From: Limimaricola hongkongensis DSM 17492
GTDB lineage: Bacteria; Pseudomonadota; Alphaproteobacteria; Rhodobacterales; Rhodobacteraceae
Length of the DNA: 64,000 bases
NCBI RefSeq assembly: GCF_000600975.2
Contig: NZ_KK088650.1
Coordinates: forward strand, 682,001-746,000
Direction of reading: 5' to 3'
The notes beneath the pieces are model-generated. The model was not told where the DNA came from, made no database searches, and saw only the letters and a program-made list of their open reading frames with translations. Below are positions 1-64,000 of this stretch, in pieces. The position numbers and the translations under genes were made by a program. Each line of letters starts with the position of its first letter. The first letter of the stretch is position 1.

Positions 1-243
1 CCTCGGGCTCCGGCCGACCTGACGCAATTGCGACCGGCCGGCGAACCCTTTCCGATGGTCCATGTCATGTCCTATATCGACGGCTATTTTCGGCAGGACG
101 ACCCGGCGCAGGTGATGCCCGAGTATTCTCAGCTCTTCACCGGCCCGACCCTGTATGTCGACACCAGTGACGGCATTCTCACGCCGACGCCGCATCCACT
201 GGTCGCGCTGTCCGACTATCTCGAAACCTTGCAGGAGGGATGA
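1..243 (+). CDS. C-terminal fragment of an unrecognised protein
   Basis: The frame is open from the first base of the window to a TGA at 241-243, so the 5' end lies outside. About 80 residues are visible, ending in YLETLQEG. The composition (a run of Tyr/Asp/Met residues, then a Thr-Pro rich stretch) looks like a real globular C-terminus rather than an antisense shadow, but I do not recognise a family. A TTG at position 28 in the same frame is unlikely to be the true start because the frame continues upstream. No downstream gene follows on this strand. The call rests only on the open frame and its plausible codon use. Confidence 0.5.
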   Translation, partial: PRAPADLTQLRPAGEPFPMVHVMSYIDGYFRQDDPAQVMPEYSQLFTGPTLYVDTSDGILTPTPHPLVALSDYLETLQEG

Positions 244-645
244 CCCGGAAGGTGATGCGGGCCTCTTTGCGCCTGCGATGTGGCGAGGCGCAGGGACAAT
301 CCTCACGCTATAGCAAGATGACACGAGTGGCCCGGCCCTGTTTCCACCCCACGACCCCGGTGCCGGTGACGTCGGCTCCCAAGGCAAAGGCCATTCCGGT
401 CGGGGTGTCGTGCCACGCCGCTGCATATCGGCGTCGCCAACTGCATGCATTTGGTGGCGGATCGGCCGGTTCGTCATTGCATCCAGCCGATGACGCCCCC
501 GGCTTCGCGCCCCGCGCTGCAAAGGCAACGCGGCGTGCTGCTCGGCCGGAGGGGGCGCCGCGCCTGTTTCAGCGGCCCAGCAATTCACCCTGCCATCGCG
601 GCACGGCCCCCTTCTGGCAAAAACCCTTGCCGATCGAGCCGTTCG
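244..645. other. Intergenic stretch with no supported gene
   Basis: About 400 bases lie between the partial gene and the convergent universal stress gene. The frames that are open here have the Arg/Ala/Pro-rich look of high-GC chance frames and no convincing ribosome binding site. I see no FNR-type box or RNA gene. Confidence 0.5.
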
Positions 646-1461
646 CTAGGCAATGGTCGGACACACCAGCAGGTCGCATGGCGGCGTTCTGATGAAACTG
701 TCCTTCAGATCCAGTACCGCCCCTGCATTGACGAAGACGATCAGTTCGGTCCGGTCGGACGAGACTTTTTGACGTATCTTGATGCGAGGATCGCCCTTGA
801 GGTCAGGCATCTCGGTGTTCAAGGCGAGGCCCATCTTCTCGCGAAGATCTTCGATCGCCCTTGTATCCTGCTCCGGCGTGACGCTTGTGGCGGCGCCGGA
901 GGCGCTGCCGCACAAAGTTTCGGCGTCCCGATCGAGCGGCACGACCTGTATCAACTCGATGGCCGAATGCGGCGCGATCGCGCGAATGACCGGAATGGCC
1001 GTTTCGCTCGCCGGACCGGGGGCCACCGCTACCAGCACGCGACGATAGGGCGTTTCCGGGGCGGAGAGCGAGACGAGGACCGGCACGGGGCAGTCGGCGG
1101 TCAGGCGCTCCACGAATGTCCCGTGAAACATGTCGATCCCGTTCGGATGGACATGCTGGCCTGCCACGAGCAGGTTGGCCTTCTTCCGCTTCAAGATCGC
1201 GTAGATATCCTGCCAATCTCCCGAATAGGTGTGGCTGACCTGCAGTGACGATCCGTAGCGGCATTGGATCCGGGCCCGCAGCGTATCGAAGTAGCCTTCC
1301 ACGAGCGCATTGAAATGCGCTTTCTGCTCGGCTGCGATCCGGAAGTTCGCGGCATGAAAAATATGCAGCCGTCCACCCGTATGGGCGGCGATGGCCGCGC
1401 CCCGCAGGACCGCCTGATTGCCTGCCTTGGAGAAGTCCGTCGCAGCGACGATCGTTTTCAT
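646..1461 (-). CDS. Universal stress protein, two-domain UspA family
   Basis: This 271-residue protein has two tandem Usp domains. The first begins MKTIVAATDFSKAG, with the typical beta strand and aspartate of the nucleotide pocket. The second begins near residue 140 at YRRVLVAVAPG. The last strand (CDLLVCPT) is the usual Usp ending. I chose the ATG at 1461, which starts the domain directly; a GTG three codons upstream is also possible. Usp proteins bind ATP or similar ligands and help cells survive energy or oxygen limitation. The second domain lacks a clear G-2x-G-9x-G(S/T) signature, so it may not bind ATP. A perfect TTG-to-CAA FNR-type box lies 62 bases upstream, in line with induction at low oxygen. 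Confidence 0.9.
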   Translation of the reverse strand: MKTIVAATDFSKAGNQAVLRGAAIAAHTGGRLHIFHAANFRIAAEQKAHFNALVEGYFDTLRARIQCRYGSSLQVSHTYSGDWQDIYAILKRKKANLLVAGQHVHPNGIDMFHGTFVERLTADCPVPVLVSLSAPETPYRRVLVAVAPGPASETAIPVIRAIAPHSAIELIQVVPLDRDAETLCGSASGAATSVTPEQDTRAIEDLREKMGLALNTEMPDLKGDPRIKIRQKVSSDRTELIVFVNAGAVLDLKDSFIRTPPCDLLVCPTIA

Positions 1462-1523
1462 GTGCTTCACCCGTCGGTCGGTTGCGATGCGTGCTAGCTT
1501 CCCCGGATTTCGCTCTTCGCGCC

Positions 1524-1537
1524 TTGCGCCAGATCAA
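1524..1537. promoter_or_regulatory. FNR-type box upstream of the universal stress gene
   Basis: The 14-mer TTGCGCCAGATCAA fits the FNR/FnrL half-site layout TTGxx-N4-ATCAA, with one half degenerate at two positions. It lies 62 bases upstream of the start at 1461. The identical 14-mer recurs at 7499-7512 between the ATPase and Hsp20 genes, which argues against chance. Confidence 0.7.
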
Positions 1538-1679
1538 TCGTGGCTACGTCCAGCCGGGGCGCCTCGGGGTTAGGGGCGAATCCGGAGGCCTTCGATCTCA
1601 TTCGACCCCATGATCTGCGCGGGCCGATCGACAGGTGTTTCGGACGGAAGGCAGGGCAGGCGCCTCCGGTTCGGCCCAT

Positions 1680-2684
1680 TTACATTTGCCGATCGGGAAC
1701 GGGGTGGAGAGCGGCGCCGTCGCACTCAAAGGCGGTGATGTTCGCGAGGGTGGTTTCGGCGATGGCGGTGAGCGCTTCGGTCGTGAAGAACCCTTGATGG
1801 CCGGTGATCAGCACGTTGGGAAAGGTCAGCAGCCGTGCGAAGACGTCGTCGGGGATGATCCGGTCCGACAGGTCTTCGAAGAAAAGCTCCCCTTCTTCCT
1901 CGTAGACGTCGAGGCCGAGGCTTCCGATCCTGCCGCTCTTGAGTCCACGGATGACCGCGCTTGTGTCGATCACGGCGCCGCGGCTGGTGTTGATCAACAT
2001 GACCCCGGTCTTCATCCGGGCAACCGCCCGGTCATCGACGAGGTGATGCGTCCGTTCGGTCAGCGGGCATTGAAGCGTGATGATGTCACTGGCCGAGAGA
2101 AGAGGCGCGATGTCGAGATACGCGACGCCACGGGCGAGGCAATCCGGATCGGGCTTCGGGTCATGCGCGATGACCCGGCAACCGAAGCCCAGCAGGATCT
2201 GCGCGAGGACCGATCCGATCCGCCCAGTGCCTATGACACCGACCGTCTTGCCGTACAGATCGAAGCCCATCAGCCCGTCGAGCTCGAAATTGCCCTCCCG
2301 CACCCGGGCCCAAGCGCGGTGCGTCTTGCGATTCAGGGTTAGGATCAATGCGAGGGTATGCTCGGCGACCGCGTGCGGGGAGTAGGAGGGCACGAAGCAT
2401 ACCTCGATGCCGACGGATCTGGCCGCCGCGAGATCGACGTGATTATAGCCGGCGCTGCGAAGCGCCACCAGCCGCACACCGGCTGCCGCGAGACCCTCGA
2501 GCACCGGCCGGCCGAGCCTGTCATTCACGAAGGCGCAGATCGCCTCCGCGCCTTGCGCGAGAGCCATGGTACCGGTGGCGAGCCTCGCCGCATGGAAATG
2601 CAGGTGGTGCCCGGCCTGCGCCGTGTTGGCCCTCGTCAGGAACGAGATGTCATACGGCTTGGCCGAAAAGATGGCGACATGCAC
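1680..2684 (-). CDS. ldhA: D-lactate dehydrogenase (2-hydroxyacid dehydrogenase)
   Basis: This 334-residue NAD-dependent enzyme reduces pyruvate to D-lactate in fermentative metabolism. With the GTG start at 2684 the nucleotide motif GTGRIG falls at 152-157. Arg235 (NTSRGAV), Glu264 and His296 (ITGHQGFF) fall at the catalytic positions known for E. coli LdhA. The substrate domain (MHVAIFSAKPYD) starts directly at that GTG, and an AAGGAG ribosome binding site sits 8 bases in front of it. An open extension upstream of the GTG has no family similarity. The gene is next to an FnrL-like regulator and a universal stress gene, which fits an oxygen-limitation role, though I see no clear FNR box directly upstream. 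A decayed copy of the gene's 3' end lies at 53728-53866. Confidence 0.93.
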   Translation of the reverse strand: MHVAIFSAKPYDISFLTRANTAQAGHHLHFHAARLATGTMALAQGAEAICAFVNDRLGRPVLEGLAAAGVRLVALRSAGYNHVDLAAARSVGIEVCFVPSYSPHAVAEHTLALILTLNRKTHRAWARVREGNFELDGLMGFDLYGKTVGVIGTGRIGSVLAQILLGFGCRVIAHDPKPDPDCLARGVAYLDIAPLLSASDIITLQCPLTERTHHLVDDRAVARMKTGVMLINTSRGAVIDTSAVIRGLKSGRIGSLGLDVYEEEGELFFEDLSDRIIPDDVFARLLTFPNVLITGHQGFFTTEALTAIAETTLANITAFECDGAALHPVPDRQM

Positions 2685-2692
2685 GATCTGCT

Positions 2693-2698
2693 CTCCTT
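2693..2698 (-). promoter_or_regulatory. Ribosome binding site deciding the ldhA GTG start
   Basis: The plus strand reads CTCCTT, that is AAGGAG on the coding strand, ending 8 bases before the GTG at 2684. It supports the GTG over the upstream ATG codons at 2708 and 2777. Confidence 0.75.
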
Positions 2699-2919
2699 GC
2701 CCGGACATCTTGATGAAGGCCGTCGGTAGTGGATCTGACCTAGCATAGCATGAGCCCTTCATTCGGATGGAGGGCACGGGCCGGGCCGCTCTCGGGATGC
2801 CGCGTGCCGAGGGAGGATGGGTAAATGGCGCCGCATGCGGGATGCCGGGCTGAGTAGCCTCGCGCTACTTCTCTTCGCCATTCGGTGGTAACCTTGAGCT
2901 GCCAACAAGGAGACCCGGA

Positions 2920-3645
2920 ATGACTCCTCTATTGAACCTGCGCTGCGCCGATTGCGGGATCCGTCACCGGGCCGTCTGCGCGCGGTGCGACGAGGCCGAG
3001 TTGGCTCGGCTTGAGGAGATGAAATACTATCGCCGCTACGAAGCCGGGCAGATGATCGTCTGGGCCGGCGACGAGCTGAGCTTCGTGGGGTCGGTGGTTT
3101 CGGGCATCGCTACCATGTCGCAGACGCTCGAGGATGGGCGGGTGCAGATGGTAGGGCTGCTGCTGCCATCGGACTTCATCGGTCGGCCGGGCCGCGATAC
3201 GGCGCCCTACGACGTGACCGCCGCGAGCGACATGACCCTGTGCTGCTTTCGCCGCGTGCCGTTCGAGCGGCTGCTCGCCGAGATGCCGCATGTCGCGGGA
3301 CGGCTCCTTGAGATGACGCTCGACGAGCTGGATGCCGCGCGGGACTGGATGATGGTGCTGGGTCGCAAGACCGCGCGCGAGCGGATCGCCAGCCTGCTCG
3401 TGTCGGTCGCCCGGCGCGAGGCGAGCTTCGATCTCGTACCGCGCACCCGCGACATCCGACTCGACCTGCCGCTGACGCGCGAGGCGATGTCGGAATATCT
3501 CGGCCTCACCATCGAGACGGTGAGCCGCCAGATCAGCCAGCTTGGCCGCGAAGGGGTGATCGTGCTCGATGACAAGCGGCGCATCCTGATCCCGGATCTC
3601 GACCGGCTCCTTGCCGAGACGGGGAACGACGCGAACGTGGCCTAG
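2920..3645 (+). CDS. Crp/Fnr-family regulator, FnrL-like
   Basis: This 241-residue regulator has an N-terminal cysteine cluster (Cys9, Cys12, Cys20, Cys23), a cyclic-nucleotide-type effector fold at about 30-130, a dimer helix, and a winged helix-turn-helix at about 185-210. FNR-type proteins use such cysteines plus one in the core (here Cys108 or Cys109) to hold an oxygen-labile iron-sulfur cluster. The recognition helix reads ETVSR (Glu199, Ser202, Arg203), the signature that reads TTGAT half-sites in FNR. The ATG is preceded by AAGGAGACCCGGA. Ten FNR-type boxes in this window are its likely targets, which is inference. The protein could also be a DnrF-type paralogue rather than the organism's global FnrL. 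Confidence 0.9.
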   Translation: MTPLLNLRCADCGIRHRAVCARCDEAELARLEEMKYYRRYEAGQMIVWAGDELSFVGSVVSGIATMSQTLEDGRVQMVGLLLPSDFIGRPGRDTAPYDVTAASDMTLCCFRRVPFERLLAEMPHVAGRLLEMTLDELDAARDWMMVLGRKTARERIASLLVSVARREASFDLVPRTRDIRLDLPLTREAMSEYLGLTIETVSRQISQLGREGVIVLDDKRRILIPDLDRLLAETGNDANVA

Positions 3646-3686
3646 CGCGACCTGCGATCATATGGCCTTGCGGCAGAGGAACGCTC

Positions 3687-4681
3687 ATGACCGTTCGAAT
3701 GCGTGCGATGGTTCTGGAGCGGCAGAGCGCGCCGCTCGAATGGCGCGAGGTGGAGCGGCCCCGGCCCGGGGCGGGCGAGATCGGCCTTAAGGTCGAGGCC
3801 TGCGGCGTCTGCCGGACCGATTTGCACATTCTCGACGGTGAACTGGCGGACCCGGTCCTGCCCCTCATTCCGGGCATGAGATCGTCGGGCAGGTCGATGC
3901 GCTGGGTCCGGGTGTGACGGCCCCTGAAATCGGACAAAGGGTCGGGGTCGGCTGGCTCGGGCGCAGCTGCGGACGCTGTAGCTATTGCGAGGCGGATCGC
4001 GAGAACCTCTGCGATGCCCCGGTCTTCACCGGCTATACGCGCGACGGCGGCTATGCCGAGCATTGCGTGGCCGATGCCCGCTTCGTGTTTTCGCTGCCGA
4101 ACGAGGCCGATCCCGTGGCGCTTGCGCCGCTGCTCTGTGCCGGTCTGATCGGCTACAGAACGCTGCGGCTGGCCGGCCCCGCCCGGCGGATCGGGATCTA
4201 CGGCTTCGGCGCGGCGGCGCATCTGTTGTGCCAGCTCTGCACGTCGCAAGGGCAGGAGGTCTACGCCTTCACCCGGCCAAGCGACACGCAGGCGCAGGCC
4301 TTCGCGCGCGAACTCGGTGCGGTCTGGGCCGGGGAATCCGGTAGCTCGCCTCCGGTGCCGCTCGACGTGGCGCTGATCTTCGCCCCGGTGGGGGCCTTGG
4401 TGCCACTGGCGCTCAGGGCGCTGCGCAAGGGGGGCACGGTGGTTTGCGGCGGCATCCACATGAGCGACATTCCCGCCTTTCCCTATGCCGATCTGTGGGA
4501 GGAGCGGGTGATCCGGTCTGTCGCCAACTTGACGCGCGCCGACGGACGCGAATTCCTCGAACGCGCCGCCACCGCGGGTATTGAGACCCGCGCCATTGCC
4601 TACCCGCTGCGATCTGCGAACGAGGCGCTGGAGGATCTGCGGTCCGGGCGGCTGCAAGGGGCGGCGGTGCTCGTGCCCTGA
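3687..4681 (+). pseudogene. Zinc-dependent alcohol dehydrogenase, broken by a frameshift
   Basis: Two consecutive frames together encode one medium-chain zinc alcohol dehydrogenase of about 331 residues. The first half (3687 onward) has the GroES-like N-terminus with CGVCRTDLH, carrying the first catalytic zinc ligand. The second half has the structural zinc cysteines (CGRCSYCEADRENLC) and a nucleotide domain with GFGAAA. The break is at 3875-3876: the text reads ccgggcatgag, where ccgggccatgag would restore PGHEIVGQV and rejoin the frames. One missing C therefore removes the GHE histidine, a catalytic zinc ligand. A true mutation or a sequencing error are both possible. The upstream frame starts with a good AGAGGA site. 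It sits 41 bases behind the FnrL-like gene, possibly cotranscribed. Confidence 0.85.
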
Positions 4682-4713
4682 GCCGGGCTTGGTTCGGACA
4701 GATCGACCATGGA

Positions 4714-7422
4714 TCAACCCTGCGCCGCGCGCGAGCGAAGCCCTGCCCAGCGTCGACGCAGCAGCTTCTCGGCTTCGAGCACGAGCAGAAGCGTGACGCC
4801 GATCCCGAAGACAACAACGCCGTCTGCGAAGGTCACAGGCTGGCTGCCGAACACGGCCTGCAATGGCGGGGCGTAGGTGAAGAGAAGCTGCGCCGCGATC
4901 GCCAAGGCCACGCCGAACCAGACGGCGCGGGTGCCAAGGAGCCCGGTCCGGGTCATCGACGCCATATGCAGGTAGCGCACCGAGAAGAGGTAGAAGATCT
5001 CCATCACCACCAGCAGGTCGACGGAGAGCGTCCGGGCATAGGCGAGGCTTTCGCCGCGTGAAGCGATCCAGGCGGAAAGGCCGAACACGGCGAGGCCGAA
5101 CAGCACCGAGACCAGCACCACGCGCCAGATCATCTCGCCGTCGAGCAGCGCCGCGCCGGGGCGGCGCGGCGGGCGGCGCATGACGCCCTGCTCGGGCGGC
5201 TCGAAGGCCAGCGTCAGTCCCAACGCCACGGCCGTCACCATGTTGATCCACAGGATCTGGATCGGGGTGATCGGCAGCGGCAGTCCGATCAGGATCGCGA
5301 GGATGATGACCAGCGCCTCGCCACCATTGGTGGGCAGGTTCCATGCGATCACCTTGCGGATGTTGTCATGGATGGTCCGGCCCTCGCGCACGGCGGCAAC
5401 GATCGAGGCGAAGTTGTCGTCGGTCAGCACGACGCGCGCGGCCTCCTTGGCGGCTTCGGTGCCCTTGATCCCCATGGCGATCCCGGCATCGGCGCGCTTC
5501 AGCGCGGGCGCATCGTTCACGCCGTCGCCGGTCATCGCCACGACATGGGCCTCGGCCTGCAGCGCCTTGACCAGCCGCAGCTTGTGCTCGGGAGCGGCGC
5601 GGGCAAAGACGTTGGTGTCGCGCGCCATGCGACGGAGTTCGGTATCGTCCGCGGCCTCGATCTCGCGCCCGGTCACGGCCCCGCCGCGGGTGTCGAGGCC
5701 CAGCTCCTGCGCCACCGCCAGCGCGGTCAGGGCGTGATCCCCGGTGATCATCTTCACAGCGATGCCGGCGCGATGGCAATCCGCCGCCGCCGACACGGCT
5801 TCGGGCCGGGCGGGGTCGATGAACCCCGCGAGACCGAGCAGCGTCAGCCCGGTGACGTCGGCATGGCCGATCTCGCGTAGGTCGGAGGTGGGTTTGGTCG
5901 CGAAGGCGAGCACGCGGTACCCGCTGGCCGCGAGCGCCTCGATCCGCCCCGCCCAAGCTGCGTGGTCGATCGGCGCCGGACCCGAAGGCCCGACCTGTTT
6001 CGTGCAATGCGGCAACAGCCGGTCGGGCGCGCCCTTGACGTGAAGCATGGCTTCGTCAGCCTCGCCGACCAGCACGGCCATGTAGCTCCAAGCGGCATCG
6101 AAAGGGATCTCATGCCTGCGGTGATGCGCGGCGCGTTCGGCCTCCGCATCGAGACCCGCCTTGACCGCGAGCGCCAGCAGCGCGCCCTCCATCGGATCGC
6201 CCTCGATCCGCCAGCCGGAGCCGTCCTCGCGCAGATGCGCATCGTTGCAGAGCAGACCGGTGCGCGCCAGCGCAGTGACGGCCGCTTGGTCGCCCTCGAC
6301 CTTGCCGAAGGGCGCGTAGCCCTCGCCGCCGATCTGCGCTGCGGCGGCGACTGGGTCGGTCACGACACGCCGCACCACCATCTCGTTGAGGGTCAGCGTG
6401 CCGGTCTTGTCGGTGCAGATCACCGTCACGGCGCCCAGCGTCTCGACCGCCGGGAGCCGCCGCACGATGGCGCGCCGCGCCGCCATGCGCTGCACGCCCA
6501 GCGCCAGCGCGATGGTGATTACCGCAGGCAAACCTTCCGGAATTGCGGCCACGGCCATGCCGACCATGGCGAGGAACGCGTCTTCCCGGGAGTATCCGCC
6601 GAAGCCGACCGCGTAGCCGAAGACAAGCAGGCAGACTCCAAGAATGACCGTCGTCAGTCGCCGCGCGAAGCGGTCGATCTGGCGCAGCAGCGGCGTCGCC
6701 GTCGTCTCGACCCCACCGAGCAGCGCACCGATCCGGCCGATCTCGCTGCGTGACCCGGTGGCGAAAACCACGCCGGTGCCGCGCCCGGCGGCCACTAGAG
6801 TTCCGGAGAAGGCCACGGAACGACGATCGCCGAGCGAGGCGTCCGGCGCGACCGGATCGATGCCCTTGTCGACGGCGGCGGATTCTCCGGTGAGCGCGGC
6901 CTCCTGCGTTCGCAGCCCACGCGCCTCGATCAATCGCAGATCGGCCGGGACCCGGTCGCCGGGTTCCAGAAGCACGATGTCGCCCGGCACCAGCTCGGCG
7001 GCGTGAATGCTGTCTCGTCGGCCCTCGCGGCGCACCGATGCGGTCTCCGACAGCAGCCGGCGCACCCCGGCCAGAGCGTTTTCGGCGCGGCCTTCCTGCC
7101 AGAAGCCGATCGCCGCATTCAGTATCACCACGGCGAGGATGACGCCCGAGTCGGTCCAGTGGCCGAGCAGTGCGGTGATTGCGCCCGCGGCGACCAGCAC
7201 GAGGATCAGCAGGTTCTCGAACTGCCCGCGCAACCGGGCGAGCAGGCTCCGACCGGGTGGTTCGGGCAGGCGGTTCGGGCCGTGCCGCTGCAATCGCAGC
7301 GCCGCCTCCGATTGCGACAGCCCGTCCGGTCCCACATCGGCCTGTGCCAGAGCCTGTTCGGCATCCAGCGCATGCCAGAGGGCCGTTGCGTTCGCCGCGT
7401 CCTGCGGGGGCATGGAAGTCAT
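4714..7422 (-). CDS. P-type cation-transporting ATPase (PMR1/PMA-like, P2 type)
   Basis: This polytopic membrane pump is of about 902 residues. Motifs in order are the actuator TGES, the phosphorylation loop [15 protein letters not shown], and [12 protein letters not shown] in the P domain, followed by a C-terminal block of membrane helices. N-terminal and C-terminal cation-ATPase domains are both present. The family moves Ca2+, Mg2+, Na+ or K+; the substrate cannot be read here. Heavy-metal-binding CxxC domains are absent, so a copper or zinc pump is unlikely. I placed the start at 7422 because the FNR box at 7499-7512 lies inside the longer open frame, which begins at 7623. An ATG at 7434 is equally possible. 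The gene is divergent from hsp20, and the box between them could serve both. Confidence 0.88.
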
Positions 7423-7498
7423 CGCGTCCTGCATCCTGACGGGCCGCCGATCCGGCCGACGGCAGTGGCAGGATATGCGGGTCCGGGCCGCGTGTCGC

Positions 7499-7512
7499 TT
7501 GCGCCAGATCAA
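7499..7512. promoter_or_regulatory. FNR-type box between ATPase and Hsp20 genes
   Basis: The 14-mer TTGCGCCAGATCAA is identical to the one at 1524-1537. It lies 77 bases from the ATPase start and 77 bases from the Hsp20 start, so it is centred in a divergent promoter region. Confidence 0.7.
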
Positions 7513-7588
7513 GGCGGGGGACCGAAAACGGGTCTTCCATGCAGGCGCGCGTGTCGCTCTTGCACGCTGCAACACCGGGAGAACGAAC

Positions 7589-8146
7589 ATGGCGACCAAG
7601 AACCAGAAAGTCGAAGTCAACAAGGATCCGGCAAAGCAGACGGTGGAGCCGGGTGCGATGGTGCAGAAGAAGCCCTCGGATTCATGGGAGCCCTTCGCAT
7701 CGCTGCGCGAGGAGATGGACCGGCTGTTCGATGAGTTCAGCCCGGCCTTCTGGCGGATGCCGCTGGCCCGGCAGGCCTTCGGACCGATCCGGGAGGCGCG
7801 CGGTCACGTGCAGGTGAGCCCGGCCGTCGATTTCGTCGAGCGCGAGGACGCCTTCGAGATGCAGGCCGAGCTGCCGGGCCTGACCGCCGAGGATGTCGAG
7901 GTCAAGCTCTCGGACGGCAAGGTGACCATCCGGGGCCAGAAGAGCGCCAGCCGGGATGAGAGAAACAACGAGTATCATCTCAGCGAACGCAGCTATGGGG
8001 CCTTCATGCGCAGCTTCGGACTGCCCAAGGGGATCGACGAGGACAAGGTCGAAGCCCGCTTTGCCAACGGGGTGCTGACGGTCCGGCTGCCGAAAAGCCA
8101 AGACGCGATGCGCCATGAGAAGCGCGTGTCGATCAAGACCTCCTGA
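7589..8146 (+). CDS. Small heat shock protein, Hsp20/alpha-crystallin family
   Basis: This is a 185-residue cytoplasmic holdase. The N-terminal ~70 residues are charged and variable. The alpha-crystallin domain runs from about 72 to 170, with the characteristic FEMQAELPGL strand and the closing ANGVLTVRLPK motif. The ATG at 7589 has GGGAGA a short distance upstream; the open frame extends far upstream but has no Hsp20 similarity there. It is divergent from the P-type ATPase and shares the FNR-type box at 7499. Small heat shock proteins bind unfolding proteins without ATP; the neighbouring FtsH and GroEL relic make a protein-quality theme. A strong hairpin follows 14 bases after the stop. Confidence 0.93.
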   Translation: MATKNQKVEVNKDPAKQTVEPGAMVQKKPSDSWEPFASLREEMDRLFDEFSPAFWRMPLARQAFGPIREARGHVQVSPAVDFVEREDAFEMQAELPGLTAEDVEVKLSDGKVTIRGQKSASRDERNNEYHLSERSYGAFMRSFGLPKGIDEDKVEARFANGVLTVRLPKSQDAMRHEKRVSIKTS

Positions 8147-8160
8147 GCCCATGACCCGCA

Positions 8161-8197
8161 GGGCCGGTCGGAGCGCCGAGGCCGAACCGACCGGCCC
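8161..8197 (+). terminator. Hairpin after hsp20, probable terminator
   Basis: GGGCCGGTCGG at 8161-8171 is the exact reverse complement of CCGACCGGCCC at 8187-8197, giving an 11-bp GC-rich stem with a 15-base loop. No T-run follows, so it may act as a weak terminator or an mRNA 3' stabiliser. Confidence 0.6.
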
Positions 8198-8295
8198 GAT
8201 GGCTGAACCGTGCCGCGAAGGGTGTTAGGATACGGATCATCCCGCCCCGCCGCGGGGCTGCCCCGATGGGGGGACGGCCTGACGAAGAGCTACTG

Positions 8296-9249
8296 ATGCG
8301 CCCGATCCTGACGCTGACCCTGAACCCCGCGCTCGATCTCGCGACCGAGACCGGGGCGCTGCTGCCCGGCCGCAAGCTGCGTTGCACCGCGCCGAGGCTC
8401 GACCCCGGCGGTGGCGGCGTGAACGTGTCGCGCGCGATCGCCCGGCTCGGCCGGGCTTCGACCGCCATGATCGCGCTAGGCGGCGCGACCGGCGACACGA
8501 TCGCGGCGCTTCTCGCGGCCGAAGGCATCGAGATCGCGGTGCTGCCGCTGCCGGGCCTGACCCGGCAATCCGTCGCCGTCACCGCCCGCGACACCGGGGC
8601 GCAATACCGCCTCGTGATGCCCGGACCGGATTGGCCGGCCGAGGCGACCGTCCGGCTGTTCGGGGAGCTTTCGAACCGGATTGGCTCCGACCATGTCGTC
8701 GTAGTGTCCGGCAGCCTGCCGCCGGGATTGCCGGGAGCCACGCTCGTGCAGCTGGCGGGATTGTGCCACGAGCGCGACGCGGAGATGTTTCTCGATACGT
8801 CCGGACCGGCATTGTCCGAAGCATTGAGGGGGACAGATGGCCCGCCCTTCGACCTGCTTCGGACCGATGGGGAGGAGGCCGGGCAGCTCGCGGGGCGCGA
8901 CTTCGAAGATCCAGGAGACTTGGCTAGCTTCGGTCGCCACCTGATCGACACCGGCCGGGCTCGGCAGGTGGTCATGGCGCTCGGGGCGCGCGGCACGGTG
9001 GGCGTGACCGCGACGGAGGCGTTCTTCTGTCACGCGCCCGAGGTCGAGCTGGTCAGCGCGGTCGGGGCGGGGGACAGCCTGCTGGGCGCCGTCGCGCTGG
9101 CGCTGGCGCAAGGACAGACCTTCCGAACCAGCGTCCGCGCTGGAACCGCCGCCGCGGCGGCGGCCGTGACCACGCCCGCCACCCAGCTTTGCGACGGCGC
9201 GCTGGCGCGGCGGCTGGTGGGCGAGGTGGAGGTCTCCGATCTGGCCTGA
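8296..9249 (+). CDS. 1-phosphofructokinase-type sugar kinase, PfkB family
   Basis: This 317-residue ribokinase/PfkB-family kinase begins RPILTLTLNPALDLAT, the usual start for phosphofructokinase B and 1-phosphofructokinase. The glycine-rich substrate motif DPGGGGVNVSRA is near 35-46. The C-terminal signature SAVGAGDSLLGAV holds the catalytic Asp of GAGD. Predicted role: ATP-dependent phosphorylation of a hexose phosphate in glycolysis. I chose the ATG at 8296 because it begins directly with the family N-terminus; an ATG at 8266 would add ten unrelated residues. In several bacteria a PfkB is co-regulated with universal stress proteins under hypoxia, which fits this island. The exact sugar phosphate cannot be told from sequence. 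Confidence 0.88.
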   Translation: MRPILTLTLNPALDLATETGALLPGRKLRCTAPRLDPGGGGVNVSRAIARLGRASTAMIALGGATGDTIAALLAAEGIEIAVLPLPGLTRQSVAVTARDTGAQYRLVMPGPDWPAEATVRLFGELSNRIGSDHVVVVSGSLPPGLPGATLVQLAGLCHERDAEMFLDTSGPALSEALRGTDGPPFDLLRTDGEEAGQLAGRDFEDPGDLASFGRHLIDTGRARQVVMALGARGTVGVTATEAFFCHAPEVELVSAVGAGDSLLGAVALALAQGQTFRTSVRAGTAAAAAAVTTPATQLCDGALARRLVGEVEVSDLA

Positions 9250-9376
9250 TCGGAGGCCGCAAGGGTTCGATTTTCGTATACCGGCCTTTTCCCGTGACGG
9301 TGCCAGTATCGCCCGGGCCGGCCTGCGGGGCCTTGATTTGCAACCAGCCCGCGCCGGTGGGGCCGCGTGCATCGGT

Positions 9377-9390
9377 TTGACCTGTGTCAA
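9377..9390. promoter_or_regulatory. FNR-type box upstream of ftsH
   Basis: TTGACCTGTGTCAA is a near-perfect palindrome matching TTGA-N6-TCAA. It lies 61 bases before the ftsH ATG. Confidence 0.7.
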
Positions 9391-9451
9391 GGTCGGGGAA
9401 GCGGTCATCCGGTAGGCCTGCCCCGTAACCTCATGCGCAGGGAGACCCGCG

Positions 9452-11407
9452 ATGACCGACAAGGGCGAGCGCTCTCCGGACACCGGCCCGGGCTGGCCCC
9501 CCGGCAATCAGTGGCTATGGATCGGGGCCTTCTGGGCGCTGCTGATACTCGGCTCGATCTGGTTCCTGCCAGACACGGCGCCCGAAGAGATCTCCTACAG
9601 CGAGGTCAAGCGCATGATCCAGGCCGGCGACGTCACCAGCGCCGAACTGCAGGAGCATGGCATCACCGTTGCGATCACCCAGACCACGGGCGACGGCGAG
9701 ACGCTGTATCGGGCCGTGACGCCGACGCAGGGAGATCCCGAGCTCCTTCCCCTGCTTGAGCGTCAGCGTGTCGAAGTGAGCGCCAAGGCGCCACGGGACA
9801 TCTCGTTGCTGGGCCTGTTGTTGCCATGGGTCGTCATCCTCGGGGTGTATTTCTGGCTGCAGCGCCGACTGATCGGGCGCATGGCCGGCGGCCTCGGCCC
9901 GGGGGCGGGGGGCTTCGGCCCGGGCGGGCTGCTGGGCGGCCGATTTACCAAGCCGAGCCAACCGGCGCAGAAGGTCACGTTCGACGACGTGGCCGGGCAG
10001 GATCAGGCCAAGCGCGAGGTGGCCGAGCTGGTCGAGTTCCTGCGCGACACGGACCGGTTCCAGCGCTTGGGGGCGGAGGTGCCGCATGGCGTCCTGCTGG
10101 TCGGGCCGCCGGGCACCGGCAAGACGCTTCTGGCCAAGGCGCTGGCCGGTGAGGCCGACGTGCCCTTCTTCTCGACCTCGGGCTCCGAGTTCATCGAGAT
10201 CTTCGTCGGCGTGGGCGCAGGCCGGGTGCGCAAGATGTTCGAGGCCGCAAGGGCCGCCGCGCCTGCGGTGATCTTCATCGACGAACTCGACAGCATCGGC
10301 CGGACCCGCGGCACCGGGCTGGGCGGCGGGCATGACGAACGCGAGCAGACGCTGAACCAGATCCTCGCCGAACTCGACGGCTTCGGCGGGCGCGAGGCGG
10401 TCGTGGTCTTGGCGGCCACCAACAGGCCGGACGTGCTCGACCCGGCGCTGTTGCGGCCGGGCCGCTTCGATCGGCATGTCACGCTCGAACTGCCGGACCG
10501 GGCCGCGCGGCGCGCGATCCTCGCCATCCATGCCAAGCGCCTGCCCTTGACGAACGAGGGTGATCTCGACGCGATCGCGGCCGGCACGCCGGGCTTCTCG
10601 GGCGCGGATCTCAAGAACCTGCTCAACGAAGCGGCGATCATGGCGGCGCGGCGCAGCGGGACCGGTATCACCCGGGCCGATCTGGACGAGGCGCGCGACA
10701 AGGTGATGATGGGCACGGTGCGCTCGCTGGCGATCCGCCCGGAGGAGCGGCACAGGCTCGCGGTCCACGAGGCCGGGCACACCGCCGTGGCCTTCTACAC
10801 GCCCGGCGCCGATCCGCTGTTCAAGGTGACGATCATCCCGCGCGGCCGCGCGCTGGGCGGCACACATATGCTGCCCGAGGCTGAGCGGCACACGCTCGAC
10901 GAAGCCTATCTGCGCGGGCAGCTCGTCACCATGCTCGGGGGACGGGCCGCCGAGCGGACCTTGCTCGGCTCGGTCAGCTCCGGAGCCGACGACGACATCC
11001 GCCGGGCCACCGGGCTGGCCCGCGCCATGATCGCGCGTTGGGGTATGGACGAGGCGCTCGGGCCAATCGATCTGAAGCAGAGCGAGGATCATCCCTTCAT
11101 CGGCCAGTCCATCGCGCAGCCGCGCAGCCATGCCGACGAGACGGCGGCCCGGGTCGACCGGGCGGTGATGGCGCTGCTCAAGGACGCGGAGCGACAGGCA
11201 ACGGCGATCCTCGAGGCGCACCGCCCGGACATCGACGCTCTGGTCGAAGCTCTGGAGGCGCGGGAAACCTTGGACGCCGACGAAATCCGACGCTGTCTCG
11301 ACCCGGACGCCAAGTCGGCCGGCATCGACCCGGTCTCCGCCAACCCGGACAGCGTCCCTGAGGTGAAGCGCAACGTCGCCGCGGCCGGAAGGAGCGGCGC
11401 CGCTTGA
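9452..11407 (+). CDS. ftsH: ATP-dependent zinc metalloprotease FtsH
   Basis: This 651-residue membrane AAA+ protease degrades membrane and misfolded soluble proteins. Two N-terminal membrane helices (about 21-40 and 118-136) flank a periplasmic loop. The AAA+ module has Walker A GPPGTGKT at 218-225, the pore loop FVG at 251-253, Walker B VIFIDE at 273-278, and the second region of homology with arginine fingers at about 322-341. The zinc site HEAGH is at 439-443. The ATG is preceded by GCAGGGAGACCCGCG. It sits behind an FNR-type box, among chaperone and stress genes. It is probably a second, stress-specific FtsH, because housekeeping ftsH usually follows tilS or sits near folP; that is inference. 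A soluble distant paralogue lies at 30794-33163. Confidence 0.95.
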
Positions 11408-11438
11408 GCGGCCCCTCCGGGGATCGATCGGTGGAGGC

Positions 11439-11452
11439 TTGATCCGGATCAA
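11439..11452. promoter_or_regulatory. Perfect FNR box upstream of the DUF2267 gene
   Basis: TTGATCCGGATCAA is an exact palindromic match to TTGAT-N4-ATCAA. It lies 61 bases before the ATG at 11513, the same spacing as the box before ftsH. Confidence 0.8.
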
Positions 11453-11512
11453 GGCCCGACCCGCCTTCGAGGAGGATGCTGGGAGTCATCCAGACATCGA
11501 GGGGAGGTTGTC

Positions 11513-11974
11513 ATGACCACGACGGGAATTACGGCGCTGGATCACGGGCCGCAGGTGGTGGCCGAGTGGTTGAACGAGATCTGCCGGGAGCTCGACTGGG
11601 CCGGCCGGAAGCCGCGCGCCTACATGCTGCTCCGCGCGACGCTGCACACGCTACGAGATTTCCTGCCACTCGACGAGGCGGTCGATCTCTCGGCTCAGCT
11701 CCCGGTTATGGTGCGAGGCATCTACTTCGAGGGCTGGGACCCTTCGAAGACCGTGCCACGCCCACGCGACAAGACCGAATTTCTCGACAGGATCGAGGCG
11801 CACTTTACCAAGGAGGCTCTGGACGATCCGGAAGCGGCGGTCTGCGCCGTCTTCGGATTGCTAAGACGCCGGACATCTACCGGCGAGATCGAGGATGTCG
11901 CCCATGCCATGCACAAGTCATTGCGCGAGTTGTGGGAGATGTCGAACCACCGGGTCGCGATGGGCGGGGTCTAG
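11513..11974 (+). CDS. DUF2267 protein
   Basis: This 153-residue protein resembles DUF2267: an all-helical cytoplasmic protein with WLNEICRELDW near the start, a central RATLHTLRDFLPLDEAVDL-like segment and a YFEGWDPS motif. The function of the family is not established; members are commonly found beside universal stress, Hsp20 and FtsH genes. The ATG follows GGGGAGGTTGTC. The perfect FNR box 61 bases upstream indicates oxygen-regulated expression. Downstream lies a groEL relic on the same strand, so the two may once have formed a stress operon. Confidence 0.85.
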   Translation: MTTTGITALDHGPQVVAEWLNEICRELDWAGRKPRAYMLLRATLHTLRDFLPLDEAVDLSAQLPVMVRGIYFEGWDPSKTVPRPRDKTEFLDRIEAHFTKEALDDPEAAVCAVFGLLRRRTSTGEIEDVAHAMHKSLRELWEMSNHRVAMGGV

Positions 11975-12030
11975 ATCGCCGTCGGACGGACCTGAACGGT
12001 GCAGGGCGGAAGGCCGGTAGCTGCAAGCCC

Positions 12031-12301
12031 ATGCTGTTCCGCACCGCCGAACGCGAGAGGATGCTTCGCGGTACGATCGCGATCCGTCCTGATCCGGAAG
12101 ACATTCGGCCCGCCGATCGCCTACGACGACGGCGTGACCATCGCGCGCGAGGTCGAACTTCCGGACCCGGAGGAAAACCTCGGCGCTCAGCTCCCGAAGC
12201 AGGCGGCCATCAAGACCGGAGAAGCGGTCGGTGACGGCGCCAGCATTGCCACGATCTTCGCACAGGCCATCTTGGCCGACGGCATCCACCGAAAGCCATG
12301 A
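12031..12301 (+). pseudogene. Relic of an alternative GroEL N-terminus
   Basis: Two frames carry clear chaperonin sequence. The first, from 12031, reads LFRTAERERMLRG, the start of an alternative GroEL. After a shift, another frame continues with VLIRKTFGPP, then DGVTIAREVEL, PDPEENLGAQL and GEAVGDG, ending at ILADGI and a stop near 12301. This matches roughly residues 5-110 of GroEL; the region normally containing the first ADAVRVTLGPK block is missing. The usual DGTTT ATP loop has decayed to GDGASIAT. No later GroEL sequence follows. It is a truncated, frameshifted copy and cannot make a chaperonin. Confidence 0.85.
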
Positions 12302-12377
12302 TGACAGACGTCTCGACACCCGCATCCAAGAAGCGGCCGCCTGCCGCGTTCGGGCTGCGACAGGCCCGGCGTCTCGA

Positions 12378-13112
12378 TCAGACGGCGCGAAACATCGCGC
12401 CGACGACATACGCGATCAAAGCCGCCATCCCGCCGATCAGCAACGTCTCGGCAGCCGAGCGCCACCATGGCGCAAGCGACCAGCGGCTCTTGAGCGCACC
12501 GATCGAGAAGAAGGTCGCGGCGGTCATGCCGATCGACAGGCCGAAGGCCGTGTCAAAGCCCAGCGCAAAGGGGGCGAGGGGCACCAGGCCGGCCATCAGG
12601 AACGCCGTGAAGGTCACCAACGCGGCGGGCAGGGGCGCCGGGATCTTGGGGCTGAGCCCGTATTCATCGACCAGCATCAGTTCGATCCACGCGCGACGGT
12701 TGCCCGAGATGGCGGTCACGGCGCGTTCCAGAACCGATCCGTCGAGACCCTTGGCGGCGAGGATCTGGCGGATCTCCTCGCGTTCGCCTTCGGGGTAGAG
12801 ATCGATATGGCGCTCCTCGATGGCCCTGAGCCGGGCCGCGTCGTCGCGCTCGGCCTTGGTGCCGGAGTAGTTGCCCGCCGCCATCGAGAATCCGTCGGCC
12901 AACAGATTGGCGGCGCCCAGCGCGAGTATGATCGCGGGCGACAGCCCGGCGCCCTGCACCCCCGCGACGATGGCGAAGGTGGTCACCGCCCCGTCCATTG
13001 CCCCGTAGATCGCATCCTTCAGGTGCCCGCCATGCCTGGAGCGCGCCAGACGTTGCGCGATTTCGGCGCTGCCGTGGCCGTGGTCGGCCGGGGGGCTGCC
13101 GAAACCCAGCAC
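12378..13112 (-). CDS. VIT1/CCC1-family iron/manganese transporter
   Basis: This membrane protein of about 244 residues contains KDAIYGAMDGAVTTFAIVAG, the conserved first helix of the CCC1/VIT1 family. The second helix has the LADGFSMAAGNYSGTKAE signature. A charged cytosolic segment with Glu-rich metal-binding helices (ERHIDLYPEGEREEIRQIL) follows, then three C-terminal helices. The family exports or sequesters Fe2+ and Mn2+. I placed the start at the GTG at 13112, two bases after the stop of the cytochrome gene upstream. Other in-frame starts cannot be excluded. The tight spacing implies cotranscription with the cytochrome from the FNR-box promoter at 13581. Confidence 0.85.
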   Translation of the reverse strand: MLGFGSPPADHGHGSAEIAQRLARSRHGGHLKDAIYGAMDGAVTTFAIVAGVQGAGLSPAIILALGAANLLADGFSMAAGNYSGTKAERDDAARLRAIEERHIDLYPEGEREEIRQILAAKGLDGSVLERAVTAISGNRRAWIELMLVDEYGLSPKIPAPLPAALVTFTAFLMAGLVPLAPFALGFDTAFGLSIGMTAATFFSIGALKSRWSLAPWWRSAAETLLIGGMAALIAYVVGAMFRAV

Positions 13113-13114
13113 GG

Positions 13115-13528
13115 TCAGCCCGTGACCTGGATGGTCTCGAGCCAGTGGATCAGGTCGGTGATCGACTGGCTGGTCAGCACCGGCTGGCCGGACTGGGTCG
13201 AAAGCGTGCCGAAATCGGTGTCGAAGACCGGCCCGAAGACCGGCATGTCTCCGCCATGGCCGGGCAGGGGATCGCGGCCATCGATCTGCCGCGTGGCGCT
13301 CGCGATCGGAAAGCTGCCGCCGTTTTGTTCGGACAGCCGTGTCAGGTCCGGCGGCGCGCGCTTGAGCATCTCCGCGAAGGGTCCGTCGCCGCGTGCCTCC
13401 GGGCCGTGGCAGGATTGGCAGAACACCATGTAGAGATCGTGACCGGCCTCGATCGAGAGCGGGTCCTCCACGTCCTGGGCCTGCGCCGCCCCGGCGATGA
13501 GCAGGATGATGGGAAGAAACGGTCGCAT
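13115..13528 (-). CDS. Small periplasmic cytochrome c
   Basis: This is a 137-residue exported monohaem cytochrome. Residues 1-17 (MRPFLPIILLIAGAAQA) form a signal peptide ending in an AQA cleavage site. The haem motif is CQSCH near residue 37, followed by GPEARGDGP, typical of class I cytochromes. Methionines further on (GGDMPVFG) can supply the distal ligand. The ATG at 13528 has AGGAGCCGAAC in front; the open frame extends upstream without a signal-like sequence. Its role is probably electron transfer at low oxygen. The FNR box at 13581-13594 is 53 bases upstream and also faces the stress gene on the other strand. Confidence 0.9.
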   Translation of the reverse strand: MRPFLPIILLIAGAAQAQDVEDPLSIEAGHDLYMVFCQSCHGPEARGDGPFAEMLKRAPPDLTRLSEQNGGSFPIASATRQIDGRDPLPGHGGDMPVFGPVFDTDFGTLSTQSGQPVLTSQSITDLIHWLETIQVTG

Positions 13529-13580
13529 GTTCGGCTCCTGTGTTGCGGACCCAGCTTCGCCGGGGACCGCGCCGTTCACC

Positions 13581-13594
13581 TTGACCTGCATCAA
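13581..13594. promoter_or_regulatory. FNR-type box in a divergent promoter
   Basis: TTGACCTGCATCAA lies between the cytochrome c gene (start 13528, minus) and the universal stress gene (start 13669, plus), 53 and 75 bases from the two starts. Confidence 0.72.
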
Positions 13595-13668
13595 GGCCGT
13601 TTGAGGGGGTTCGAACCAGAGTGGGCGGCAGCAGGGACGATGTTCGTCGCCTCAGGGAGGTCTCCGGA

Positions 13669-14523
13669 ATGGAACGGATACTGGTCGCGACGGATCTGAC
13701 GGCGCAGGGCGCCCGCGCCGTGCGCCGGGCGGCGATGCTCGCCGAGGCGCTGGGCGCAGAGTTGGAAATCCTGCATGTCCTGCGCGACGACCTGCCGGCC
13801 GACCTGCGGATCGAGTTCGAGCGCGTGGCAGGTGGACGGCTCGCGGCGGATGTGGGCGCCTTGCGCCTCAGGCTGGAGGACCGTGTCCGGAGCCGCCTCG
13901 AGTTCGGCACGCCTTGGATGGCGATCCTCGACGCCGCCTCTGACGCGGACCTGCTGGTCATGGGGGCGCATCGTCACGCCGGGATCGCGGACCTGTTCCG
14001 CGGGACCACCGTGGAACGCGTGGCCAAGGCCTGTGACACGCCGCTGCTTGTCGTTCGGGGCGATCCGGTGACGCCATACGCTTCGCTGCTGGCGGCCACC
14101 GATTTCTCGCTTGCCGCACGCGCCGCGCTCGAGGAAGCGCTACGTCTCGCCCCGAATGCGGCGACCTGTCTGCTGCATGCCTATGGTGTGCCGTTCCGCT
14201 TCCTGCTCGGGGGCGAAAGCCGACGTTCGTTGCTGCAGGCCGAGCGCCAACGCCAACGCAAGGCCGCGGAGCGCGACATGGAGACCTTTCTCGGCGGTCT
14301 GGAGGCGCGGCTGGCAGATGCGGAGCATGCCTTCGTCGATGACACGCCCGAGGCCGCGATCCGCACCGCGCTCGCGCGCGCGCCTGCGGGCCTGCTGGCC
14401 GTCGGCACTCATGCCCGGCCAAGGCTGTCAGAGGCGCTCTTGGGCAGCGTGGCGCGCGGCCTGATGGCGGACCCGCCCTGCGACCTGCTTGCCGTGCCGC
14501 CGCCGTTCCGGACCACCGGCTAG
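13669..14523 (+). CDS. Universal stress protein, two-domain UspA family
   Basis: This 284-residue protein has two Usp domains: the first from MERILVATDLT, the second from about residue 140 (SLLAATDFSLAARAAL). The first domain ends with MGAHRHAGIADLFRGTTVERVAK, a good G-2x-G-9x-G(S/T)-like ATP motif. The second ends GTHARPRLSEALLGSVARGL, which also fits it. Both domains may therefore bind ATP. The ATG at 13669 is preceded by CAGGGAGGTCTCCGGA. It is followed after 14 bases by another universal stress gene, so the pair is an operon. The upstream FNR-type box suggests induction on oxygen loss. Confidence 0.93.
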   Translation: MERILVATDLTAQGARAVRRAAMLAEALGAELEILHVLRDDLPADLRIEFERVAGGRLAADVGALRLRLEDRVRSRLEFGTPWMAILDAASDADLLVMGAHRHAGIADLFRGTTVERVAKACDTPLLVVRGDPVTPYASLLAATDFSLAARAALEEALRLAPNAATCLLHAYGVPFRFLLGGESRRSLLQAERQRQRKAAERDMETFLGGLEARLADAEHAFVDDTPEAAIRTALARAPAGLLAVGTHARPRLSEALLGSVARGLMADPPCDLLAVPPPFRTTG

Positions 14524-14537
14524 AAGGAGACCCAGCT

Positions 14538-15365
14538 ATGACCATCAGGACCATCGCCCTGTGCTTCACCGACCCCGCCCAGGCCGAGACGCTCGCGCAG
14601 GCAGGGGCGGCGCTGGCCCGCGAAAAGGGCGCGCATCTGCTCGGGCTCTACGTGTTGCCCGATCCGCAGATATATCCGGCGGTGTCGCTGCACATCACGG
14701 GGGAGATCCTATCCCAGATCCGGGACCGCCAGCGCGCCGCCGCCCTCGAGGTGCAGGCCCGGTTCGAGGCGCGCCTCGACGCCGAAGGGGTCGTCGGCGA
14801 ATGGCGCTGTCTCGAGGCGAAATACATTCCGCCCGTCGAGCGGATGGTCGAAAGCGTGCGCGCCGCCGATCTTGTGATGGTCGGGCGCCCCGATGGCGAT
14901 CGTGCCGGCCACGGCGAGGAGGAGATCATCCGCGCCTCTGGCCGGCCGGTGCTGATGATCCCGCCGGGCTGGGAACCCGCGCCGCTGGGCCGGGCCGCGG
15001 TGATCGGCTGGAGCGAGACTCGCGAGGCCGCGCGCGCGGCGCATGACGCCGTGGATCTGCTTGAGGATGGCGCGGAGGTGACGCTGCTCAGCATCGCCAA
15101 GCAGCCCGAAAACGACGAGCACCACTACCCGGCTCAGGACATGGCCACGATGCTGAGCCGACACGGCCTGTCCGCGACGGTCGTGCATCGCGCCGCCGGG
15201 CAATCGAAGATCAGCGAGATCCTCGAGCGCGAGGCGTTCCGGACCGGGGCGGGCGTGATCGTCACCGGGGCCTTCGGCCATTCGCGCGCCTATGACTTCG
15301 TGCTCGGCACCGTGACATGGAGCCTGCTGCGGGGCGCCAAGAGGCCTGTGCTGTTTTCCAAGTGA
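14538..15365 (+). CDS. Universal stress protein family
   Basis: This 275-residue cytoplasmic protein is second in the Usp operon, 14 bases after its partner, with AGAAGGAGACCCAGCT before the ATG. The N-terminal domain starts TIRTIALCFTDPAQ and is divergent. The C-terminal domain starts near 150 (GRAAVIGWSETREAARAA) and ends with TGAFGHSRAYDFVLGTVTWSLL, a recognisable ATP-binding Usp ending. The aspartate usually found after the first strand (ATD) is replaced in both domains, so ligand preference may differ from its neighbour. It runs convergently into the lipoprotein gene with two bases between the stop codons. Confidence 0.88.
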   Translation: MTIRTIALCFTDPAQAETLAQAGAALAREKGAHLLGLYVLPDPQIYPAVSLHITGEILSQIRDRQRAAALEVQARFEARLDAEGVVGEWRCLEAKYIPPVERMVESVRAADLVMVGRPDGDRAGHGEEEIIRASGRPVLMIPPGWEPAPLGRAAVIGWSETREAARAAHDAVDLLEDGAEVTLLSIAKQPENDEHHYPAQDMATMLSRHGLSATVVHRAAGQSKISEILEREAFRTGAGVIVTGAFGHSRAYDFVLGTVTWSLLRGAKRPVLFSK

Positions 15366-15367
15366 TG

Positions 15368-15991
15368 TCAGCTTCCGGGGCGGATCGCACCCAAGATCCA
15401 ACTGGTGAACTCTTTCAGGGCATTGCGCGTGGCCCTGTCGAACGCCGCCGCAAGCGTCGGGGTGTCGGTCGAGGTCACCTCGACCGTGGCTTCGATCCGG
15501 CGCGTGGCGACGACCATCGCATCGCTTTCGCGAACGAGCCGGACCAGCATGCCGATCTCGACCTGCGCTTCATCCGGAGCGAAGGACTCGGCGTGGAAGT
15601 TCACGATCTCGGTCAGCACCGCGTAGTCGCCGCCGATCCCGAGCGGCCGGCGCCCGGCATAGCGCAGGGCGCCGCTGTCGTTCAGGCTGCGGACCATGAG
15701 AGTCTGCATAATCTCGGGCACCGGGTCGGCCCACCGCGCGTCGGGCAGGTACTGGGCCCTGAGCGGGTCCGGGCGGACCATGATCCGGTCGGTCGTGAGG
15801 CTTCCGCTGGCCTCGGGTCGCTCGACGATCACGTCGAGCGGCAGCGGGGCGGCGGCGGTGGCCACGATCTCGGGCGGGCGGAGATCGTAGACCTCGAGCG
15901 GCGTCGAGGCCCGGTCCAAGACATCCAGCGCACCGCAGCCCGAGAGCAGCAATACCAGCCCCAAGCCGGGCACGTCATGACCCCACCGCAT
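15368..15991 (-). CDS. ABC-type transport auxiliary lipoprotein (PqiC/LptE-like)
   Basis: This 207-residue lipoprotein has a short signal peptide ending in the lipobox LLSGC, so it should be anchored by a lipidated cysteine. The mature part has the VYDLRPPE opening typical of the ABC-transport auxiliary component family (PqiC type), which partners MCE transporters at the outer membrane. The ATG at 15991 has GAAGGA a few bases upstream and lies 10 bases after the MCE gene stop. It is the last gene of a permease-ATPase-MCE-lipoprotein operon. A longer open frame overlaps the MCE gene but is not the product. Confidence 0.85.
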   Translation of the reverse strand: MRWGHDVPGLGLVLLLSGCGALDVLDRASTPLEVYDLRPPEIVATAAAPLPLDVIVERPEASGSLTTDRIMVRPDPLRAQYLPDARWADPVPEIMQTLMVRSLNDSGALRYAGRRPLGIGGDYAVLTEIVNFHAESFAPDEAQVEIGMLVRLVRESDAMVVATRRIEATVEVTSTDTPTLAAAFDRATRNALKEFTSWILGAIRPGS

Positions 15992-16001
15992 CGCATGTCC
16001 T

Positions 16002-17720
16002 TCATCTGCGGAAGGCGGGGGCCCGGTCGTCCAGCAGGAAACGGGCGGGATCCCGATCCATCCGGCCGACCATGCGGTCGATGTTCCCGACGAGGCTGCG
16101 CGCTTCCTGTGCCAGCCGAGCATAGCCCGGCAGCGCCTCGTTCGTGAAGCCGTCCAACGCGGCCCCCGAGCGCGCCACCGTTGCGCCGAGCGTCTCGAAC
16201 GCAGTGGCCGCGGCCCGGCTCGCGAGACGAAGGTCCTGGCCGATCCCCGGCAGTTCGGCGGCCACGGTGCCGACCGCGATCTCGAGCTCCGTCGCGGTGC
16301 GCCGGATATCCGCGACCAGGGGCGCGATCTCCTGCTCGGCGATCCTTGCCGTTTCCGCGAAGGTGCGGTCGACCGAGGCGAAGGCGGCTTCGCCTTGCTG
16401 CATGGCGGCCTCGAAGGAGCGCATGGCCTCCTGTGCGGTCGCGAGCCCGTCCGCCGCCCCTGTGACGAGGGTTTCAGCCGAACGGGCAAGCCGCCCGGCG
16501 CTGGCCGCGGTCTCTGCGATGTTGGGGCCCAGCCGGGTCGCGAGGTCGTTCACCGCGCGCCCGGTGCCGCGCAGTTCCGACAGGGCAGGCGCAAGCTCCT
16601 CCTCGACCAGACGATCAAGCCGCGCGACGAGGTCGGCGGAATTGCGGGACAGGAGCGCGATCTCGCTGTCGGCAACGATCTCGAATGCCTTGGCGGCGCG
16701 CTCGACAGCGCCCGTCGCGGCGCCGAACCGGGCCAGCACGTCCTCCGCGCCTGCCAACAGGTCTGCGGTCTCGTCGATCCGGGCGCGCGCCGCGTCCCCG
16801 GCGGCGGCGAGCGTCTCGATCATGCGCCGCGCCTCGGGCCCCAGTATCGCGATTTCCGCGCGAAGCGCCTCCAGCGTCGACTGCAAGGCCGCGCCGGCAT
16901 TGCGTACCTCCCCGGTCATGAAGCGGTTGGCCTCTACGGCGAGTTCTTCGGCGGCCTGCAATGTCGCGGAGCCCTGCCGCATCGTTTCCGCGGTGTTGCC
17001 CGCCAATACATCGATCTCGTCCAAGGTGGCGTTGGCTCGGTCGGACAGGCGTGACAGCCGCGTCGCAAGGTCCTCCCAGGCATCGTTGAAGCGCCGGGCC
17101 TCGGCCGTGATGCCGGTGATCGCCCCGGTCGTGCCGGACAGGTCTTCGAGCGAGTCCGCAAGCGCGGCCGTCGCACGATCGCTGTTCTCGAGGATCCGCG
17201 CAACGCGGTCACGGTTCGCGTCATCGAGCAGCGCATCGAGCCGCTGCATGACCGAGAGCGCCTCCTCCAGCAGCTCCGGCGCACCGCGCGTGAGCGATTG
17301 CAGCATCGAGGGTCCGGCAGCGATGCGGGGGAGCAGGGCGCCCTGATCGGCTGTGAGCAACGGCGCATCGGGCGAACCCGCTTCGATCGCGACATAGGAC
17401 ACGCCGGTCACGCCCAGAGCCTCGATCCGGGCGATGCTGTCTTGCCGGACCGGCGTATCGGCCTGCACCTGCACCACAACGAGAATGGTGCCCGATCGGT
17501 CAGGTGCGAGCGCGAGATCGGTGACCTGCCCGACCAACAGCCCGCCGAAACGGACCTCCGAGGCGCGGCCGAGCCCGGAGACGCTTTCGAACTCGATCTC
17601 GTAGGTTGCGAATTGCCGGTCCAGCTCGATCCGGGCGAACCAAAGCAGGAAGGCGAGAATGCCGAGCAGGCCCGCGAGGGTGAAGGCGCCGACGAGCACG
17701 TAGTTGGCCTTGGTTTCCAT
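16002..17720 (-). CDS. MCE (MlaD-type) lipid-transport substrate-binding protein
   Basis: This 572-residue periplasmic protein is anchored by one N-terminal helix (about 8-28). The MCE domain (about 38-115) has FESVSGLGRASEVRFGGLLVGQV, the signature region for MlaD-like lipid channels. The remainder is a very long Ala/Glu/Arg-rich helical region (about 150-570), far longer than MlaD of E. coli (about 180 residues) and closer to PqiB/YebT or mycobacterial Mce proteins. Such helices can form a tunnel across the periplasm. The gene lies 3 bases after the ATPase gene and 10 bases before the lipoprotein gene. Predicted role: phospholipid or sterol-like transport between membranes. Confidence 0.9.
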   Translation of the reverse strand: METKANYVLVGAFTLAGLLGILAFLLWFARIELDRQFATYEIEFESVSGLGRASEVRFGGLLVGQVTDLALAPDRSGTILVVVQVQADTPVRQDSIARIEALGVTGVSYVAIEAGSPDAPLLTADQGALLPRIAAGPSMLQSLTRGAPELLEEALSVMQRLDALLDDANRDRVARILENSDRATAALADSLEDLSGTTGAITGITAEARRFNDAWEDLATRLSRLSDRANATLDEIDVLAGNTAETMRQGSATLQAAEELAVEANRFMTGEVRNAGAALQSTLEALRAEIAILGPEARRMIETLAAAGDAARARIDETADLLAGAEDVLARFGAATGAVERAAKAFEIVADSEIALLSRNSADLVARLDRLVEEELAPALSELRGTGRAVNDLATRLGPNIAETAASAGRLARSAETLVTGAADGLATAQEAMRSFEAAMQQGEAAFASVDRTFAETARIAEQEIAPLVADIRRTATELEIAVGTVAAELPGIGQDLRLASRAAATAFETLGATVARSGAALDGFTNEALPGYARLAQEARSLVGNIDRMVGRMDRDPARFLLDDRAPAFRR

Positions 17721-17723
17721 GTG

Positions 17724-18518
17724 TCACCTCGCTTGCGGCGCGTTCGGGCTGGTCTTGCGGGCGGCTCGTCCCCGAGGCCCGTGGAAATAGTCGCGCACCC
17801 AAGGGTGCTCGACCGCCAGCATCTCATCGAGTGTGCCCGTCGCGAGAACGCGCCGCTCGGCCAGCACGGCGACGCGGTCGCACAGGGCGTAGAGCGTATC
17901 GAGATCGTGGGTCACGAGGAACACGCTGAGCCCGAGCGCCTGCACGAGGTCGCGCATCAGCCGGTCGAAGGCCGAGGCACCGATCGGGTCGAGCCCTGCG
18001 GTCGGCTCGTCGAGAAAGACGATCTCGGGGTCGAGCGCGAGCGCGCGCGCGAGGCCCGCGCGCTTGCGCATCCCGCCCGAAAGCGCGGCCGGATAGGTCT
18101 CGGCCGCGTCGAGCGGCAGCCCGACCATGGCGATCTTGAGATCGGCCAGAGCACGGCGTGTGTCCGGGTCGAGCCCCTCGACGCCGCGCAGCGGCACCTC
18201 AACATTCTCGCGCAGAGTCAGGGAGGAGAACAGCGCCCCGTCCTGAAACATGACCCCCCATCGCGCCGCGAGCCCGGCGCGGCGATGCTCGTCGATCCCG
18301 GTCATCTCCTCGCCGAACACCGCGATCCGCCCGGCGTCGGGCCGCCGCAGGCCGACGATGCTGCGCAGCAGCACCGATTTACCCGTGCCGGAGCCGCCGA
18401 CCACGCCCAGCACCTCGCCGCGTCGCATGTCGAGATCGAGCCCCTCATGCACGACATGGGATCCGAACCGGTTCTCCAGCCCGCGAATGCGGATCACCAT
18501 GTCCTCGGCCCCGTTCAC
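17724..18518 (-). CDS. ABC transporter ATP-binding protein, MlaF type
   Basis: This 264-residue ATPase has Walker A GGSGTGKS near 41-48, the Q-loop in VMFQDGALFSSLTLREN, the LSGGM signature (here ALSGGMRKRAGLARAL), Walker B VFLDEPTAGLDP, and the switch His in VTHDLDTL. The FSSLTV/LREN segment and the GMRKRAGLARA motif are typical of MlaF. I use the GTG at 18518, whose codon overlaps the permease stop by four bases (GTGA); an ATG at 18500 is an alternative. It powers the adjacent MlaE-type permease for envelope lipid transport. Confidence 0.92.
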   Translation of the reverse strand: MNGAEDMVIRIRGLENRFGSHVVHEGLDLDMRRGEVLGVVGGSGTGKSVLLRSIVGLRRPDAGRIAVFGEEMTGIDEHRRAGLAARWGVMFQDGALFSSLTLRENVEVPLRGVEGLDPDTRRALADLKIAMVGLPLDAAETYPAALSGGMRKRAGLARALALDPEIVFLDEPTAGLDPIGASAFDRLMRDLVQALGLSVFLVTHDLDTLYALCDRVAVLAERRVLATGTLDEMLAVEHPWVRDYFHGPRGRAARKTSPNAPQAR

Positions 18519-19639
18519 AGGCCGACCTGTGCGAAGAGGATCGAGAACAGCGCGTCGGTCACGATGACCGCGAAGATCGCGGTGACGACGGCGCTGGAGG
18601 TCATCCGTCCGAGCGATTCCGCGCTATGGCCGACCTGCATGCCGGCGCGGCAGCCAACGATGCCGATGATCAGCGCGAAGATCGGCGCCTTGACCAGCCC
18701 GACCACGACATGGATCGGCTCCACGCCCTCGATCAGGCGGGTGCGGAACATCGCGGGCGAGATGCCGAGCTCGGCCCATGACATGAGCGCACCGCCCAGC
18801 AGCCCGCTCAGATCCGCCACCAGCCCGAGGATCGGCAGCGTGATCACCAGCGCAAGGATGCGCGGCAGGATCAGCGCGTTCGCCGGGTCGATGCGCAGGG
18901 TCTGCATCGCGTCGATCTCCTCGCGCATCTTCATCGAGCCAATCGCGGCGGTAAAGGCCGAGGCGGTGCGCCCAGCGACGATGATCGCCGTGAGAAGGAT
19001 GCCGAGTTCGCGCAGAATCGAGATAGCGATCAGCTCGACCACGAAGATCTCCGCGCCGAAAGGGCGCAGCTGCGTGGCCCCCTGATAGGCGAGCACGACG
19101 CCGATCAGGAACGCCATCAGCGCCACGATCGGCACCGCGCGTAGCCCGACTTCCTCGCAATGATGCACGAGCGAGGTCAGGTGAAACCCGCGCGGCCGCC
19201 TGAGTGCTCCGAGCAGCCGTGCTGTGAACACCCCGAGATAGTGCAGCAGGTCGCGCAGGAAGGCACCGGCGCTGACCATTCTTCTGCCCAGCCGCTCGAG
19301 CAATTCGTGCGCGGTAAGCAGGGGCCGGGTCGTCGTCTCGGTACGGGCGCGCTTCGCCCGCACCGTCTCGATGAGCGGCACGGCATGCGGAGGTATCGAG
19401 GCGAAGGTCAGCTCGACCCCTTCGGATCGGAGCCTGTCCTGCTCGGTCAACAACAGCCATGCTCCCGCGGTGTCGAGACGCTGCAGCCCCGACAGGTCCA
19501 GCCTCGTCTGGCGACCGAAGGTCATATTCCCGAAACGGCGGCGCGCCTGATCCAGTTCGGTGAGCCCGAGCGTGCCCAAGATCGCGATCTCCGACTGCCC
19601 GGCCACAGGTGTGATCTCAAGGCTCATCGCTGCGCGCAT
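18515..19639 (-). CDS. MlaE/YrbE-type ABC permease with N-terminal STAS-like domain
   Basis: This 374-residue protein starts with about 100 residues resembling a STAS domain (LTELDQARRRFGN, then TRLDLSGLQRLDTAGAWLL, close to MlaB). It continues with a full MlaE permease of five or six helices (QGATQLRPFGAEIFVVELI; AFTAAIGSMKMREEIDAMQTL). In E. coli the STAS protein MlaB is a separate subunit that binds the ATPase; here it is fused to the permease. The start may be the ATG at 19639 (AGG five bases upstream) or at 19627. It leads the operon and lies 162 bases downstream of an FNR-like box at 19801. Confidence 0.9.
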   Translation of the reverse strand: MRAAMSLEITPVAGQSEIAILGTLGLTELDQARRRFGNMTFGRQTRLDLSGLQRLDTAGAWLLLTEQDRLRSEGVELTFASIPPHAVPLIETVRAKRARTETTTRPLLTAHELLERLGRRMVSAGAFLRDLLHYLGVFTARLLGALRRPRGFHLTSLVHHCEEVGLRAVPIVALMAFLIGVVLAYQGATQLRPFGAEIFVVELIAISILRELGILLTAIIVAGRTASAFTAAIGSMKMREEIDAMQTLRIDPANALILPRILALVITLPILGLVADLSGLLGGALMSWAELGISPAMFRTRLIEGVEPIHVVVGLVKAPIFALIIGIVGCRAGMQVGHSAESLGRMTSSAVVTAIFAVIVTDALFSILFAQVGL

Positions 19640-19800
19640 CGCAACCTAGGCGCGACCGTCGACATGATGATTGGAGGCTGCTTGCTGGCCGCGCCGTCCA
19701 CGAAGAAGGGGACGTGTATGGCTGGAAGCGTGGTCCCGAGCATGGAGGTGCCTCTGAACAAAGAATGTGGTGAGCATCACCGTTCGTTCGAGGCGTTGCC

Positions 19801-19814
19801 CTGATCTGGATCAA
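19801..19814. promoter_or_regulatory. FNR-like box upstream of the Mla-type operon
   Basis: CTGATCTGGATCAA differs from the palindrome TTGAT-N4-ATCAA at one base. It lies in the 248-base gap between the 3' end of the HlyD gene and the start of the permease gene. The distance to the start, 162 bases, is longer than for the other boxes. Confidence 0.5.
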
Positions 19815-19887
19815 GGCAAGGGAGACACGAGCCGATATGATGCTGCCCCGCGGCGGCGCTCTGCCTAGCGGGTCGGTGGCCATGGGG

Positions 19888-21099
19888 TCATTCACGGTCC
19901 GCTGCCCGGACCGCGACGCCCTCGGCGATCTTCTCGCCGGGATGCGCGATGACCACGTCACCGACCTTCAGCCCGTCGAGCACCTGCGCGGCCGTGTCGT
20001 TGCGCTGGCCGATCTCCAGCATGGCGCGGCGAGCGCGACCGTCCTCGACCACGAAGCTCGCCCAATCAGGACCGTGGCGGAACAGCGCGGCGATCGGCAC
20101 CTGCAACTCGTCCGGCGACTGCCACAGCACGATGCGCAGGCGCAGGGCATAGCCGTCCCCGAGCCCGACGGGCGGTGCGTCGGGCGTGGTGAAGTCGAAG
20201 ATCGCCTCGACCCGCTGCTCTTCGAGCCCGAGCGCCGAGACCTCTGTGCGCGCCGACGGCTCGATCCGGCGCAAGTGGGCAGGCGGCTCGCCCGCGCCAC
20301 CCCAGCGCGCGACACGGGCGAGGGCGTCCTCGGGAAGGCGGACGGCATCGCGCGACAGCAGGTCCGCGACGATCTCCAGGTCGTTCGGATCGCCGATGTC
20401 GAGCAGCCGCTGGCCGGCGGCGACCGGCCGCGCGCTGAGCTGGTCGATGGCGAGGACGACGCCGCTGGCCGGGGCGCGGATCTCGACGCAGCAGCTGTCG
20501 CCATCGCCGGACCCGTCGCCGGGACCGATCAACGCGGCGCGGCTCCGGTCGAGCGCGCCCTGTGCCATGATGCGCGTCGACAGCGCCGTGTCGCGGGCGG
20601 CCTGCGCCACCCTGAGCGCCTGCGTCGCCTCCTCCAGCCGGTCGGCCGGGGCGGCGCCGCGCTCGACCAGCGTCCGGGCCTGGTCGTGGCGCGACTTGGC
20701 GTAGCTGAGCTCCTGCAGGGCCTGCTGCAGCTGGCTTTCGGCGGCGGCGAAGGCGGCTTGTGCCTCCTGCGTGGCGGCCTCGGCCTCGACCCGGCTGCGC
20801 CGGTCGAGCAGGCTGGGTTCGATCGGCTCGACCACGGCGACCAGAGTCTCGCCGGCCACCACCGCATCGCCGACCCGAACGGGCAGGCGCCGGGCGGTCC
20901 CCGCGATTGGCGCCGAGACCTCCCAGACCTCGCGGATCCGCGCCTTTCCTTCGACCTCGAGCGTGACCTCCATCGGGCCGCGCGCGATCGGCACCAGCTC
21001 GGCGGTGACGGGCAGCGGTCGAAACGCGACCCAAAGAAGGCTCGCGACGATCAGCGCCGGGATGGCGAACAGGACGATCAGGCGGATAGGGCGGGCCAT
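19888..21099 (-). CDS. HlyD/RND-type periplasmic adaptor protein
   Basis: This 403-residue membrane-fusion protein has an N-terminal membrane helix (MARPIRLIVLFAIPALIVASLLW), a split biotinyl-lipoyl domain (EVSAPIAGTARRLPVRVGD and IRAPASGVVLAIDQ), a helical hairpin rich in Ala and Gln (about 90-190), and beta-barrel segments (VPIAALFRHG, VVIAHPGEKIAEG). It links the inner-membrane exporter to an outer-membrane channel. The ATG at 21099 starts 4 bases after the permease stop, with GAGGGAA in front; the longer frame overlaps the permease gene. It is the last gene of an ATPase-permease-adaptor operon like MacAB or DevBCA. No TolC-like gene is in the window. Confidence 0.88.
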   Translation of the reverse strand: MARPIRLIVLFAIPALIVASLLWVAFRPLPVTAELVPIARGPMEVTLEVEGKARIREVWEVSAPIAGTARRLPVRVGDAVVAGETLVAVVEPIEPSLLDRRSRVEAEAATQEAQAAFAAAESQLQQALQELSYAKSRHDQARTLVERGAAPADRLEEATQALRVAQAARDTALSTRIMAQGALDRSRAALIGPGDGSGDGDSCCVEIRAPASGVVLAIDQLSARPVAAGQRLLDIGDPNDLEIVADLLSRDAVRLPEDALARVARWGGAGEPPAHLRRIEPSARTEVSALGLEEQRVEAIFDFTTPDAPPVGLGDGYALRLRIVLWQSPDELQVPIAALFRHGPDWASFVVEDGRARRAMLEIGQRNDTAAQVLDGLKVGDVVIAHPGEKIAEGVAVRAADRE

Positions 21100-21103
21100 G
21101 GTC

Positions 21104-23473
21104 TCATTCCCTCGTCTTGAGGACGTCCAGAAGATCCAGTTGGTCAAAACGCCGCCGGACCAGCAGCGCGGCGGCCAGGATCGCGGTCAGCGTCAGCAGG
21201 CTCGCGCGCGCGAAATTGGCCGGGGTCAGCACCAGCGGAACCCGGTAGAGGTCGCTGTCGAAGCCCGAGACCATGCCCTGCGCGATCAGCGCGCCGATCC
21301 CCCAGCCCAGCGGCTGCGCCAGCAGCGCCAGTACGGCGGTCTCGCCGAGCAGAATCGACGCCGCCTCGGTGCGGGTGAAGCCGAGGATGCGCAGGCTGGC
21401 CAGCTCGCGCGCCCGCTCCGAGAGCTGGATGCGGGCGCCATTATAGGCGACGCCGGCCGTGATCAGCCCGGAGATCGCCAGGAACAGGATCGTGTTCCAG
21501 CGGATGTTCTGCCGGATCGTCCCGCGGAAGCTGTCGCGGACCTCGGTCAGCATGACGCTCGCCGCCAGCGTCGGCAGCGTCTTGAGCTCCGCCTGGAACT
21601 CGGGCAATGCGGCGGGGTCCAGCGCCAGATGTAGGGCCGTGACCTGCGGTGCCCGGCCCAGCCGCGCCGCGAGCGCGTCGTGGTCCATATAGGCCCCAAG
21701 GCCGAGGTATTGGCGCGTCACCGCCACGACCGGCTCCCGGAAGTCGCGCTCCCGGTCCCCGGCGACCTCGACCTCGACGACGTCGCCCGGTCCGACCTGC
21801 AGCTGATCGGCCAGCTGGCGCGACAGCATCAGGGCCGTCTCCGGGGCGGCGACGACCCGGCCCTCGGTGTCGAGGATCCGGACCAGATCGCCGTCGGGGG
21901 GCTGGGCGGTGATCGAAAGGCGCTTGGACAAATGCCCGTTGCGCAGCGTCACGGCGAGATCGAACTGCGGCTCCACCCGGAGAACGCCTGGCAGGGCACG
22001 GGCCTGCAGAGCCGCCTTGGCCGGCGCTTCCGCGCCAAGGACCAGCGTCGCGTGCTGGCGGTTCGCCCGGTAGAAGGCGCTGTCCATCACCAGGTTCATC
22101 GCGTCGATCATGAAGCTGGAGGCCACGAGGATCGCCACCCCGGCGGAGAGCCCCAGCGTTGTCATCGCGGCACGTACCGGCCAGCGCAGCAGCCCGCGCA
22201 GCACCATCTTCGCCGGCTGCGACAGCCAGCGCCCGGCCGTCAGCCGGTCGAGCGGCCCCTTGCCGAAGTTCGGCGGCGCAGGCGGGGCCATCGCCACCGC
22301 CGGGGCCAGCCGCGCCGCGGTCAGCGCGGCCCGCGCGGCCCCGAGCCCGGCCGCCACCAAGGCCAGAAGCCCCGAAATCGCGTAGACGTCGAGACCATCC
22401 GGGCGGATCAACCACGGAAAATCGAAGAACCGGGCGTAGATCCGCGCCATGCCGCCCGCCAGCCAGCTTCCGGCGAGCCAGCCGATCGCGATGCCGATGC
22501 AGGCCACCAGTATCGCGAGAAGCAGGTAGTGCAGCGCGATCTCCGACTTGCGGTAGCCCACCGCCTTGAGCAGGCCGATCTCGGCGCGCTCCAACGCCAC
22601 GATCCGGCCCAAGAGCATGTTCACGAGAAAGCCCGCGATCACGAAGAAGATCGGCGGCAGTATGACGGTCATGTTGCGCAGCTGGTCGAGTTCGGCGGCG
22701 ATGAAGGCGTGGCTCGGATGCTGGTCGCGCAGGCGGACGCCGGTGCCGCCCCACGGGGCGAGCAGCGCATCGACCCGGTCCGCGACCTCCGCAGTGACGG
22801 CGGTCGCGTGCAGGGTTAGGGCGATGTCGTTGATGGCGCCCTCGAGGTCGAGCACCGCGCCGGCGGCCCGCTCCGGCATCCAGATGATCGCGAAGCCCGC
22901 ATCGTCGGGCATCAGCCCGCCGGGGGGCAGGCTGTACAGGAATTCCGGGCTGCGCAGCGTGCCGGTGATCGTCAGATCGAGCCGCCGTCCATTAGCAATC
23001 GTCGCGAAGCCGTCGCCGGGGCGAAAGCCGTTGGCCTTCGCGAAGCGGTCGTTGACGGCGATCTCGTGGTCGCTGTCGGGGTCCGGCATCCGCCCCGAGA
23101 CCAGCAGGGGCGCGTTCAGGAACGGCGCGCCGGCGGGCAGGGACAACAGCTGGCCCGAACCCGGCGCCGGCCGATCCGGCAGGTCGAGCGTGACCGGACC
23201 GACCCGTCGGGCCTCGGCCGAGCGGACGCCCTCGATCGCGCGTATCTCCTCGACCAGCGCGCCGGGCGCGCGGCGGACCGAGGCGAACATCTCGGCGAAG
23301 CGCTGGCGGCCGTAATAGTCGTCGAGCGTGGTTTCCAGAGCCCGGATCATGCCGAAGGCGGTCAGCAGGATCGCCACGCCGCAGGCCAGCACGAGCGCGA
23401 TCGCCGCGACCTGGGACCACAGCCGGCGCAGGTCGCGAAGCAGCTTGCGGTCGATGGCGCGCGCTCTCACCAT
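21104..23473 (-). CDS. ABC transporter permease, FtsX/MacB-like
   Basis: This 789-residue permease has two FtsX-type halves. A membrane helix is at the N-terminus (about 18-38), then a large periplasmic domain of roughly 220 residues, three helices around 270-390 ([36 protein letters not shown]), a second periplasmic domain, and a last set of helices with the [23 protein letters not shown] coupling loop. This layout matches LolC/MacB-type mechanotransmission permeases that act with a separate ATPase. The ATG at 23473 overlaps the end of the ATPase gene by seven bases (ATGGTGA). Substrate unknown: lipoproteins, lipids or peptides are all possible. Confidence 0.88.
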
Positions 23474-24261
23474 CGGATGCCCTCGGCTGCGACGCGGTCG
23501 GGGTTGCGTGCGATGTCGATGACCCGGCCATCCTGGAAACGGATCACCCGATGCGCCATGCGTTCGATGTCGGCGTTGTGGGTGATCACGAGGATGGTGG
23601 TCCCGAAACGGGCGTTGACCGCTTCGAGCGCCGACAGCACCGCGACCCCGGTGCGGCTGTCCAGCGCGCCGGTCGGCTCGTCGCAGAGCAGCACCTCGGG
23701 GCGCTTGGCGATGGCCCGCGCGATGGCGACGCGCTGCTGCTCGCCGCCCGAGAGCTGGGCGGGGAAGTGATCGAGCCGTGCGTCGAGCCCAACCAGCGAC
23801 AGGGCCTCGGCGGCGGGCATGGGATCCATGGCGATGTCGGTGACCAGTTCGACGTTCTCGCGAGCGGTGAGGCTGGCCACGAGGTTGTAGAACTGGAACA
23901 CGAAGCCGACATGGTCGCGCCGGTAGCGGGTAAGCTGCCGGTCGGTCATCGCGGTCAGCTCCATCTCCCTGAACCAAGCGGTCCCGCGCGTCGCGTGGTC
24001 CAGCCCGCCGAGAATATTGAGCAGGGTGGACTTGCCGCTCCCCGACGGCCCGAGAAGCACGACGAGCTCCTCGCTGGGCAATTCGAGATCGACGCCATCG
24101 AGCGCCCGGACCTCGTTCGGCCCTCCGGCGCCGTAGGTCTTGCTTAGTCCTCGGGTACGGAACGCGGCCGGGCTGTTCGTGCCTGCGTCATCGGTCGGCG
24201 GGCCAATCGTCGGCCGCCCCGAGAGGTTGCGTTGTCGGCCGCCGAGATGATCCATAGCCAT
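23467..24261 (-). CDS. ABC transporter ATP-binding protein, LolD/MacB type
   Basis: This 264-residue ATPase has Walker [11 protein letters not shown]-loop [19 protein letters not shown], signature [14 protein letters not shown], Walker [13 protein letters not shown] and H-loop VITHNADI. The QFYNL and TGALDS forms are typical of the LolD/MacB/FtsE group that pairs with FtsX-like permeases. I chose the ATG at 24261, which has a consensus AGGAGG five bases upstream; the frame remains open to 24399 but the added residues have no family similarity. An FNR-type box lies 165 bases upstream. It is the first gene of the exporter operon. Confidence 0.9.
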
Positions 24262-24266
24262 CCAGG

Positions 24267-24272
24267 CCTCCT
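24267..24272 (-). promoter_or_regulatory. Consensus ribosome binding site for the exporter ATPase
   Basis: The coding strand reads AGGAGG, ending five bases before the ATG at 24261. It decides the start against the longer open frame. Confidence 0.8.
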
Positions 24273-24425
24273 GTTCCGAGCGCGCTCCGAATCCTTTCTT
24301 GAGGGCGTCTGACGATCCCGTTCCGCCTCGCAGGCGTTTTGCCCGGCACGACGTCTCGGTCATCATGGGCGTCGCGATTGAACCAGTGTTTTGCCCCATG
24401 CTGCCACCATCGGTCCGAAGCCACG

Positions 24426-24439
24426 TTGATCTACGTCAA
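24426..24439. promoter_or_regulatory. FNR-type box upstream of the exporter operon
   Basis: TTGATCTACGTCAA has one perfect half (TTGAT) and one with a single change (GTCAA). It lies 165 bases from the ATPase start; no other gene starts nearby on the plus strand. Confidence 0.65.
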
Positions 24440-24497
24440 ATGACCTCGGTGTGGGTCCAATTCCGGCAAGCCCGACCCCCGACCTGAGCAGCGCTGC

Positions 24498-24833
24498 ACA
24501 ATCCAGTATCTGTATCCCGAATTGCAGGAGGCGATGTGCGACTGGCGGCTGGTGGTCGATGCCGGCGGTACCGATCTGTGCCGGGTTGATCCGGGCTTTG
24601 GCACCGATATCCTGATCACGGTCGATCTGCGCGCGATGGCCTCGGTCTGGAAGGGCGCGACCCGCTTCACCGACGAAATCTAGACCGGCACGATCCGGGT
24701 GGATGCTTCGCGAGTTCTGGGACGGCAGGTGAAAGCGTGGATGACGCTCAGCGTATTCGCACCGCAGGAGCCCATGGTCGAGTGGGCACAGATGCGCGGC
24801 AGATACTATACGAAACGGCGATCCGTCGGGTGA
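24498..24833 (+). pseudogene. Relic of a HxlR-type regulator with SCP2-like C-terminus
   Basis: One plus-strand frame reads YLYPELQEAMCDWRLVVDAG, then DLCRVDPGF and DLRAMASVWKG. A TAG stop at 24681-24683 interrupts it. Beyond the stop the same frame continues with TGTIRVDASRVLGR and WMTLSVFAP before a TGA at 24831. This is the C-terminal SCP2-like half of a two-domain HxlR-family regulator (typical text: WWLVVD, VDLC, DPGF, DLRTMTAVWMG, WLGLSPFA). The N-terminal winged helix is absent. The fragment is therefore truncated and also broken by an in-frame stop. The assignment comes from memory of the family pattern. Confidence 0.6.
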
Positions 24834-25019
24834 TCCGCGACTTCGGGATGAGCGGGCGAGACGTCCGGACCCGTTGTGCCACCCAAGACCGGGTGCCCAG
24901 CATGAACAAGGAGCATCTCCCCAATTAGCCGCATCCGGGCCTCGCATGGGCCGGGCCCGACATAGGGGGCGAGGCGCAACTTGTGGCGCACAAAACGCGG
25001 CCCGAGGCGTCCCGTCGTC

Positions 25020-26129
25020 TCACGGGAGGTCGCGGAAGAACGCGGGGCGAAACAGCCTCGTCGCGATCGCCCCGATCCCCGAAAGAACCAATGCGAGGAC
25101 GAAGAGCCAGCCCAGGAACGGAATGAGGCCGACGAATCCCGCTGCCAGAGCGCCGACGCAAGCTGCCGCCATTCGGCTGCCGATGCTGTCCGGCTCCCCC
25201 CTGCCGAACGCCAGCAACAGGCCCACCCCGAATGAATACGCTGCAACGATGTAGCCGGCGAAACCGCCCACGACAGCCACTACTATCAAAGCCGGCGTCA
25301 GCAGCAGACCGATGATCGTCATCGCGAACAGCAGGCCCGCGCCGATCACCGCCGATTGCGTCAGAAAGCCCAGCCACAAGGTGCGGAACGGCCGCGCGAG
25401 GAGCTGCCGCCGCATCTCGGCCAGCCGCTCAGGCACCAGCGCCGCGATCAGCGCGGCCAGTGCGGCCACCACGAGCACCCCCAACATGAACCAGAGGATC
25501 GCTCGGCCCCAGTTTGGCGGCTGCGGCCCATCCCATTCCTCGATCTCGCGTCGTTCGATCCGATCGGCAGGGATGACCCGGTCGGGCACCTGCAGGTCGC
25601 CGGGCACCGCCTCGTAGACGATCAGCCGTCCCGCGACCGAAGCGGCGCCGCCCCATTCCACCCGCTGCGCCGCGAGTCTCACATCGCCTGCCACCACCGC
25701 ATCGAACGCGACGTCCTCGCCCATCACTATCGCATAGCCGCCGACATCGCCGCCGAGTTGCAATTCCGAACCGGCCATCCGCAGATCGCCGCCAACGCCT
25801 GCCACGGATACCGCACGGCCGACCGCAGTCACATCCCCTTGGACAACGCCACGGAGAGACACTTCTTCGCCCGCCGCGTAGGCATCGCCGCCTACCGCGC
25901 CTTCCATGGTGATCGCGCGGCCCGCCAGATGCACTGATCCCGTAATGTCGCCTTGCCCTGCGACTCTCTCCCCAGCCATGAATAGGTCATCCGTTCCGGC
26001 TACGGCATGGTTGACTGATCGCCCGGCGCGAAACGAATCCTGTCCGAGGTCGAAGGCTGCCGCGCGGTCCTGCGCCCAAACCGGCACAGCGAACATGATC
26101 ATGATCAAAATCAGAAGCACGCGTGCCAT
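25020..26129 (-). CDS. Bactofilin-like beta-helix domain fused to a membrane domain
   Basis: This 369-residue protein begins with a signal peptide (MARVLLILIMIMFAVPVWA). Residues about 40-180 form short repeats with Gly-Asp at regular spacing (GQGDITGSVHLAG, GAVGGDAYAAGEEVSLRG, GDVTAVGRAVSVAG), which resemble the polymer-forming bactofilin fold. At least four membrane helices follow (about 212-235, 258-285, 287-315, 325-350). Bactofilins are normally cytosolic, so a secreted beta-helix joined to a membrane domain is an unusual layout, although such polymer-forming membrane proteins are known as hypotheticals. The ATG at 26129 has GAAGGGAGACGATCC upstream. An FNR-type box lies 56 bases from the start. 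Confidence 0.75.
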   Translation of the reverse strand: MARVLLILIMIMFAVPVWAQDRAAAFDLGQDSFRAGRSVNHAVAGTDDLFMAGERVAGQGDITGSVHLAGRAITMEGAVGGDAYAAGEEVSLRGVVQGDVTAVGRAVSVAGVGGDLRMAGSELQLGGDVGGYAIVMGEDVAFDAVVAGDVRLAAQRVEWGGAASVAGRLIVYEAVPGDLQVPDRVIPADRIERREIEEWDGPQPPNWGRAILWFMLGVLVVAALAALIAALVPERLAEMRRQLLARPFRTLWLGFLTQSAVIGAGLLFAMTIIGLLLTPALIVVAVVGGFAGYIVAAYSFGVGLLLAFGRGEPDSIGSRMAAACVGALAAGFVGLIPFLGWLFVLALVLSGIGAIATRLFRPAFFRDLP

Positions 26130-26184
26130 GGATCGTCTCCCTTCAAGGTTCTCAGAAATCTTACGGCGAACGAACCTTATTGCC

Positions 26185-26198
26185 TTGCGCTGGATCAA
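26185..26198. promoter_or_regulatory. FNR-type box upstream of the bactofilin-like gene
   Basis: TTGCGCTGGATCAA keeps the ATCAA half and the TTG of the other half. It lies 56 bases from the start at 26129, close to the 61-base spacing seen for ftsH and the DUF2267 gene. Confidence 0.62.
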
Positions 26199-26284
26199 GG
26201 GGCTGGGCTTGCCGCCCTCTTCGGTCACGCCCGGTCGCCCCCCCCCCCGGAACAGATGCGTCTGCTCAGAGTGGAAAGTTGGTC

Positions 26285-26312
26285 TTGCCCCCGTTTCACC
26301 GGACACTCAGGC
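26285..26312 (+). repeat. Left terminal inverted repeat of the IS3-family element
   Basis: The sequence starts TTGCCCCCGTTTCACCGGAC and ends CACTCAGGC. It pairs with 27598-27626 apart from one mismatch near the tip and one missing G in the middle. Confidence 0.85.
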
Positions 26313-27177
26313 GGTTACGGTTTGAGCTGCGATGAATTCGCGGGGCGAGCGCATCTTCAGCCCTGAGTGCGGGTGATGGGTGTTGTAGTCCTCGAACCAG
26401 CCGGCGAGCAACTCGAGGACAGTAGCGGCATCCGGAAGCGGCGTGACGTAGACGTAGTCGCGCTTCAGGGTTTTCACGAAAGCCTCCGCGATGCCATTGC
26501 TCTGGGGGCTCTTCACCGGCGTGTAGCAGGGCTTCAGGCCCAGCTGTCGGGCGAAGATGCGGGTGTCCTTGGCGACGTAGGGCGAGCCATTGTCGCTGAG
26601 TATCTCGACAGGATGCGGCGCTCGGTAGCTGCCGAAGCGGGCCTCGACGGCCTCCAGCATCATGTCGCGGATGTCCGAGCCGCTGATGCCGGCGTTCACC
26701 ACGGCCCGCCAGGCGATGATCTCCCGGTCATGCGCGTCGATGAGGAAGGCTCCTCGGACGACATCGCCGTTCCAGCAGGTGAACTCGAAGCCGTCCGAGC
26801 AGTGAGCAGGTGCGGCGCCACTGGTTCAAGCCCACCGGCGAACGAATGTTCGAGCGTATCGTGATGACCTTGCCCTCATGCGTCTGCTCCGACCGCTCGG
26901 TGTATCTGCGCGCCAGCAGTAGGTCGTGCGCCTGCATGATGCGGTAGACCCGTTTATGGTTCACGGGCGCGGCGCCATCGGCCCGAAGCCGTCGGTTCAG
27001 AACCGCCGCGATGCGCCTGTAGCCATAGGTCGGCCGCGCCGTCACGATCGCCGAGATCAGCGGAAGCACCGCCGCGTCTTGCGCTTTGTGATAGCGCCGA
27101 CGCGGCTTCGCACTCCCGTTCAGCCGGGCATTCAGGTTCGAGCGGGAGACGCCCAGCGTCTCGGCCACGGCCTTCAC
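26307..27177 (-). pseudogene. IS3-family transposase OrfB, frameshifted
   Basis: Two minus-strand frames carry one integrase. The 5' part (from 27177) has RPTYGYRRIAAVLNRRL and the HTH region of IS3 OrfB. The 3' part (to 26307) has the DDE pieces ILSDNGSPYVAKD and SNGIAEAFVKTLKRDYV, where Asp and Glu are catalytic. The middle, normally CSDGFEFTCWNGDVVRGAFLIDAHDREIIAW, is readable around 26700-26800 in the second frame. At about 26805-26845 a short extra segment (SPVGLNQWRRTC in the first frame) precedes the frame change. The element probably cannot transpose by itself. Confidence 0.8.
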
Positions 27178-27575
27178 CGGGAACCGCCCTTGGGTTGGTG
27201 CGCAGCACGCGCGAGCCAGATCGGTTTTTTTAACCGCGACTTGTCCAAGGCTTCCTTGAGGATCTCGACCTCGAGCGTCTTGCGCCCGAGTTGCCGCTCC
27301 AACTCGCGGATGCGCTCTTCCATCTGCCGGACAGCACGGTTGCTGGTAACGTCGTCATCTCCGGACACGGCCACGGCTCCCCCATCCAGCATCAGGCGCC
27401 GCCAACGATACAACAGGTTTGCCGCCACGCCATTGCGGCGCGCGACCACCGAGATGCTGGCGCCATCCTCCAGAGTCTCCTCGACGATCCGAAGCTTTTC
27501 GGCCGAGGACCAGCGGCGCCTACGGCCGCCGTCGGTGATGATCTCGTAGTCAGACATAAGCACGTGCTTAGGCAT
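27174..27575 (-). CDS. IS3-family transposase OrfA
   Basis: This 133-residue protein starts with a helix-turn-helix (RRWSSAEKLRIVEETLEDGASISVVARRNGV) and continues with a coiled coil (VRQMEERIRELERQLGRKTLEVEILKEALDKSR), the usual OrfA design for binding the inverted repeats and pairing with OrfB. Its end overlaps the start of OrfB by four bases. The ATG at 27575 has GGAGG about 10 bases upstream; an internal ATG at 27557 is a possible alternative. Two palindromes cover the translation start region. Confidence 0.88.
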   Translation of the reverse strand: MPKHVLMSDYEIITDGGRRRRWSSAEKLRIVEETLEDGASISVVARRNGVAANLLYRWRRLMLDGGAVAVSGDDDVTSNRAVRQMEERIRELERQLGRKTLEVEILKEALDKSRLKKPIWLARAAHQPKGGSR

Positions 27576-27583
27576 ATGCCTAA
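27557..27583. promoter_or_regulatory. Two overlapping palindromes at the IS3 OrfA start
   Basis: TAAGCACGTGCTTA at 27557-27570 is a perfect 14-base palindrome, and TTAGGCATATGCCTAA at 27568-27583 is a perfect 16-base palindrome. They share three bases and cover the OrfA start codon. They could be an operator or mRNA hairpins that limit transposase synthesis. Confidence 0.5.
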
Positions 27584-27597
27584 GCCTCCATGGTTAT

Positions 27598-27626
27598 GCC
27601 TGAGTGTCCGGTCGAAACGGGGGCCA
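27598..27626 (-). repeat. Right terminal inverted repeat of the IS3-family element
   Basis: It reads GCCTGAGTGTCCGGTCGAAA followed by CGGGGGCCA, the reverse complement of the left repeat apart from one mismatch and one extra base. Confidence 0.85.
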
Positions 27627-27649
27627 GTTCAAAGGTCAGGCTGACCTCT

Positions 27650-27998
27650 TGGCTTCGTTCGAAGACCGCGCCCTCTGGGAGCGCCGCGATCATTGGCTTC
27701 GCCATTCGACATCAATGCGGCCGTGCGCTTTGGGCTTGGACCGCGCTGGGCAGTGGTTGGCTGCCATGTGGTCTACGACATGGGAGGCAGTGGGGAAGGG
27801 ATTGGCCAGTATCTGGCGCATCTCCGCGATAGCCAGGTGCGCCGTTGGAGTAACATCGGGACATCGCGGATTGATACTTCACTGCGCGATCTCTTCGCCT
27901 AAGGTATCAAGGAGAAGTCAAGACAGTGCTTGGGTGCCGAACTGGTGGTCGAACGCGACCAAAGGTTCGTCGAGATGTTTTTCGCCGTCAGGAAATGA
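27650..27998 (+). pseudogene. Relic of a 3-hydroxyacyl-CoA dehydrogenase-like C-terminus
   Basis: The plus frame at 27693 reads ASPFDINAAVRFGLGPRWAVVG, the typical helix of the C-terminal domain in 3-hydroxyacyl-CoA or carnitine dehydrogenases. The text continues GGSGEGIGQYLAHL. A TAA at 27900-27902 interrupts it, after which the same frame reads GAELVVERDQRFVEMFFAVRK before TGA at 27996; this matches the family's last helix (ERDRxLVxLLxAxR). Upstream, RALWE in another frame suggests a frameshift. The NAD-binding half is missing, probably lost when the IS3 element inserted. The assignment is by pattern and moderately sure. Confidence 0.5.
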
Positions 27999-28104
27999 AA
28001 CTGCGGCGGAGCTGGCCGAGGCCGCACGGGCGGGCTTCCGACCTGCAGGCGCGGTTGGTCTTCGTAGGCCGATGCCCGGCAATGATCCCGACGATTAGGT
28101 TTTA

Positions 28105-28331
28105 GGACAGGGCGCGTCGGGTCTCGCTGCGAGCAGTTACCGGTGAGCTGCGGATCCCGTCGGAGCAAAGACGCTATAGTGACTATGATCAGGGGTTCAT
28201 GAACTTGGTCTGGGACGCAACGAAGCCGCTCGTCAGAACTGAGAAGGCCATGGCGGCACTCGTGGTGCTGGATGCTGTACGGGTCAGCGCTGAAGCGTGG
28301 CGGGAGGTGAAGCTCGATGGCCGCGACTAAC
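28105..28331 (+). pseudogene. Unidentified gene remnant
   Basis: A stop-free plus frame runs from after a TAG near 28103 to a TAA at 28329-28331 (RVSLRAVTGELRIPSEQ, then YDQGFMNLVWDATKPL, then TEKAMAALVVLD). The residues look coding, but there is no ribosome binding site. The piece resembles the 3' end of a larger metabolic enzyme, perhaps of the Gfo/Idh/MocA type, but I cannot confirm that. It lies next to another decayed gene, so I treat it as debris. Confidence 0.3.
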
Positions 28332-28405
28332 TTCGGCCATTTTTGCAGATTTGCTTGTAGGACGAGCCGGGGGGGCGCAGAACGTACGTGCGCTGTTGGC
28401 GTCAT

Positions 28406-29851
28406 TTAGGCTGATCCTAGGTCCCCGTCGAAATCGATGTCGAAATCGGGAAGTTCCGCGCGCGGAAAGGCGTTCCCAATCGATGCTGCGTCTTGCTGTT
28501 CGACTGCCTCTAGACTCTCCTCGATACGAGGCGTTCCAATCCGCTTTCCGAGTAGGCGCCGTTCGAGTTTAGCGACGCCATCTTGTTCGGGCCGCTGAAT
28601 TACAGCGAATATTCTTCCATCAGGGTGATGTTCGACCCGCACGAGCCGACCCTTCGAGGTCTGGATGAGTGGAGCGAGCTGTCGGAGGCGGTCAGCCAAG
28701 GTCAGGTGCTGACCTTGACACTGAAAAGTTCGGCCACTTCCCGTATGGTCTGTGCCATCCGAAGAAACTCCTCCCTCTGCGCATCCATGCTGGCCTTCAG
28801 CTCGTCTCGGTCTGTCTGGATCATGCGCAACTCCTCCTGCAGGTCTCGCAGGATCGTATGGACGCGGATCAGCATACCGTGCCCGCTCGGATCGGTCTCC
28901 GTTTCCAGCAGATCGAGCAGCGGCAGCAACTCGTCGAGCTTGCCGTCCATCGTGTTCATCTTCCGCAGCACGAGGCTGTCGTGCTCCAGCGGTTCGATCG
29001 GGGAGGGCGGAGGGTTGCTCTGAGACATGCGAAAGCCTTTTCTCTGGGGGAAGGGATGCGTCGTACTGGGCCAGCTGTCGCATGGCGTCGCGTAGTTCGA
29101 GCAGGCTGTTCAAGAGGCGGAATCGCTTTACCAACCGATACCTTCGCTCGAACTGTCGGGGATAGTAGGCCTCTCCGAGCTGGCCTAACCGGCCCTCGAA
29201 GCCATGGTTGCCGACCTCGAATGACATTGCACGATAACGATTGATGCTAAGTGTGGCGTCGTAGCCCGCCTCAGACAGGCCGGCGATCAACGCTTGGTGG
29301 GAGTCGGGTACCAGCCGGCGGAACAGGTCTGACAGCACGGCAACGAGCCGCGCTGCTCCGGGACGCGCTTGGCGTCGCTTCGGTACGTGCGGCACAAGCC
29401 GGGGCGGCGCTGCAGGATCGAATGCCTGCAATAGGGGCTGCCCGAAGGCTTCGCGCAGCTTGCGATCGTTCGCGTTCGACTGTGCGCACGTCAGGTTCAA
29501 GTTGATCGGTCGACCGAGAAACGTGACCTGCGCGACAGCGACATGGAAGTGGTCGCAGGTCCGGTCGGTATGGCGAACGGCTGCCCACGGGATGGCATGC
29601 GGGTCTATCCCGCGATGCGACAGCTCGGTTGCGATCATTCGTAGTGCGACGCTGTCGGCCGCACGTGTCCCCTCGGGCAGCGAGAGGGTGATGTGTAAGA
29701 ACGGCCGATCGCCTCCCAACCGGACGAGGCGCTCGGCCAGGTCATCGCGGCCGCGCCAGTAGAGTGATCCACCTAGAGGCTTTGTTCCTGCTTTGTACAT
29801 GTAGCCCGTCAGTTGCCGGGCATCCTCCACTTCCCTGTTATGTGCCCGCAT
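28406..29851 (-). CDS. Relaxase/mobilization nuclease (MobA/VirD2-like)
   Basis: The open frame is 481 codons. The first ~270 residues form a conjugative relaxase: an N-terminal Tyr pair (GYMYKAG, Tyr17/Tyr19), FLHITLSLPEG, and the metal-binding histidines in RHTDRTCDHFHVAVAQ. These nick oriT and stay bound to the DNA 5' end. From about residue 275 to 385 the frame becomes Arg/Ala/Gly rich, while the other frame at 28702-29028 looks like a real protein. The last ~100 residues (LADRLRQLAPLIQTSKGRLVRV onward) look coding again. Either the relaxase is fused and overlapped by a nested gene, or there are three separate genes. The start overlaps the MobC-like gene by 14 bases, so both are cotranscribed. 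Confidence 0.72.
   Translation of the reverse strand: MRAHNREVEDARQLTGYMYKAGTKPLGGSLYWRGRDDLAERLVRLGGDRPFLHITLSLPEGTRAADSVALRMIATELSHRGIDPHAIPWAAVRHTDRTCDHFHVAVAQVTFLGRPINLNLTCAQSNANDRKLREAFGQPLLQAFDPAAPPRLVPHVPKRRQARPGAARLVAVLSDLFRRLVPDSHQALIAGLSEAGYDATLSINRYRAMSFEVGNHGFEGRLGQLGEAYYPRQFERRYRLVKRFRLLNSLLELRDAMRQLAQYDASLPPEKRLSHVSEQPSALPDRTAGARQPRAAEDEHDGRQARRVAAAARSAGNGDRSERARYADPRPYDPARPAGGVAHDPDRPRRAEGQHGCAEGGVSSDGTDHTGSGRTFQCQGQHLTLADRLRQLAPLIQTSKGRLVRVEHHPDGRIFAVIQRPEQDGVAKLERRLLGKRIGTPRIEESLEAVEQQDAASIGNAFPRAELPDFDIDFDGDLGSA
28702..29028 (-). CDS. Small coiled-coil protein overlapping the relaxase frame
   Basis: This 108-residue frame lies entirely inside the relaxase open frame, in another phase. 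It starts MSQSNPPPSPIEPLEHDSLV and continues with a long amphipathic charged region (LLPLLDLLETETD; ILRDLQEELRMIQTDRDELKASMD). It ends FSVKVST. The heptad-like Leu/Ile spacing suggests a coiled coil. Its composition looks more protein-like than the relaxase phase over the same DNA. A plausible role is mobilization accessory factor, but no family is recognised. The coding potential of the two phases needs codon statistics to settle. Confidence 0.55.
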   Translation of the reverse strand: MSQSNPPPSPIEPLEHDSLVLRKMNTMDGKLDELLPLLDLLETETDPSGHGMLIRVHTILRDLQEELRMIQTDRDELKASMDAQREEFLRMAQTIREVAELFSVKVST

Positions 29852-30293
29852 CGGAATGCCTCACATGGTCGATGACCGCCTGCATGGTGACGTCGAGCCG
29901 ATGGGCGAGATCGATGGTCTTGCGGCGGGAGAGGGGGCGGTCATCGGGGCGGTGGTGCAAGTCGCTGGCGAGCGCGAGGATGCGCCCGAGAAGCGCTTCG
30001 AGGTCATCGTGCCTCGGCATACTCATCGCCGCCTCGCAGTTGACGAGGTGTGTCGAAAGACTTGAACCGGCCGCATTTGCCCGCTCGGTCATGGCCCGAT
30101 GACGCCTCGCCGTTATGCGGACCTTGACCATTTTTTCTTTCCGCCCGTCGTCTGGTCCGACGTCCGGCAGGATCGGCAAGACGCCCGGCGGCACCCAAGT
30201 ATTGTCGCGATCCTCGAACACGATGGATGAGGTTACGTCCTGCTTGGTGTCATCTGACCCTGTCGTCACGTTCGCACCTGTTTCGTCAGCCAT
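29838..30293 (-). CDS. MobC-like relaxosome accessory protein
   Basis: This 151-residue protein has a disordered acidic N-terminus (about 1-50) and then VKVRITARRHRAMTERANAAGSSLSTHLVN, matching the ribbon-helix-helix-like region of MobC/relaxosome accessory proteins, which bind oriT and melt it for the relaxase. A consensus AGGAGGTGAGCT lies directly before the ATG. The gene ends inside the relaxase gene start (14-base overlap). A candidate oriT lies upstream at 30567-30615. The MobC call comes from the helix pattern and context rather than a full-length match. Confidence 0.7.
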   Translation of the reverse strand: MADETGANVTTGSDDTKQDVTSSIVFEDRDNTWVPPGVLPILPDVGPDDGRKEKMVKVRITARRHRAMTERANAAGSSLSTHLVNCEAAMSMPRHDDLEALLGRILALASDLHHRPDDRPLSRRKTIDLAHRLDVTMQAVIDHVRHSDAGT

Positions 30294-30793
30294 AGCTCAC
30301 CTCCTGTCCGCCACCGTCGATCGCCCACCGGGATCATCGATATGGCCTACATCATAGAGGTCGCCCTCTGCGTGTAGGAGAGGGTATCGGTCATGCGACA
30401 CGCGAAACCTGTGGATTGTCGGATTCCGTTCGACGCCCTTTGGATCGGAGCGACGGCACCTGCATCGTCTTGGCAGCTTGCCGCGACCGAACGTCCCCCC
30501 GGATCGGCGCGACAGGTCGTCGTATTTCCCTAGTATCGTATTTCGATTTTGATACCGGGTTTTTCTCCGCCTGGCCCGTCGGCGGGGGGTTGTAAGGACC
30601 TAGGAAGTGGGCCCTGTCCAGTCGCGGGAAACACTCTGGACACTGTCTTCTACTATGGAAACGCCCCGGCCGATGGTCAGGGGATCCGCCGCCCTTGCGA
30701 AGGCTGGCACCTGCATGGCGGGAAGTCGTCCCCGAGGGAAAACGCCCGGACAAAACGCCCGGGCCATATATGTTTTCCGCAGAAAGTCGAACG
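30294..30793. other. Noncoding region between mobilization genes and cargo
   Basis: About 500 bases lie between the MobC-like gene start and the end of the AAA+ protease gene. No open frame here has a protein-like composition. Contents: a possible nic-like sequence and small inverted repeat at 30567-30615, and the promoter of the mobilization operon. Confidence 0.5.
30567..30615 (+). other. Candidate origin of transfer (oriT)
   Basis: GAAGTGGGCCCT at 30604-30615 matches the RSF1010 nic-region core TAAGTGCGCCCT at 10 of 12 positions. A small inverted repeat (CCGCC at 30567-30571 and GGCGG at 30581-30585) lies upstream, on the side where RSF1010-type oriT sites carry their hairpin. It faces a MobC-like/relaxase operon. 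The arms are short, so this is a suggestion only. Confidence 0.35.
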
Positions 30794-33163
30794 TCAGGGC
30801 TTTAGTTCGACGGGCTCTCCAAGCAGCGCTAGCAACGCCTCGCCCTCGATCTCCTCCTCGACCAACAGCCTCTGGGCGAGCCTCCGCAACGCATCGAGAT
30901 GCGGCTTGAGCAGGTGGCTTGTCGCTTTCTCGGCCGCATCCAGCCGCTTCCGTACTCGAGCTGCAAGGGCGCAGTCGAGGGCAAGATGCTGAGTCGATCC
31001 CGGGATCCAGAGAGGTCCTTGGCCACCCAGACCGAACACGGTTTCGATTCGGAGTGCGGTCTCCGTGGCCATTGCGAGATCGCTTCCCTCGCCGCCGCCC
31101 GCACCAGCTGAAACGTCGCCGAGCAGCATTCGCTCGGCGGCGCGTCCGGCAAGTAGCGTCTGCAGCCGGGCTTCGAACTGAGCCAGCGTCTGCGGCTCGA
31201 TCAACGTCTCGACCTCGACCATGCCGCCGGTGAGCGTCAGCCGCATCGCCGTGGGGCGAGTGATCTCGAGCAGGTGGTGCGCCAGCGCATGTCCCGCCTC
31301 GTGGATCGCGATGCGCTCACGATGCGGAGCGATACTCCGGGGCCGCTGGCCGTCGAGCGCCTGCTGCAGATCCATGTCGTCGATCGGTCGTCGAGCCGCT
31401 CGCGCCGTGGCTCTTGCCTGTCGAATGAGCGCGGCGATGCCAGCTGCTGAAATCCCCGCCGCCTGTCGGGCGAATGGCCGCAGATCAATGTCAGGTAGCT
31501 CGCACCCCAGATGATGGCGCAGCATACCCGCGATCTGAACCGGGCGCGGCAGCGGCAGTTCCAAGATGCGCCCGAGGCGGCCCGGACGGCGCAGGGCGGG
31601 ATCGACGAGCTCGGGCAGGTTGGTAGCGCCGACGACGATCACGCCCTCGCGGCCGACGACTCCGTCGAGCAATTCCAACAGCGTCGCGACGACCTTGTTC
31701 TCGTAAGCAGCCCCGCGATCGCTGCCGGCCGCGCTGCGATTGCCGATCGCATCGACCTCGTCGACAAACAAGATGCAGCCGTTCGGCGCTCGCCGTGCCT
31801 CTTCGAATGTCGCCCGTGCCGCACGTTGCATGTCGCCGAGATGCCCGGTCGACTGCCACTGCGCATAGGAAGCGGCAATCAGCGGCACACCGGCGGTCCG
31901 GGCCAACGCTGTTGCGAGCATCGTCTTGCCGGTGCCGGGCGGTCCCCAGATGAGCCATCCGGTTTCGATGTCCGTCCATGGCAGATCGCCGGCGCGCCAG
32001 GCTTCAAGATCCGCCATGAGCTGGACGAGCGGATCATGCACGGCCTGTGGCAAGTGTAGATCCACCAAGCCCAGTCCGGCGCCGCCCTGATCCCGCTGCA
32101 TGCGCTCGGCCTGACGCGTCAGTGCGTCGGTGGCCGCAAAGGGTGTCGATTGGCGTAGCGCATAGACCAGCCCGTCGGGCGAAATCGCCGCCAGTGCCGC
32201 GGGGGTGGGCAGCCGCCTACGGATCTCCGTTTCATGCAGGTAGCCAGTCGCGCTGCACAAGCGTCGCAGCATTGCCAGCAGCAGATCGGCGTCGAGCGGA
32301 GGAAGTGCCACGATGGGCAGACCAAGCGCTTGCAGCTGCGGGCTCAGTTGATCGCGGCATTCGACCATGATGACAAGCGGCTCTTGGCGGCGCAGCTCGG
32401 GCAGTGCGTCCTGGGGCCGATTGGCGCGGCGATGCCGCAGGCCTTCTCCGCAGTCGTAGATCAGCGATCCGAGGGACGGGATCGCGGCCGGCAGGTCTGT
32501 GCGCATCAAGGGGCCGAGTAGGACGATCTGCTCTTGCGGGGCCGTGCGGATCAGCCGGGCCAACTCCTTCAAAGCCGCCTCCGTCTTCACACTGGCGGGT
32601 CCGGGACCAGTCTCGATGATCGTCACAGCGGTTGGGGAGAACAGCTGCGCGATGTGATTCTCTCGGGCGAGCGCCACGCAGAGTGGTAGTAGGTCGATCA
32701 GATCCTCGAGCGTCGCGGGGGGGAGCGCCCGCATCTGTGCGCCATGCTTCTGTATGACAGCATAGAAGTCTACACCGCGTGTAGCGGCCGCGGCGATCTC
32801 GGTCGCGCTGCAACCGATGGCGGTGGGGCAGGGCGGACCGAATGAGACCTCCGCATCTGGCGCGACTGGAACGGGGCCTGGGTCCTCGATTTCCGGAAGA
32901 ACGACCGGACCGCCGATGATCGCTTCGACGGCCTCATCGTATGCACCCATGGTTTGCCGGTACTGACGGTGCGCGGCGTCGTCGGCATGGTGCCAGTCAG
33001 CCAACGCGGTGGCATGCGCCTCGGCCGCTTTGCGCGCCATCAGCCAGTCGAAGAGCAGCAGACCCAGAGCTTGGTTGTCGAGGTTGGCGGGGACACCAGC
33101 TGAGCTGAGCAGGGCCATAGGGGTGATGCAGGTGGTCGAGGCAGGGCGAGCGATCAGGGGCAT
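30794..33163 (-). CDS. Soluble FtsH-like AAA+/M41 metalloprotease on the mobile element
   Basis: This 789-residue protein has no membrane helices. Residues 1-390 are an unrecognised helical/mixed region (QEQIVLLGPLM and PLVIMVECRDQL suggest a degenerate P-loop-like fold). The AAA+ module follows: Walker A GPPGTGKT at 407-414, Walker B CILFVDE at 463-469, second region of homology GATNLPELVDPALRRPGRL at 512-530. A peptidase M41 domain carries zinc site HEAGH at 621-625 and a candidate third ligand Asp695. FtsH proteins normally have two N-terminal helices; this one replaces them with a large domain. The ATG at 33163 has GAGG upstream. It lies 148 bases downstream of a putative nuclease gene and next to mobilization genes. 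The function is unknown; a defence or plasmid-stability role is inference. Confidence 0.85.
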   Translation of the reverse strand: MPLIARPASTTCITPMALLSSAGVPANLDNQALGLLLFDWLMARKAAEAHATALADWHHADDAAHRQYRQTMGAYDEAVEAIIGGPVVLPEIEDPGPVPVAPDAEVSFGPPCPTAIGCSATEIAAAATRGVDFYAVIQKHGAQMRALPPATLEDLIDLLPLCVALARENHIAQLFSPTAVTIIETGPGPASVKTEAALKELARLIRTAPQEQIVLLGPLMRTDLPAAIPSLGSLIYDCGEGLRHRRANRPQDALPELRRQEPLVIMVECRDQLSPQLQALGLPIVALPPLDADLLLAMLRRLCSATGYLHETEIRRRLPTPAALAAISPDGLVYALRQSTPFAATDALTRQAERMQRDQGGAGLGLVDLHLPQAVHDPLVQLMADLEAWRAGDLPWTDIETGWLIWGPPGTGKTMLATALARTAGVPLIAASYAQWQSTGHLGDMQRAARATFEEARRAPNGCILFVDEVDAIGNRSAAGSDRGAAYENKVVATLLELLDGVVGREGVIVVGATNLPELVDPALRRPGRLGRILELPLPRPVQIAGMLRHHLGCELPDIDLRPFARQAAGISAAGIAALIRQARATARAARRPIDDMDLQQALDGQRPRSIAPHRERIAIHEAGHALAHHLLEITRPTAMRLTLTGGMVEVETLIEPQTLAQFEARLQTLLAGRAAERMLLGDVSAGAGGGEGSDLAMATETALRIETVFGLGGQGPLWIPGSTQHLALDCALAARVRKRLDAAEKATSHLLKPHLDALRRLAQRLLVEEEIEGEALLALLGEPVELKP

Positions 33164-33311
33164 GGTGACCTCATCATGTTTGGAGGATGCAGGGGATCGG
33201 TCCGATGCCGTGGGGCATCAGTAGAGGTTGTTTCCGGAGAGTAGAGATTTGGTGGGCGGTCAGCGTGTAGGGGCGGCCAGCTTTTTTGTGGGCAAGTACG
33301 TGCGGCCGGTG

Positions 33312-34628
33312 TCAGTCTGGCAGTCGGGGAAACAGGCGCCGGAGGACGGGGCGCCAACGCTGCTCAAGGGCATCGGCGCGCCGTGGCACCTGGCCGATGG
33401 CTTGCAGGTTTCGCGAGACCTTGTCCCACGTGCTCCGGCGCGCCATCCGCCCTGCCGCCTCGACGGTCGAGTTGCCCACCACGGCGATCACCCGGCTCCA
33501 GTCGCGCAGGCTCGGCGCTTCTAGGGCCGAGTTCAGGATCGCCGCGGCCGCGTCGTCGGCATAGCCAGAGGGAGCGGCCTTGCGGCCGGTAAGTAACGTA
33601 ACCAACACCGGCATGATACGATCAAACCCGTCCTGCCGCGCGTCGTACCAATTCGCCTTCACTCCGCAGCTTTGTGCGAGCAGGGTAAATGCGGCACCGG
33701 CAGCGCGGCTATCGCCTCGGGCTAGAGCATCGAGCAGGGCGCGGGCCAGCGGATCTGTGGCGATGCTTGGGTGCCTGTCAGGCTCGTCGAGACCGAGGAA
33801 GGCTTGCACGGCGTCGAGCCCGACCAGTTCGCTGGTCCACTCCAGCCGGTTGTCGACTTGGGTCACTGTCACGCGGTGCAGCCGCATCGCCCCCGCCTTC
33901 TTGCTCTCAGCTAACGCGTCGTCATCGAGTGCAAAAACCGTCCCGCCCTGCGGCCAGTAGATGTCTTGGAAGCCCTGCAGGGGCAGCGAAGCGTTCAACC
34001 TTGCCTCGTCCATGACCCACAGTAGGGCGATGCGGGCTTCTGCATAGAACTGTGTCCTCCCGGCAATGGTCGCCATCTGCGGCGAGGCGAGTTGCACCTC
34101 GAACGCGATGCGTTCGCCGGAAGCCAGCATGGCCAGCACGTCCGGACGGCGAAGCCGCCGATTGGCGATCACGGGCTGTTCGGTCGCGACCGAGGTGACC
34201 TCCGCATCCCCATGCAGAGCGTCAACCAAGCCCGCTTTCAACGCCTTGTGTCGCGTGCCCTCTTGGCGCCCTTCGAACTGGCGCGCATTGATCGCATCAG
34301 GTGTCATGCTTTCCTCGGTATTGAACAAGCAGCCTACGGCACGACTGTTCCTGGCATGGTAGAACCGGGCGCGGCGGCCGCCCAACTCGCGACTCGAACG
34401 GACGCTCTCGGTTCGTACGAGCAACGGGCTATTGCAGGACACGCAGCGGAACGCAGGCGTCTGTGCCACATGTGACAGCGTCGTAGTCCGGCGCAGCTTC
34501 GACAATTCGGGAGCATCGAGGGGATCAAGCAGGGAGGAGGCGTAGGCCATGTCGCCATCGGGAAAGCGGCGGCAATCGAGAACGACGTCGAGGAGGCGAG
34601 GGACGGCAGGGGGGAGAGGGGTCAGCAC
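33312..34628 (-). CDS. CoiA/DUF6035-like putative nuclease with zinc-binding N-terminus
   Basis: This 438-residue protein starts at a GTG with AGGAG six bases upstream. Residues 62-100 hold CVSC (Cys62, Cys65), His91 and Cys100, a spacing consistent with a zinc-binding module that opens competence-protein CoiA-like nucleases. Next comes ARQFEGRQEGTRHKALKAGL, then RRPDVLAMLASGERIAFEVQL, which fits a PD-(D/E)xK pattern: Asp163, Glu177, Gln179 in place of Lys. The C-terminal ~200 residues are helical with no family I know. It precedes the FtsH-like protease on the same strand, so the two are likely coexpressed; the divergent XRE gene may regulate them. DNA cleavage is predicted from the motif only. 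Confidence 0.7.
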   Translation of the reverse strand: MLTPLPPAVPRLLDVVLDCRRFPDGDMAYASSLLDPLDAPELSKLRRTTTLSHVAQTPAFRCVSCNSPLLVRTESVRSSRELGGRRARFYHARNSRAVGCLFNTEESMTPDAINARQFEGRQEGTRHKALKAGLVDALHGDAEVTSVATEQPVIANRRLRRPDVLAMLASGERIAFEVQLASPQMATIAGRTQFYAEARIALLWVMDEARLNASLPLQGFQDIYWPQGGTVFALDDDALAESKKAGAMRLHRVTVTQVDNRLEWTSELVGLDAVQAFLGLDEPDRHPSIATDPLARALLDALARGDSRAAGAAFTLLAQSCGVKANWYDARQDGFDRIMPVLVTLLTGRKAAPSGYADDAAAAILNSALEAPSLRDWSRVIAVVGNSTVEAAGRMARRSTWDKVSRNLQAIGQVPRRADALEQRWRPVLRRLFPRLPD

Positions 34629-34786
34629 GGCGAACTCCTAGATTTCAGCAGGCCGCAGAAGCTCACCCGAAGTCGCCCAATAGGCGCTACGGCGTTTGCG
34701 TCTTTGAACCTCTTTCGTTATGTCTCATACATATCGATCTCGACTCGCGAAGTAAAGTATCAAACATCATAAAGTGCGTCCAAGAC

Positions 34787-35059
34787 ATGATGACTATCGA
34801 GCAGGTGAAAGCAGCCCGCCTATTTCTGCATATGGATCAACGGCAGCTGGCAGAGCTATCGGGTGTATCCCTTCCCACTATTCAACGGATCGAGAACCCG
34901 CAGTTCGGTCCGACCCGCTCGTCCGTTAAGATTGTCACTGCCGTGAAAGAGGCTCTGGAAAGAGCTGGTATAGAATTTTTGCCTATGACCGATGATGCAG
35001 GCGAGGGGGTTCGTCTAAAGGCGCGAGGGGAAGGGCCACGACTGGCTAGCCGTCAGTAG
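34787..35059 (+). CDS. XRE-family transcriptional regulator
   Basis: This 90-residue protein is a single helix-turn-helix domain: IEQVKAARLFLHMDQRQLAELSGVSLPTIQRIENP (recognition helix SLPTIQRIE), followed by a short helix and a charged tail. It is transcribed away from the nuclease/protease pair, with a 158-base AT-richer gap between, which likely holds both promoters. Such regulators commonly repress a divergent cargo operon. ATG codons at 34787 and 34790 are both possible starts; no strong ribosome binding site is seen. Confidence 0.85.
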   Translation: MMTIEQVKAARLFLHMDQRQLAELSGVSLPTIQRIENPQFGPTRSSVKIVTAVKEALERAGIEFLPMTDDAGEGVRLKARGEGPRLASRQ

Positions 35060-35131
35060 CCCGAATTGCCCAAGGGGAGAGGCATCTGTCCTACCTGTGC
35101 TGAGTACGCGACGACGGAGCCGACGAAGGCG

Positions 35132-35139
35132 TTAACTCT
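35132..35139. repeat. Left target-site duplication of the IS256-family element
   Basis: TTAACTCT here is repeated exactly at 36533-36540, immediately outside the other IS end. Eight bases is a usual duplication length for IS256. Confidence 0.88.
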
Positions 35140-36532
35140 GGTAGTGTCCCGTCACGTGGTGGACTTTCACGCTGCGCTGACGGTGTAACCGGGGTGGCCA
35201 TCGAGGACGTCGGTTATGGTGGAGTTTGCGGACTTCAACCACGGACCGAGGGAGACCCCGATGACCGACACCAACATGCCCCTGATCGAGCTGCTTCAAA
35301 AGCACGATGAGGGGGACTTTCTCCGCGCTGTGACCGAGGCGGTGCTCCAGACGCTGATGGAGCACGATGTCGAGGGTCTGATCGGCGCGGGCCGCTACGA
35401 GCGCGGCGACGGCCGCCAGACCTATCGCAACGGCTACCGGGAGCGAGAGCTGAAGACGCGGCTCGGTGCCTTGAACTTGCGGGTGCCCAAGCTGCGGCAG
35501 GGCTCCTACTTTCCTGGCTTCCTCGAGCCGCGTCGCACCTCGGAGAAGGCGCTGGCGGCGGTGATCCAGGAGGCGTGGATCGGTGGGGTCTCGACCCGGA
35601 AGGTCGACGATCTGGTGCAGGCGATGGGGCTGTCGGGGATCTCCAAGAGCACGGTTTCGAAGCTCTGCAAGGACATCGATGAGCGCGTTCACGATTTTCT
35701 GGACCGTCCCTTGGCTGGCGATTGGCCCTACCTGTGGCTCGACGCCACTTACCTGAAGGTGCGTCAGGGCGGCCGCATCGTGTCTGTCGCGGCCATAATC
35801 GCCGTGGCCGTGAACACGGATGGACGCCGTGAGATCATCGGCCTCAGCATCGGCCTCAGCATCGGCCCCTCGGAAGCCGAGACCTTCTGGACCGACTTCC
35901 TGCGCAGCCTGAAGAGCCGGAGCCTGGCCGACGTGAAGCTGGTCATTTCCGATGCCCATACCGGCCTCAAGGCCGCGATCGCCCGGGTATTCGAGGCGAC
36001 CTGGCAACGCTGCCGGGTCCACTGGATGCGCAACGCGCTCGCTCACGTGCCGAAGGGGCAGCACACGGTGGTTGCCGCCGCGATCCGTCAGGCGTTCACC
36101 CAACCCGACCAGAAGGGCGCCATCGAGGTCTGGCGCCACGTGGCCGACCAGCTGCGGCCGCGCTGGCCGAAGCTCGGCGCCCTCATGGACGAGAGCGAGG
36201 CCGACATCCTCGCCTACATGGCCTTTCCGGCTCAGCACCGCACGAAGTTGCACAGCACCAACCCACTGGAACGTCTCAACAAGGAGGTGAAGCGGCGGGC
36301 CGATGTCGTCGGCATCTTCCCGAACGAGGAGCCCATCATCCGCCTGATCGGCGCGGTGCTCTTCGAGCAGAACGACGACTGGCAGAGCCAGCATCGCTAC
36401 ATGCAGGTCGAAGCTTTTGCGCTCATCGATGCCGCGCAGATCGACCCGCTTCTCAGCCTATCAACACAGGCCGCCTGACAGATGATCCGCAATGACCATC
36501 CTGGAATTTACACCAGCTTGACGGACGTGACC
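35140..36532 (+). mobile_element. IS256-family insertion sequence
   Basis: The 1393-bp element is bounded by imperfect inverted repeats. The left end begins GGTAGTGTCCCGTCACGTGG. The right end, read inward, begins GGTCACGTCCGTCAAGCTGG. It carries one transposase gene and is flanked by a perfect 8-bp direct repeat TTAACTCT. The intact repeat and transposase suggest a recent insertion next to the XRE gene. Confidence 0.92.
35261..36478 (+). CDS. IS256-family (Mutator) transposase
   Basis: This 405-residue DDE transposase contains [37 protein letters not shown], the typical N-terminal DNA-binding part. The catalytic Asp lies in [17 protein letters not shown], the second in [14 protein letters not shown] with the following [11 protein letters not shown], and the C-terminal Glu in [26 protein letters not shown]. 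All catalytic motifs are intact. One oddity is a 12-base in-frame tandem duplication near 35845-35868 giving GLSIGLSIG where relatives have a single copy. The ATG at 35261 has GAGGGAGACCCC upstream. Confidence 0.94.
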
Positions 36533-36540
36533 TTAACTCT
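36533..36540. repeat. Right target-site duplication of the IS256-family element
   Basis: TTAACTCT, identical to 35132-35139. Confidence 0.88.
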
Positions 36541-36916
36541 CACTTGCACGGGCCCACCTTGCTATCTCGATAGAGGCCACGTCAGAGCGAGCCGATGCAC
36601 CATAGTCGCAAGTTCGGAAAGCGGCTCTTCGCTACGCTAGTTTTGACCGTCCGCAATGCGGAGATAGCGTCCTTCGTAAAATCGTAGCTATAGAGTGGCC
36701 GCGCTGACCGCGACCAGACGAAAACCGCCGTGCCGTGGGCCGAGGTATCAGATGCCACTCTGCGGCTTTACCAGGCCAGCCGTGCCTGCACAGCGCAGCA
36801 TCGTCGAGCGCCGAACTCACGCAGCGCGAGAAACCGCGCAAGTCTGTTACTCTATAATTCGCTTTGGTTCCAAGCCGCTCGGACCGTCCCTCAGCACTGT
36901 TTGCGTGGGTCGATCG
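36541..36916. other. Intergenic region with no supported gene
   Basis: About 375 bases lie between the IS256 element and the convergent reductase gene. The short open frames lack ribosome binding sites and protein-like composition. No tRNA-like fold or FNR-type box was noticed. Confidence 0.45.
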
Positions 36917-37888
36917 TTATCGCACTTTGACTACGACAATCCCGGTCTTCTGACCTTTCTCTACATAGCGGAAAGCCTCGACGATCTCGGCCAACGCATA
37001 GCTTCGGTCAAATACGCCGCAGAAACTTCCCTTTGACATTAGATCAGCGAGATCCCGGAGAAAGCCGCGCGCATCTGTCGGAAAAGGCACGCCTACCCTC
37101 CGACTTCCAGTCATCTTAAACCATGCACCAAGAAGGATGTTGGACCAGTATGGTCCAAGGTCTGTTGCCGCGAAGGTCGCGCCCGTCTTGATCAGCGGGC
37201 GGCACGCGAACCACGACGTCTTTCCTACCGCATCGAAGACGAGGTCGAAGCGCTTGTCGACTGCGACAAAATCCTCTTCTTCGTAGTTAATGACCTGATC
37301 AGCGCCGATGCTTTTTGCGAGATCCAAATGTCTGCTTCCGACCACAGCCGTCACCTCCGCTCCGCGTGCCTTGGCCAACTGCACCGCCGCGGTTCCGATT
37401 GCCCCGGAAGCTCCGAAGATCAGGCAGCTTTGATCTTTGCGTAGCCTTTTCGTGGTCGCGTTGGCGTACCATGCACCTTCACCGACCACCGCCTCATGAA
37501 AAGGCAACCCTGCCGGAATCAGTGAGACGGCTCCGTCGGCTGGTATGCAAAAGTACTCGGCATGGGCACCGAACTGATCGGGCAAGAGGCCGAACACCCG
37601 ATCGCCTGGACGCCAGCCTGACACGCCGTCGCCCAGCACATCAACGACACCCGCAAAATCCATGCCAAGTGTCGGCATTTTCGGACGCAGTATCCCGGTC
37701 ATTGCCCGCGCGAAGAAGGGATGACCTCGGAGGGTGGCAGTATCGGTGCGGTTCACAGTCGCTGCGTACACGCGAACCCGTATCTCGCCAGTGGCCGGAC
37801 TGGGTATGGGTACGTCGCGAAGCGAAATGGTCTCAGGAGGGCCGTACCGGCGCACTACTGCCGCCTTCATCTGCGATGCGCCGGTCAT
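36917..37888 (-). CDS. NAD(P)-dependent zinc-free MDR oxidoreductase (quinone-reductase type)
   Basis: This 323-residue medium-chain reductase starts MKAAVVRRYGPPE after a short leader. The nucleotide motif GASGAIGTAAVQLAKARGAEVTAV is near 160-185. The zinc-binding cysteines of alcohol dehydrogenases are absent, so it resembles quinone oxidoreductase or enoyl reductase members. TGIVVVKV is the expected last strand. It probably reduces quinones or alpha,beta-unsaturated carbonyls with NADPH. The ATG at 37888 or the one at 37870 could be the start. Codon use seems slightly less GC-rich than the stress island. It is divergent from the 2TM protein at 38184. Confidence 0.88.
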   Translation of the reverse strand: MTGASQMKAAVVRRYGPPETISLRDVPIPSPATGEIRVRVYAATVNRTDTATLRGHPFFARAMTGILRPKMPTLGMDFAGVVDVLGDGVSGWRPGDRVFGLLPDQFGAHAEYFCIPADGAVSLIPAGLPFHEAVVGEGAWYANATTKRLRKDQSCLIFGASGAIGTAAVQLAKARGAEVTAVVGSRHLDLAKSIGADQVINYEEEDFVAVDKRFDLVFDAVGKTSWFACRPLIKTGATFAATDLGPYWSNILLGAWFKMTGSRRVGVPFPTDARGFLRDLADLMSKGSFCGVFDRSYALAEIVEAFRYVEKGQKTGIVVVKVR

Positions 37889-38104
37889 GTCGCGAGCTTA
37901 CCACATACCAGTCAAATCATAGCACTCTGAGTTCGTTTGCTTCGGCTTCAGCTGACGATCATCTGTGGGAATTGTTCGTCCATACACCGGGTTCGACTGG
38001 TTAGTGCCCACCCTCGATCTTGGTTTCAGCCAACAGACCGCTGCTCGGCGGTTTCCAGCGACCTTTGCTTCAAGCGCCTAAGTTTCGGCAGTCCCCGCAT
38101 GCAG

Positions 38105-38118
38105 TTGATCTCAGTCAA
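38105..38118. promoter_or_regulatory. FNR-type box upstream of the 2TM protein gene
   Basis: TTGATCTCAGTCAA has one perfect half and one with a single change. It lies 66 bases before the ATG at 38184. Confidence 0.65.
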
Positions 38119-38183
38119 ACTGAAAATCCGAGGTTTCCAGTATGCCTATCCATACTGGTGTTAACGGGCGGGAGACTTCACCG

Positions 38184-38474
38184 ATGACGCAGACAGAGAA
38201 ATTCGACATGGCCAGAAAACGTGCGGAGGCAAAGTACGGGTTCTTCGTTCATGCCTCGGTCTACGGCGCCGTCATGGTGCTGCTTGTGGTTATCAACGTG
38301 TTCACATCACCCGAGAACACATGGTTCATCTGGCCGCTGGTCGGATGGGGGTTTGCCGTCGCACTGCATGGCGTACGAGTCTACTTTTTGGCTGACAGAA
38401 AGACAGTCATCGACGCTCTAACCGAGAACGAACTTCGGAGATCGGGTATAGAAAAGCGTTCAGACGGAAAGTAG
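38184..38474 (+). CDS. Small 2TM-domain membrane protein
   Basis: This 96-residue protein has two membrane helices (about 24-44, VHASVYGAVMVLLVVINVFT, and about 51-70, WFIWPLVGWGFAVALHGVRV) joined by a short loop SPENTW. This matches the bacterial 2TM domain family, often found next to histidine kinases but also alone. A charged, lysine-rich C-terminus follows. The ATG at 38184 has GGGAG nine bases upstream; the frame is open from 38142. The FNR-type box 66 bases upstream places it with the oxygen-limitation genes. Function unknown. Confidence 0.8.
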   Translation: MTQTEKFDMARKRAEAKYGFFVHASVYGAVMVLLVVINVFTSPENTWFIWPLVGWGFAVALHGVRVYFLADRKTVIDALTENELRRSGIEKRSDGK

Positions 38475-39078
38475 CGAACGGTTCCGCCGCGATAGCTGAA
38501 CGCGAGTTCGACATCGTGCTCTGGGGGCAACCGGAGCCACGGCCCCTCGCGCCGCACATTATTCGGTCAATCTGGGTCGCGCGCATCGCGGGTAAAACGG
38601 TTCGGAGCGGTGCGCATGCTTCAATGACCTTGGCTGAAGGGCCAACCGGCCTTCGTCCAACTGTTGGTCGAGGTGGCATGATCGAGCGCGCCGATCTGCG
38701 CCGCAATCGGATCGACCTATATGCCGCAGCCGTCGCTGATGGTCTGGCTTCTGGCGCCTTGGTCAGCGCGACCACTGAAGCGATGCTGTCTTCGTCCATG
38801 CAAGCAGGACATTCTAAGTACTGCTTTGCTTGTCACCGGGTCGTGGTTTCTCCGGGCCAAAAAAATCTGAAGCACCCGGACGTATCAGGTCAATTTGGTC
38901 GCGAGCTGGGTGCGTTGCCGGTCCGGGAATGGCCTCATGCCTCGCGGCACGTCCTTGAGACAGATCAATGAGACCGTTTCTCTCGCATGGTAACTTCGAC
39001 GGGATCTTGCGGTTTCGCGAATGGTAGCCCGTCAGGGGAGCGCCATTCCTTGACCGACCTTTCCGGAGGAGGTTGCTC
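38475..39078. other. Noncoding or decayed stretch
   Basis: About 600 bases without a supported gene. The plus strand at about 38497-38525 reads EREFDIVLWG, like the start of a saccharopine-dehydrogenase-type NAD-binding protein. A missing base then breaks the expected GATG motif and nothing recognisable follows, so it may be a relic. A stretch near 38690-38790 (RRNRIDLYAAAVADGLASGAL) also looks protein-like but has no start or family. Confidence 0.35.
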
Positions 39079-39975
39079 ATGGCCGAGACCCGAACCGCCA
39101 CAGTATCGTCAATCAAGGCAGAACATCCGATTGCCTTTGTCCGGGTTCTGAACTGTGGGCGGGCGGAGCAACAAGAGGAACACCGCTACGGCAGCAGGAA
39201 GCCTCAGTTCTGGTGGGTCTTCTTCGGAAAACGTTGGGTGCCCTTGCCCCTACAATGCTTCCTGATCGGGCACCGTGATGGGCTGGTGCTGTTCGATACC
39301 GGGATCGACCCGAGGATCGTTTCCGACAAGCGCTACATCGAACAAGCGACCGGACGCTTTCTGCTGCCGCGGATCTTTCAGCTGCATGTGAATGAACTCG
39401 ATCGCATCGACCATGTCCTGAGGAAGGCAGGCGTTGCCGCGCGGGATATTCGGACAGCCGTCATTTCGCACCTGCACTTCGACCATGTCGGTGGGATCGC
39501 GCAGATCCCGCAGGCCGAACTGCTCGTCAGCGCGCGCGAGTGGTCGATCCTGTCGGAACCCCATCCGGAACGTGAGTGGATCTTACGCGAGCACATCGAA
39601 ATCCCATCCGCGAAATGGCGGCAGATTACGTTCGCACCTGCTGACGACCCACTGTTTGAGGGGTTCGATGGAATCCACGACGTCGCGGGCGACGGTTCGC
39701 TGATCCTCTTGCCAACGCCGGGGCATACGAAAGGCTCCATGTCCATGCTGATCCGCCGAGAGGGCGAGAACCCGATCCTGCTCGTAGGGGACCTGACCTA
39801 CGAGGCGACCTTGCTGGAACGGAATGTCGTTCCGGGTACAGGCGATCGGGACACGCTGCTGGCCTCCTTCGCCAAGGTCAAACGGCTCCGCGAGCGTTTG
39901 CCGGGGCTGGCCGTTGTCGCATCGCACGATTTTGCAGCCGAAGAGATGGTGTCGCGGGCGATGGGAAATGCCTGA
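39079..39975 (+). CDS. Metallo-beta-lactamase-fold hydrolase (lactonase-like)
   Basis: This 298-residue metal-dependent hydrolase has HLHFDH (in VISHLHFDHVGGIAQIP), the later His in TPGHTKGSMSMLI, the bridging Asp in LLVGDLTYE and the final His in VASHDF. This is the full binuclear-zinc ligand set of the glyoxalase II/AHL-lactonase type. PLPLQCFLIGHRDGLVLFDTGIDP resembles N-acyl-homoserine lactonases. The substrate is not defined by sequence. The ATG at 39079 has GGAGGAGG six bases upstream. It is the first of three close genes with a SnoaL-like protein and a flavin oxidoreductase, 20 bases ahead of the next. Confidence 0.88.
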   Translation: MAETRTATVSSIKAEHPIAFVRVLNCGRAEQQEEHRYGSRKPQFWWVFFGKRWVPLPLQCFLIGHRDGLVLFDTGIDPRIVSDKRYIEQATGRFLLPRIFQLHVNELDRIDHVLRKAGVAARDIRTAVISHLHFDHVGGIAQIPQAELLVSAREWSILSEPHPEREWILREHIEIPSAKWRQITFAPADDPLFEGFDGIHDVAGDGSLILLPTPGHTKGSMSMLIRREGENPILLVGDLTYEATLLERNVVPGTGDRDTLLASFAKVKRLRERLPGLAVVASHDFAAEEMVSRAMGNA

Positions 39976-39995
39976 CAAGCGAAGAGGGGCCGGAC

Positions 39996-40397
39996 ATGAC
40001 TGAAGACCATCCCACCTTGGCTGTGCTCGCACAGTTCGACCCACGCGACATGGAGGCTTCGGCGCATCTTTTTGCGGATGATGCCGTCTGGCACTACTCC
40101 AATCCCAATCTGCCGGAGTTGCAGGGAGACCATGTGGGGCCGGCTGGCATCCGTGCCTTTTTCGCTGCCTTGGCTGACAAATCTCATGACACGTTCCGGA
40201 TCGAACCGGTCTCGGCCACCCCGGTGGGCCCGGAATTGGTCGTCGTCCAGTCGCACAACACGCTGACCTTGAAGGACCGCATGGTCATCGTCGACGTCGT
40301 GGTCGTGTGGCGCATCGTGGCGGGTCAGATTGCAGAGGTCTGGGACATCGTTCCCGGCCAGCCAATGGAGGTTCGTGATGCAACGCACCGAGAATGA
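39996..40397 (+). CDS. SnoaL/NTF2-like protein
   Basis: This 133-residue NTF2-fold protein has the conserved start FDPRDMEASAHLFADDAVWHYSNP and the pocket segment GPAGIRAFFAALAD. The end RIVAGQIAEVWDIVPGQPM is a standard SnoaL-like ending, in which a Trp-Asp pair sits in the cavity. Members act as isomerases, hydroxylase partners or unknown steps on ring compounds. It lies between the beta-lactamase-fold gene and the oxidoreductase, and its end overlaps the next gene by 20 bases, so they are translated from one message. Confidence 0.85.
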   Translation: MTEDHPTLAVLAQFDPRDMEASAHLFADDAVWHYSNPNLPELQGDHVGPAGIRAFFAALADKSHDTFRIEPVSATPVGPELVVVQSHNTLTLKDRMVIVDVVVVWRIVAGQIAEVWDIVPGQPMEVRDATHRE

Positions 40398-42054
40398 TCC
40401 CTGGGATGTCATTGTTATCGGCTCCGGTATGGGCGGCATGGCCGCCGCCGCCGCTTTGTCGAAGGCCGGGCACAAGGTGCTGTTGCTCGAGCAGCACCAT
40501 ACGCTCGGCGGACAGACGCACAGCTTTTCCCGCAACGGATTCACCTGGGATGTCGGCCTGCATTATCTGAGCTGTGTGTCCCCGGACGACCGCGAGCGCG
40601 GGCTGCTCGACTGGCTGTGCGATACGCCCATGGAGTTCGTATCGCTGGGCGCGATCTATGATGTCATTCACATGAAATCGGCCGAGCCTCTTTTGCTCTC
40701 GCGTCCTTACGAAGCACAGGAACGGGACCTCAAGGACCGGTTCCCCGACCAAGCCGAGGCGATCGAAGCTTGGACACGTGCGCTGCGCGAAGGCCGGGAA
40801 ACGGTCATGAAGGCCACGTCGACCCGCGCGATGCCGGAAATTTTGGGTGACGTGCTCTACTGGTGGAACCGGCGCACCATCGAAAAATGGGTCGCGCGGA
40901 CGACCAAGGAGGTCATCGACGAACTCACCGACGATCCCGAACTCGCCGCCGTGATGGCGGCGCAATGGGGTGATCATGGCGGAAGGCCCAGCAGGGCGAG
41001 CTTCGCAATGCATGCCTTGATCTCAGCCTCCTACCTGGTCAGCGGGTCTTGGTATCCCATGGGGGGCAGCGCCGCTTTTGCCAATCACATCATCCCGACC
41101 ATTGTCAGACACGGGGGCAATGCCCGCGCTGGCGTCCGCGTCGACAAATTGCTGCTCGACGGCGATACCGTCGAGGGTGTCCGAACCGCAGACGGCTTTG
41201 AGATACGAGCGAATGCGGTGGTATCGGATATCGGGGCGCGGGAAACCATCGATACTCTCTTGCCCGAGGGGTGCGGGCACGACGACTGGAAGGCTAAAAT
41301 CCGAGCGCTGCCCTCCAGCATCGCGCATTTCACCTTGTTTTTGGGCTTCGAAGGCGACATCGAGGCCGCCGGTGCCTCGAAGGCGAACCATTGGATCTTT
41401 CCGACCGGTGAGTCCGATGTCGTCTGGACGGATGTGCCAGACGGCGCGCCACCCCACATGACCGTCTCCATCGGCTCGCTCAAGAACCCGGCGCATGACC
41501 CCGGTTCACGGCAGAAACACACGGGCCAGTTGCTGGTCTGGGCCGACTGGGCCAGCGTCGACCAATGGGCGGACCGGCCCGCCGGCGCGCGGGGCGACGA
41601 TTACGCCGCCTTCAAGCGCCGGGTCGAGGAGTCGCTGATGGCGATGTTTGAACGCCATTTTCCGGACCTCGCCAAGCTTGTGGTGCATCGCGAGTTGGCC
41701 ACGCCGCTCTCCACCGTCACGTTCACTAGGCATCGCGAGGGGGCATTCTACGGCCTCGATGTGACGCCGGAGCGTGTCATGTGCGACGGGCTGCGGGCCA
41801 AGACGCCTATCGCGGGCCTCTACCTAGCGGGTCAAGACGTGCTGAGCCCCGGCATCCCCGGTGCGCTTTGGGGCGGATTGCTTGCTGCGGCCAGCGTCGA
41901 TGCAAAAGTCTATCGACACCTTCGAGGGTGGATGGCGAAGTGGCGCAATATATCGAACCAGCGCAACATGTCATTGCCTTCCTGCGCGGAGGCCGACGTT
42001 CGGGCAAAGATTGCCGAAGGCCCGCACTGTCCGTACAGCCGAGCCAAGTGCTGA
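40378..42054 (+). CDS. FAD/NAD(P)-dependent oxidoreductase, phytoene-desaturase/retinol-saturase type
   Basis: This 558-residue flavoprotein has the dinucleotide motif DVIVIGSGMGGMAAAAALSKAGHKVLLLEQ at about 9-38, followed by GGQTHSFSRNGFTWDVGLHYL, typical of the carotenoid desaturase/all-trans-retinol saturase group. SWYPMGGSAAFANHI is the glycine-rich second motif, and GLYLAGQDVLSPGIPGALWGGLLAA is the C-terminal FAD contact. It likely oxidises or saturates a polyene or related lipid. Start at 40378 has TGGAGG upstream and overlaps the previous gene. The last ~25 residues (after RGWMAKWRN) look unusual and may be read-through of a lost ending. Confidence 0.85.
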   Translation: MQRTENDPWDVIVIGSGMGGMAAAAALSKAGHKVLLLEQHHTLGGQTHSFSRNGFTWDVGLHYLSCVSPDDRERGLLDWLCDTPMEFVSLGAIYDVIHMKSAEPLLLSRPYEAQERDLKDRFPDQAEAIEAWTRALREGRETVMKATSTRAMPEILGDVLYWWNRRTIEKWVARTTKEVIDELTDDPELAAVMAAQWGDHGGRPSRASFAMHALISASYLVSGSWYPMGGSAAFANHIIPTIVRHGGNARAGVRVDKLLLDGDTVEGVRTADGFEIRANAVVSDIGARETIDTLLPEGCGHDDWKAKIRALPSSIAHFTLFLGFEGDIEAAGASKANHWIFPTGESDVVWTDVPDGAPPHMTVSIGSLKNPAHDPGSRQKHTGQLLVWADWASVDQWADRPAGARGDDYAAFKRRVEESLMAMFERHFPDLAKLVVHRELATPLSTVTFTRHREGAFYGLDVTPERVMCDGLRAKTPIAGLYLAGQDVLSPGIPGALWGGLLAAASVDAKVYRHLRGWMAKWRNISNQRNMSLPSCAEADVRAKIAEGPHCPYSRAKC

Positions 42055-42520
42055 CGGCAGCATACGATTGCTCTCCTCCCTACCGGTATTGACCGTTCCC
42101 GGCCCGTAGCCGACATTCGCGTCGCCTTATCTGCTGCGACGAAACTCCTCGGAAGCGGCCCTTTGCATCTTACAAAAGATGCGAGGCGTATGTTCGGGCC
42201 TGACCATGCCGGTCGCTGCGAACCGGGCTGCGCGTGTGCCAAAGAATACGGTGCGGAGCGCGGCCCCGAGCGGGCTCAGGCTCAGCACCGGGCAGACATG
42301 GTGCCCGTCACGCGCCAGGGCTTTCTTCGCCTCGGCGCTCGCTCTAGGTCCTGCTGCGTTCAGATCTGCGCCGGGTTCGCCGGGTCAGGTTGTTCGTGGA
42401 CCACCTGTGTGACGCGTTGGTGGGGCGCCCATCCAACTTCATCGGGGCATAGAGCTCGACAGCAGGCGTCGCGACGCGTCGAACTTGGCCGCTCACGAGC
42501 CGCAGCATAAACTGCTGGAC
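42055..42520. other. Intergenic region with no supported gene
   Basis: About 465 bases separate the oxidoreductase gene from the AraC gene. Open frames here are short and Arg/Ser rich. Nothing recognisable was found. Confidence 0.45.
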
Positions 42521-43525
42521 ATGGCTTACGTTACGTCTCTCTTTGCTCGCAAGATGGTGGCCGCGGCTGGGAACGGCGTCGATGCGGACGAGATGCTGAC
42601 CTCGGTCGGGATCGACCCCGCGGGACCTTGGGACACCGGACAGATGATCCCGGCGGAGCGCTACTACGACATGCTCGAACGCATGGCCGAGCGGATCGAC
42701 GTCACCGAACTTCCCGTGCGCACCGGCGCGTCGATGCGGCTCGACGAGTATGGCGCGCTCGGGCTGGCCTTCAAGGCGGCGACGACGCTCGGCACGTCCT
42801 ATGCGCGGGTCGAACGCTACGCCCGGCTCTGGACCAGCGTCGTCGAATACGAGCTGCGGCCGGCCGAGGGAGGCACGCTCTTCATCCTGCATCGGGCGGG
42901 CGAACGGCGCCTCGGGATGCGACTGTCGAACGAGGCGACACTTGCGAGCGCCGTGTCAATTGCCCGACAGGTCAGTTCGGTGCCTGTCAGGCCCGAGATG
43001 GTGCTGGTCCGACATGCCGCGCCGCGGTCCGTCGCGGCGCATGAGGACTGGTTCGGCTGCCCCGTCCGCTTCGACGCCGATCTCGATGCGCTTCTCTTCG
43101 CGAACGAGACACTCGCGCGACCGAACATCCTCGGTGACGAGGGGATTTCTCGCTACCTCATCTCGCATCTCGACGCGGAACTGTCCCGGGTCTCGGACAC
43201 CCCGGCGGTCGTGCGCCAGGCAAAGGCTGCCATCGCGCAGGCGCTCAGCGAGGGGACTCCGAAGATGACGGAGATCGCACGCAGCCTGGGGTTCAGCGCG
43301 CGATCGTTCCACAGACGCCTCTCCGAACACGGGATGAGCTTTCACGCCCTGACCGAGGAGACGCGCCGCGATCTCGCCAAGGGGCTTCTGCGCGACGACC
43401 GGCATTCCCTGGCCGAGATCGCCTTTCTGACCGGCTTCTCCGAGCAGAGCGCCTTTACCCGGGCCTTCAAGCGCTGGATGGGCACGACACCGGCGACCTA
43501 CCGCAAGGAGCGCGCGCTCCCCTGA
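42521..43525 (+). CDS. AraC-family regulator with arabinose-binding-like N-terminus
   Basis: This 334-residue regulator has an N-terminal domain of the arabinose-binding-domain type (about 5-200; ASMRLDEYGALGLAFKAATTLGTSYARVERYARLW), followed by an AraC helix-turn-helix pair at about 235-330. The first is MTEIARSLGFSARSFHRRLSEHG; the second is SLAEIAFLTGFSEQSAFTRAFKRWMGTTPATYR, the standard signature. I chose the ATG at 42521; the frame is open to a TTG at 42485. It precedes an NmrA-like gene cluster in the same direction and probably controls it. A paralogue at 48684-49694 sits beside a similar cluster. Confidence 0.88.
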   Translation: MAYVTSLFARKMVAAAGNGVDADEMLTSVGIDPAGPWDTGQMIPAERYYDMLERMAERIDVTELPVRTGASMRLDEYGALGLAFKAATTLGTSYARVERYARLWTSVVEYELRPAEGGTLFILHRAGERRLGMRLSNEATLASAVSIARQVSSVPVRPEMVLVRHAAPRSVAAHEDWFGCPVRFDADLDALLFANETLARPNILGDEGISRYLISHLDAELSRVSDTPAVVRQAKAAIAQALSEGTPKMTEIARSLGFSARSFHRRLSEHGMSFHALTEETRRDLAKGLLRDDRHSLAEIAFLTGFSEQSAFTRAFKRWMGTTPATYRKERALP

Positions 43526-43634
43526 GCCTGTCTTGGCGACCTCGGTCAAAATCCTGGCAAGCGCGGTCAAGACCGGGCCGGGCAGCACCGGCTATCCCAT
43601 TGGCGACTGACACCCACCGCCAGGGAGATCCCCC

Positions 43635-44462
43635 ATGCAGGACCGACCCATCCTCGTCATCGGCGCGACCGGCAAGACCGGCCGCCGCGTCGCCAGCCGC
43701 CTCGAGGCCCGAGGCGTCGCCGTTCGCCGCGGCTCGCGCAGTTCCGCCATCCCGTTCGACTGGGAGGCGCCCGCAACCTGGGGGCCGGCCCTGACGGGCG
43801 CGCGCGCCGCCTACGTCACCTATTTCCCCGACCTCGCCTTTCCCGGCGCGGTGGAAAAGCTCGAGTCGCTCTGCGAGACGGCCCGCGATGTCGGGCTGGA
43901 GCATCTCGTGCTCCTGTCCGGCCGGGGCGAACACCATGCCCGGCTGGGCGAGGACGTCGTCCGCGCCTCGGGGGTGGACTTCACGATCGTTCGCGCTGCC
44001 TGGTTCGCGCAGAACTTCTCGGAAGGCTACCTGCGTGACCCGATCCTCGCGGGTATCCTGCCGATGCCGGGCGGTGATATCGCGGAGCCGATCATCGACA
44101 TCGAAGACATCGCCGACGTCGCCGTCGCCGCGCTGATCGAGGACGGCCACAAGGGCGCGCTCTACGAGGTCACGGGCCCGCGCCTGATGACCTTCGCCGA
44201 AATGGCCGCCGCGCTGTCGCAGGCCACGGGCCGCGAGATCCGGCACCTGCCGATCAGCTTCGAGGAGTTCCACGCGAATGTCGCACAGGCCGGCGGGGAT
44301 TTCGTCGCCGACGTCTTCACCGGCATCGCGCGGGAGACTCTGGACGGCCGGAACGCGCACACCACCGACGGCGTGATGCGGGCGCTCGGACGTCCGCCCC
44401 ACGGCTTCGCCAGTTTCGCGCTGCGAGCCGCGCAGTCCGGCGCATGGACCAGCGCCGCCTGA
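43635..44462 (+). CDS. NAD(P)-binding NmrA-like oxidoreductase
   Basis: This 275-residue atypical short-chain reductase has the Rossmann start ILVIGATGKTGRRVASRLEARG and then VTYFPDLAFPGAVEKLESLCETARDVGLEHLVLLSGRG. The central FTIVRAAWFAQNFSEGYL and the C-terminal half follow the NmrA/QorB pattern. The family senses NAD(P)H or reduces small molecules; the catalytic Tyr-x3-Lys pair of classical SDRs is not evident. The ATG follows CAGGGAGATCCCCC. It is the first of four genes on the plus strand after the AraC regulator, with 26 bases to the next start. Confidence 0.85.
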   Translation: MQDRPILVIGATGKTGRRVASRLEARGVAVRRGSRSSAIPFDWEAPATWGPALTGARAAYVTYFPDLAFPGAVEKLESLCETARDVGLEHLVLLSGRGEHHARLGEDVVRASGVDFTIVRAAWFAQNFSEGYLRDPILAGILPMPGGDIAEPIIDIEDIADVAVAALIEDGHKGALYEVTGPRLMTFAEMAAALSQATGREIRHLPISFEEFHANVAQAGGDFVADVFTGIARETLDGRNAHTTDGVMRALGRPPHGFASFALRAAQSGAWTSAA

Positions 44463-44488
44463 CCGCCGCCCTTGGAAAGGATCACGAC

Positions 44489-44917
44489 ATGTCCAACACC
44501 CTCCTGGAGAAGATCGCGCTCGGGGTCTCCGGCCTCACCGCGCTCGCCATCGGCGGCTTCATCGTCAGCGCGCCGCATGCGTTCTACGCGAGCTACGGCA
44601 TCGCGCTCGGGCAGGATGCGTCCCTGCTCAGCGAGCTTCGCGCGCCCGGCGCGGGACTCGCCGGCTTCGGCATCCTCATGCTGCTCGGCATCTGGCGGCG
44701 CGCGATCCTGCCGGTCTCTATCGCAGTGGCCCTGACGGTCTTCCTCGCCTTTCCGGCGGGGCGACTGGTCGGTCTGGTTCTCGACGGCATGCCGTCCGGC
44801 AGCGTGATCTCCGCCCTGGTGGTCGAGACCGCCATCGCCGGGCTTCTGGTCGCCGCGTTCCGACGCCGGCTCCGGCAGCCAGCCTCCCCGGCCTCCGCAG
44901 CACACCCCATGCGCTAA
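44489..44917 (+). CDS. DUF4345-like membrane protein
   Basis: This 142-residue protein with four membrane helices has SNTLLEKIALGVSGLTALAIGG, then RAPGAGLAGFGILMLLGIWRR, a pattern I associate with DUF4345. No catalytic residues can be named. The start at 44489 has GGAAAGGATCACGAC upstream and follows the NmrA-like gene by 26 bases. It is likely an operon partner of unknown function. Confidence 0.72.
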   Translation: MSNTLLEKIALGVSGLTALAIGGFIVSAPHAFYASYGIALGQDASLLSELRAPGAGLAGFGILMLLGIWRRAILPVSIAVALTVFLAFPAGRLVGLVLDGMPSGSVISALVVETAIAGLLVAAFRRRLRQPASPASAAHPMR

Positions 44918-44978
44918 TCACGCGCTCGGCGCGGCGCTCCTCGCCGCGCCGCCCCATCAGCCGAAGGAGTTCAGACCG

Positions 44979-45482
44979 ATGTCGCCCCTCGTCTTCTACC
45001 TCGCTCACTTCGCCGTTCTCGCCTACGCGCTGGTCGGTGGCGTCTTCCTCGCCTTTTCCGATTTCATCATGCGTTCGCTATCGCTCACCAGCGGCCATGG
45101 CGGCGCCGAGGCCATGCAGGTGATCAATCGCGAGGTCTTCCGCTGGGTCTTCATGGCCCTCTTCCTCGGACTGGCGGCGGTGTCGCTGGTATTGATCGTC
45201 CATGCTGCGCTATGGCTCGACGGCACTCCGGCAACGCTGATCGTAACGGCCGGCCTCGTCTATCTGCTCGGCTGCTTCGCCGTCACGGTGGTCTTCAACG
45301 TGCCGATGAACGAGGCGCTGGCCGGAATGGACCTGTCGCAGACGTCCACCCAGAGCTACTGGACCGGCACCTATCTGCCGCGCTGGACATTCTGGAACAC
45401 GGTCCGGACAATCGCCTGCGGTCTGTCGGCGGCGCTTCTGCTCTTCGGATTGACGACGCTGTCCCAGTTGCTGCCTGCGTAA
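44979..45482 (+). CDS. DUF1772 (anthrone-oxygenase-like) membrane protein
   Basis: This 167-residue protein has four helices (about 5-27, 52-75, 82-105, 140-160). The features VFLAFSDFIMRSL and VVFNVPMNEALAGMD followed by YWTGTYLPRWTFWNTVRTIACGLSA are characteristic of DUF1772 proteins, which include some anthrone oxygenases. The conserved Asn-Val-Pro-x-Asn and the Trp-x6-W-Asn-x-x-Arg motifs are intact. The ATG follows GAAGGAGTTCAGACCG. Its function in this operon is unknown. Confidence 0.82.
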   Translation: MSPLVFYLAHFAVLAYALVGGVFLAFSDFIMRSLSLTSGHGGAEAMQVINREVFRWVFMALFLGLAAVSLVLIVHAALWLDGTPATLIVTAGLVYLLGCFAVTVVFNVPMNEALAGMDLSQTSTQSYWTGTYLPRWTFWNTVRTIACGLSAALLLFGLTTLSQLLPA

Positions 45483-45499
45483 CGCAAAGAGGACGAGAC

Positions 45500-45997
45500 A
45501 TGGCCGAGCAAACGACCCTTCACCTGCTCTGCGGTCGGATCGCCTCGGGCAAGTCCACGCTCGCGACCGAACTGGGCCGCCGCCCCGGGACCGTGGTCAT
45601 TCGCGAGGACCACTGGCTCTCGGGCCTCTACGGCAACGAATTGAGGTCGATCTACGATTACGTCCGCTGCGCCAGCCTGCTGCGCGGCATCGTCGGCCCG
45701 CATGTCACGGACCTCCTGAACGCGGGTGTCTCGGTGGTCCTCGACTTCCAGGCGAACACCACCGATGCACGGTCTTGGATGCGCGGCCTTCTCGACGGAA
45801 CCGAGGCCGCGCATGTGCTCCACCTGCTTGACGTGCCCGAAGAGGTCTGCCTCGCCCGGCTGCGGGCCCGGAACGACGCGGGGCTGCATCCCTTCGTCGT
45901 GACCGAGGCGCAGTTCCGGCAGATCTCACGCCATTTCATGCCACCTGCGCCGGACGAGGGGTTCGCAGTTCAGATCCACCCGGCACCGACCCGATGA
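45500..45997 (+). CDS. P-loop AAA kinase-like protein
   Basis: This 165-residue protein has Walker A GRIASGKST at about 12-20, followed by RRPGTVVIREDHWLSGLYG and VSVVLDFQANTTDARSWM, where the strand ending in LDF acts as a Walker B. ARLRARNDAGLHPF resembles the lid arginines of the zeta-toxin/kinase-like AAA_33 family that phosphorylates small molecules or RNA. The ATG at 45500 has AAGAGGACGAGAC upstream. It is the last gene of the operon. A toxin role is not supported, as there is no antitoxin gene next to it. Confidence 0.78.
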   Translation: MAEQTTLHLLCGRIASGKSTLATELGRRPGTVVIREDHWLSGLYGNELRSIYDYVRCASLLRGIVGPHVTDLLNAGVSVVLDFQANTTDARSWMRGLLDGTEAAHVLHLLDVPEEVCLARLRARNDAGLHPFVVTEAQFRQISRHFMPPAPDEGFAVQIHPAPTR

Positions 45998-46089
45998 CCA
46001 GCCCTGCCACTTGACAGGAAAGGCGGGTCTCTCGGCTCTACAAAGGCCGGAGATACGGCCGCAGGCGAAGGCCAGGGTCCGAAGCGATG

Positions 46090-46770
46090 TCATGCGCTGA
46101 CCCCCTTCACGAACGCCGTCTGGCCGCCCCGCAGAAGCACGATCCCCACGGCAACGAACCACGCGATGGCGCCGAGGCCGAAGACGGCGCCGGCGGTCTC
46201 TCCGAGCGGCGGCAGGATGGTCACGAGCCCGGCGAAGCCGCTGATCGCACCGATCCCGGCCGTGACGCGGCCGAAAAGGCCGCTCGCAAGCCCTGCGAGG
46301 CTGACCGCCAGGATCCATGCGCCGCCGGCGATCTCGTTGCCGCCGCCCAAGCCCAGTTCGACCGCGTGGAGCGTCTGCCACAGGGAGGCCGCAGCCTCCG
46401 GGTCCGCGGCGAGCGCATGTGTCCGTTCGACGGCGACATTCGCGATCATGCCGGCGCCGAGGACGAGGGTGGCCCAGATCAGTCCGATCGCCTCGGTCAG
46501 GGCGGCGGCGTCCGGCCGCGCATTGGCGATCTGCCGGCGGAGCGCAACGACGAGAACCGCAAGCGCCAGCGCGTTCACGATATAAATCAGGGTGTTCCAG
46601 ACGATCAGCACGCCCGGCCGTTCGGCGATGAAGGCCGTGACGGCGGCGACGTCGATCTCGTCCGAGCCGAAACCCAGCGGCGCGAGCAGGGTGACAAGCA
46701 GGGCGAAGCCAAACAGATAGGTGGCGGCGCAGGTCAGGGCGGCGAGGCCGCCGGCTTTGCGGAGGGTCAT
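46090..46770 (-). CDS. DUF4386-like membrane protein
   Basis: This 226-residue protein with six predicted helices starts RKAGGLAALTCAATYLFGFALL, the usual start for DUF4386 proteins. Features include FIAERPGVLIVWNTLIYIVNALALAVLVVAL and GNEIAGGAWILAVSLAGL. No enzyme motif is visible. The ATG overlaps the stop of the upstream epimerase-like gene by four bases, so they form an operon under the AraC gene at 48684 or an internal promoter. Confidence 0.7.
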   Translation of the reverse strand: MTLRKAGGLAALTCAATYLFGFALLVTLLAPLGFGSDEIDVAAVTAFIAERPGVLIVWNTLIYIVNALALAVLVVALRRQIANARPDAAALTEAIGLIWATLVLGAGMIANVAVERTHALAADPEAAASLWQTLHAVELGLGGGNEIAGGAWILAVSLAGLASGLFGRVTAGIGAISGFAGLVTILPPLGETAGAVFGLGAIAWFVAVGIVLLRGGQTAFVKGVSA

Positions 46771-47633
46771 GTGCGAGTTCCTTTCGGTTGGCGCGCCGCT
46801 TCCGCGGCGAGGGTTTCGAAGTGGTCGGTGAGGCGCCGCGTCCCGAAGCGGGGCGCGACCATGTCCATTCCGAGCGCGGTCAGGAAGAAGCGCGCGGGGC
46901 CGCTCACGCGGCGCGGCAGGAGCGGCAGGACGGCGAGCGCGGTCCGGCGCAGGGCGTCCGGCAGACAGGTGATGCGCGGCGCGGTCCCGAGTGCGTCGAA
47001 GGCGGCGCGGGCGATCTCGCCTTGCGTCATCACGTCGGGGCCGCCGATCTCGGCCCAGCCCCGGCCGGCGTCGGTCGCGTCGGCGATGGCCGCCGCCAGA
47101 TCGGCGCCATGAATGGGGTTGAGGCGCTGCGCCCCGTCCCCGAACAGCCAGACGCGGCCCTTGCGCGCCATCGCGAACATTTCGCCCATGTCCGAGAAGA
47201 AGCCGTTGGGCGCGATCACGGTCGCGGGCATGTCGGAGGCGTGGAGCGCGTCCACGAAGGCGCTCTTGGCATCGACAAGCGGCACGCCCTTCATGGCGTC
47301 GGCATTCAGGACATGCACATAGGCGAAGCGTCCGACGCCCGCGGCCTCGGCCTCGCGCAGCAGGTTCAGGTTCGCCTGGAAGTCCACCTCCCGATAGCCG
47401 GGCCCGTCGGCCTGCCGGGTGATGCCAAGCGACGAGACGACGAGGTCCACGCCGTCCATGATCCCTTCGAGCGTCTCGGGCCGGGTGGCCTCGGCCTCGA
47501 TCGACAGATCGGCCAGATCCCCGGCCCGCGTGGTGTCGCGGACCAGCGCGGTGACGTGATGCCCGCGCCGCGCATATTCGGCGCAGAGAAAGCGCCCGAG
47601 ATAGCCGGTCGCCCCGGCAACGAGAACGTTCAT
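46767..47633 (-). CDS. NAD(P)-binding epimerase-like SDR (NmrA group)
   Basis: This 288-residue protein starts MNVLVAGATGYLGRFLCAEYARRGHHV with the GxxGxxG motif. The middle VDLVVSSLGITRQADGPGYREVDFQANLNLLREAEAAGVGRFAYVHVL is typical of complex-I assembly-like or NmrA-type atypical SDRs. A C-terminal helix is likely (TALAVLPLLPRRVSGPARFFLTALGMDM). The catalytic YxxxK is absent, which favours a regulatory or assembly role. The start at 47633 has CCGGAGACGATCC upstream. It overlaps the downstream membrane protein gene by four bases. Confidence 0.85.
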   Translation of the reverse strand: MNVLVAGATGYLGRFLCAEYARRGHHVTALVRDTTRAGDLADLSIEAEATRPETLEGIMDGVDLVVSSLGITRQADGPGYREVDFQANLNLLREAEAAGVGRFAYVHVLNADAMKGVPLVDAKSAFVDALHASDMPATVIAPNGFFSDMGEMFAMARKGRVWLFGDGAQRLNPIHGADLAAAIADATDAGRGWAEIGGPDVMTQGEIARAAFDALGTAPRITCLPDALRRTALAVLPLLPRRVSGPARFFLTALGMDMVAPRFGTRRLTDHFETLAAEAARQPKGTRT

Positions 47634-47649
47634 GGATCGTCTCCGGTGT

Positions 47650-48018
47650 TCATGACAGGCCGACGCCAAGCGCGGCGGCGGCCATGAGAAAGAGGACCGG
47701 CGTCCAGAGCAGGCGCTCCGGGCGCGAGGGGCTGGCGGCGTTCGCGGCGAGCGACAGCAGCGTGAGCGCGAGGGCGGGCCAGAACAGAGGCGCCAGCGGC
47801 ACCGCGCCGATGCCGGCCCTGGCGAGCACCGCCCCGGCCATGGTTGCAAGCAGCGCGGCCTGAACCAGCGCCAGCGCCCGCCAGGCCGGCGGCAGGCGGC
47901 CGGGAAAGCGGCCGCCGACCGTCAGGCGGCCAAGCGGGGCACCGGCGGCGACGCCCAGGTGCATCAGGATGGGCAGTGCAGTCAGCCCGGCATAGGCGAA
48001 GGCGAGGATCTGGGTCAT
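47650..48018 (-). CDS. Small membrane protein of unknown function
   Basis: This 122-residue, very hydrophobic protein has four likely helices: TQILAFAYAGLTALPILMHLG, ALALVQAALLATMAGAVLA, PLFWPALALTLLSLAANAAS and LLWTPVLFLMAAAALGVG. I do not recognise the family. It starts 10 bases after the end of a 58-residue frame and ends 16 bases before the epimerase-like gene, so it is probably cotranscribed with both. Confidence 0.65.
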   Translation of the reverse strand: MTQILAFAYAGLTALPILMHLGVAAGAPLGRLTVGGRFPGRLPPAWRALALVQAALLATMAGAVLARAGIGAVPLAPLFWPALALTLLSLAANAASPSRPERLLWTPVLFLMAAAALGVGLS

Positions 48019-48028
48019 GGACCGGCCC

Positions 48029-48205
48029 TCACCACCGCCGCAGGCGCGCCGGAAGGGACCGCCGCGGGCTGCGCGGCCTCCCTTCGGGCAGGCCGAGATC
48101 GTCCCGCAGGTGCCGGGGCACAGACGCGCGGCGCCCTGTCGGGTGGCCCGTCCCCCCGGTCAGCAGGTGGTGCAGGCCCTCCATGCGGGTGCGGACATCA
48201 TGCAT
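48029..48205 (-). CDS. 58-residue Arg-rich protein, DUF1127-like pattern
   Basis: A short frame starts MHDVRTRMEGLHHLLTGG, continues VPRHLRDDLGLPEG, and ends in an Arg/Pro-rich tail (RSPRRSLPARLRRW). A strong ribosome binding site, GAGGGAGGAAGCC, lies directly before the ATG at 48205. The LRDDLGLPEG piece resembles the short conserved core of DUF1127/YjiS-type proteins common in alphaproteobacteria. It sits between the glycine-zipper lipoprotein and the small membrane protein, all minus strand. The call depends on the ribosome binding site and spacing. Confidence 0.5.
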   Translation of the reverse strand: MHDVRTRMEGLHHLLTGGTGHPTGRRASVPRHLRDDLGLPEGRPRSPRRSLPARLRRW

Positions 48206-48216
48206 GGCTTCCTCCC

Positions 48217-48582
48217 TCAGTTCACGACCGCATGGCCGCGGCCGCGCAGGCAGTTCAGGACGATGTTCTCGCGCGTGTCGCTCGCCTCGGACGCGCCCAC
48301 CGCGGCGCCTGCCAGCGCGCCGATGACGGCCCCGCCGAGCGCATCGCCCTCCTCGTCGATCTCGCCCAGCACGCCGCCGATCCCGGCGCCGATGACGGCT
48401 GCGGCCATCATGTCATGGTCCAGCTGCGACTGGCTTCGGGCAAGGTGTCGACAGGCAGCGAGGTCGCTGTGGAACTGCGCGCGCGGCGCGCCGTCCAGGA
48501 TCGGGTCCACATCCGTGCCCATGTCGGCGCAGGCCGCCAGCAAGGCGGTCATGCAGATCGGGGCGAGCAGCAGCGGTTTCAT
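48217..48582 (-). CDS. Glycine-zipper lipoprotein
   Basis: This 121-residue protein has a signal peptide ending in lipobox LLAAC (MKPLLLAPICMTALLAAC), so it should be lipidated. The mature part has two Cys (ACRHLA, LNCLRGRG), possibly disulphide-linked, and a glycine-zipper helix (AAAVIGAGIGGVLGEID; GGAVIGALAGAAVGA) that can pack in or across the outer membrane. The ATG follows GGAGACATGAC. It starts a small-gene group ahead of the 58-residue frame. Confidence 0.78.
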   Translation of the reverse strand: MKPLLLAPICMTALLAACADMGTDVDPILDGAPRAQFHSDLAACRHLARSQSQLDHDMMAAAVIGAGIGGVLGEIDEEGDALGGAVIGALAGAAVGASEASDTRENIVLNCLRGRGHAVVN

Positions 48583-48683
48583 GTCATGTCTCCTTCGACG
48601 ACCAAGGGGGTGCCGAAAAAAGAATTACTTGCCCGCGCCGCTCGACGGCATGACCGCAGGGATCAGCGGCTTGACCCGCGGCA

Positions 48684-49694
48684 TCAATCGCCGCGCCACG
48701 CGGTCGGGCTCGCGCCGGTCCAGCGCCGGAACGCCCGCACGAAGGCCGAGGCCTCCGAAAAGCCCAGAAGATAGGCCGTCTCCCCGACCGAGACCTTGCC
48801 CGCGCTCAGGTAATCCATCGCCATTCGGCGGCGCAGGTCGTCATGGACCTGCGCGAAGGTGACGCCTTCGTCCTTCAGTCGGCGGTAGAGCGTCTGCCGG
48901 CTCATGCCGAGATCGCGCGCGATGCGATCCATCGACAGCGTGCCCTCGTGCAGGTCCGCAAGCATCCGTGTCTCGACGGCAGAGCGCACGGTGTCATGCG
49001 TCGCAAGCTCGTCCAGCAGCGCGTCCGCATGGCGCGTGAAGATGCCGAAGACGTAGTGCTTGCCGCCGTCGAACGCCTCGTCGAGCCAGACCGGATTGAT
49101 GCGCAGCGCGTTGCGCGCCGCGCGGAACGTGACCGGCACCCGGAAAAGCTCCGGGTAGCGGTTGGCATGCGGCGGCGGGGCGTAGGTCACCTCCAGCGCC
49201 CGCTCGAACGGGTGCTCCGGCGCGGACCGGCGGAACTCGGAGATGAACCGCGCGAAGCTCGCCTCCGTGGCCATCCAGCTGCCGTCGCAGGGGCGGTGGT
49301 CCACCAGCCAGACCGCGTCCGCGTCCCGCACCAGTTCGAACCGGTCCCGTCCGCCGGGGATCGGCACGTCGGCCATGAGGCGCGCATAGCGGTTCAGCTG
49401 GTCCAAACTGTGCGGGAAGGAGGTGGAGGCATGCACGATCTGGCCGACGATCGACATCATCTCCAGCCGGGTCTCCAGCACGTGTCGCAGGAGCAGCGAG
49501 GTGTCGCCCGTCGCCTCGATCCCGGCGGCGATGAGGGTCCGGTAGGAGGCGACCGGGATGCGGGTGTCCTGATCCGCCAGATCGTCTTCCGTCAGCCTCG
49601 ACGCCGCCAGCAAGCTGTCTCGAGGCACGCCTTCGGCCACCGCATAGTCGAGGAACGCGGCCGCGAAACCGGCGGCCATGGTCTGATCGGACAT
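48684..49694 (-). CDS. AraC-family regulator with arabinose-binding-like N-terminus
   Basis: This 336-residue protein has the same domain plan as the regulator at 42521. Residues about 10-200 form the arabinose-binding-like domain (ETRLEMMSIVGQIVHASTSFPHSLDQLNRYARLM), and about 240-335 the AraC pair (LSMDRIARDLGMSRQTLYRRLKDEG; VSVGETAYLLGFSEASAFVRAFRRWTGASPTAWR). The start at 49694 has AAGGAG eight bases upstream; an open frame extends to 50003 without similarity. It lies upstream of an SDR/membrane-protein cluster on the same strand and may control it, in parallel with the first AraC cluster. Confidence 0.88.
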   Translation of the reverse strand: MSDQTMAAGFAAAFLDYAVAEGVPRDSLLAASRLTEDDLADQDTRIPVASYRTLIAAGIEATGDTSLLLRHVLETRLEMMSIVGQIVHASTSFPHSLDQLNRYARLMADVPIPGGRDRFELVRDADAVWLVDHRPCDGSWMATEASFARFISEFRRSAPEHPFERALEVTYAPPPHANRYPELFRVPVTFRAARNALRINPVWLDEAFDGGKHYVFGIFTRHADALLDELATHDTVRSAVETRMLADLHEGTLSMDRIARDLGMSRQTLYRRLKDEGVTFAQVHDDLRRRMAMDYLSAGKVSVGETAYLLGFSEASAFVRAFRRWTGASPTAWRGD

Positions 49695-50399
49695 GCGGCA
49701 GTCTCCTTGGGTCAGGATCGCGATGCGCCCGGTCATGCCGTCGCCGAACCGGCGCGGGCAGATTGTCCCGAGACATGACGTTGGGGCAACCCTCATGATT
49801 ACCCCGGTCGCCGCCCGCTTCGGTCTCTTCGCCCCGGCTTTCACCATGATCCCATGGATCAGGCGGGCGCCCCCGGAGGTGCCAGCCACCGTGACCGACG
49901 ATCCCTCCCTGCCATGGCTCGAAGGAGAGGCTGTCATGCTGCAGGGCCGCGTCGCTGATCCGAAATATGCGCCGCTTGTTGTCGTTCCGCATGGCAGGCC
50001 CAAGGGTATGGTGCGCTCCTGGCCTGACGGACCCTATGCATGGCTCTCCCGCTCCGATTTGCTGACGCTGCTCGACACGTGGCGCGGCCGAGCGTCTAGG
50101 CCACGTCTTTGCAGGATGGAGGTCATTTGATGCACATTTAGTTCAAAGCCGACCTTCGTGGACGGCGCAGCGAATGACCGCTTCCTGCCCGCGTAGCCGC
50201 GTCAGCTTGCGCCCCAGAGCCTACCTTGATGCTCGACACGGCAAAGGTCTGGATCGAGCCCCCGTATCGAATGTTGAATCGGGGACGAATGTCGCGCTTG
50301 GTGAGAGCGCCGCATCCGTATGAGGCATGGAAGCGCAAGATTGGCAGATCTTTCGCCATGAGATACGCTTTCCCTAAGGTAACGGGAGGGCTTGGACCG
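49695..50399. other. Intergenic region before the sulfite oxidase, one possible small gene
   Basis: About 700 bases between two divergent genes. One frame (49936-50130) has a good ribosome binding site and is listed separately. Otherwise I see no FNR-type box or RNA gene. Confidence 0.4.
49936..50130 (+). CDS. Possible 64-residue protein of unknown function
   Basis: The frame starts at an ATG with GAAGGAGAGGCTGTC in front and reads MLQGRVADPKYAPLVVVPHG, then WPDGPYAWLSRSDLLTLLD. The DPKYAPLVVVPHG part resembles the strand leading into an oxyanion hole in alpha/beta hydrolases, but no catalytic serine follows. It may be a gene fragment. Confidence 0.35.
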   Translation: MLQGRVADPKYAPLVVVPHGRPKGMVRSWPDGPYAWLSRSDLLTLLDTWRGRASRPRLCRMEVI

Positions 50400-51665
50400 A
50401 TGACTGACAAGATCACCGATGGCAGATCAGACAAGGCCGAAATCGCTGACGAGCCCACACGCCGGACGATCCTGAAGGCGACCGGCCTCACGGCGCTCGG
50501 GGCCTATGTCGGCATGAATATTCCCTTTGAGGGTAATCTCATGGCGCTCGCCCAAGGGATGAGCGAGGAGGACATCATGTCCGGCAAGAACGGCCTCGTG
50601 CTTCTGAACGACCGTCCGCTCAATGCGGAGACGCCGGCGCATCTGCTGGATGACGACGTCACCCCATACAAGCACTTTTTCATCCGCAACAACGGGTTTG
50701 TCCCGGACAGCGCACTGGACATGGATGCCGAGGGTTGGACCCTGACGATCGACGGCGAGGTCGACACGGCGCTGGAACTGAGCATCGGCGAGCTCAAGTC
50801 TCGCTTCGAGGAGGTGACCTTGCGCCTCGTGCTCGAATGTGGCGGCAACGGTCGGGCATTCTTCAATCCCGGAGCATCCGGCAACCAATGGACCACCGGC
50901 GCGGTGGGATGCGCCGACTGGACCGGCGTGCGGCTGAGCGACGTCCTCAACGCCGCCGGGATTAAATCGAGCGCCGTCTACACCGCCCATCACAGCGACG
51001 ACCCACATTTGTCGGGCGATCCTGATAAGGAGGTGATCTCGCGCGGGGTCCCGATCGAGAAAGCCTTGGCCGAGGGTGGCATCATCGCTTGGGCAATGAA
51101 CGGGGAGCCGATCCCTGCGGTACATGGCTTCCCCCTGCGCCTGGTAATACCCGGCTATCCCGGATCGGCGTCGCAGAAGTACGTCAACCGCATTCAGATC
51201 CGCGACCAGGAGCACGATGGTGCAAAGATGACGGGCTATTCCTACCGGGTGCCTGCCTATCCCGTCGCGCCGGGCACCGAGGTCCCGGAAGAGGACATGG
51301 TCGTCCTGACCGACATGCCGGTCAAGTCGCTGATCACCTTCCCGCAATCGGGCGCGCAGGCGGCCGCCGGGGAAGCGATGGAGGTCCGCGGCCACGCGTG
51401 GTCGGGCAGCGGCGACGTCGCCTCGGTCGATATTTCGATCGACTTCGGAGCGACGTGGACCCCGGCCGCACTGGAGGCACCGGTGAATAAGTTCGCCTGG
51501 CAGAGGTTCCGCGCCGACGTGACCCTTCCGCAAGCCGGCTATTATGAAGTCTGGGCGCGTGCCACCGACCTGAACGGTGTGTCGCAACCTCCGGTCGTGC
51601 CCGGCTGGAATCCGCGTGGCTACGGCAACAACATGCAGCACCGCATCGCCATGATCGCCACGTGA
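50400..51665 (+). CDS. Tat-exported molybdopterin sulfite oxidase (SorA-like)
   Basis: This 421-residue molybdenum enzyme has a twin-arginine signal (TRRTILKATGLTALGAYVG), so it folds before export to the periplasm. The molybdopterin domain follows (about 70-290) with the Mo-ligand Cys in LVLECGGNGRAFF, WTGVRLSDVLNAAGI, and GFPLRLVIPGYPGSASQKYVNRI. The C-terminal Mo-cofactor dimerisation domain (about 310-420) has VASVDISIDFGATWTPA and YEVWARATDLNGVSQP. It oxidises sulfite to sulfate and passes electrons to a cytochrome, likely the next gene. I used the ATG at 50400, which has GGGAGGG upstream and directly precedes the Tat region; the frame is open to 50226. Confidence 0.92.
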   Translation: MTDKITDGRSDKAEIADEPTRRTILKATGLTALGAYVGMNIPFEGNLMALAQGMSEEDIMSGKNGLVLLNDRPLNAETPAHLLDDDVTPYKHFFIRNNGFVPDSALDMDAEGWTLTIDGEVDTALELSIGELKSRFEEVTLRLVLECGGNGRAFFNPGASGNQWTTGAVGCADWTGVRLSDVLNAAGIKSSAVYTAHHSDDPHLSGDPDKEVISRGVPIEKALAEGGIIAWAMNGEPIPAVHGFPLRLVIPGYPGSASQKYVNRIQIRDQEHDGAKMTGYSYRVPAYPVAPGTEVPEEDMVVLTDMPVKSLITFPQSGAQAAAGEAMEVRGHAWSGSGDVASVDISIDFGATWTPAALEAPVNKFAWQRFRADVTLPQAGYYEVWARATDLNGVSQPPVVPGWNPRGYGNNMQHRIAMIAT

Positions 51666-51723
51666 TCCCCCGTAAGAGCTTGTCTGCATGACCGGCTCTT
51701 GCAGCAAACGAAAGAACGTGAAG

Positions 51724-52116
51724 ATGAGCAAGACGTTGACTGGCCTCGGTGCCGGGCTATGCGTGTCGCTGTTCCTGGCGGCATTCGGCGCGACCGCGCA
51801 GCCAGTGTATGACCCGATGCGGCCGTCGATGAGTCCGCTCGCGCCTCTGGCGACAGGTCCGACGGCGCAGGGATCGCAGGCGGAACTCGATCCGAAACTG
51901 GGAAACCTCCCCGTTGGACCCGGGGCTGAAGACACCTACTACCAGTGCGTCGGCTGTCACTCGACGGCGATTATTCGACAGCAGCGTCTGACCGACGATC
52001 GCTGGGACTATCTCTGGACCTGGATGATCGACGAGCAGGGCATGCAAGAGCCCGAACCCGAAATCGCGGAGCAGATCCTCGCCTATCTCAAGACGCATTT
52101 CTCGTCCGAACGATAG
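51724..52116 (+). CDS. Periplasmic cytochrome c, SorB-like partner
   Basis: This 130-residue protein has a signal peptide (MSKTLTGLGAGLCVSLFLAAFGATA), a Pro-rich linker and a single CVGCH haem site in TYYQCVGCHSTAIIRQQRLTDDRWDYLWTWMIDEQGM. The YxxCxxCH-S form followed by a Trp-rich helix is common in the cytochromes paired with sulfite oxidases. Methionines in the Trp-rich region may supply the distal haem ligand. It lies 58 bases after the sulfite oxidase gene. I chose the ATG at 51724 by its signal peptide; the frame is open from 51688. Confidence 0.87.
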   Translation: MSKTLTGLGAGLCVSLFLAAFGATAQPVYDPMRPSMSPLAPLATGPTAQGSQAELDPKLGNLPVGPGAEDTYYQCVGCHSTAIIRQQRLTDDRWDYLWTWMIDEQGMQEPEPEIAEQILAYLKTHFSSER

Positions 52117-52129
52117 TCTGCAGCTGGGC

Positions 52130-52737
52130 AACGACTTGGTCGCAGCTTCCCTTGCAAACGCCGAAGACCCGCCAGTTTTCTTCGAAAACACGGGGGATCT
52201 CGTGCCGCAAGGCTTCGTCATGGCAGGCACGGTCCGACAGGCGAGCCAGATCACCCCGCTTCGCCTGATGCTTATATAATGTGGAAGGGGCGATCGGCAG
52301 CACCGCGCAGAATCGGCTCGACCCCGTGCGTATTACGATGCGATTCAATGAAATCCATCATCACGTCGACCAGCGGTCCGGCTCAGTCATCGAATAATAC
52401 GCCGAGGCCTTGCGGAGTATTTCATTGGCCTGGCCCAACTCGTAGTTCCTAAGCTCCAGAGCCCTTATCTTCTGGGCCATGTCGCTTGGGATGCCGGCCC
52501 GTTTGCCGCTGTCGGCTTCCGCCTTTTTTATCTATTCGTTCAGCGTGTTCGCCGAATATCCGATCTTCGCTGCGAGCGAGGTGATCGCCTGCCAGCGAGA
52601 GCTGTTCTAGCTTTCGTTGTCGAGAACCATTTCCACGGCGCGCTCGCGCACTTCAGGTAAATACTCGTTCGTGGTCTTGTTCATGAGGCCCCATCCTACC
52701 AAGGAGTTGGAGCCTCCGGCAAACTTGGGGCGGTTCA
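52130..52737 (-). mobile_element. Truncated and decayed IS3-family element
   Basis: From 52684 leftwards the minus strand reads MNKTTNEYLPEVRERAVEMV, the OrfA start. A stop follows soon after NES. Fragments of the zipper continue in frame (KAEADSGKRAGIPSD, LELRNYELGQANEILRKAS). OrfB pieces follow: LPIAPSTLYKHQAKRGD, LARLSDRACHDEALRHEI and RVFEENWRVFG. Sequence after that is lost, close to the cytochrome stop at 52116. The right end at 52737 keeps a typical IS3 tip (TGAACCGCCCCAAGTTTGCC on the minus strand). The left tip is absent. Confidence 0.8.
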
Positions 52738-52790
52738 GTTGCGTAGAGCTCGGTTGAGAATTTGTAAGCCGTCGACGTATCTCGGCTGGG

Positions 52791-52804
52791 TTGATCTGGA
52801 TCAG
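52791..52804. promoter_or_regulatory. FNR-like box upstream of the 52-residue membrane protein
   Basis: TTGATCTGGATCAG differs from the palindrome at the last base only. It lies 60 bases before the ATG at 52864, the same spacing as for ftsH and the DUF2267 gene. Confidence 0.62.
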
Positions 52805-52863
52805 CGCGGGCCACGATGGCACGGACTTATTCTGGGGATGTCTCTCACAGAAGGAATAGCGAG

Positions 52864-53022
52864 ATGGACATCAAGAAGAGGCCGGCCTCACCGGGAGTCT
52901 ACATGGTCCTGCTTGTCGGAACGGTGTTCGCGCTCGTCGTGGTCTGGCTGCTCGGCGAGGTGGTGGTGAACTGGATCACCGGGCCCGCCGGGGTTCCCGC
53001 CATCACGGCGCCCGCAAACTGA
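52864..53022 (+). CDS. 52-residue single-span membrane protein
   Basis: A short frame starts at an ATG with GAAGGAATAGCGAG upstream. It reads MDIKKRPASPGVYMVLLVGT, then a long hydrophobic helix (VFALVVVWLLGEVVVNWI), and ends in a Pro/Ala-rich tail (GPAGVPAITAPAN). A positively charged N-terminus suggests it faces the cytoplasm. An FNR-type box lies 60 bases upstream, so the gene is likely expressed at low oxygen. No family is recognised; small subunits of terminal oxidases or pumps have this shape. Confidence 0.65.
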   Translation: MDIKKRPASPGVYMVLLVGTVFALVVVWLLGEVVVNWITGPAGVPAITAPAN

Positions 53023-53193
53023 CCTCGGACGTGTTGTCATCAATCAAAGCGGCCAATCTCCAGTAACAGGCGGAGCAGCGTCGCCGTCATGCCCATGCAA
53101 GGAGGGCGCTTTCCGCCCGCGCTGCTTGCTGGCGATGGGCCCATTCTCGCGGCCCGTTGCTGTCGAACGCAGCCCCGCCAGGAACTGTGAGGC

Positions 53194-53655
53194 TTATCGC
53201 TTCGAAGTTCGTGGCGGCGTGGGTGAAACCGAATTGCGCTGGCTCAGCCGGGTCTGTCGAAGCGTTTCGACCAGCATCGCGGTCAGGATGCCAAAGGTCA
53301 GGAGGCCATTGGCCGCGGCCAGACCGCCGAGCAGGCGCCATTCGGTCGGCAGCAGCACATCCCCGAAGCCCAGCGTGGTGAAGACTACCAAGGCAAAGTA
53401 GACCGATGCCTCGAAGCTGTCGAAGGTCCTGAGCGCCCAGAAGGCCAGCGCCCAGATCCAGACGGACGCCGTCATCATCAGGAGCGCCCAGAGCATCGAG
53501 AGCGACAGGATCGCGGTCAGCTTCGGTCCATGCGGCGGGCGCATCGCCCAGCGATGCGTTCGCACGAGCACCGCTTCGAGGCCCCACCAGGACAGCGCGG
53601 CCGCTACGGCGGTGATGGCGATGAGCAGGCTGCCAAGGGCGAGCTGGAACCACAT
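53194..53655 (-). CDS. Two-helix potassium channel protein
   Basis: This 153-residue membrane protein has an N-terminal helix (FQLALGSLLIAITAVAAALSWWG), a second helix (LSLSMLWALLMMTASVWIWALAFW), a pore helix with the selectivity filter TTLGFGD in SVYFALVVFTTLGFGDVLLP, and an inner helix (LLGGLAAANGLLTFGILTAMLVETL). TLGFGD instead of TVGYGD is common in bacterial Ion_trans_2 channels. No RCK domain follows. The ATG at 53655 has GAAGG upstream. It is convergent with the 52-residue protein gene. Confidence 0.88.
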   Translation of the reverse strand: MWFQLALGSLLIAITAVAAALSWWGLEAVLVRTHRWAMRPPHGPKLTAILSLSMLWALLMMTASVWIWALAFWALRTFDSFEASVYFALVVFTTLGFGDVLLPTEWRLLGGLAAANGLLTFGILTAMLVETLRQTRLSQRNSVSPTPPRTSKR

Positions 53656-53727
53656 GCTCTACCTTCACATGAATGCGGCTTGGGGCAAACGGTGGCGGAG
53701 CGGTGAACCGGCCTTCTCACGGATGCC

Positions 53728-53866
53728 AACCGCTGTCGAACGGTCTCCGATAGCCTTGGCTGCCTGCCAGATCCGGGCCAAGGCAGATGATACAGCGACC
53801 GTAGTGAGCGCTTTCATTGTGAAGAACACCTGATGCACGGTGATCAGCACGTTCAGAAAGGTCCGG
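53728..53866 (-). pseudogene. Decayed 3' fragment of an ldhA-like gene
   Basis: The minus strand reads RTFLNVLITVHQVFFTMKAL, matching the C-terminal segment LTFPNVLITGHQGFFTTEAL of the intact LdhA at 1680-2684, including the catalytic His. It continues TTVAVSSALARIWQA, which corresponds to TAIAETTLANITAFE. Only about 45 residues survive, with Gly-to-Val changes beside the His. No upstream dehydrogenase sequence is seen before the IS1182 element. Confidence 0.72.
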
Positions 53867-54053
53867 GGGAGGGGCGCTGCGCATCCTTTTGGATCTGCAG
53901 GCCAAGTAACCAAGCCCAAGAGGTGGCGAACGGCCTCATTCGGCTCAGAGCTGACCTTCGTTTCTGACGCAGAGGATGGCTGCTCCCAGCTCTTTCTAGA
54001 CCTTCGTGCGACGCGCAGCACAAATCCAAGCCTAGGACACGAAGGGCGGATTG

Positions 54054-54066
54054 TGTTGAAAAAGTC
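54054..54066 (+). repeat. Left inverted repeat of the IS1182-family element
   Basis: TGTTGAAAAAGTC, exact reverse complement of 55618-55630. Confidence 0.8.
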
Positions 54067-54169
54067 GCTCGAGGACGACGGTTTTGTCAGCCCAAACGTC
54101 GGGGCGCCGCCGTTCCGATCGGGTAACTGCCCGTCTGTCCGCCTTGAGGCGGCTAATCCGCCGCTCAGC

Positions 54170-55555
54170 TCATGCCGTGGCCTCCCGCAGCACATTCTGG
54201 GGCCGTAGCTTCGCAAGTTTCCTGAGGTTCTGGGCGATGGCGGCGAGGAGAAACTCGTCCTTGGCGCCGTTGGGGCCACGCAGGCGTAGCCGGGTCAGGC
54301 CGAGGATGCGCTTCAGGTGGGCAAAGAGCATTTCCACCTTCTTCCGCTTGTCGCGGGACACCTTGTAGGCCTTGGTCTTGCGGCATTCGCGCGCGAACTC
54401 GCGTGCTTCCTCGTGTGGCTCGCGTGTCACGTATCGCGCCTCCGCTTTCGGGCAGCAGACTTCCTTGGATGGGCAGGCTTGGCAGGTGGCCTTCAAGGCA
54501 CGGTATTTCTTCCGTCCGCCGGCGTCCTGCCCCCGGGTCGGATCGGAGTAGTTCCGACGGAATTGCCTGAGAGCATGGCCCTCGGGGCAGATGTATTGAT
54601 CGTTCGCCTCGTCCCATTCGAAGTCGGACCGGGACCAGGTGCCATCGGTCCGCTCTGATTTGTCGATGACCGGGATGAAGGGGATGATGCTGCGCTTCTC
54701 GACCAGCCATCCGAGGTTCTCGGCGTTGCCGTAGGCGGTGTCGGCGGCCAGCCAGTCCGGCCGGATACCGAACCGCTTCTCCGTCCTGTCGAGCATTGTG
54801 CGCGAGGCCCCGACTTCGGCCTGACGGATTGCTCTCGTCGCCTCGACGTCCATGATGACCGCGCTCTTGGTGTCGATCAGGTAGTTGGTGGCGTAGGCAA
54901 AGTAAGGACGGCTTTCCTCGGCGCGGGTCCATTGCGCGGCCGGATCGGACTTCGCCACGAACTTCGGCTGGACAGGCGACGCGGCCCCGAAGGCGGCATC
55001 GTCGAGTGTCTCCAGGTATTCCCGCGCCGCCCTGTTTCCGACCTCACGCGCGCGCTCCGGACTCCAATCCTCGGCCGCGATCGAGCGGACCTTGTTGGCG
55101 TCGGCAGAGATCAGGCTCGCGTCCACGGCGAAGCCCTCGCCGGACACGAGGTCTTCCTTCAGACAGCGCTCGACCGTGGCTTCGAAGGCCTGACGCAACA
55201 GGTTGCTCTCCCGGAACTTGCCATGGCGATAGCGCGAGAAGGTCGAGTGATCCGGAACCTTCCGCTCCAGACCCAGTCGGCAGAACCAGCGATAGGCAAG
55301 GTTCAGATGGACCTCGTCACAGAGGCGACGTTCCGATCGGATGCCCATGACGTAGCCGATCACCAGCATCCGGATGATGAGTTCGGGGTCGATGGATGGA
55401 CGGCCAAGGTGGCTGTAGAAGGGGCGCAGCGCCTCCCGCAAGCCGCCGCAGTCGAGAAACAAGTCGATCTCTCGCAGCATATGGTTGGCCGGGACGTGCC
55501 GCTCCAGATCGAACTCGTAGAACAGCTGCGCCGGAGCCTCCTGCCTGCCCATCAT
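54170..55555 (-). CDS. IS1182-family transposase
   Basis: This 461-residue transposase starts MMGRQEAPAQLFYEFDLERHVPANHMLREID and has the DUF772-type N-terminal domain (GRPSIDPELIIRMLVIGYVMGIRSERRLCDEVHLNLAYRWFCRL). Catalytic region pieces are GFAVDASLISADANK, IRPDWLAADTAYGNAENLGWL (Asp) and a C-terminal DDE-type Glu in KVEMLFAHLKRILGLTRLRLRG. A Cys cluster (CQACPSKEVCCPKAEARY) typical of this family is present. The frame is intact, so the element could still be mobile. Confidence 0.93.
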   Translation of the reverse strand: MMGRQEAPAQLFYEFDLERHVPANHMLREIDLFLDCGGLREALRPFYSHLGRPSIDPELIIRMLVIGYVMGIRSERRLCDEVHLNLAYRWFCRLGLERKVPDHSTFSRYRHGKFRESNLLRQAFEATVERCLKEDLVSGEGFAVDASLISADANKVRSIAAEDWSPERAREVGNRAAREYLETLDDAAFGAASPVQPKFVAKSDPAAQWTRAEESRPYFAYATNYLIDTKSAVIMDVEATRAIRQAEVGASRTMLDRTEKRFGIRPDWLAADTAYGNAENLGWLVEKRSIIPFIPVIDKSERTDGTWSRSDFEWDEANDQYICPEGHALRQFRRNYSDPTRGQDAGGRKKYRALKATCQACPSKEVCCPKAEARYVTREPHEEAREFARECRKTKAYKVSRDKRKKVEMLFAHLKRILGLTRLRLRGPNGAKDEFLLAAIAQNLRKLAKLRPQNVLREATA

Positions 55556-55617
55556 CTCGAAACCCTCCCATCCCCTCAGGAATGAGTGAATCGAAGGACT
55601 TGCCGCGCCGCAACACA

Positions 55618-55630
55618 GACTTTTTCAACA
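55618..55630 (-). repeat. Right inverted repeat of the IS1182-family element
   Basis: GACTTTTTCAACA, exact reverse complement of 54054-54066. Confidence 0.8.
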
Positions 55631-55787
55631 GCATCGGCGGATTGCGGACCTTCGCTGCGAACCAGCATTCGAAAGCGGATCATCAAGAAGCGGAATTTCA
55701 GGAAAAGCATTCGAGCGGATCTCAACGCGATATGCGTTGCTGGGTTAAAGACCTCGGCTTATGCTACAGATAGCAACAGGAGACGCC

Positions 55788-56600
55788 ATGCTTAGGCTCG
55801 TCAAGAATCACTGGGAACAAGCTTTTTTCGGCATTGTAGGATTGGTCTTCCTAACCTTTAGTTTCAACCGGCTTCTAAATGGCGATGAAGCCGGGGGGTC
55901 CGCAACTTTCGCGATGGCTTTTTTTAGCTTTATCTATGCCAATATCTCACGCTTCAAACGTTTTAAGGGCCTAGGTTTCGAAGCCGAGCTTTGGGAAGAT
56001 AAGCAAAAAGAGGCTGAGCAATTGATAGATCGCTTAAAGGCGGTTGTTTCTGTTTACACAAGAGAAATTGTAATGGGGCGGGTGAAACAAGGGCGTTGGG
56101 GAGACGGCGCAGATTGGAGCGAACATTGGAGCGTCTACAGCGAATTAGTCAAAAAGCACTCTGATCTGGGGCAAGAAATTGACTTTACAGACTTAAAGCG
56201 CAGCATGGATCAGTATTTTATATTCGATATGGTCTTGCGCCGGGTTGAGGAAATTAGAAAGCCAATTCTGGATGGGTGCGGTAAGGCAAGAAAAATTATA
56301 GAAAAGGAATTTGGATCGCCGATCAAGGACTCTGAGGGTCATTCACGCAGACTAGGCCAACTTAGGGAAGTTCCTGAGAAACTTGAAGATATGTTCAAGA
56401 TTGCGCAAGAAGATGACTTGGCTGCGCGAGTTTTGGATTGGGGCAAAGCCTGCCAAGAGAAGCTCGAGAAGAATTTCTCAGTGAGAATTGAGTTCGATAA
56501 TGAAGCGGTTGCAACTTTGAAAGAGATTTCACGCCTCTACAACGCGGGTCCAATAGAGGTCACGCCCGAGCTAATTTCACGAACTGCCCATAAGCGATAA
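55788..56600 (+). CDS. Membrane-anchored protein of unknown function, AT-rich island
   Basis: This 270-residue protein has two N-terminal membrane helices (about 12-28, QAFFGIVGLVFLTFSF, and about 38-54, GSATFAMAFFSFIYAN) followed by about 210 cytosolic residues rich in charged helices (ELWEDKQKEAEQLIDRLKAVVSV, MDQYFIFDMVLRRVEEIRKPI). The ATG at 55788 has CAGGAGACGCC upstream. Base composition is much less GC-rich than the surrounding genes, pointing to transfer. It is followed after 185 bases by another AT-richer gene in the same direction. The membrane-plus-helical-sensor layout is often seen in defence or stress effectors, but no family is recognised. Confidence 0.75.
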   Translation: MLRLVKNHWEQAFFGIVGLVFLTFSFNRLLNGDEAGGSATFAMAFFSFIYANISRFKRFKGLGFEAELWEDKQKEAEQLIDRLKAVVSVYTREIVMGRVKQGRWGDGADWSEHWSVYSELVKKHSDLGQEIDFTDLKRSMDQYFIFDMVLRRVEEIRKPILDGCGKARKIIEKEFGSPIKDSEGHSRRLGQLREVPEKLEDMFKIAQEDDLAARVLDWGKACQEKLEKNFSVRIEFDNEAVATLKEISRLYNAGPIEVTPELISRTAHKR

Positions 56601-56785
56601 CTTTTGGAATGAGCGTTTTCGCTCGGTACCCTTCAAGAGCATGTTTGTCCTATTTCACCATTCAAGGCAGCTTGGCATATGCTCGGGTTACCGCCGCCCA
56701 CCGAGCCACAGCACCGTCTGGTCGATTTCACTTAAAATTTAATTATATTGGACAGCCAACCTGTGACTAGCGAGAAGTTTTCAGC

Positions 56786-58219
56786 ATGATAATTACGGTT
56801 GCTTTTGACGTGAATAACTATGTCGAGGTTATGGAGGGTTGGCCACTCAAGCATGATAATATGCCCTTCTTTTTGGAGAGGGAAGGCAATATTCTGAAGA
56901 GAGTGTGCCTATCATTTTCCGGTGTTGGTATTGAGCATGCGCCAAGCTTCACGCAGCCGCACGAAGCAGGCGGAAGCGCGAATTTAAATGTAAACATTGG
57001 CGGCTACGCTGCTTTGGCCAGAAAGAGGATCATGAACTGGCAAGCGGTTATCAGCGGAATACAAATCGTTGACTTGGACTACGATAGATTTGATTTTCAG
57101 TTTCACGCTGAAAACATCGAAGAAGAGTCCCGTATCCACTTAAAGTCCAACTATGATAAAACCCTCAATTCTGCCTGCGATTTTGAGCAGATCGGTAGGG
57201 CTTTTTGTGCTAATTCGATCCCAGATGATCGAATAGAATCGACATCTCACTATCGTGAAGGTCGACTCGCGTTTGAAGCTGGGCGGTATGTAGATGCATA
57301 TAACAACATGTTCTTGTTTTTAGAAACCCGATACTGCGACGGAAAGACTAAGACGGCGCAGCAGATTGAACTTTTATCGAAAAACCCTGCTCTGTGCTTG
57401 AACATTGAAGAAGCTGCTACAGAACTCATGAAATCGAACCAGGCTAAAAACAATGAGAAGTTTGATTTGTTCGACTCTTGCACTGGTATTACTGATAAAA
57501 TTAAGGCCCTCGTCCTTCTTCGAGGAAAGCTCCGGCATCATTCCCTCAAGAGTCCTTATCGTTGGGACCCTAATCAGCAAGATAAACACAAGGGCGACGC
57601 GCGATTTTTGATTGCCGTTGTGCATGCTATCGTCATCAAGGAATCTCTGGAAGATATTTATGCCCCTGCTTCGCTGGATAATTTCAGAAAGCAGTCGGTT
57701 AGCAGTGGAAATGAAATTAAGATCAAACTCACAACCCACCGCGCTAAAAACGAACGCGCACTTCAACTTGACATGAGCTACCCGACAACCGTTGTCTCTA
57801 GTTTGCTGTGTGTAAACACGGTTCGGCATGCAATCGAGGCATGTGAAAAAGACGGCCAGCTCGCTGATACGGTCAAATTTGAGGCTGTCCACAGTGGGCG
57901 AGGTTTAGAGCTTTTTTCCATCGATTTTGATGTTTGGGCATATACAGAAACGAGAGAAATCGAGACAAAGCAACCAATTGAATTCATTCGATGCAGTTTT
58001 GAACATTTTCGCTCTGATTTGATAAGAAGGGATGAACTTTCAATTCCTTATCAGGGAAGTAGGCTCACTGTTTTGGACGTGTGGACGTTGTTGCAACGTA
58101 GCTATGATCATATTGAGCACCGAGACCCAACAACACGAATAATGAGCCTAAAGATCTTCATTAACGATGGCAAAAAAGCGATTGTTTCGTATCGGCTCGG
58201 TGCACTAGCGAGGTTTTGA
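56786..58219 (+). CDS. Protein of unknown function with a HEPN-like motif, AT-rich island
   Basis: This 477-residue protein with no signal peptide or membrane helix has an N-terminal ~130 residues of mixed beta character (VCLSFSGVGIEHAP, NLNVNIGGYAALARKR). A helical middle (about 150-290) includes YREGRLAFEAGRYVDAYNNMFLFLETRY and then KIKALVLLRGKLRHHSLKSP. The RGKLRH part (Arg246-x4-His251) fits the R-x4-6-H catalytic pattern of HEPN ribonucleases. The C-terminal ~150 residues are again beta-rich (VKFEAVHSGRGLELFSIDFDVWAY). It is low in GC like its neighbour. A role in defence is inference; ApeA-type and similar HEPN proteins have this general plan. Confidence 0.7.
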   Translation: MIITVAFDVNNYVEVMEGWPLKHDNMPFFLEREGNILKRVCLSFSGVGIEHAPSFTQPHEAGGSANLNVNIGGYAALARKRIMNWQAVISGIQIVDLDYDRFDFQFHAENIEEESRIHLKSNYDKTLNSACDFEQIGRAFCANSIPDDRIESTSHYREGRLAFEAGRYVDAYNNMFLFLETRYCDGKTKTAQQIELLSKNPALCLNIEEAATELMKSNQAKNNEKFDLFDSCTGITDKIKALVLLRGKLRHHSLKSPYRWDPNQQDKHKGDARFLIAVVHAIVIKESLEDIYAPASLDNFRKQSVSSGNEIKIKLTTHRAKNERALQLDMSYPTTVVSSLLCVNTVRHAIEACEKDGQLADTVKFEAVHSGRGLELFSIDFDVWAYTETREIETKQPIEFIRCSFEHFRSDLIRRDELSIPYQGSRLTVLDVWTLLQRSYDHIEHRDPTTRIMSLKIFINDGKKAIVSYRLGALARF

Positions 58220-58612
58220 CCGTTCCCTAATATGGGCTGGAAGCGGCACTCGATACGAAGGGCAGGAATGCGGGCTGCGACCGCAGCATCGTGATCAGCT
58301 GTTGGATGTCTCCTTTGGGCCGGTCGCGTCGATTACCCCGGCGCTGCCGTCTAAATTTGCGTACTCCGTTCTCTGCGCATAGCTGCCGTTGGTGCTCGGC
58401 GCGGCGAAGACCGGCAGTCCGCCCGGCGTGGCGGACAGCTGGAAGTTCGCTGCGCCTTATAAGAACGACGCTTGAAGGCTGCTTGCGGGCATTCACAATG
58501 CTTGGCGCGAAGATTTTTCGGGACGTGTCGTGCCCAGCATGGCCGCCGTACCCCGTGCATTCCATACATAGCAGCAGGATACTCTGAAGCTGTTACGCAA
58601 TATTTGTAGGAA
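58220..58612. other. Intergenic region with no recognised gene
   Basis: About 390 bases after the AT-rich island and before the 3' end of the beta-lactamase-fold gene. A minus-strand frame reads GDIQQLITMLRSQPAFLPFVSS, which looks protein-like but has no start or known relative. It may be a remnant marking the island's right border. Confidence 0.35.
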
Positions 58613-59569
58613 TTATTCGAACTCCATCTGTTCGAAGACGCGGCCCGCGTTCTTCGTCGCCAGCTCGTCGAAGGTGTCGAGATGCGAATAGGCGCTCTGG
58701 TCGACGTAATAGGCCTCGGCCAGATCGCCGCCCTCGTCGAGATGCGTGCCGATTTTCTCGCGCAGGTCCACGAGGTAGTCATGCGTGTAGCGCCGCACCT
58801 GATCCGTGTTGGTCGGGTGGCCGTGGCCGGGGATGACATAGGTGGCCCCCAGAGGCTCGAAGGCGGTCTCCCATGTTTCGATCCAACCACGGGTATCGGT
58901 GTCGGCGAACACCGGCAGCATGCGTTCGTGAAACGCCATGTCGCCTGAGATCACCAGCTTTTGCTGGGGCAGCCAGACCACGATGTCACCAGGACTGTGG
59001 GCCGGGCCGAGATACAGCACCTCGATCGGTACATCGCCGAAGGGCACGGTGTAGCTGTCTTCGAAGGTTTCGGTCGGGCCCTGCAGCCGGGTCGTCTCGA
59101 ACCGGCCGCCTAAGAGCCGCTCGCCTGCCTGGAACGAAGCGTCGCCGTCTTCCTCGAAGGCGCGCGCCGCCTCCGCATGGGCCAGCACCGGCACGCCCTC
59201 GTCGACCCAGTAGCCGTTGCCGAGCATCGCGTGGCCCTGTCCGTTCTCGTTGATCACCAGCTTTACCGGCTGGTCGGTCACGACGCGGATCTCGTCGTGC
59301 AGAGCTTGCGCCAAGCCGCGGCTAGCGCCTGCGTTGACCACCACCACCCCGTCGCCGGTGACGATGAAGCTCAGGTTGTTGTTGTGCCCGGCATTCTCGT
59401 AGGTCGGTGGCGCGGTGGCGCCGATGGCGGTCCAGACGCCGGGGATGAACTCCACCGGCTTGGCATACAGCAGCGAGCCTGGATACTGGTCGGCGATGTC
59501 CTCGTCGGCCGGTGCCTCGGTGGCGGCGAACAGCGTCAGGGCGGCCAGCAGGCCGGGGATATGTCTCAT
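58613..59569 (-). CDS. Exported metallo-beta-lactamase-fold protein with degenerate metal motif
   Basis: This 318-residue protein has a signal peptide (MRHIPGLLAALTLFAATEAPA). The fold is clear: GVWTAIGATAPPT, LSFIVTGDGVVVVNAGAS, AHSPGDIVVWLPQQKLVISGDMAF (the later His and the Asp) and YVIPGHGHPTN (the last His). The first metal motif, usually THxHxDH followed by LGN, here reads ENGQGHAMLGN: Asn, Gln, His and Ala stand at the four ligand positions. It may bind a single metal or none. Relatives include the SoxH/quinoprotein-relay zinc hydrolases. The ATG has GGAGGAGAGAACCCCG upstream. Confidence 0.82.
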   Translation of the reverse strand: MRHIPGLLAALTLFAATEAPADEDIADQYPGSLLYAKPVEFIPGVWTAIGATAPPTYENAGHNNNLSFIVTGDGVVVVNAGASRGLAQALHDEIRVVTDQPVKLVINENGQGHAMLGNGYWVDEGVPVLAHAEAARAFEEDGDASFQAGERLLGGRFETTRLQGPTETFEDSYTVPFGDVPIEVLYLGPAHSPGDIVVWLPQQKLVISGDMAFHERMLPVFADTDTRGWIETWETAFEPLGATYVIPGHGHPTNTDQVRRYTHDYLVDLREKIGTHLDEGGDLAEAYYVDQSAYSHLDTFDELATKNAGRVFEQMEFE

Positions 59570-59667
59570 CGGGGTTCTCTCCTCCGCCCCGCGCGCCTGC
59601 GGGGCGTCTCGCGGGAGAGCATGGTGGCGCGGGCGGCGGTGGTCCAGCCCACACCGTCCGCGAAATT

Positions 59668-60228
59668 TCAGATGATGCGTACCTGCGTGCCCACGGGGGT
59701 GATGGCGAAGAGTTCGGCAATCATCTCGTTGTAGAGCCCGATGCAGCCATCCGAGGAAGGCCGCCCGATCTTGCGCGTGTCATGCGTGCCGTGGATCAGG
59801 TAGGCGGGCCAGCTCAGATACATCGCATGGGTGCCGAGCGGGTTGCCGGGGCCGGGCGGCATGTAGCGCAGCTCGGGATTGCGCTCGACCATGGAGGGCG
59901 TCGGGGTCCAGTCGGGGCCCACCTTCTTGCGCACGATCGCGGTATAGCCGCGCTTGGTCAGGTCTTCGGAGATCGGAATCGAGGTTGGGAAGACGCGGTA
60001 GTCCGAGGCATCGGCGTTCCAGTAGTGCAGCGCGCGCGATTGGGTGTCGGCGACGATGGTGGCGACGCCGAGCGTGTCGAAGTGATCCTGCCAATACTGG
60101 GTGCGGAAGCTCGACACATTGCGCTGCACGGGGGGCTGCGCGGTCTGGGCGCGCAGCAACGAAGGAGTGGCCAGCGCGATCGCCGCCACGCCGAGAAGCG
60201 CCTGCCGACGGGTGGGGGTGGTGCTCAT
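59668..60228 (-). CDS. L,D-transpeptidase (YkuD), Tat-like signal
   Basis: This 186-residue periplasmic enzyme has an N-terminal signal with adjacent arginines (TTPTRRQALLGVAAIALATPSLLRA) and a YkuD domain. The active site is IHGTHDTRKIGRPSSDGCIGLYN, with His and the nucleophilic Cys in the S-x-G-C form. These enzymes form 3-3 crosslinks in peptidoglycan or attach proteins to it. Start at 60228; the open frame upstream has no similarity. It lies 77 bases after the DsbA-like gene and shares its strand with a second L,D-transpeptidase at 60944. Confidence 0.9.
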   Translation of the reverse strand: MSTTPTRRQALLGVAAIALATPSLLRAQTAQPPVQRNVSSFRTQYWQDHFDTLGVATIVADTQSRALHYWNADASDYRVFPTSIPISEDLTKRGYTAIVRKKVGPDWTPTPSMVERNPELRYMPPGPGNPLGTHAMYLSWPAYLIHGTHDTRKIGRPSSDGCIGLYNEMIAELFAITPVGTQVRII

Positions 60229-60305
60229 CTTGCCTGTGGTCCTGCTCTTGGTTGGGATGCCGGGACAGGCCGACCACGGCCACCTTATCCCAGCCTTAAG
60301 GAGGC

Positions 60306-60938
60306 TCAGCCGCGCGCCATCGCGATCGCGTTCTCGAGCCCGGCCTTGTCCATCGCGCCGGGGTAGATGACCGTGCCGATGATGAAGGCGGGCGTGCCGC
60401 GCAACTGGAAGGCCGCCGCCTGCGCGCCGTTGCGGGTGAGAAGCCCGTCCCACTTGTCGCGGTTCTCACCATAGGCGGCGTCGAGCGCCGCGACGTCGAG
60501 TCCGGCCTCGGCGAGCGTCTCCTCGATCAGCGCAACGTCGAGCCGCCCCTCGGTCGCCATCAGCGCGTTGTTCGCGGTCTGGTAGGCATCGAGCGAGGCC
60601 GCACCGAGCGCCAGCTGGGCCGCCCGTACCGAGGGCGCGCCGAAGATCGGCCAGTCCTTCATCACCAGCCGGACATTGCCGTCCGCCTTGACCACCCCGT
60701 TCAGGACCGGGTGGTTCGCCTTGCAGTAGGGGCATTGGTAGTCGAAGAACTCGACGATGGTGACGTCGCCCTCGGGGTTGCCGAGCACCGGGTTGGTAAG
60801 GTCGAACATTACCTCCTCGATGGTCGGATGCAGCGGCTGCTCCTGCGCGCGCGCCGGGCGCGTTGCGGTCCACAGCGCGGTGCCGCCCATGGCGAGCAGG
60901 CCGCCGGTGAGCGCGGTACGGCGGGTGAGGTTGGTCAT
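60306..60938 (-). CDS. DsbA-family thiol:disulfide protein with CPYC site
   Basis: This 210-residue exported oxidoreductase has a signal with a twin arginine (NLTRRTALTGGLLAMGGTALW) and a thioredoxin-fold domain starting at about 55 with FFDYQCPYCKANHPVLN. The cis-Pro loop is RGTPAFIIG. The layout (DsbA-like, helical insert about 90-150) matches the DsbA/BdbD group in alphaproteobacteria, which oxidise or isomerise periplasmic thiols. Start ATG at 60938 has AAGGATAGACCAC upstream, and the gene begins 5 bases after the L,D-transpeptidase lipoprotein gene. It is co-directional with the TlpA-like and DsbD-like genes. Confidence 0.9.
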   Translation of the reverse strand: MTNLTRRTALTGGLLAMGGTALWTATRPARAQEQPLHPTIEEVMFDLTNPVLGNPEGDVTIVEFFDYQCPYCKANHPVLNGVVKADGNVRLVMKDWPIFGAPSVRAAQLALGAASLDAYQTANNALMATEGRLDVALIEETLAEAGLDVAALDAAYGENRDKWDGLLTRNGAQAAAFQLRGTPAFIIGTVIYPGAMDKAGLENAIAMARG

Positions 60939-60943
60939 GTGGT

Positions 60944-61687
60944 CTATCCTTGGTTGGTCGTCTGCTGGGGAGTGGGCAGGGGCGTGCCCGGCGGCACCGT
61001 GCCCTTGCCGCTGTCGGCTTCGCTCAGCACCACGATCTTGGCGCCCGCGCGGGTGCGCTCGTGCAGGTCGATGATGTCCTGGTTGAACAGGCGGATGCAG
61101 CCGGCCGAGGTGGCCTTGCCGATCGACCATGGGTCGTTGGTGCCGTGAATGCGGTAGAGCGTGTCGCGCCCGTCCTTGAACAGGTAAAGCGCCCGCGCGC
61201 CGAGCGGGTTGTCGATGCCGCCCTCCATGCCGCCGGCATGGGGTCCGTAGAGGTCGGGATCGCGGCGCAGCATGTTGGGGGTCGGCGTCCAGCGCGGCCA
61301 TTCGCGGGTGAAGGGGATGTTGCCTTCGCCCGAGAAGCCGCGCCCCTGATCGCCCACCGCGACGCCGTAGCGCATCGCCCGGTCGCCCTCCATCACGAGG
61401 TAGAGAAACCGCGCATGCGGATCGACGACGATGGTGCCGGGCGCCTCGTCGGTCCAGTAGTCGACCTCCTGGCGGCGGTTGCGTTCGTCGAGATACTGCT
61501 CGGGCACGGCGGGAATGACCTCGCCCTCGTCCTCCACCGTCGCATACATCGCCCGGACCTCGGCGGGGAGCACGGGTTCGGCCTCGGGAGGAGCGGCGGG
61601 TTCGGGCGCTGGGGCGGCAGCGCAGGCCGCCAGAAGCGGGAGCAGCGCGAGCGACGCCAGCCGCCGGGGGCGGAGGATCTCGGTCAT
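60944..61687 (-). CDS. L,D-transpeptidase lipoprotein (YkuD)
   Basis: This 247-residue protein has a signal with lipobox LLAAC (LASLALLPLLAAC), so it is lipid-anchored. A Pro/Ala/Glu linker follows, then the YkuD domain from about 85 (PGTIVVDPHARFLYLVMEGDRAMRYGVAVG). The active-site segment is YRIHGTNDPWSIGKATSAGC, followed by IRLFNQDI, with the catalytic Cys in SAGCIR. It probably crosslinks peptidoglycan at the inner or outer membrane face. The ATG overlaps the stop of the TlpA-like gene by four bases. Confidence 0.92.
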   Translation of the reverse strand: MTEILRPRRLASLALLPLLAACAAAPAPEPAAPPEAEPVLPAEVRAMYATVEDEGEVIPAVPEQYLDERNRRQEVDYWTDEAPGTIVVDPHARFLYLVMEGDRAMRYGVAVGDQGRGFSGEGNIPFTREWPRWTPTPNMLRRDPDLYGPHAGGMEGGIDNPLGARALYLFKDGRDTLYRIHGTNDPWSIGKATSAGCIRLFNQDIIDLHERTRAGAKIVVLSEADSGKGTVPPGTPLPTPQQTTNQG

Positions 61688-62502
61688 GGGGTGGTCCTTT
61701 CGAGGTCGTCGAGGCCCGCGCGGAGCTGCGCGCGGGAGATTTCGCCGGTATGGGCGGCCCGCAGCCTTCCCTCGGCGTCGAAGAACAGGGTGGTCGGCAG
61801 ACCGAGCAGGCCGAACGCCTCCATCAGTGCGCCCTCCGGGTCGCGCAGAACGCCGGTCGTGCCCAGCGACTGCCCCGCGAGGTAGCTTTCGATCACCTCC
61901 GTCGCCTCGCGCTGGTTAACGAAGAGGATCTGTGCCCCCTTCGTTTCGGCGGCGACCTCCATCATCATCGGCAGCTCGCGGCGGCACGGCGGGCACCAGC
62001 TGGCCCAGAGGTTGATGACCAAGGGCTGCCCCGCCGTCTCAGCGAGCGGAAACGGGCGGCCCGACAGCTCTGCGAGATGGATCGCGGGCAGGCGTCCGCG
62101 CGTCTGGTCGGGCAGCACAACCCGCGCAATCGCGACTCCCGTTCCCGCGAGGGTGGCGGCCAGCAGCAGCGGCGTCATGGCCCTGGGGTGGCGCAGCAGC
62201 GCCGCGAAAAGCGCGAGACCCAGCCCGAACAGGCCCGCTTGCGGCGCGAAACCGCCCTGCCAGAGTTTCAGCGCATCGAGCGGTGCCGCGCGGAAGCTGT
62301 CGAACTGCATCGCCACGAAACCCGCGCGCGCCGCGATCACCCAGCCGAGGACGGCGATGAGCGACCAACGCCGCAGCGCCTCGGCCTGCGCGGGGCGGCG
62401 CCACGAGGCGATCTCGGCGACGCCGATGAACACGAGCACCGCGATCACGGCGAGGAACCGCTCGCCCGAGAACACCAGCGGGCCGATCGCGACGGCGTTC
62501 AT
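61684..62502 (-). CDS. TlpA-like thioredoxin with N-terminal membrane domain
   Basis: This 272-residue protein has four predicted membrane helices in the first ~130 residues (ERFLAVIAVLVFIGVAEIAS; WSLIAVLGWVIAARAGFVAMQF; PLLLAATLAGTGVAIARVVL). A thioredoxin domain with WCPPC in INLWASWCPPCRRELPMMM follows, ending LPTTLFFDAEGRLRAAHTGE. The long N-terminal membrane part is unusual for TlpA proteins, which normally have a single anchor. It likely reduces periplasmic disulfides with electrons from the adjacent DsbD-like protein. The ATG at 62502 overlaps the DsbD-like stop by four bases. Confidence 0.88.
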   Translation of the reverse strand: MNAVAIGPLVFSGERFLAVIAVLVFIGVAEIASWRRPAQAEALRRWSLIAVLGWVIAARAGFVAMQFDSFRAAPLDALKLWQGGFAPQAGLFGLGLALFAALLRHPRAMTPLLLAATLAGTGVAIARVVLPDQTRGRLPAIHLAELSGRPFPLAETAGQPLVINLWASWCPPCRRELPMMMEVAAETKGAQILFVNQREATEVIESYLAGQSLGTTGVLRDPEGALMEAFGLLGLPTTLFFDAEGRLRAAHTGEISRAQLRAGLDDLERTTP

Positions 62503-64000
62503 CGGATCGCCCGTGCCGAGGCCACGACCTCCTCCACGCCCGGCTCGCCGATCAGGCGGCTGCCGGGCGCCTCGCGGCTCTCGGCGTCGAGGAACACCAT
62601 GGTGGGCGGGCCGACCGAGCCCAGATGATCGAGCAGCGCCTGCCCCTCGGCGTCGAACTCCGACAGGTCGGCGGTGATGAGCGTGGTGCCCGCCAGCGCC
62701 TCGCGGACCATTGGGTCCGGCCAGAGGCGGCGCTCGATTACCTTGCAGGTGACGCACCAGTCGGCGGTGACGTAAATCATCGACGGCCCGTCTGCCTCCG
62801 CGAGCGCGGCGTCGAGCTGCGGCACCGAGGTTACGGGGGTGAAGGCGGTCTCGTTATCGGCGGTGCCGGGCGCGGCCTCGGCTGGGCGCAGACCGGCCAG
62901 CGGACGCATCGGGTCCTCCGCGCCGGCGGCCGCCCCGAGTCCCATGACCCCGGCGGCGAGGATCGCGGCGAGCCCGGCGGTCTTGCGGATGCGCGGCGCC
63001 GCGCCGGAGCTTGGCTCCAGCCGGTCCAGCCCGCCGATGAAGACGCCTGCGCCGAGCAGCAGCGCCGCCCAGAGCGCCAGCGTGGCGGGGCCGGGCAGCA
63101 GCCGGCCGCCGAGCCAGATCGCCATGCCGAGGAAGACGACGCCGAAGGCGGCCTTCACGCCCTCCATCCATGCCCCCGCACGCGGCAGCATCCGGGCGCC
63201 GAAGGTGCCCGCGATCAGGAGCGGCACGCCCTGTCCCAGCCCGAGCGCGAAGAGCGCGCCCGCGCCGAGCCAGGCGTCGCCGGTCCGCGCGATGTAGAGG
63301 AGCGCCCCGGCCAACGGCGCGGTCACGCAGGGCCCCATGATCAGCGCCGAGGTGAAGCCGAGCGCCGCCGCGCCGCCCAGCGTGCCGCCCCGGCTCGCGC
63401 CGATGCCCGACAGCCGACCCGTCCAGGCCTGCGGCAGCCGCATCTCGTAGAGGCCGAACATCGACAGCGCCAGTGCCACGAAGACTCCGGCGACCATGCC
63501 CACGGCCCAGGGCGATTGCAGTGCCACTTGCAGGTTCTGGCCCGACCACGCGGCGATGAGGCCCAGCAGGCCGAAGGCCGCCGCCATCGCCAGCACGTAG
63601 GTGCCCGAGAGCAGCGCGCCGCGCCGGGCGCCGACCGTGCCGTCCTGCCCGGCCAGCAGCCCCGCAAGAATTGGGAACATCGGAAAGACGCAGGGCGTGA
63701 AGGCGAGAAGCAACCCGAAACTGAAGAAGCCCGTCAACACGAGAAGCGGTCCGCCACGGGCACTCAGACCGTCGAGCAGGCCGTCCTCATTGGCAAGGGT
63801 GATGCCGCTTTCCGGCGGCGCCGCTGCTGGGCTTTCGACAGGGGCGGATGCCGCCTCGGTAGCGGGCTGGGGTGCCGCGACTTCGATCGCGGGCAGGGTT
63901 TCGGTGACCGGAGGGTAGCAGATCCCGTCCTCCTGACAGCCCTGGTAGGTCACGCGCACCGGGCCTTCCGTCACGCCGAGCCGCGCCTCAACATCGTGGA
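62499..64000 (-). CDS. dsbD: DsbD-like thiol:disulfide interchange protein, partial
   Basis: The frame is open from the right edge of the window, so the start is missing; about 500 residues are visible. At the beginning, VTYQGCQEDGICYPP is the end of the N-terminal DsbD alpha domain with its two cysteines. The membrane domain has FTPCVFPMFPILAGLLAG and LGFTSALIMGPCVTAPLAGALLY, carrying the two conserved membrane cysteines. The C-terminal thioredoxin domain has YVTADWCVTCKVIERR. DsbD moves electrons from cytosolic thioredoxin to periplasmic partners such as the TlpA-like protein encoded next to it. Gene order is DsbD, TlpA, L,D-transpeptidase, DsbA, L,D-transpeptidase. Confidence 0.92.
   Translation of the reverse strand, partial: HDVEARLGVTEGPVRVTYQGCQEDGICYPPVTETLPAIEVAAPQPATEAASAPVESPAAAPPESGITLANEDGLLDGLSARGGPLLVLTGFFSFGLLLAFTPCVFPMFPILAGLLAGQDGTVGARRGALLSGTYVLAMAAAFGLLGLIAAWSGQNLQVALQSPWAVGMVAGVFVALALSMFGLYEMRLPQAWTGRLSGIGASRGGTLGGAAALGFTSALIMGPCVTAPLAGALLYIARTGDAWLGAGALFALGLGQGVPLLIAGTFGARMLPRAGAWMEGVKAAFGVVFLGMAIWLGGRLLPGPATLALWAALLLGAGVFIGGLDRLEPSSGAAPRIRKTAGLAAILAAGVMGLGAAAGAEDPMRPLAGLRPAEAAPGTADNETAFTPVTSVPQLDAALAEADGPSMIYVTADWCVTCKVIERRLWPDPMVREALAGTTLITADLSEFDAEGQALLDHLGSVGPPTMVFLDAESREAPGSRLIGEPGVEEVVASARAIR

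What the first reader, a model, noticed from the sequence alone, without database searches (positions are those of the whole stretch)
30567..35059. Mobilizable cassette pairing a soluble FtsH-like protease with a putative nuclease and an XRE regulator
Next to a MobC/relaxase module lie three genes: a 789-residue AAA+/M41 protease with no membrane helices, a 438-residue CoiA/DUF6035-like protein with a zinc-binding N-terminus and PD-(D/E)xK-like residues, and a divergent single-domain XRE regulator. Protease-nuclease pairs under a repressor on mobile DNA are a common design for defence or maintenance systems. I know of no described system with this exact composition. The motifs are seen; the joint function is inference.
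Basis: partly seen in the sequence, partly recalled or inferred. Interest (0 to 1): 0.75.

Follow-up and report, generated by a model that had tools for sequence, protein, structure and literature searches.

The report
Mobile nuclease–protease gene module
A DNA-cutting-type enzyme and a free-floating cousin of the FtsH protease sit side by side on mobile DNA, and across related marine bacteria the protease stays the same while the cutting enzyme is swapped for unrelated ones, which looks like an undescribed defence or self-preservation module.

Summary
In Rhodobacterales, soluble FtsH-like AAA+/M41 proteases usually end a fixed gene order: divergent ribbon-helix-helix (RHH) gene, ~170-aa unknown protein ("C2"), nuclease-type gene, protease. 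Three unrelated families fill the nuclease slot: Zn-ribbon/GIY-YIG-like, PDDEXK_5-like, and the window's CoiA/DUF6035-like type. Of 77 protease loci with enough upstream sequence, 67 have such a gene directly upstream. Of 57 GIY loci away from contig edges, 53 have the protease next. Nuclease type changes at least 11 times on the protease tree.

The window copy is reduced: coiA-like gene, protease, MobC, relaxase; no C2 or RHH. It is shared with Limimaricola cinnabarinus, with dN/dS 0.13 and 0.19 for coiA and protease. The XRE gene is real, but its membership is unsupported.

Genes flanking the module match many more PADLOC families than genes of arbitrary regions (147 against 7; unmatched control). 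Best reading: a nuclease-based defence or element-exclusion system restrained by its own protease. Anatomy is shown; mechanism is inferred.

The parts
33312..34628 (-). CoiA_nuc/DUF6035-like PD-(D/E)xK nuclease-type gene (438 aa, GTG start), occupying the exchangeable nuclease slot
   Evidence: Pfam DUF6035 and CoiA_nuc above cut-off; C62, C65, R160, P162, D163 and Q179 invariant in the six-sequence alignment; dN/dS 0.128 against L. cinnabarinus
30794..33163 (-). Soluble FtsH-like AAA+/M41 protease (789 aa), constant component of the module
   Evidence: Pfam AAA and Peptidase_M41; HExxH and Walker motifs; no N-terminal TM; Foldseek match to FtsH cytosolic structures, E about 1e-22, TMt up to 0.72 in the rows shown; dN/dS 0.194 over 664 codons
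33164..33311 (-). 148-bp gap between coiA-like stop and protease start; same strand, consistent with one transcription unit (inference)
   Evidence: Sequence
29838..30293 (-). MobC/NikA-like accessory mobilisation protein
   Evidence: NikA-like E 0.005, below cut-off, and position 5' of the relaxase; conserved in L002, dN/dS 0.17
28406..29851 (-). MobA/VirD2-type relaxase, end of the conserved cassette
   Evidence: Pfam Relaxase 28.3 bits, cut-off 24.6; the L002 homologue clusters with the relaxases that follow the module in L041 and L076
28037..34648 (.). Whole block conserved with Limimaricola cinnabarinus L002 37-6668
   Evidence: blastn 84.9% over 6641 columns, single block
34787..35059 (+). 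Divergent XRE-type HTH gene; adjacent, but membership of the module not supported
   Evidence: HTH_3 match; no homologue in 89 other loci and outside the L002-conserved block

Best explanation
The window holds a reduced, CoiA-type member of a mobile-element-borne nuclease-protease module. In the complete module a divergent RHH gene and a small helical protein (C2) precede a nuclease-type gene and a dedicated soluble FtsH-like AAA+ metalloprotease. Most likely it is a defence or element-exclusion system. The exchangeable nuclease attacks DNA of phages, plasmids or rival elements. The protease, which lacks FtsH's N-terminal membrane anchor and has a long N-terminal region of its own, unfolds and degrades the nuclease (or nuclease complexes on self DNA, or an inhibitor) so that it acts only when needed; C2 would be an adaptor, sensor or substrate of the protease. 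Shown: gene order, motifs, partner exchange, low dN/dS, mobile and defence-rich context. Inferred: nuclease activity, direction of proteolysis, role of C2, and anti-phage or anti-plasmid function.
For: (1) A nuclease-type gene directly upstream of the protease in 67 of 77 informative order-sample loci: 48 GIY, 17 PDDEXK5, 2 CoiA; among loci not used to build the HMMs, 35 of 38. (2) Reverse direction, GIY type only: of 63 GIY loci in 390 genomes, 6 lie at contig edges; 53 of the other 57 have the protease next. (3) Nuclease type changes at least 11 times on the protease tree, where 2 is the minimum. (4) In 3 of 7 compared pairs with related proteases but unrelated nucleases, C2 is still 34-47% identical (proteases 55-61%). 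(5) G117 carries C2-CoiA-protease, with a divergent RHH-like ORF (by eye) before C2, tying the window's CoiA type to the same slot. (6) dN/dS 0.13 and 0.19 for coiA and protease. (7) PADLOC matches at E<=1e-15 among 150 flanking genes: 147 families, with Pycsar cyclase, Drt8/RT, PD-T7-1, HEC-04, BrxA, BrxB, AbiEi and AbiEii among the 25 shown; 150 control genes: 7 families (mad3, mad8, two RtcR models, QatD, ATPase-Toprim_I-B, AriA). (8) 17 of 34 module loci have a clustered relaxase, serine recombinase or tyrosine integrase within about 9 kb. (9) Precedent for proteolysis restraining a nuclease: ClpXP in restriction alleviation (abstract openings in listings: PMC4231737; PMC11109961).
Against: No activity data. 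10 of 77 loci carry the protease without a recognised nuclease. A sister protease subfamily sits beside a metallophosphoesterase, so the protease may have a more general job. In the other 4 of 7 pairs with different nucleases C2 is only 10-20% identical, and label permutation gave no clear effect of nuclease type on C2 (55 of 500 as large). The window lacks C2 and RHH; no C2 was found in its genome (control 5 of 5 genomes). In L. cinnabarinus the protease reading frame is broken into two overlapping ORFs, by sequencing error or decay. Only 2 of 4 CoiA-like genes of the order sample are beside the protease. No known defence gene turned up among 10 window genes scanned. CoiA is otherwise linked to competence (recalled). 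The defence control is not matched for islands. Some family members have hydrophobic stretches up to 2.04. The CoiA fold model failed (pLDDT 35).
Confidence: 0.5

Rival explanations
1. Dual-effector defence: protease and nuclease are both effectors. A trigger activates the AAA+ protease to degrade phage or host proteins while the nuclease cuts nucleic acid; neither regulates the other.
For: AAA+ protease plus nuclease-type gene in loci with many defence-type neighbours. AAA+/protease defence pairs such as IetAS exist (recalled), and an ATP-binding protein plus S8 peptidase pair (IetAS-like by annotation only) lies about 7 kb upstream of the module in Sulfitobacter.
Against: The protease is the constant part and the nuclease is exchanged, which fits a shared controller better than two independent weapons. 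Some loci keep the protease with no recognised nuclease.
Confidence: 0.17
2. Mobile-element life-cycle module: the protease degrades the element's repressor (as ImmA does for ImmR, recalled) or incoming-host restriction proteins, and the nuclease serves transfer or integration, so the module helps the element move rather than defend.
For: MobC and relaxase follow the protease in the window and L002, and after an AlpA-like gene in L041 and L076; a serine recombinase lies within 2 kb downstream in L044, L054, L057, L058, L068, L069, L070 and L135, L138, L139; a divergent RHH gene is present in 46 of 65 nuclease-bearing loci with at least 2600 bp upstream.
Against: Half of the loci (17 of 34) show no clustered mobility gene within range, and mobility genes are of several unrelated types while the module is constant. 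Repeated exchange among nuclease folds would be unusual for a transfer function.
Confidence: 0.18
3. Addiction or toxin-antitoxin-like module: the nuclease is the toxin, C2 its antidote, and the protease sets antidote turnover, stabilising the mobile element.
For: C2 upstream of the nuclease in 60 of 65 loci; divergent small regulator; mobile context. C2 distance correlates as well with GIY distance as with protease distance (partial correlations 0.45 and 0.45).
Against: C2 is homologous across loci with unrelated nucleases, which a nuclease-specific antidote should not be. The window keeps intact coiA and protease with low dN/dS although no C2 was found in its genome; in L002 the upstream part is cut by the contig end.
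Confidence: 0.12
4. Hitch-hiking: the protease is an independent accessory (stress or protein quality) gene and the neighbouring nuclease is a selfish (homing-type) gene that repeatedly inserts beside it.
For: PDDEXK_5 and GIY-YIG folds occur in homing endonucleases (recalled); the best, non-significant PDB match of the PDDEXK5 type is an endonuclease, 2ost (E 0.22). Solo proteases exist (10 of 77).
Against: The GIY type is found almost only beside the protease (53 of 57); the reverse was not tested for PDDEXK5. Nucleases lie on the same strand with C2 on the other side, so three families would have to choose the same slot.
Confidence: 0.08

Closest known systems
FtsH (ATP-dependent zinc metalloprotease, TIGR01241)
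   Same: AAA+ plus M41 domains, HExxH and Walker motifs, Foldseek match to FtsH cytosolic structures
   Different: No N-terminal membrane segment in the window protein; residues 1 to about 390 without a Pfam match; 171.7 bits against a family cut-off of 600; encoded beside a nuclease-type gene on mobile DNA
IetAS (AAA ATPase plus S8 protease defence system; composition recalled)
   Same: AAA+ protein coupled to proteolysis; only AAA-domain similarity to IetA
   Different: Protease is a fused M41 domain, not a separate subtilase; partner is a nuclease-type gene; NF042959 79.4 bits against a cut-off of 510
CoiA / DUF6035 proteins
   Same: Window nuclease passes the Pfam cut-offs for CoiA_nuc and DUF6035
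   Different: Other DUF6035 proteins sit in other contexts, e.g. with an HTH and a reverse transcriptase in Leisingera; no such protease found beside the CoiA-like genes of G229 and G343
CMoRE, single-component GIY-YIG type IV restriction (PMC12923530; abstract and outline read)
   Same: GIY-YIG nuclease domain in anti-phage defence
   Different: [quoted passage not shown] no protease named in the abstract
ClpXP-mediated restriction alleviation of EcoKI (PMC4231737, PMC11109961; abstract openings in search listings only)
   Same: AAA+ protease acts on a restriction nuclease that could attack self DNA (works-like precedent)
   Different: Host housekeeping protease, not encoded with the nuclease; type I R-M has a methyltransferase (recalled)
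ImmA/ImmR of ICEs (recalled)
   Same: Element-encoded metalloprotease near an HTH regulator on mobile DNA
   Different: ImmA is a small non-ATPase protease; there is no exchangeable nuclease partner

Membership tests
FtsH family protease | AAA+ ATPase domain fused to zinc M41 peptidase with HExxH | tested here: met
   Pfam AAA 4.9e-31, Peptidase_M41 3.2e-12. In the tree set HExxH in 84 of 87 rows (not in L105, L118, L123) and Walker A in 87 of 87
FtsH family protease | N-terminal transmembrane segments | tested here: not met
   Window protein: highest 19-residue hydropathy 1.60, at residues 280-281. In the family the median maximum is 1.51 and the highest 2.04, so a few members are less clear
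FtsH family protease | Passes NCBI FtsH equivalog cut-off | tested here: not met
   171.7 bits against 600
CoiA_nuc / DUF6035 | Pfam domain match above curated cut-off | tested here: met
   DUF6035 33.7 (cut-off 22.6), CoiA_nuc 28.1 (cut-off 20.3). The G117 member matches neither at E<=0.1
CoiA_nuc / DUF6035 | PD-(D/E)xK-like catalytic residues | tested here: met
   R160, P162, D163 and Q179 invariant in six sequences; position 177 is E in the window, D in G117. That these are catalytic is recalled family knowledge, not tested
CoiA_nuc / DUF6035 | Nuclease fold confirmed by structure | tested here: inconclusive
   AlphaFold model unusable, pLDDT 35; no PDB sequence match to a nuclease. Activity not testable here
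GIY-YIG (T5orf172/MUG113) for the most common slot nuclease | Pfam domain match | tested here: inconclusive
   T5orf172 in 8 of 23 members, best E 1.5e-5; MUG113 in 6 of 23, best 6.3e-4; the first member is below the MUG113 cut-off; L148 member matches a PHROG endonuclease, E 8.9e-4; no GIY-YIG PDB match
PDDEXK_5 for the second slot nuclease | Pfam domain match above cut-off | tested here: met
   L135 29 bits (cut-off 26.1), homologous to the Rhodobacterales group by HMM, E 3.7e-23; the order members L060 and L048 themselves are below cut-off
IetAS defence system | IetA equivalog plus S8 protease IetS next to it | tested here: not met
   NF042959 79.4 bits against 510; the adjacent gene is a CoiA-like protein, not a peptidase
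Restriction-modification system | Methyltransferase as a conserved partner of the nuclease | tested here: not met
   The recurrent order is RHH, C2, nuclease, protease; type II methyltransferase models matched at most 2 of 150 flanking genes each
Known anti-phage system in PADLOC-DB 2.0.0 | Specific match of a module protein | tested here: not met
   Nuclease and C2 representatives: no match at E<=0.01; protease: only AAA-domain matches to IetA, TRIP13 and mad8; XRE: weak HTH matches (E 2.2e-5 to 1e-3)
Integrative mobilizable element | Relaxase plus integrase and defined attachment ends | tested here: inconclusive
   Relaxase and MobC-like gene present; I identified no integrase or ends at the window locus; IS3-type (by eye) and IS256-type transposase ORFs flank it
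Anti-phage activity | Protection in challenge assays | not testable with these tools
   Needs experiment

The most novel reading that the evidence does not exclude
A new class of mobile defence or inter-element-exclusion system in which a conserved chassis (C2 plus a soluble FtsH-derived AAA+ protease, under an RHH repressor) controls an interchangeable nuclease: protease-gated, plug-in restriction without a methyltransferase. The CoiA-like, GIY-YIG-like and PD-(D/E)xK nucleases are alternative payloads of one system, and a sister protease lineage has extended the theme to metallophosphoesterases.
Probability: 0.45. Interest if true: 0.85.

Novelty: categorically new. Interest (0 to 1): 0.72.

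Why it matters
If true, bacteria have a restriction-like system whose self/non-self control rests on a dedicated protease instead of DNA methylation, with nucleases exchanged like cartridges. It would explain the function of a family of FtsH-like proteases without the usual anchor, found at E<=1e-45 in 65 of 390 sampled genomes of one order, and give a genetic handle on how proteolysis can license nuclease immunity. The swap pattern makes it directly testable: the same protease chassis should control unrelated nucleases.

Tried and rejected
XRE as a module component: unsupported. It has no homologue at E<=1e-3 in the 89 other loci's set and lies outside the block shared with L. cinnabarinus. 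Divergent XRE genes do occur at related loci outside that set (L137, L139), and G117 has an XRE gene about 0.9 kb upstream of C2, so a regulatory role in the window is not excluded.

Phage or virus origin: the CoiA-like query found no relative in viral contigs and neither did the GIY alignment, although one viral contig reached through the protease, L148, carries C2-GIY-protease.

Spread beyond the order: the GIY profile matched 0 of 385 class-sample genomes, against 48 of 390 in the order sample. The protease profile matched 12 of 385 including the window's own. Of the 11 others, G652 (L135) has a PDDEXK5 nuclease upstream; G562 and G657 (L137-L139) have a gene of up to about 250 aa with a PD...FELK-like motif seen by eye only (no Pfam match for L137 and L139; the L137 protease is interrupted by a transposase ORF); G712 (L136) has DUF6634 and, by eye, a metallophosphoesterase; the other seven are about 900-aa proteins (one cut by a contig edge) without the module.

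Structure: the N-terminal region of the protease was not resolved (pLDDT mostly under 60 up to about residue 290) and the CoiA model failed. C2 gave no Pfam match above cut-off and no PDB lead. PHROGs gave no match for C2 or the window CoiA, an endonuclease family for the L148 GIY protein, and unnamed families of unknown function for the protease (best phrog_30773, E 3.2e-41).

Does C2 or the protease N-terminal region follow the nuclease? Partial correlations of C2 with GIY and with the protease core were equal (0.45 each). After allowing for core distance, loci with different nucleases differ slightly more in the N-terminal region (2 of 500 label permutations as large) but not clearly in C2 (55 of 500); relatedness is not controlled in this test.

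Limits of the counts. In one search only two candidates per genome were scored, so 65 of 390 is a lower bound at that threshold. Of its 86 places I fetched 83 (three contig-edge places left out); six had under 1500 bp upstream, leaving 77. Some counted proteases are split or partial (e.g. L072, L117, L120). The HMMs were built partly from the loci counted, hence the separate 35 of 38. Near-identical copies (e.g. L058/L121, L075/L085) were not removed. The 53 of 57 was reconciled by hand. The tree (quick search) leaves out the split ORFs L072, L117, L120 and rows under 560 aa. The mobility count (17 of 34) covers only clustered gene families in L002-L004 and the module loci among L040-L077. The defence set took at most five genes of 120-700 aa from each of 30 loci (150 of 155 prepared). 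The control took 150 of 155 genes from 20 regions at round coordinates on long contigs, three of them in genomes whose protease has no nuclease; family counts are inflated by redundant models, only 25 of 147 families were shown, and matching proteins were not counted.


Full report
WHAT IS IN THE WINDOW. The window is position 682001-746000 of contig C5 of a 3.19-Mb genome. Its order sample contains a contig of the same length as a Sagittula plasmid record (G343 contig 3, 273585 bases), and the one related genome contig found for this cassette is Limimaricola cinnabarinus, so I place it in the Rhodobacterales (inference). On the minus strand lie, in order, a CoiA/DUF6035-like gene (33312-34628), an AAA+/M41 protease (30794-33163), a MobC/NikA-like gene (29838-30293) and a relaxase (28406-29851). 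An XRE-type HTH gene (34787-35059) is divergent. IS3-type ORFs (26307-27575, by eye) and an IS256/mutator-type transposase (35216-36478) flank the region.

IT IS NOT A RANDOM ASSEMBLY. Window 28037-34648 matches L. cinnabarinus L002 37-6668 as one block at 84.9% nucleotide identity. Between the two copies dN/dS is 0.128 for the coiA-like gene, 0.194 for the protease (664 codons), 0.17 for MobC and 0.28 for the relaxase, which points to maintained proteins. Against this, the L002 protease frame is broken near its 3' end into two overlapping ORFs. The block stops 20 bases upstream of the coiA-like start codon. There the L002 contig begins with 36 bases matching window 35140-35175, next to the IS256-type gene, which I read as the end of an IS element. 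The XRE gene is outside the block and has no homologue at E<=1e-3 in the 89 other loci searched.

A RECURRENT MODULE WITH AN EXCHANGEABLE NUCLEASE. The protease was searched in 390 genomes of the order: 65 have it at E<=1e-45. The CoiA-like protein is in 4 of 390 at E<=1e-10: the window's genome and G117, where the protease follows directly, and G229 and G343, where no such protease was found in the stretches fetched. Gene calling and clustering of neighbourhoods showed that the protease is usually the last gene of one order: divergent RHH (~60 aa; Pfam RHH_1 for L059), C2 (~170 aa, no family), a nuclease-type gene, protease. The nuclease slot is filled by a Zn-ribbon protein with a GIY-YIG-like C-terminus (T5orf172 in 8 of 23 members, best E 1.5e-5; MUG113 in 6 of 23), by a ~185-aa PDDEXK_5-like protein (homologue L135 passes the Pfam cut-off), or by the CoiA type. 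G117 has C2-CoiA-protease, preceded by a divergent 52-aa ORF that looks like RHH by eye but did not match my RHH HMM.

COUNTS. Of the 86 places, 83 were fetched and 77 had at least 1500 bp upstream; 67 of these 77 have a nuclease-type gene directly upstream: 48 GIY, 17 PDDEXK5, 2 CoiA (its printed totals, 70 of 81, include the four non-sample loci L002-L005). Among loci not used to build the HMMs it is 35 of 38. Among all 75 loci with at least 2600 bp upstream, 65 have a nuclease, and of those C2 is present in 60 and the divergent RHH in 46. In the reverse direction the GIY profile matched 48 of 390 genomes, 64 rows at 63 loci. Six lie at contig edges; of the other 57, 53 have the protease next to them, one has a truncated remnant and three have none. 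Ten of 77 proteases lack a recognised nuclease. The reverse test was not made for PDDEXK5.

PARTNER EXCHANGE. A maximum-likelihood tree of 87 proteases (quick search) needs at least 11 changes of nuclease type among GIY, PDDEXK5 and CoiA, where 2 is the minimum; starred branches alone force 11 changes for GIY against all other rows and 9 for PDDEXK5. The window and L002 form one CoiA lineage; G117 is a separate one. I compared seven pairs with related proteases but different nuclease types. In three, C2 remains clearly recognisable: L057/L076 core 61%, C2 47%; L080/L044 59% and 36%; L082/L044 55% and 34%. In the other four the core is 39-52% and C2 10-20%. The simplest reading of the first three is replacement of the middle gene between a conserved C2 and protease. 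That C2 homologues go with unrelated nucleases argues against C2 being an antidote to one nuclease; the distance correlations themselves do not decide (0.45 with either partner).

WINDOW VARIANT. No C2 was found in the window's genome (92.85% complete); the same profile found C2 in 5 of 5 genomes known to have it. The window therefore carries a reduced nuclease-protease pair. Its MobC-relaxase tail is not unique: the L002 relaxase clusters with those that follow the GIY module in L041 and L076.

CONTEXT. Of 34 module loci, 17 have a clustered relaxase, serine recombinase or tyrosine integrase within about 9 kb. Among 150 genes flanking 30 module loci, PADLOC gave matches to 147 families at E<=1e-15; the 25 shown include Pycsar cyclase, Drt8 and reverse transcriptase, PD-T7-1, HEC-04, BrxA, BrxB, AbiEi and AbiEii. 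Among 150 genes from 20 arbitrary regions of genomes of the same sample there were 7 families: mad3, mad8, two RtcR models, QatD, ATPase-Toprim_I-B and AriA. Family counts are inflated by redundant models, proteins were not counted, and the control regions are not matched islands, so this is an indication, not a measured enrichment. Ten window genes scanned gave no relevant defence match.

BEYOND THE ORDER. In the class sample the GIY profile found nothing (0 of 385) and the protease profile 12 of 385 including the window's own. L135 repeats the pair (PDDEXK5, protease, then a serine recombinase). L137 and L139 have a divergent XRE gene and an unassigned ~250-aa gene with a PD...FELK-like motif (by eye) before the protease; in L138 and L139 a serine recombinase follows. 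A sister lineage, in Bosea L005, L136 and viral contigs such as L149-L155, sits beside a metallophosphoesterase (annotated in L005, by eye elsewhere), with DUF6634 in L005 and L136.

MECHANISM. Most likely the nuclease is the weapon and the protease its dedicated controller, with C2 as adaptor, sensor or substrate. The shape of the evidence (constant protease, changing nuclease, no methyltransferase in the recurrent order) fits a controller that does not depend on nuclease sequence. ClpXP-dependent restriction alleviation is a precedent for proteolysis restraining a nuclease (abstract openings in the listings). None of this is shown biochemically; rivals are a dual-effector system, an element life-cycle module, an addiction module, and hitch-hiking.

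KNOWN SYSTEMS. PADLOC gave no match for the nucleases or C2 and only AAA-domain matches for the protease; NCBIfam equivalog cut-offs for FtsH and the IetA-type ATPase are far from met. Paper searches combining FtsH-like, M41 or AAA proteases with GIY-YIG, nuclease, defence or mobile-element terms, and one for DUF6035, listed no description of such a module. These searches cover open-licence papers only; I saw listings with the openings of abstracts, and the abstract and outline of PMC12923530. I rate the module categorically new in composition, with the functional class inferred.

Noticed in passing
28702-29028 (-), inside the relaxase gene 28406-29851: A 108-aa ORF in another frame of the relaxase gene, conserved in L. 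cinnabarinus (L002 5673-5999, 79% aa identity) and preferred to the relaxase frame by my codon-based gene caller; reminiscent of MobB nested in MobA (recalled).
   Followed up: partly
9416-11407 (+): A second, ordinary-type FtsH lies in the same window; a further match is on contig C7 of the genome.
   Followed up: partly
L005, L136, L149-L156, L162: A sister lineage of the soluble FtsH-like protease sits beside a calcineurin-like metallophosphoesterase (annotated in L005, by eye elsewhere) on a plasmid, a genome contig and viral contigs, with DUF6634 in some.
   Followed up: partly
L054 5543-5980, L064 10809-11306, L065 10745-11158: DUF6634-type genes (one cluster; DUF6634 matched 3 of 150 flanking genes) lie directly downstream of the protease in nuclease-bearing modules too, linking the two lineages.
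   Followed up: no
L050, L062, L073, L075: Several protease loci lie beside the same RNase E/G, Maf and neighbouring chromosomal genes, suggesting a recurrent insertion site.
   Followed up: no
L067, L071: Proteases without a recognised nuclease next to genes that look like TnsA/TnsB of Tn7-like elements (by eye); L071 has a C2-like gene (by eye, not matched by the C2 HMMs) before the protease.
   Followed up: no
L006 9953-13204 (Leisingera caerulea plasmid): A DUF6035 protein is followed by an HTH regulator and a reverse transcriptase: DUF6035 proteins may join other mobile or defence gene sets.
   Followed up: no
55001-59000: A low-G+C patch (0.45-0.52 in 2-kb windows against about 0.6-0.7 around it) with two ORFs, 55788-56600 and 56786-58219, without PADLOC match: probably recently acquired.
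   Followed up: partly
28037-28405: The right end of the block shared with L002 covers the end of an oxidoreductase-like reading in L002 (6372-6980, by eye), so the shared segment may be larger than the cassette and cut in the window near the IS3-type ORFs.
   Followed up: no
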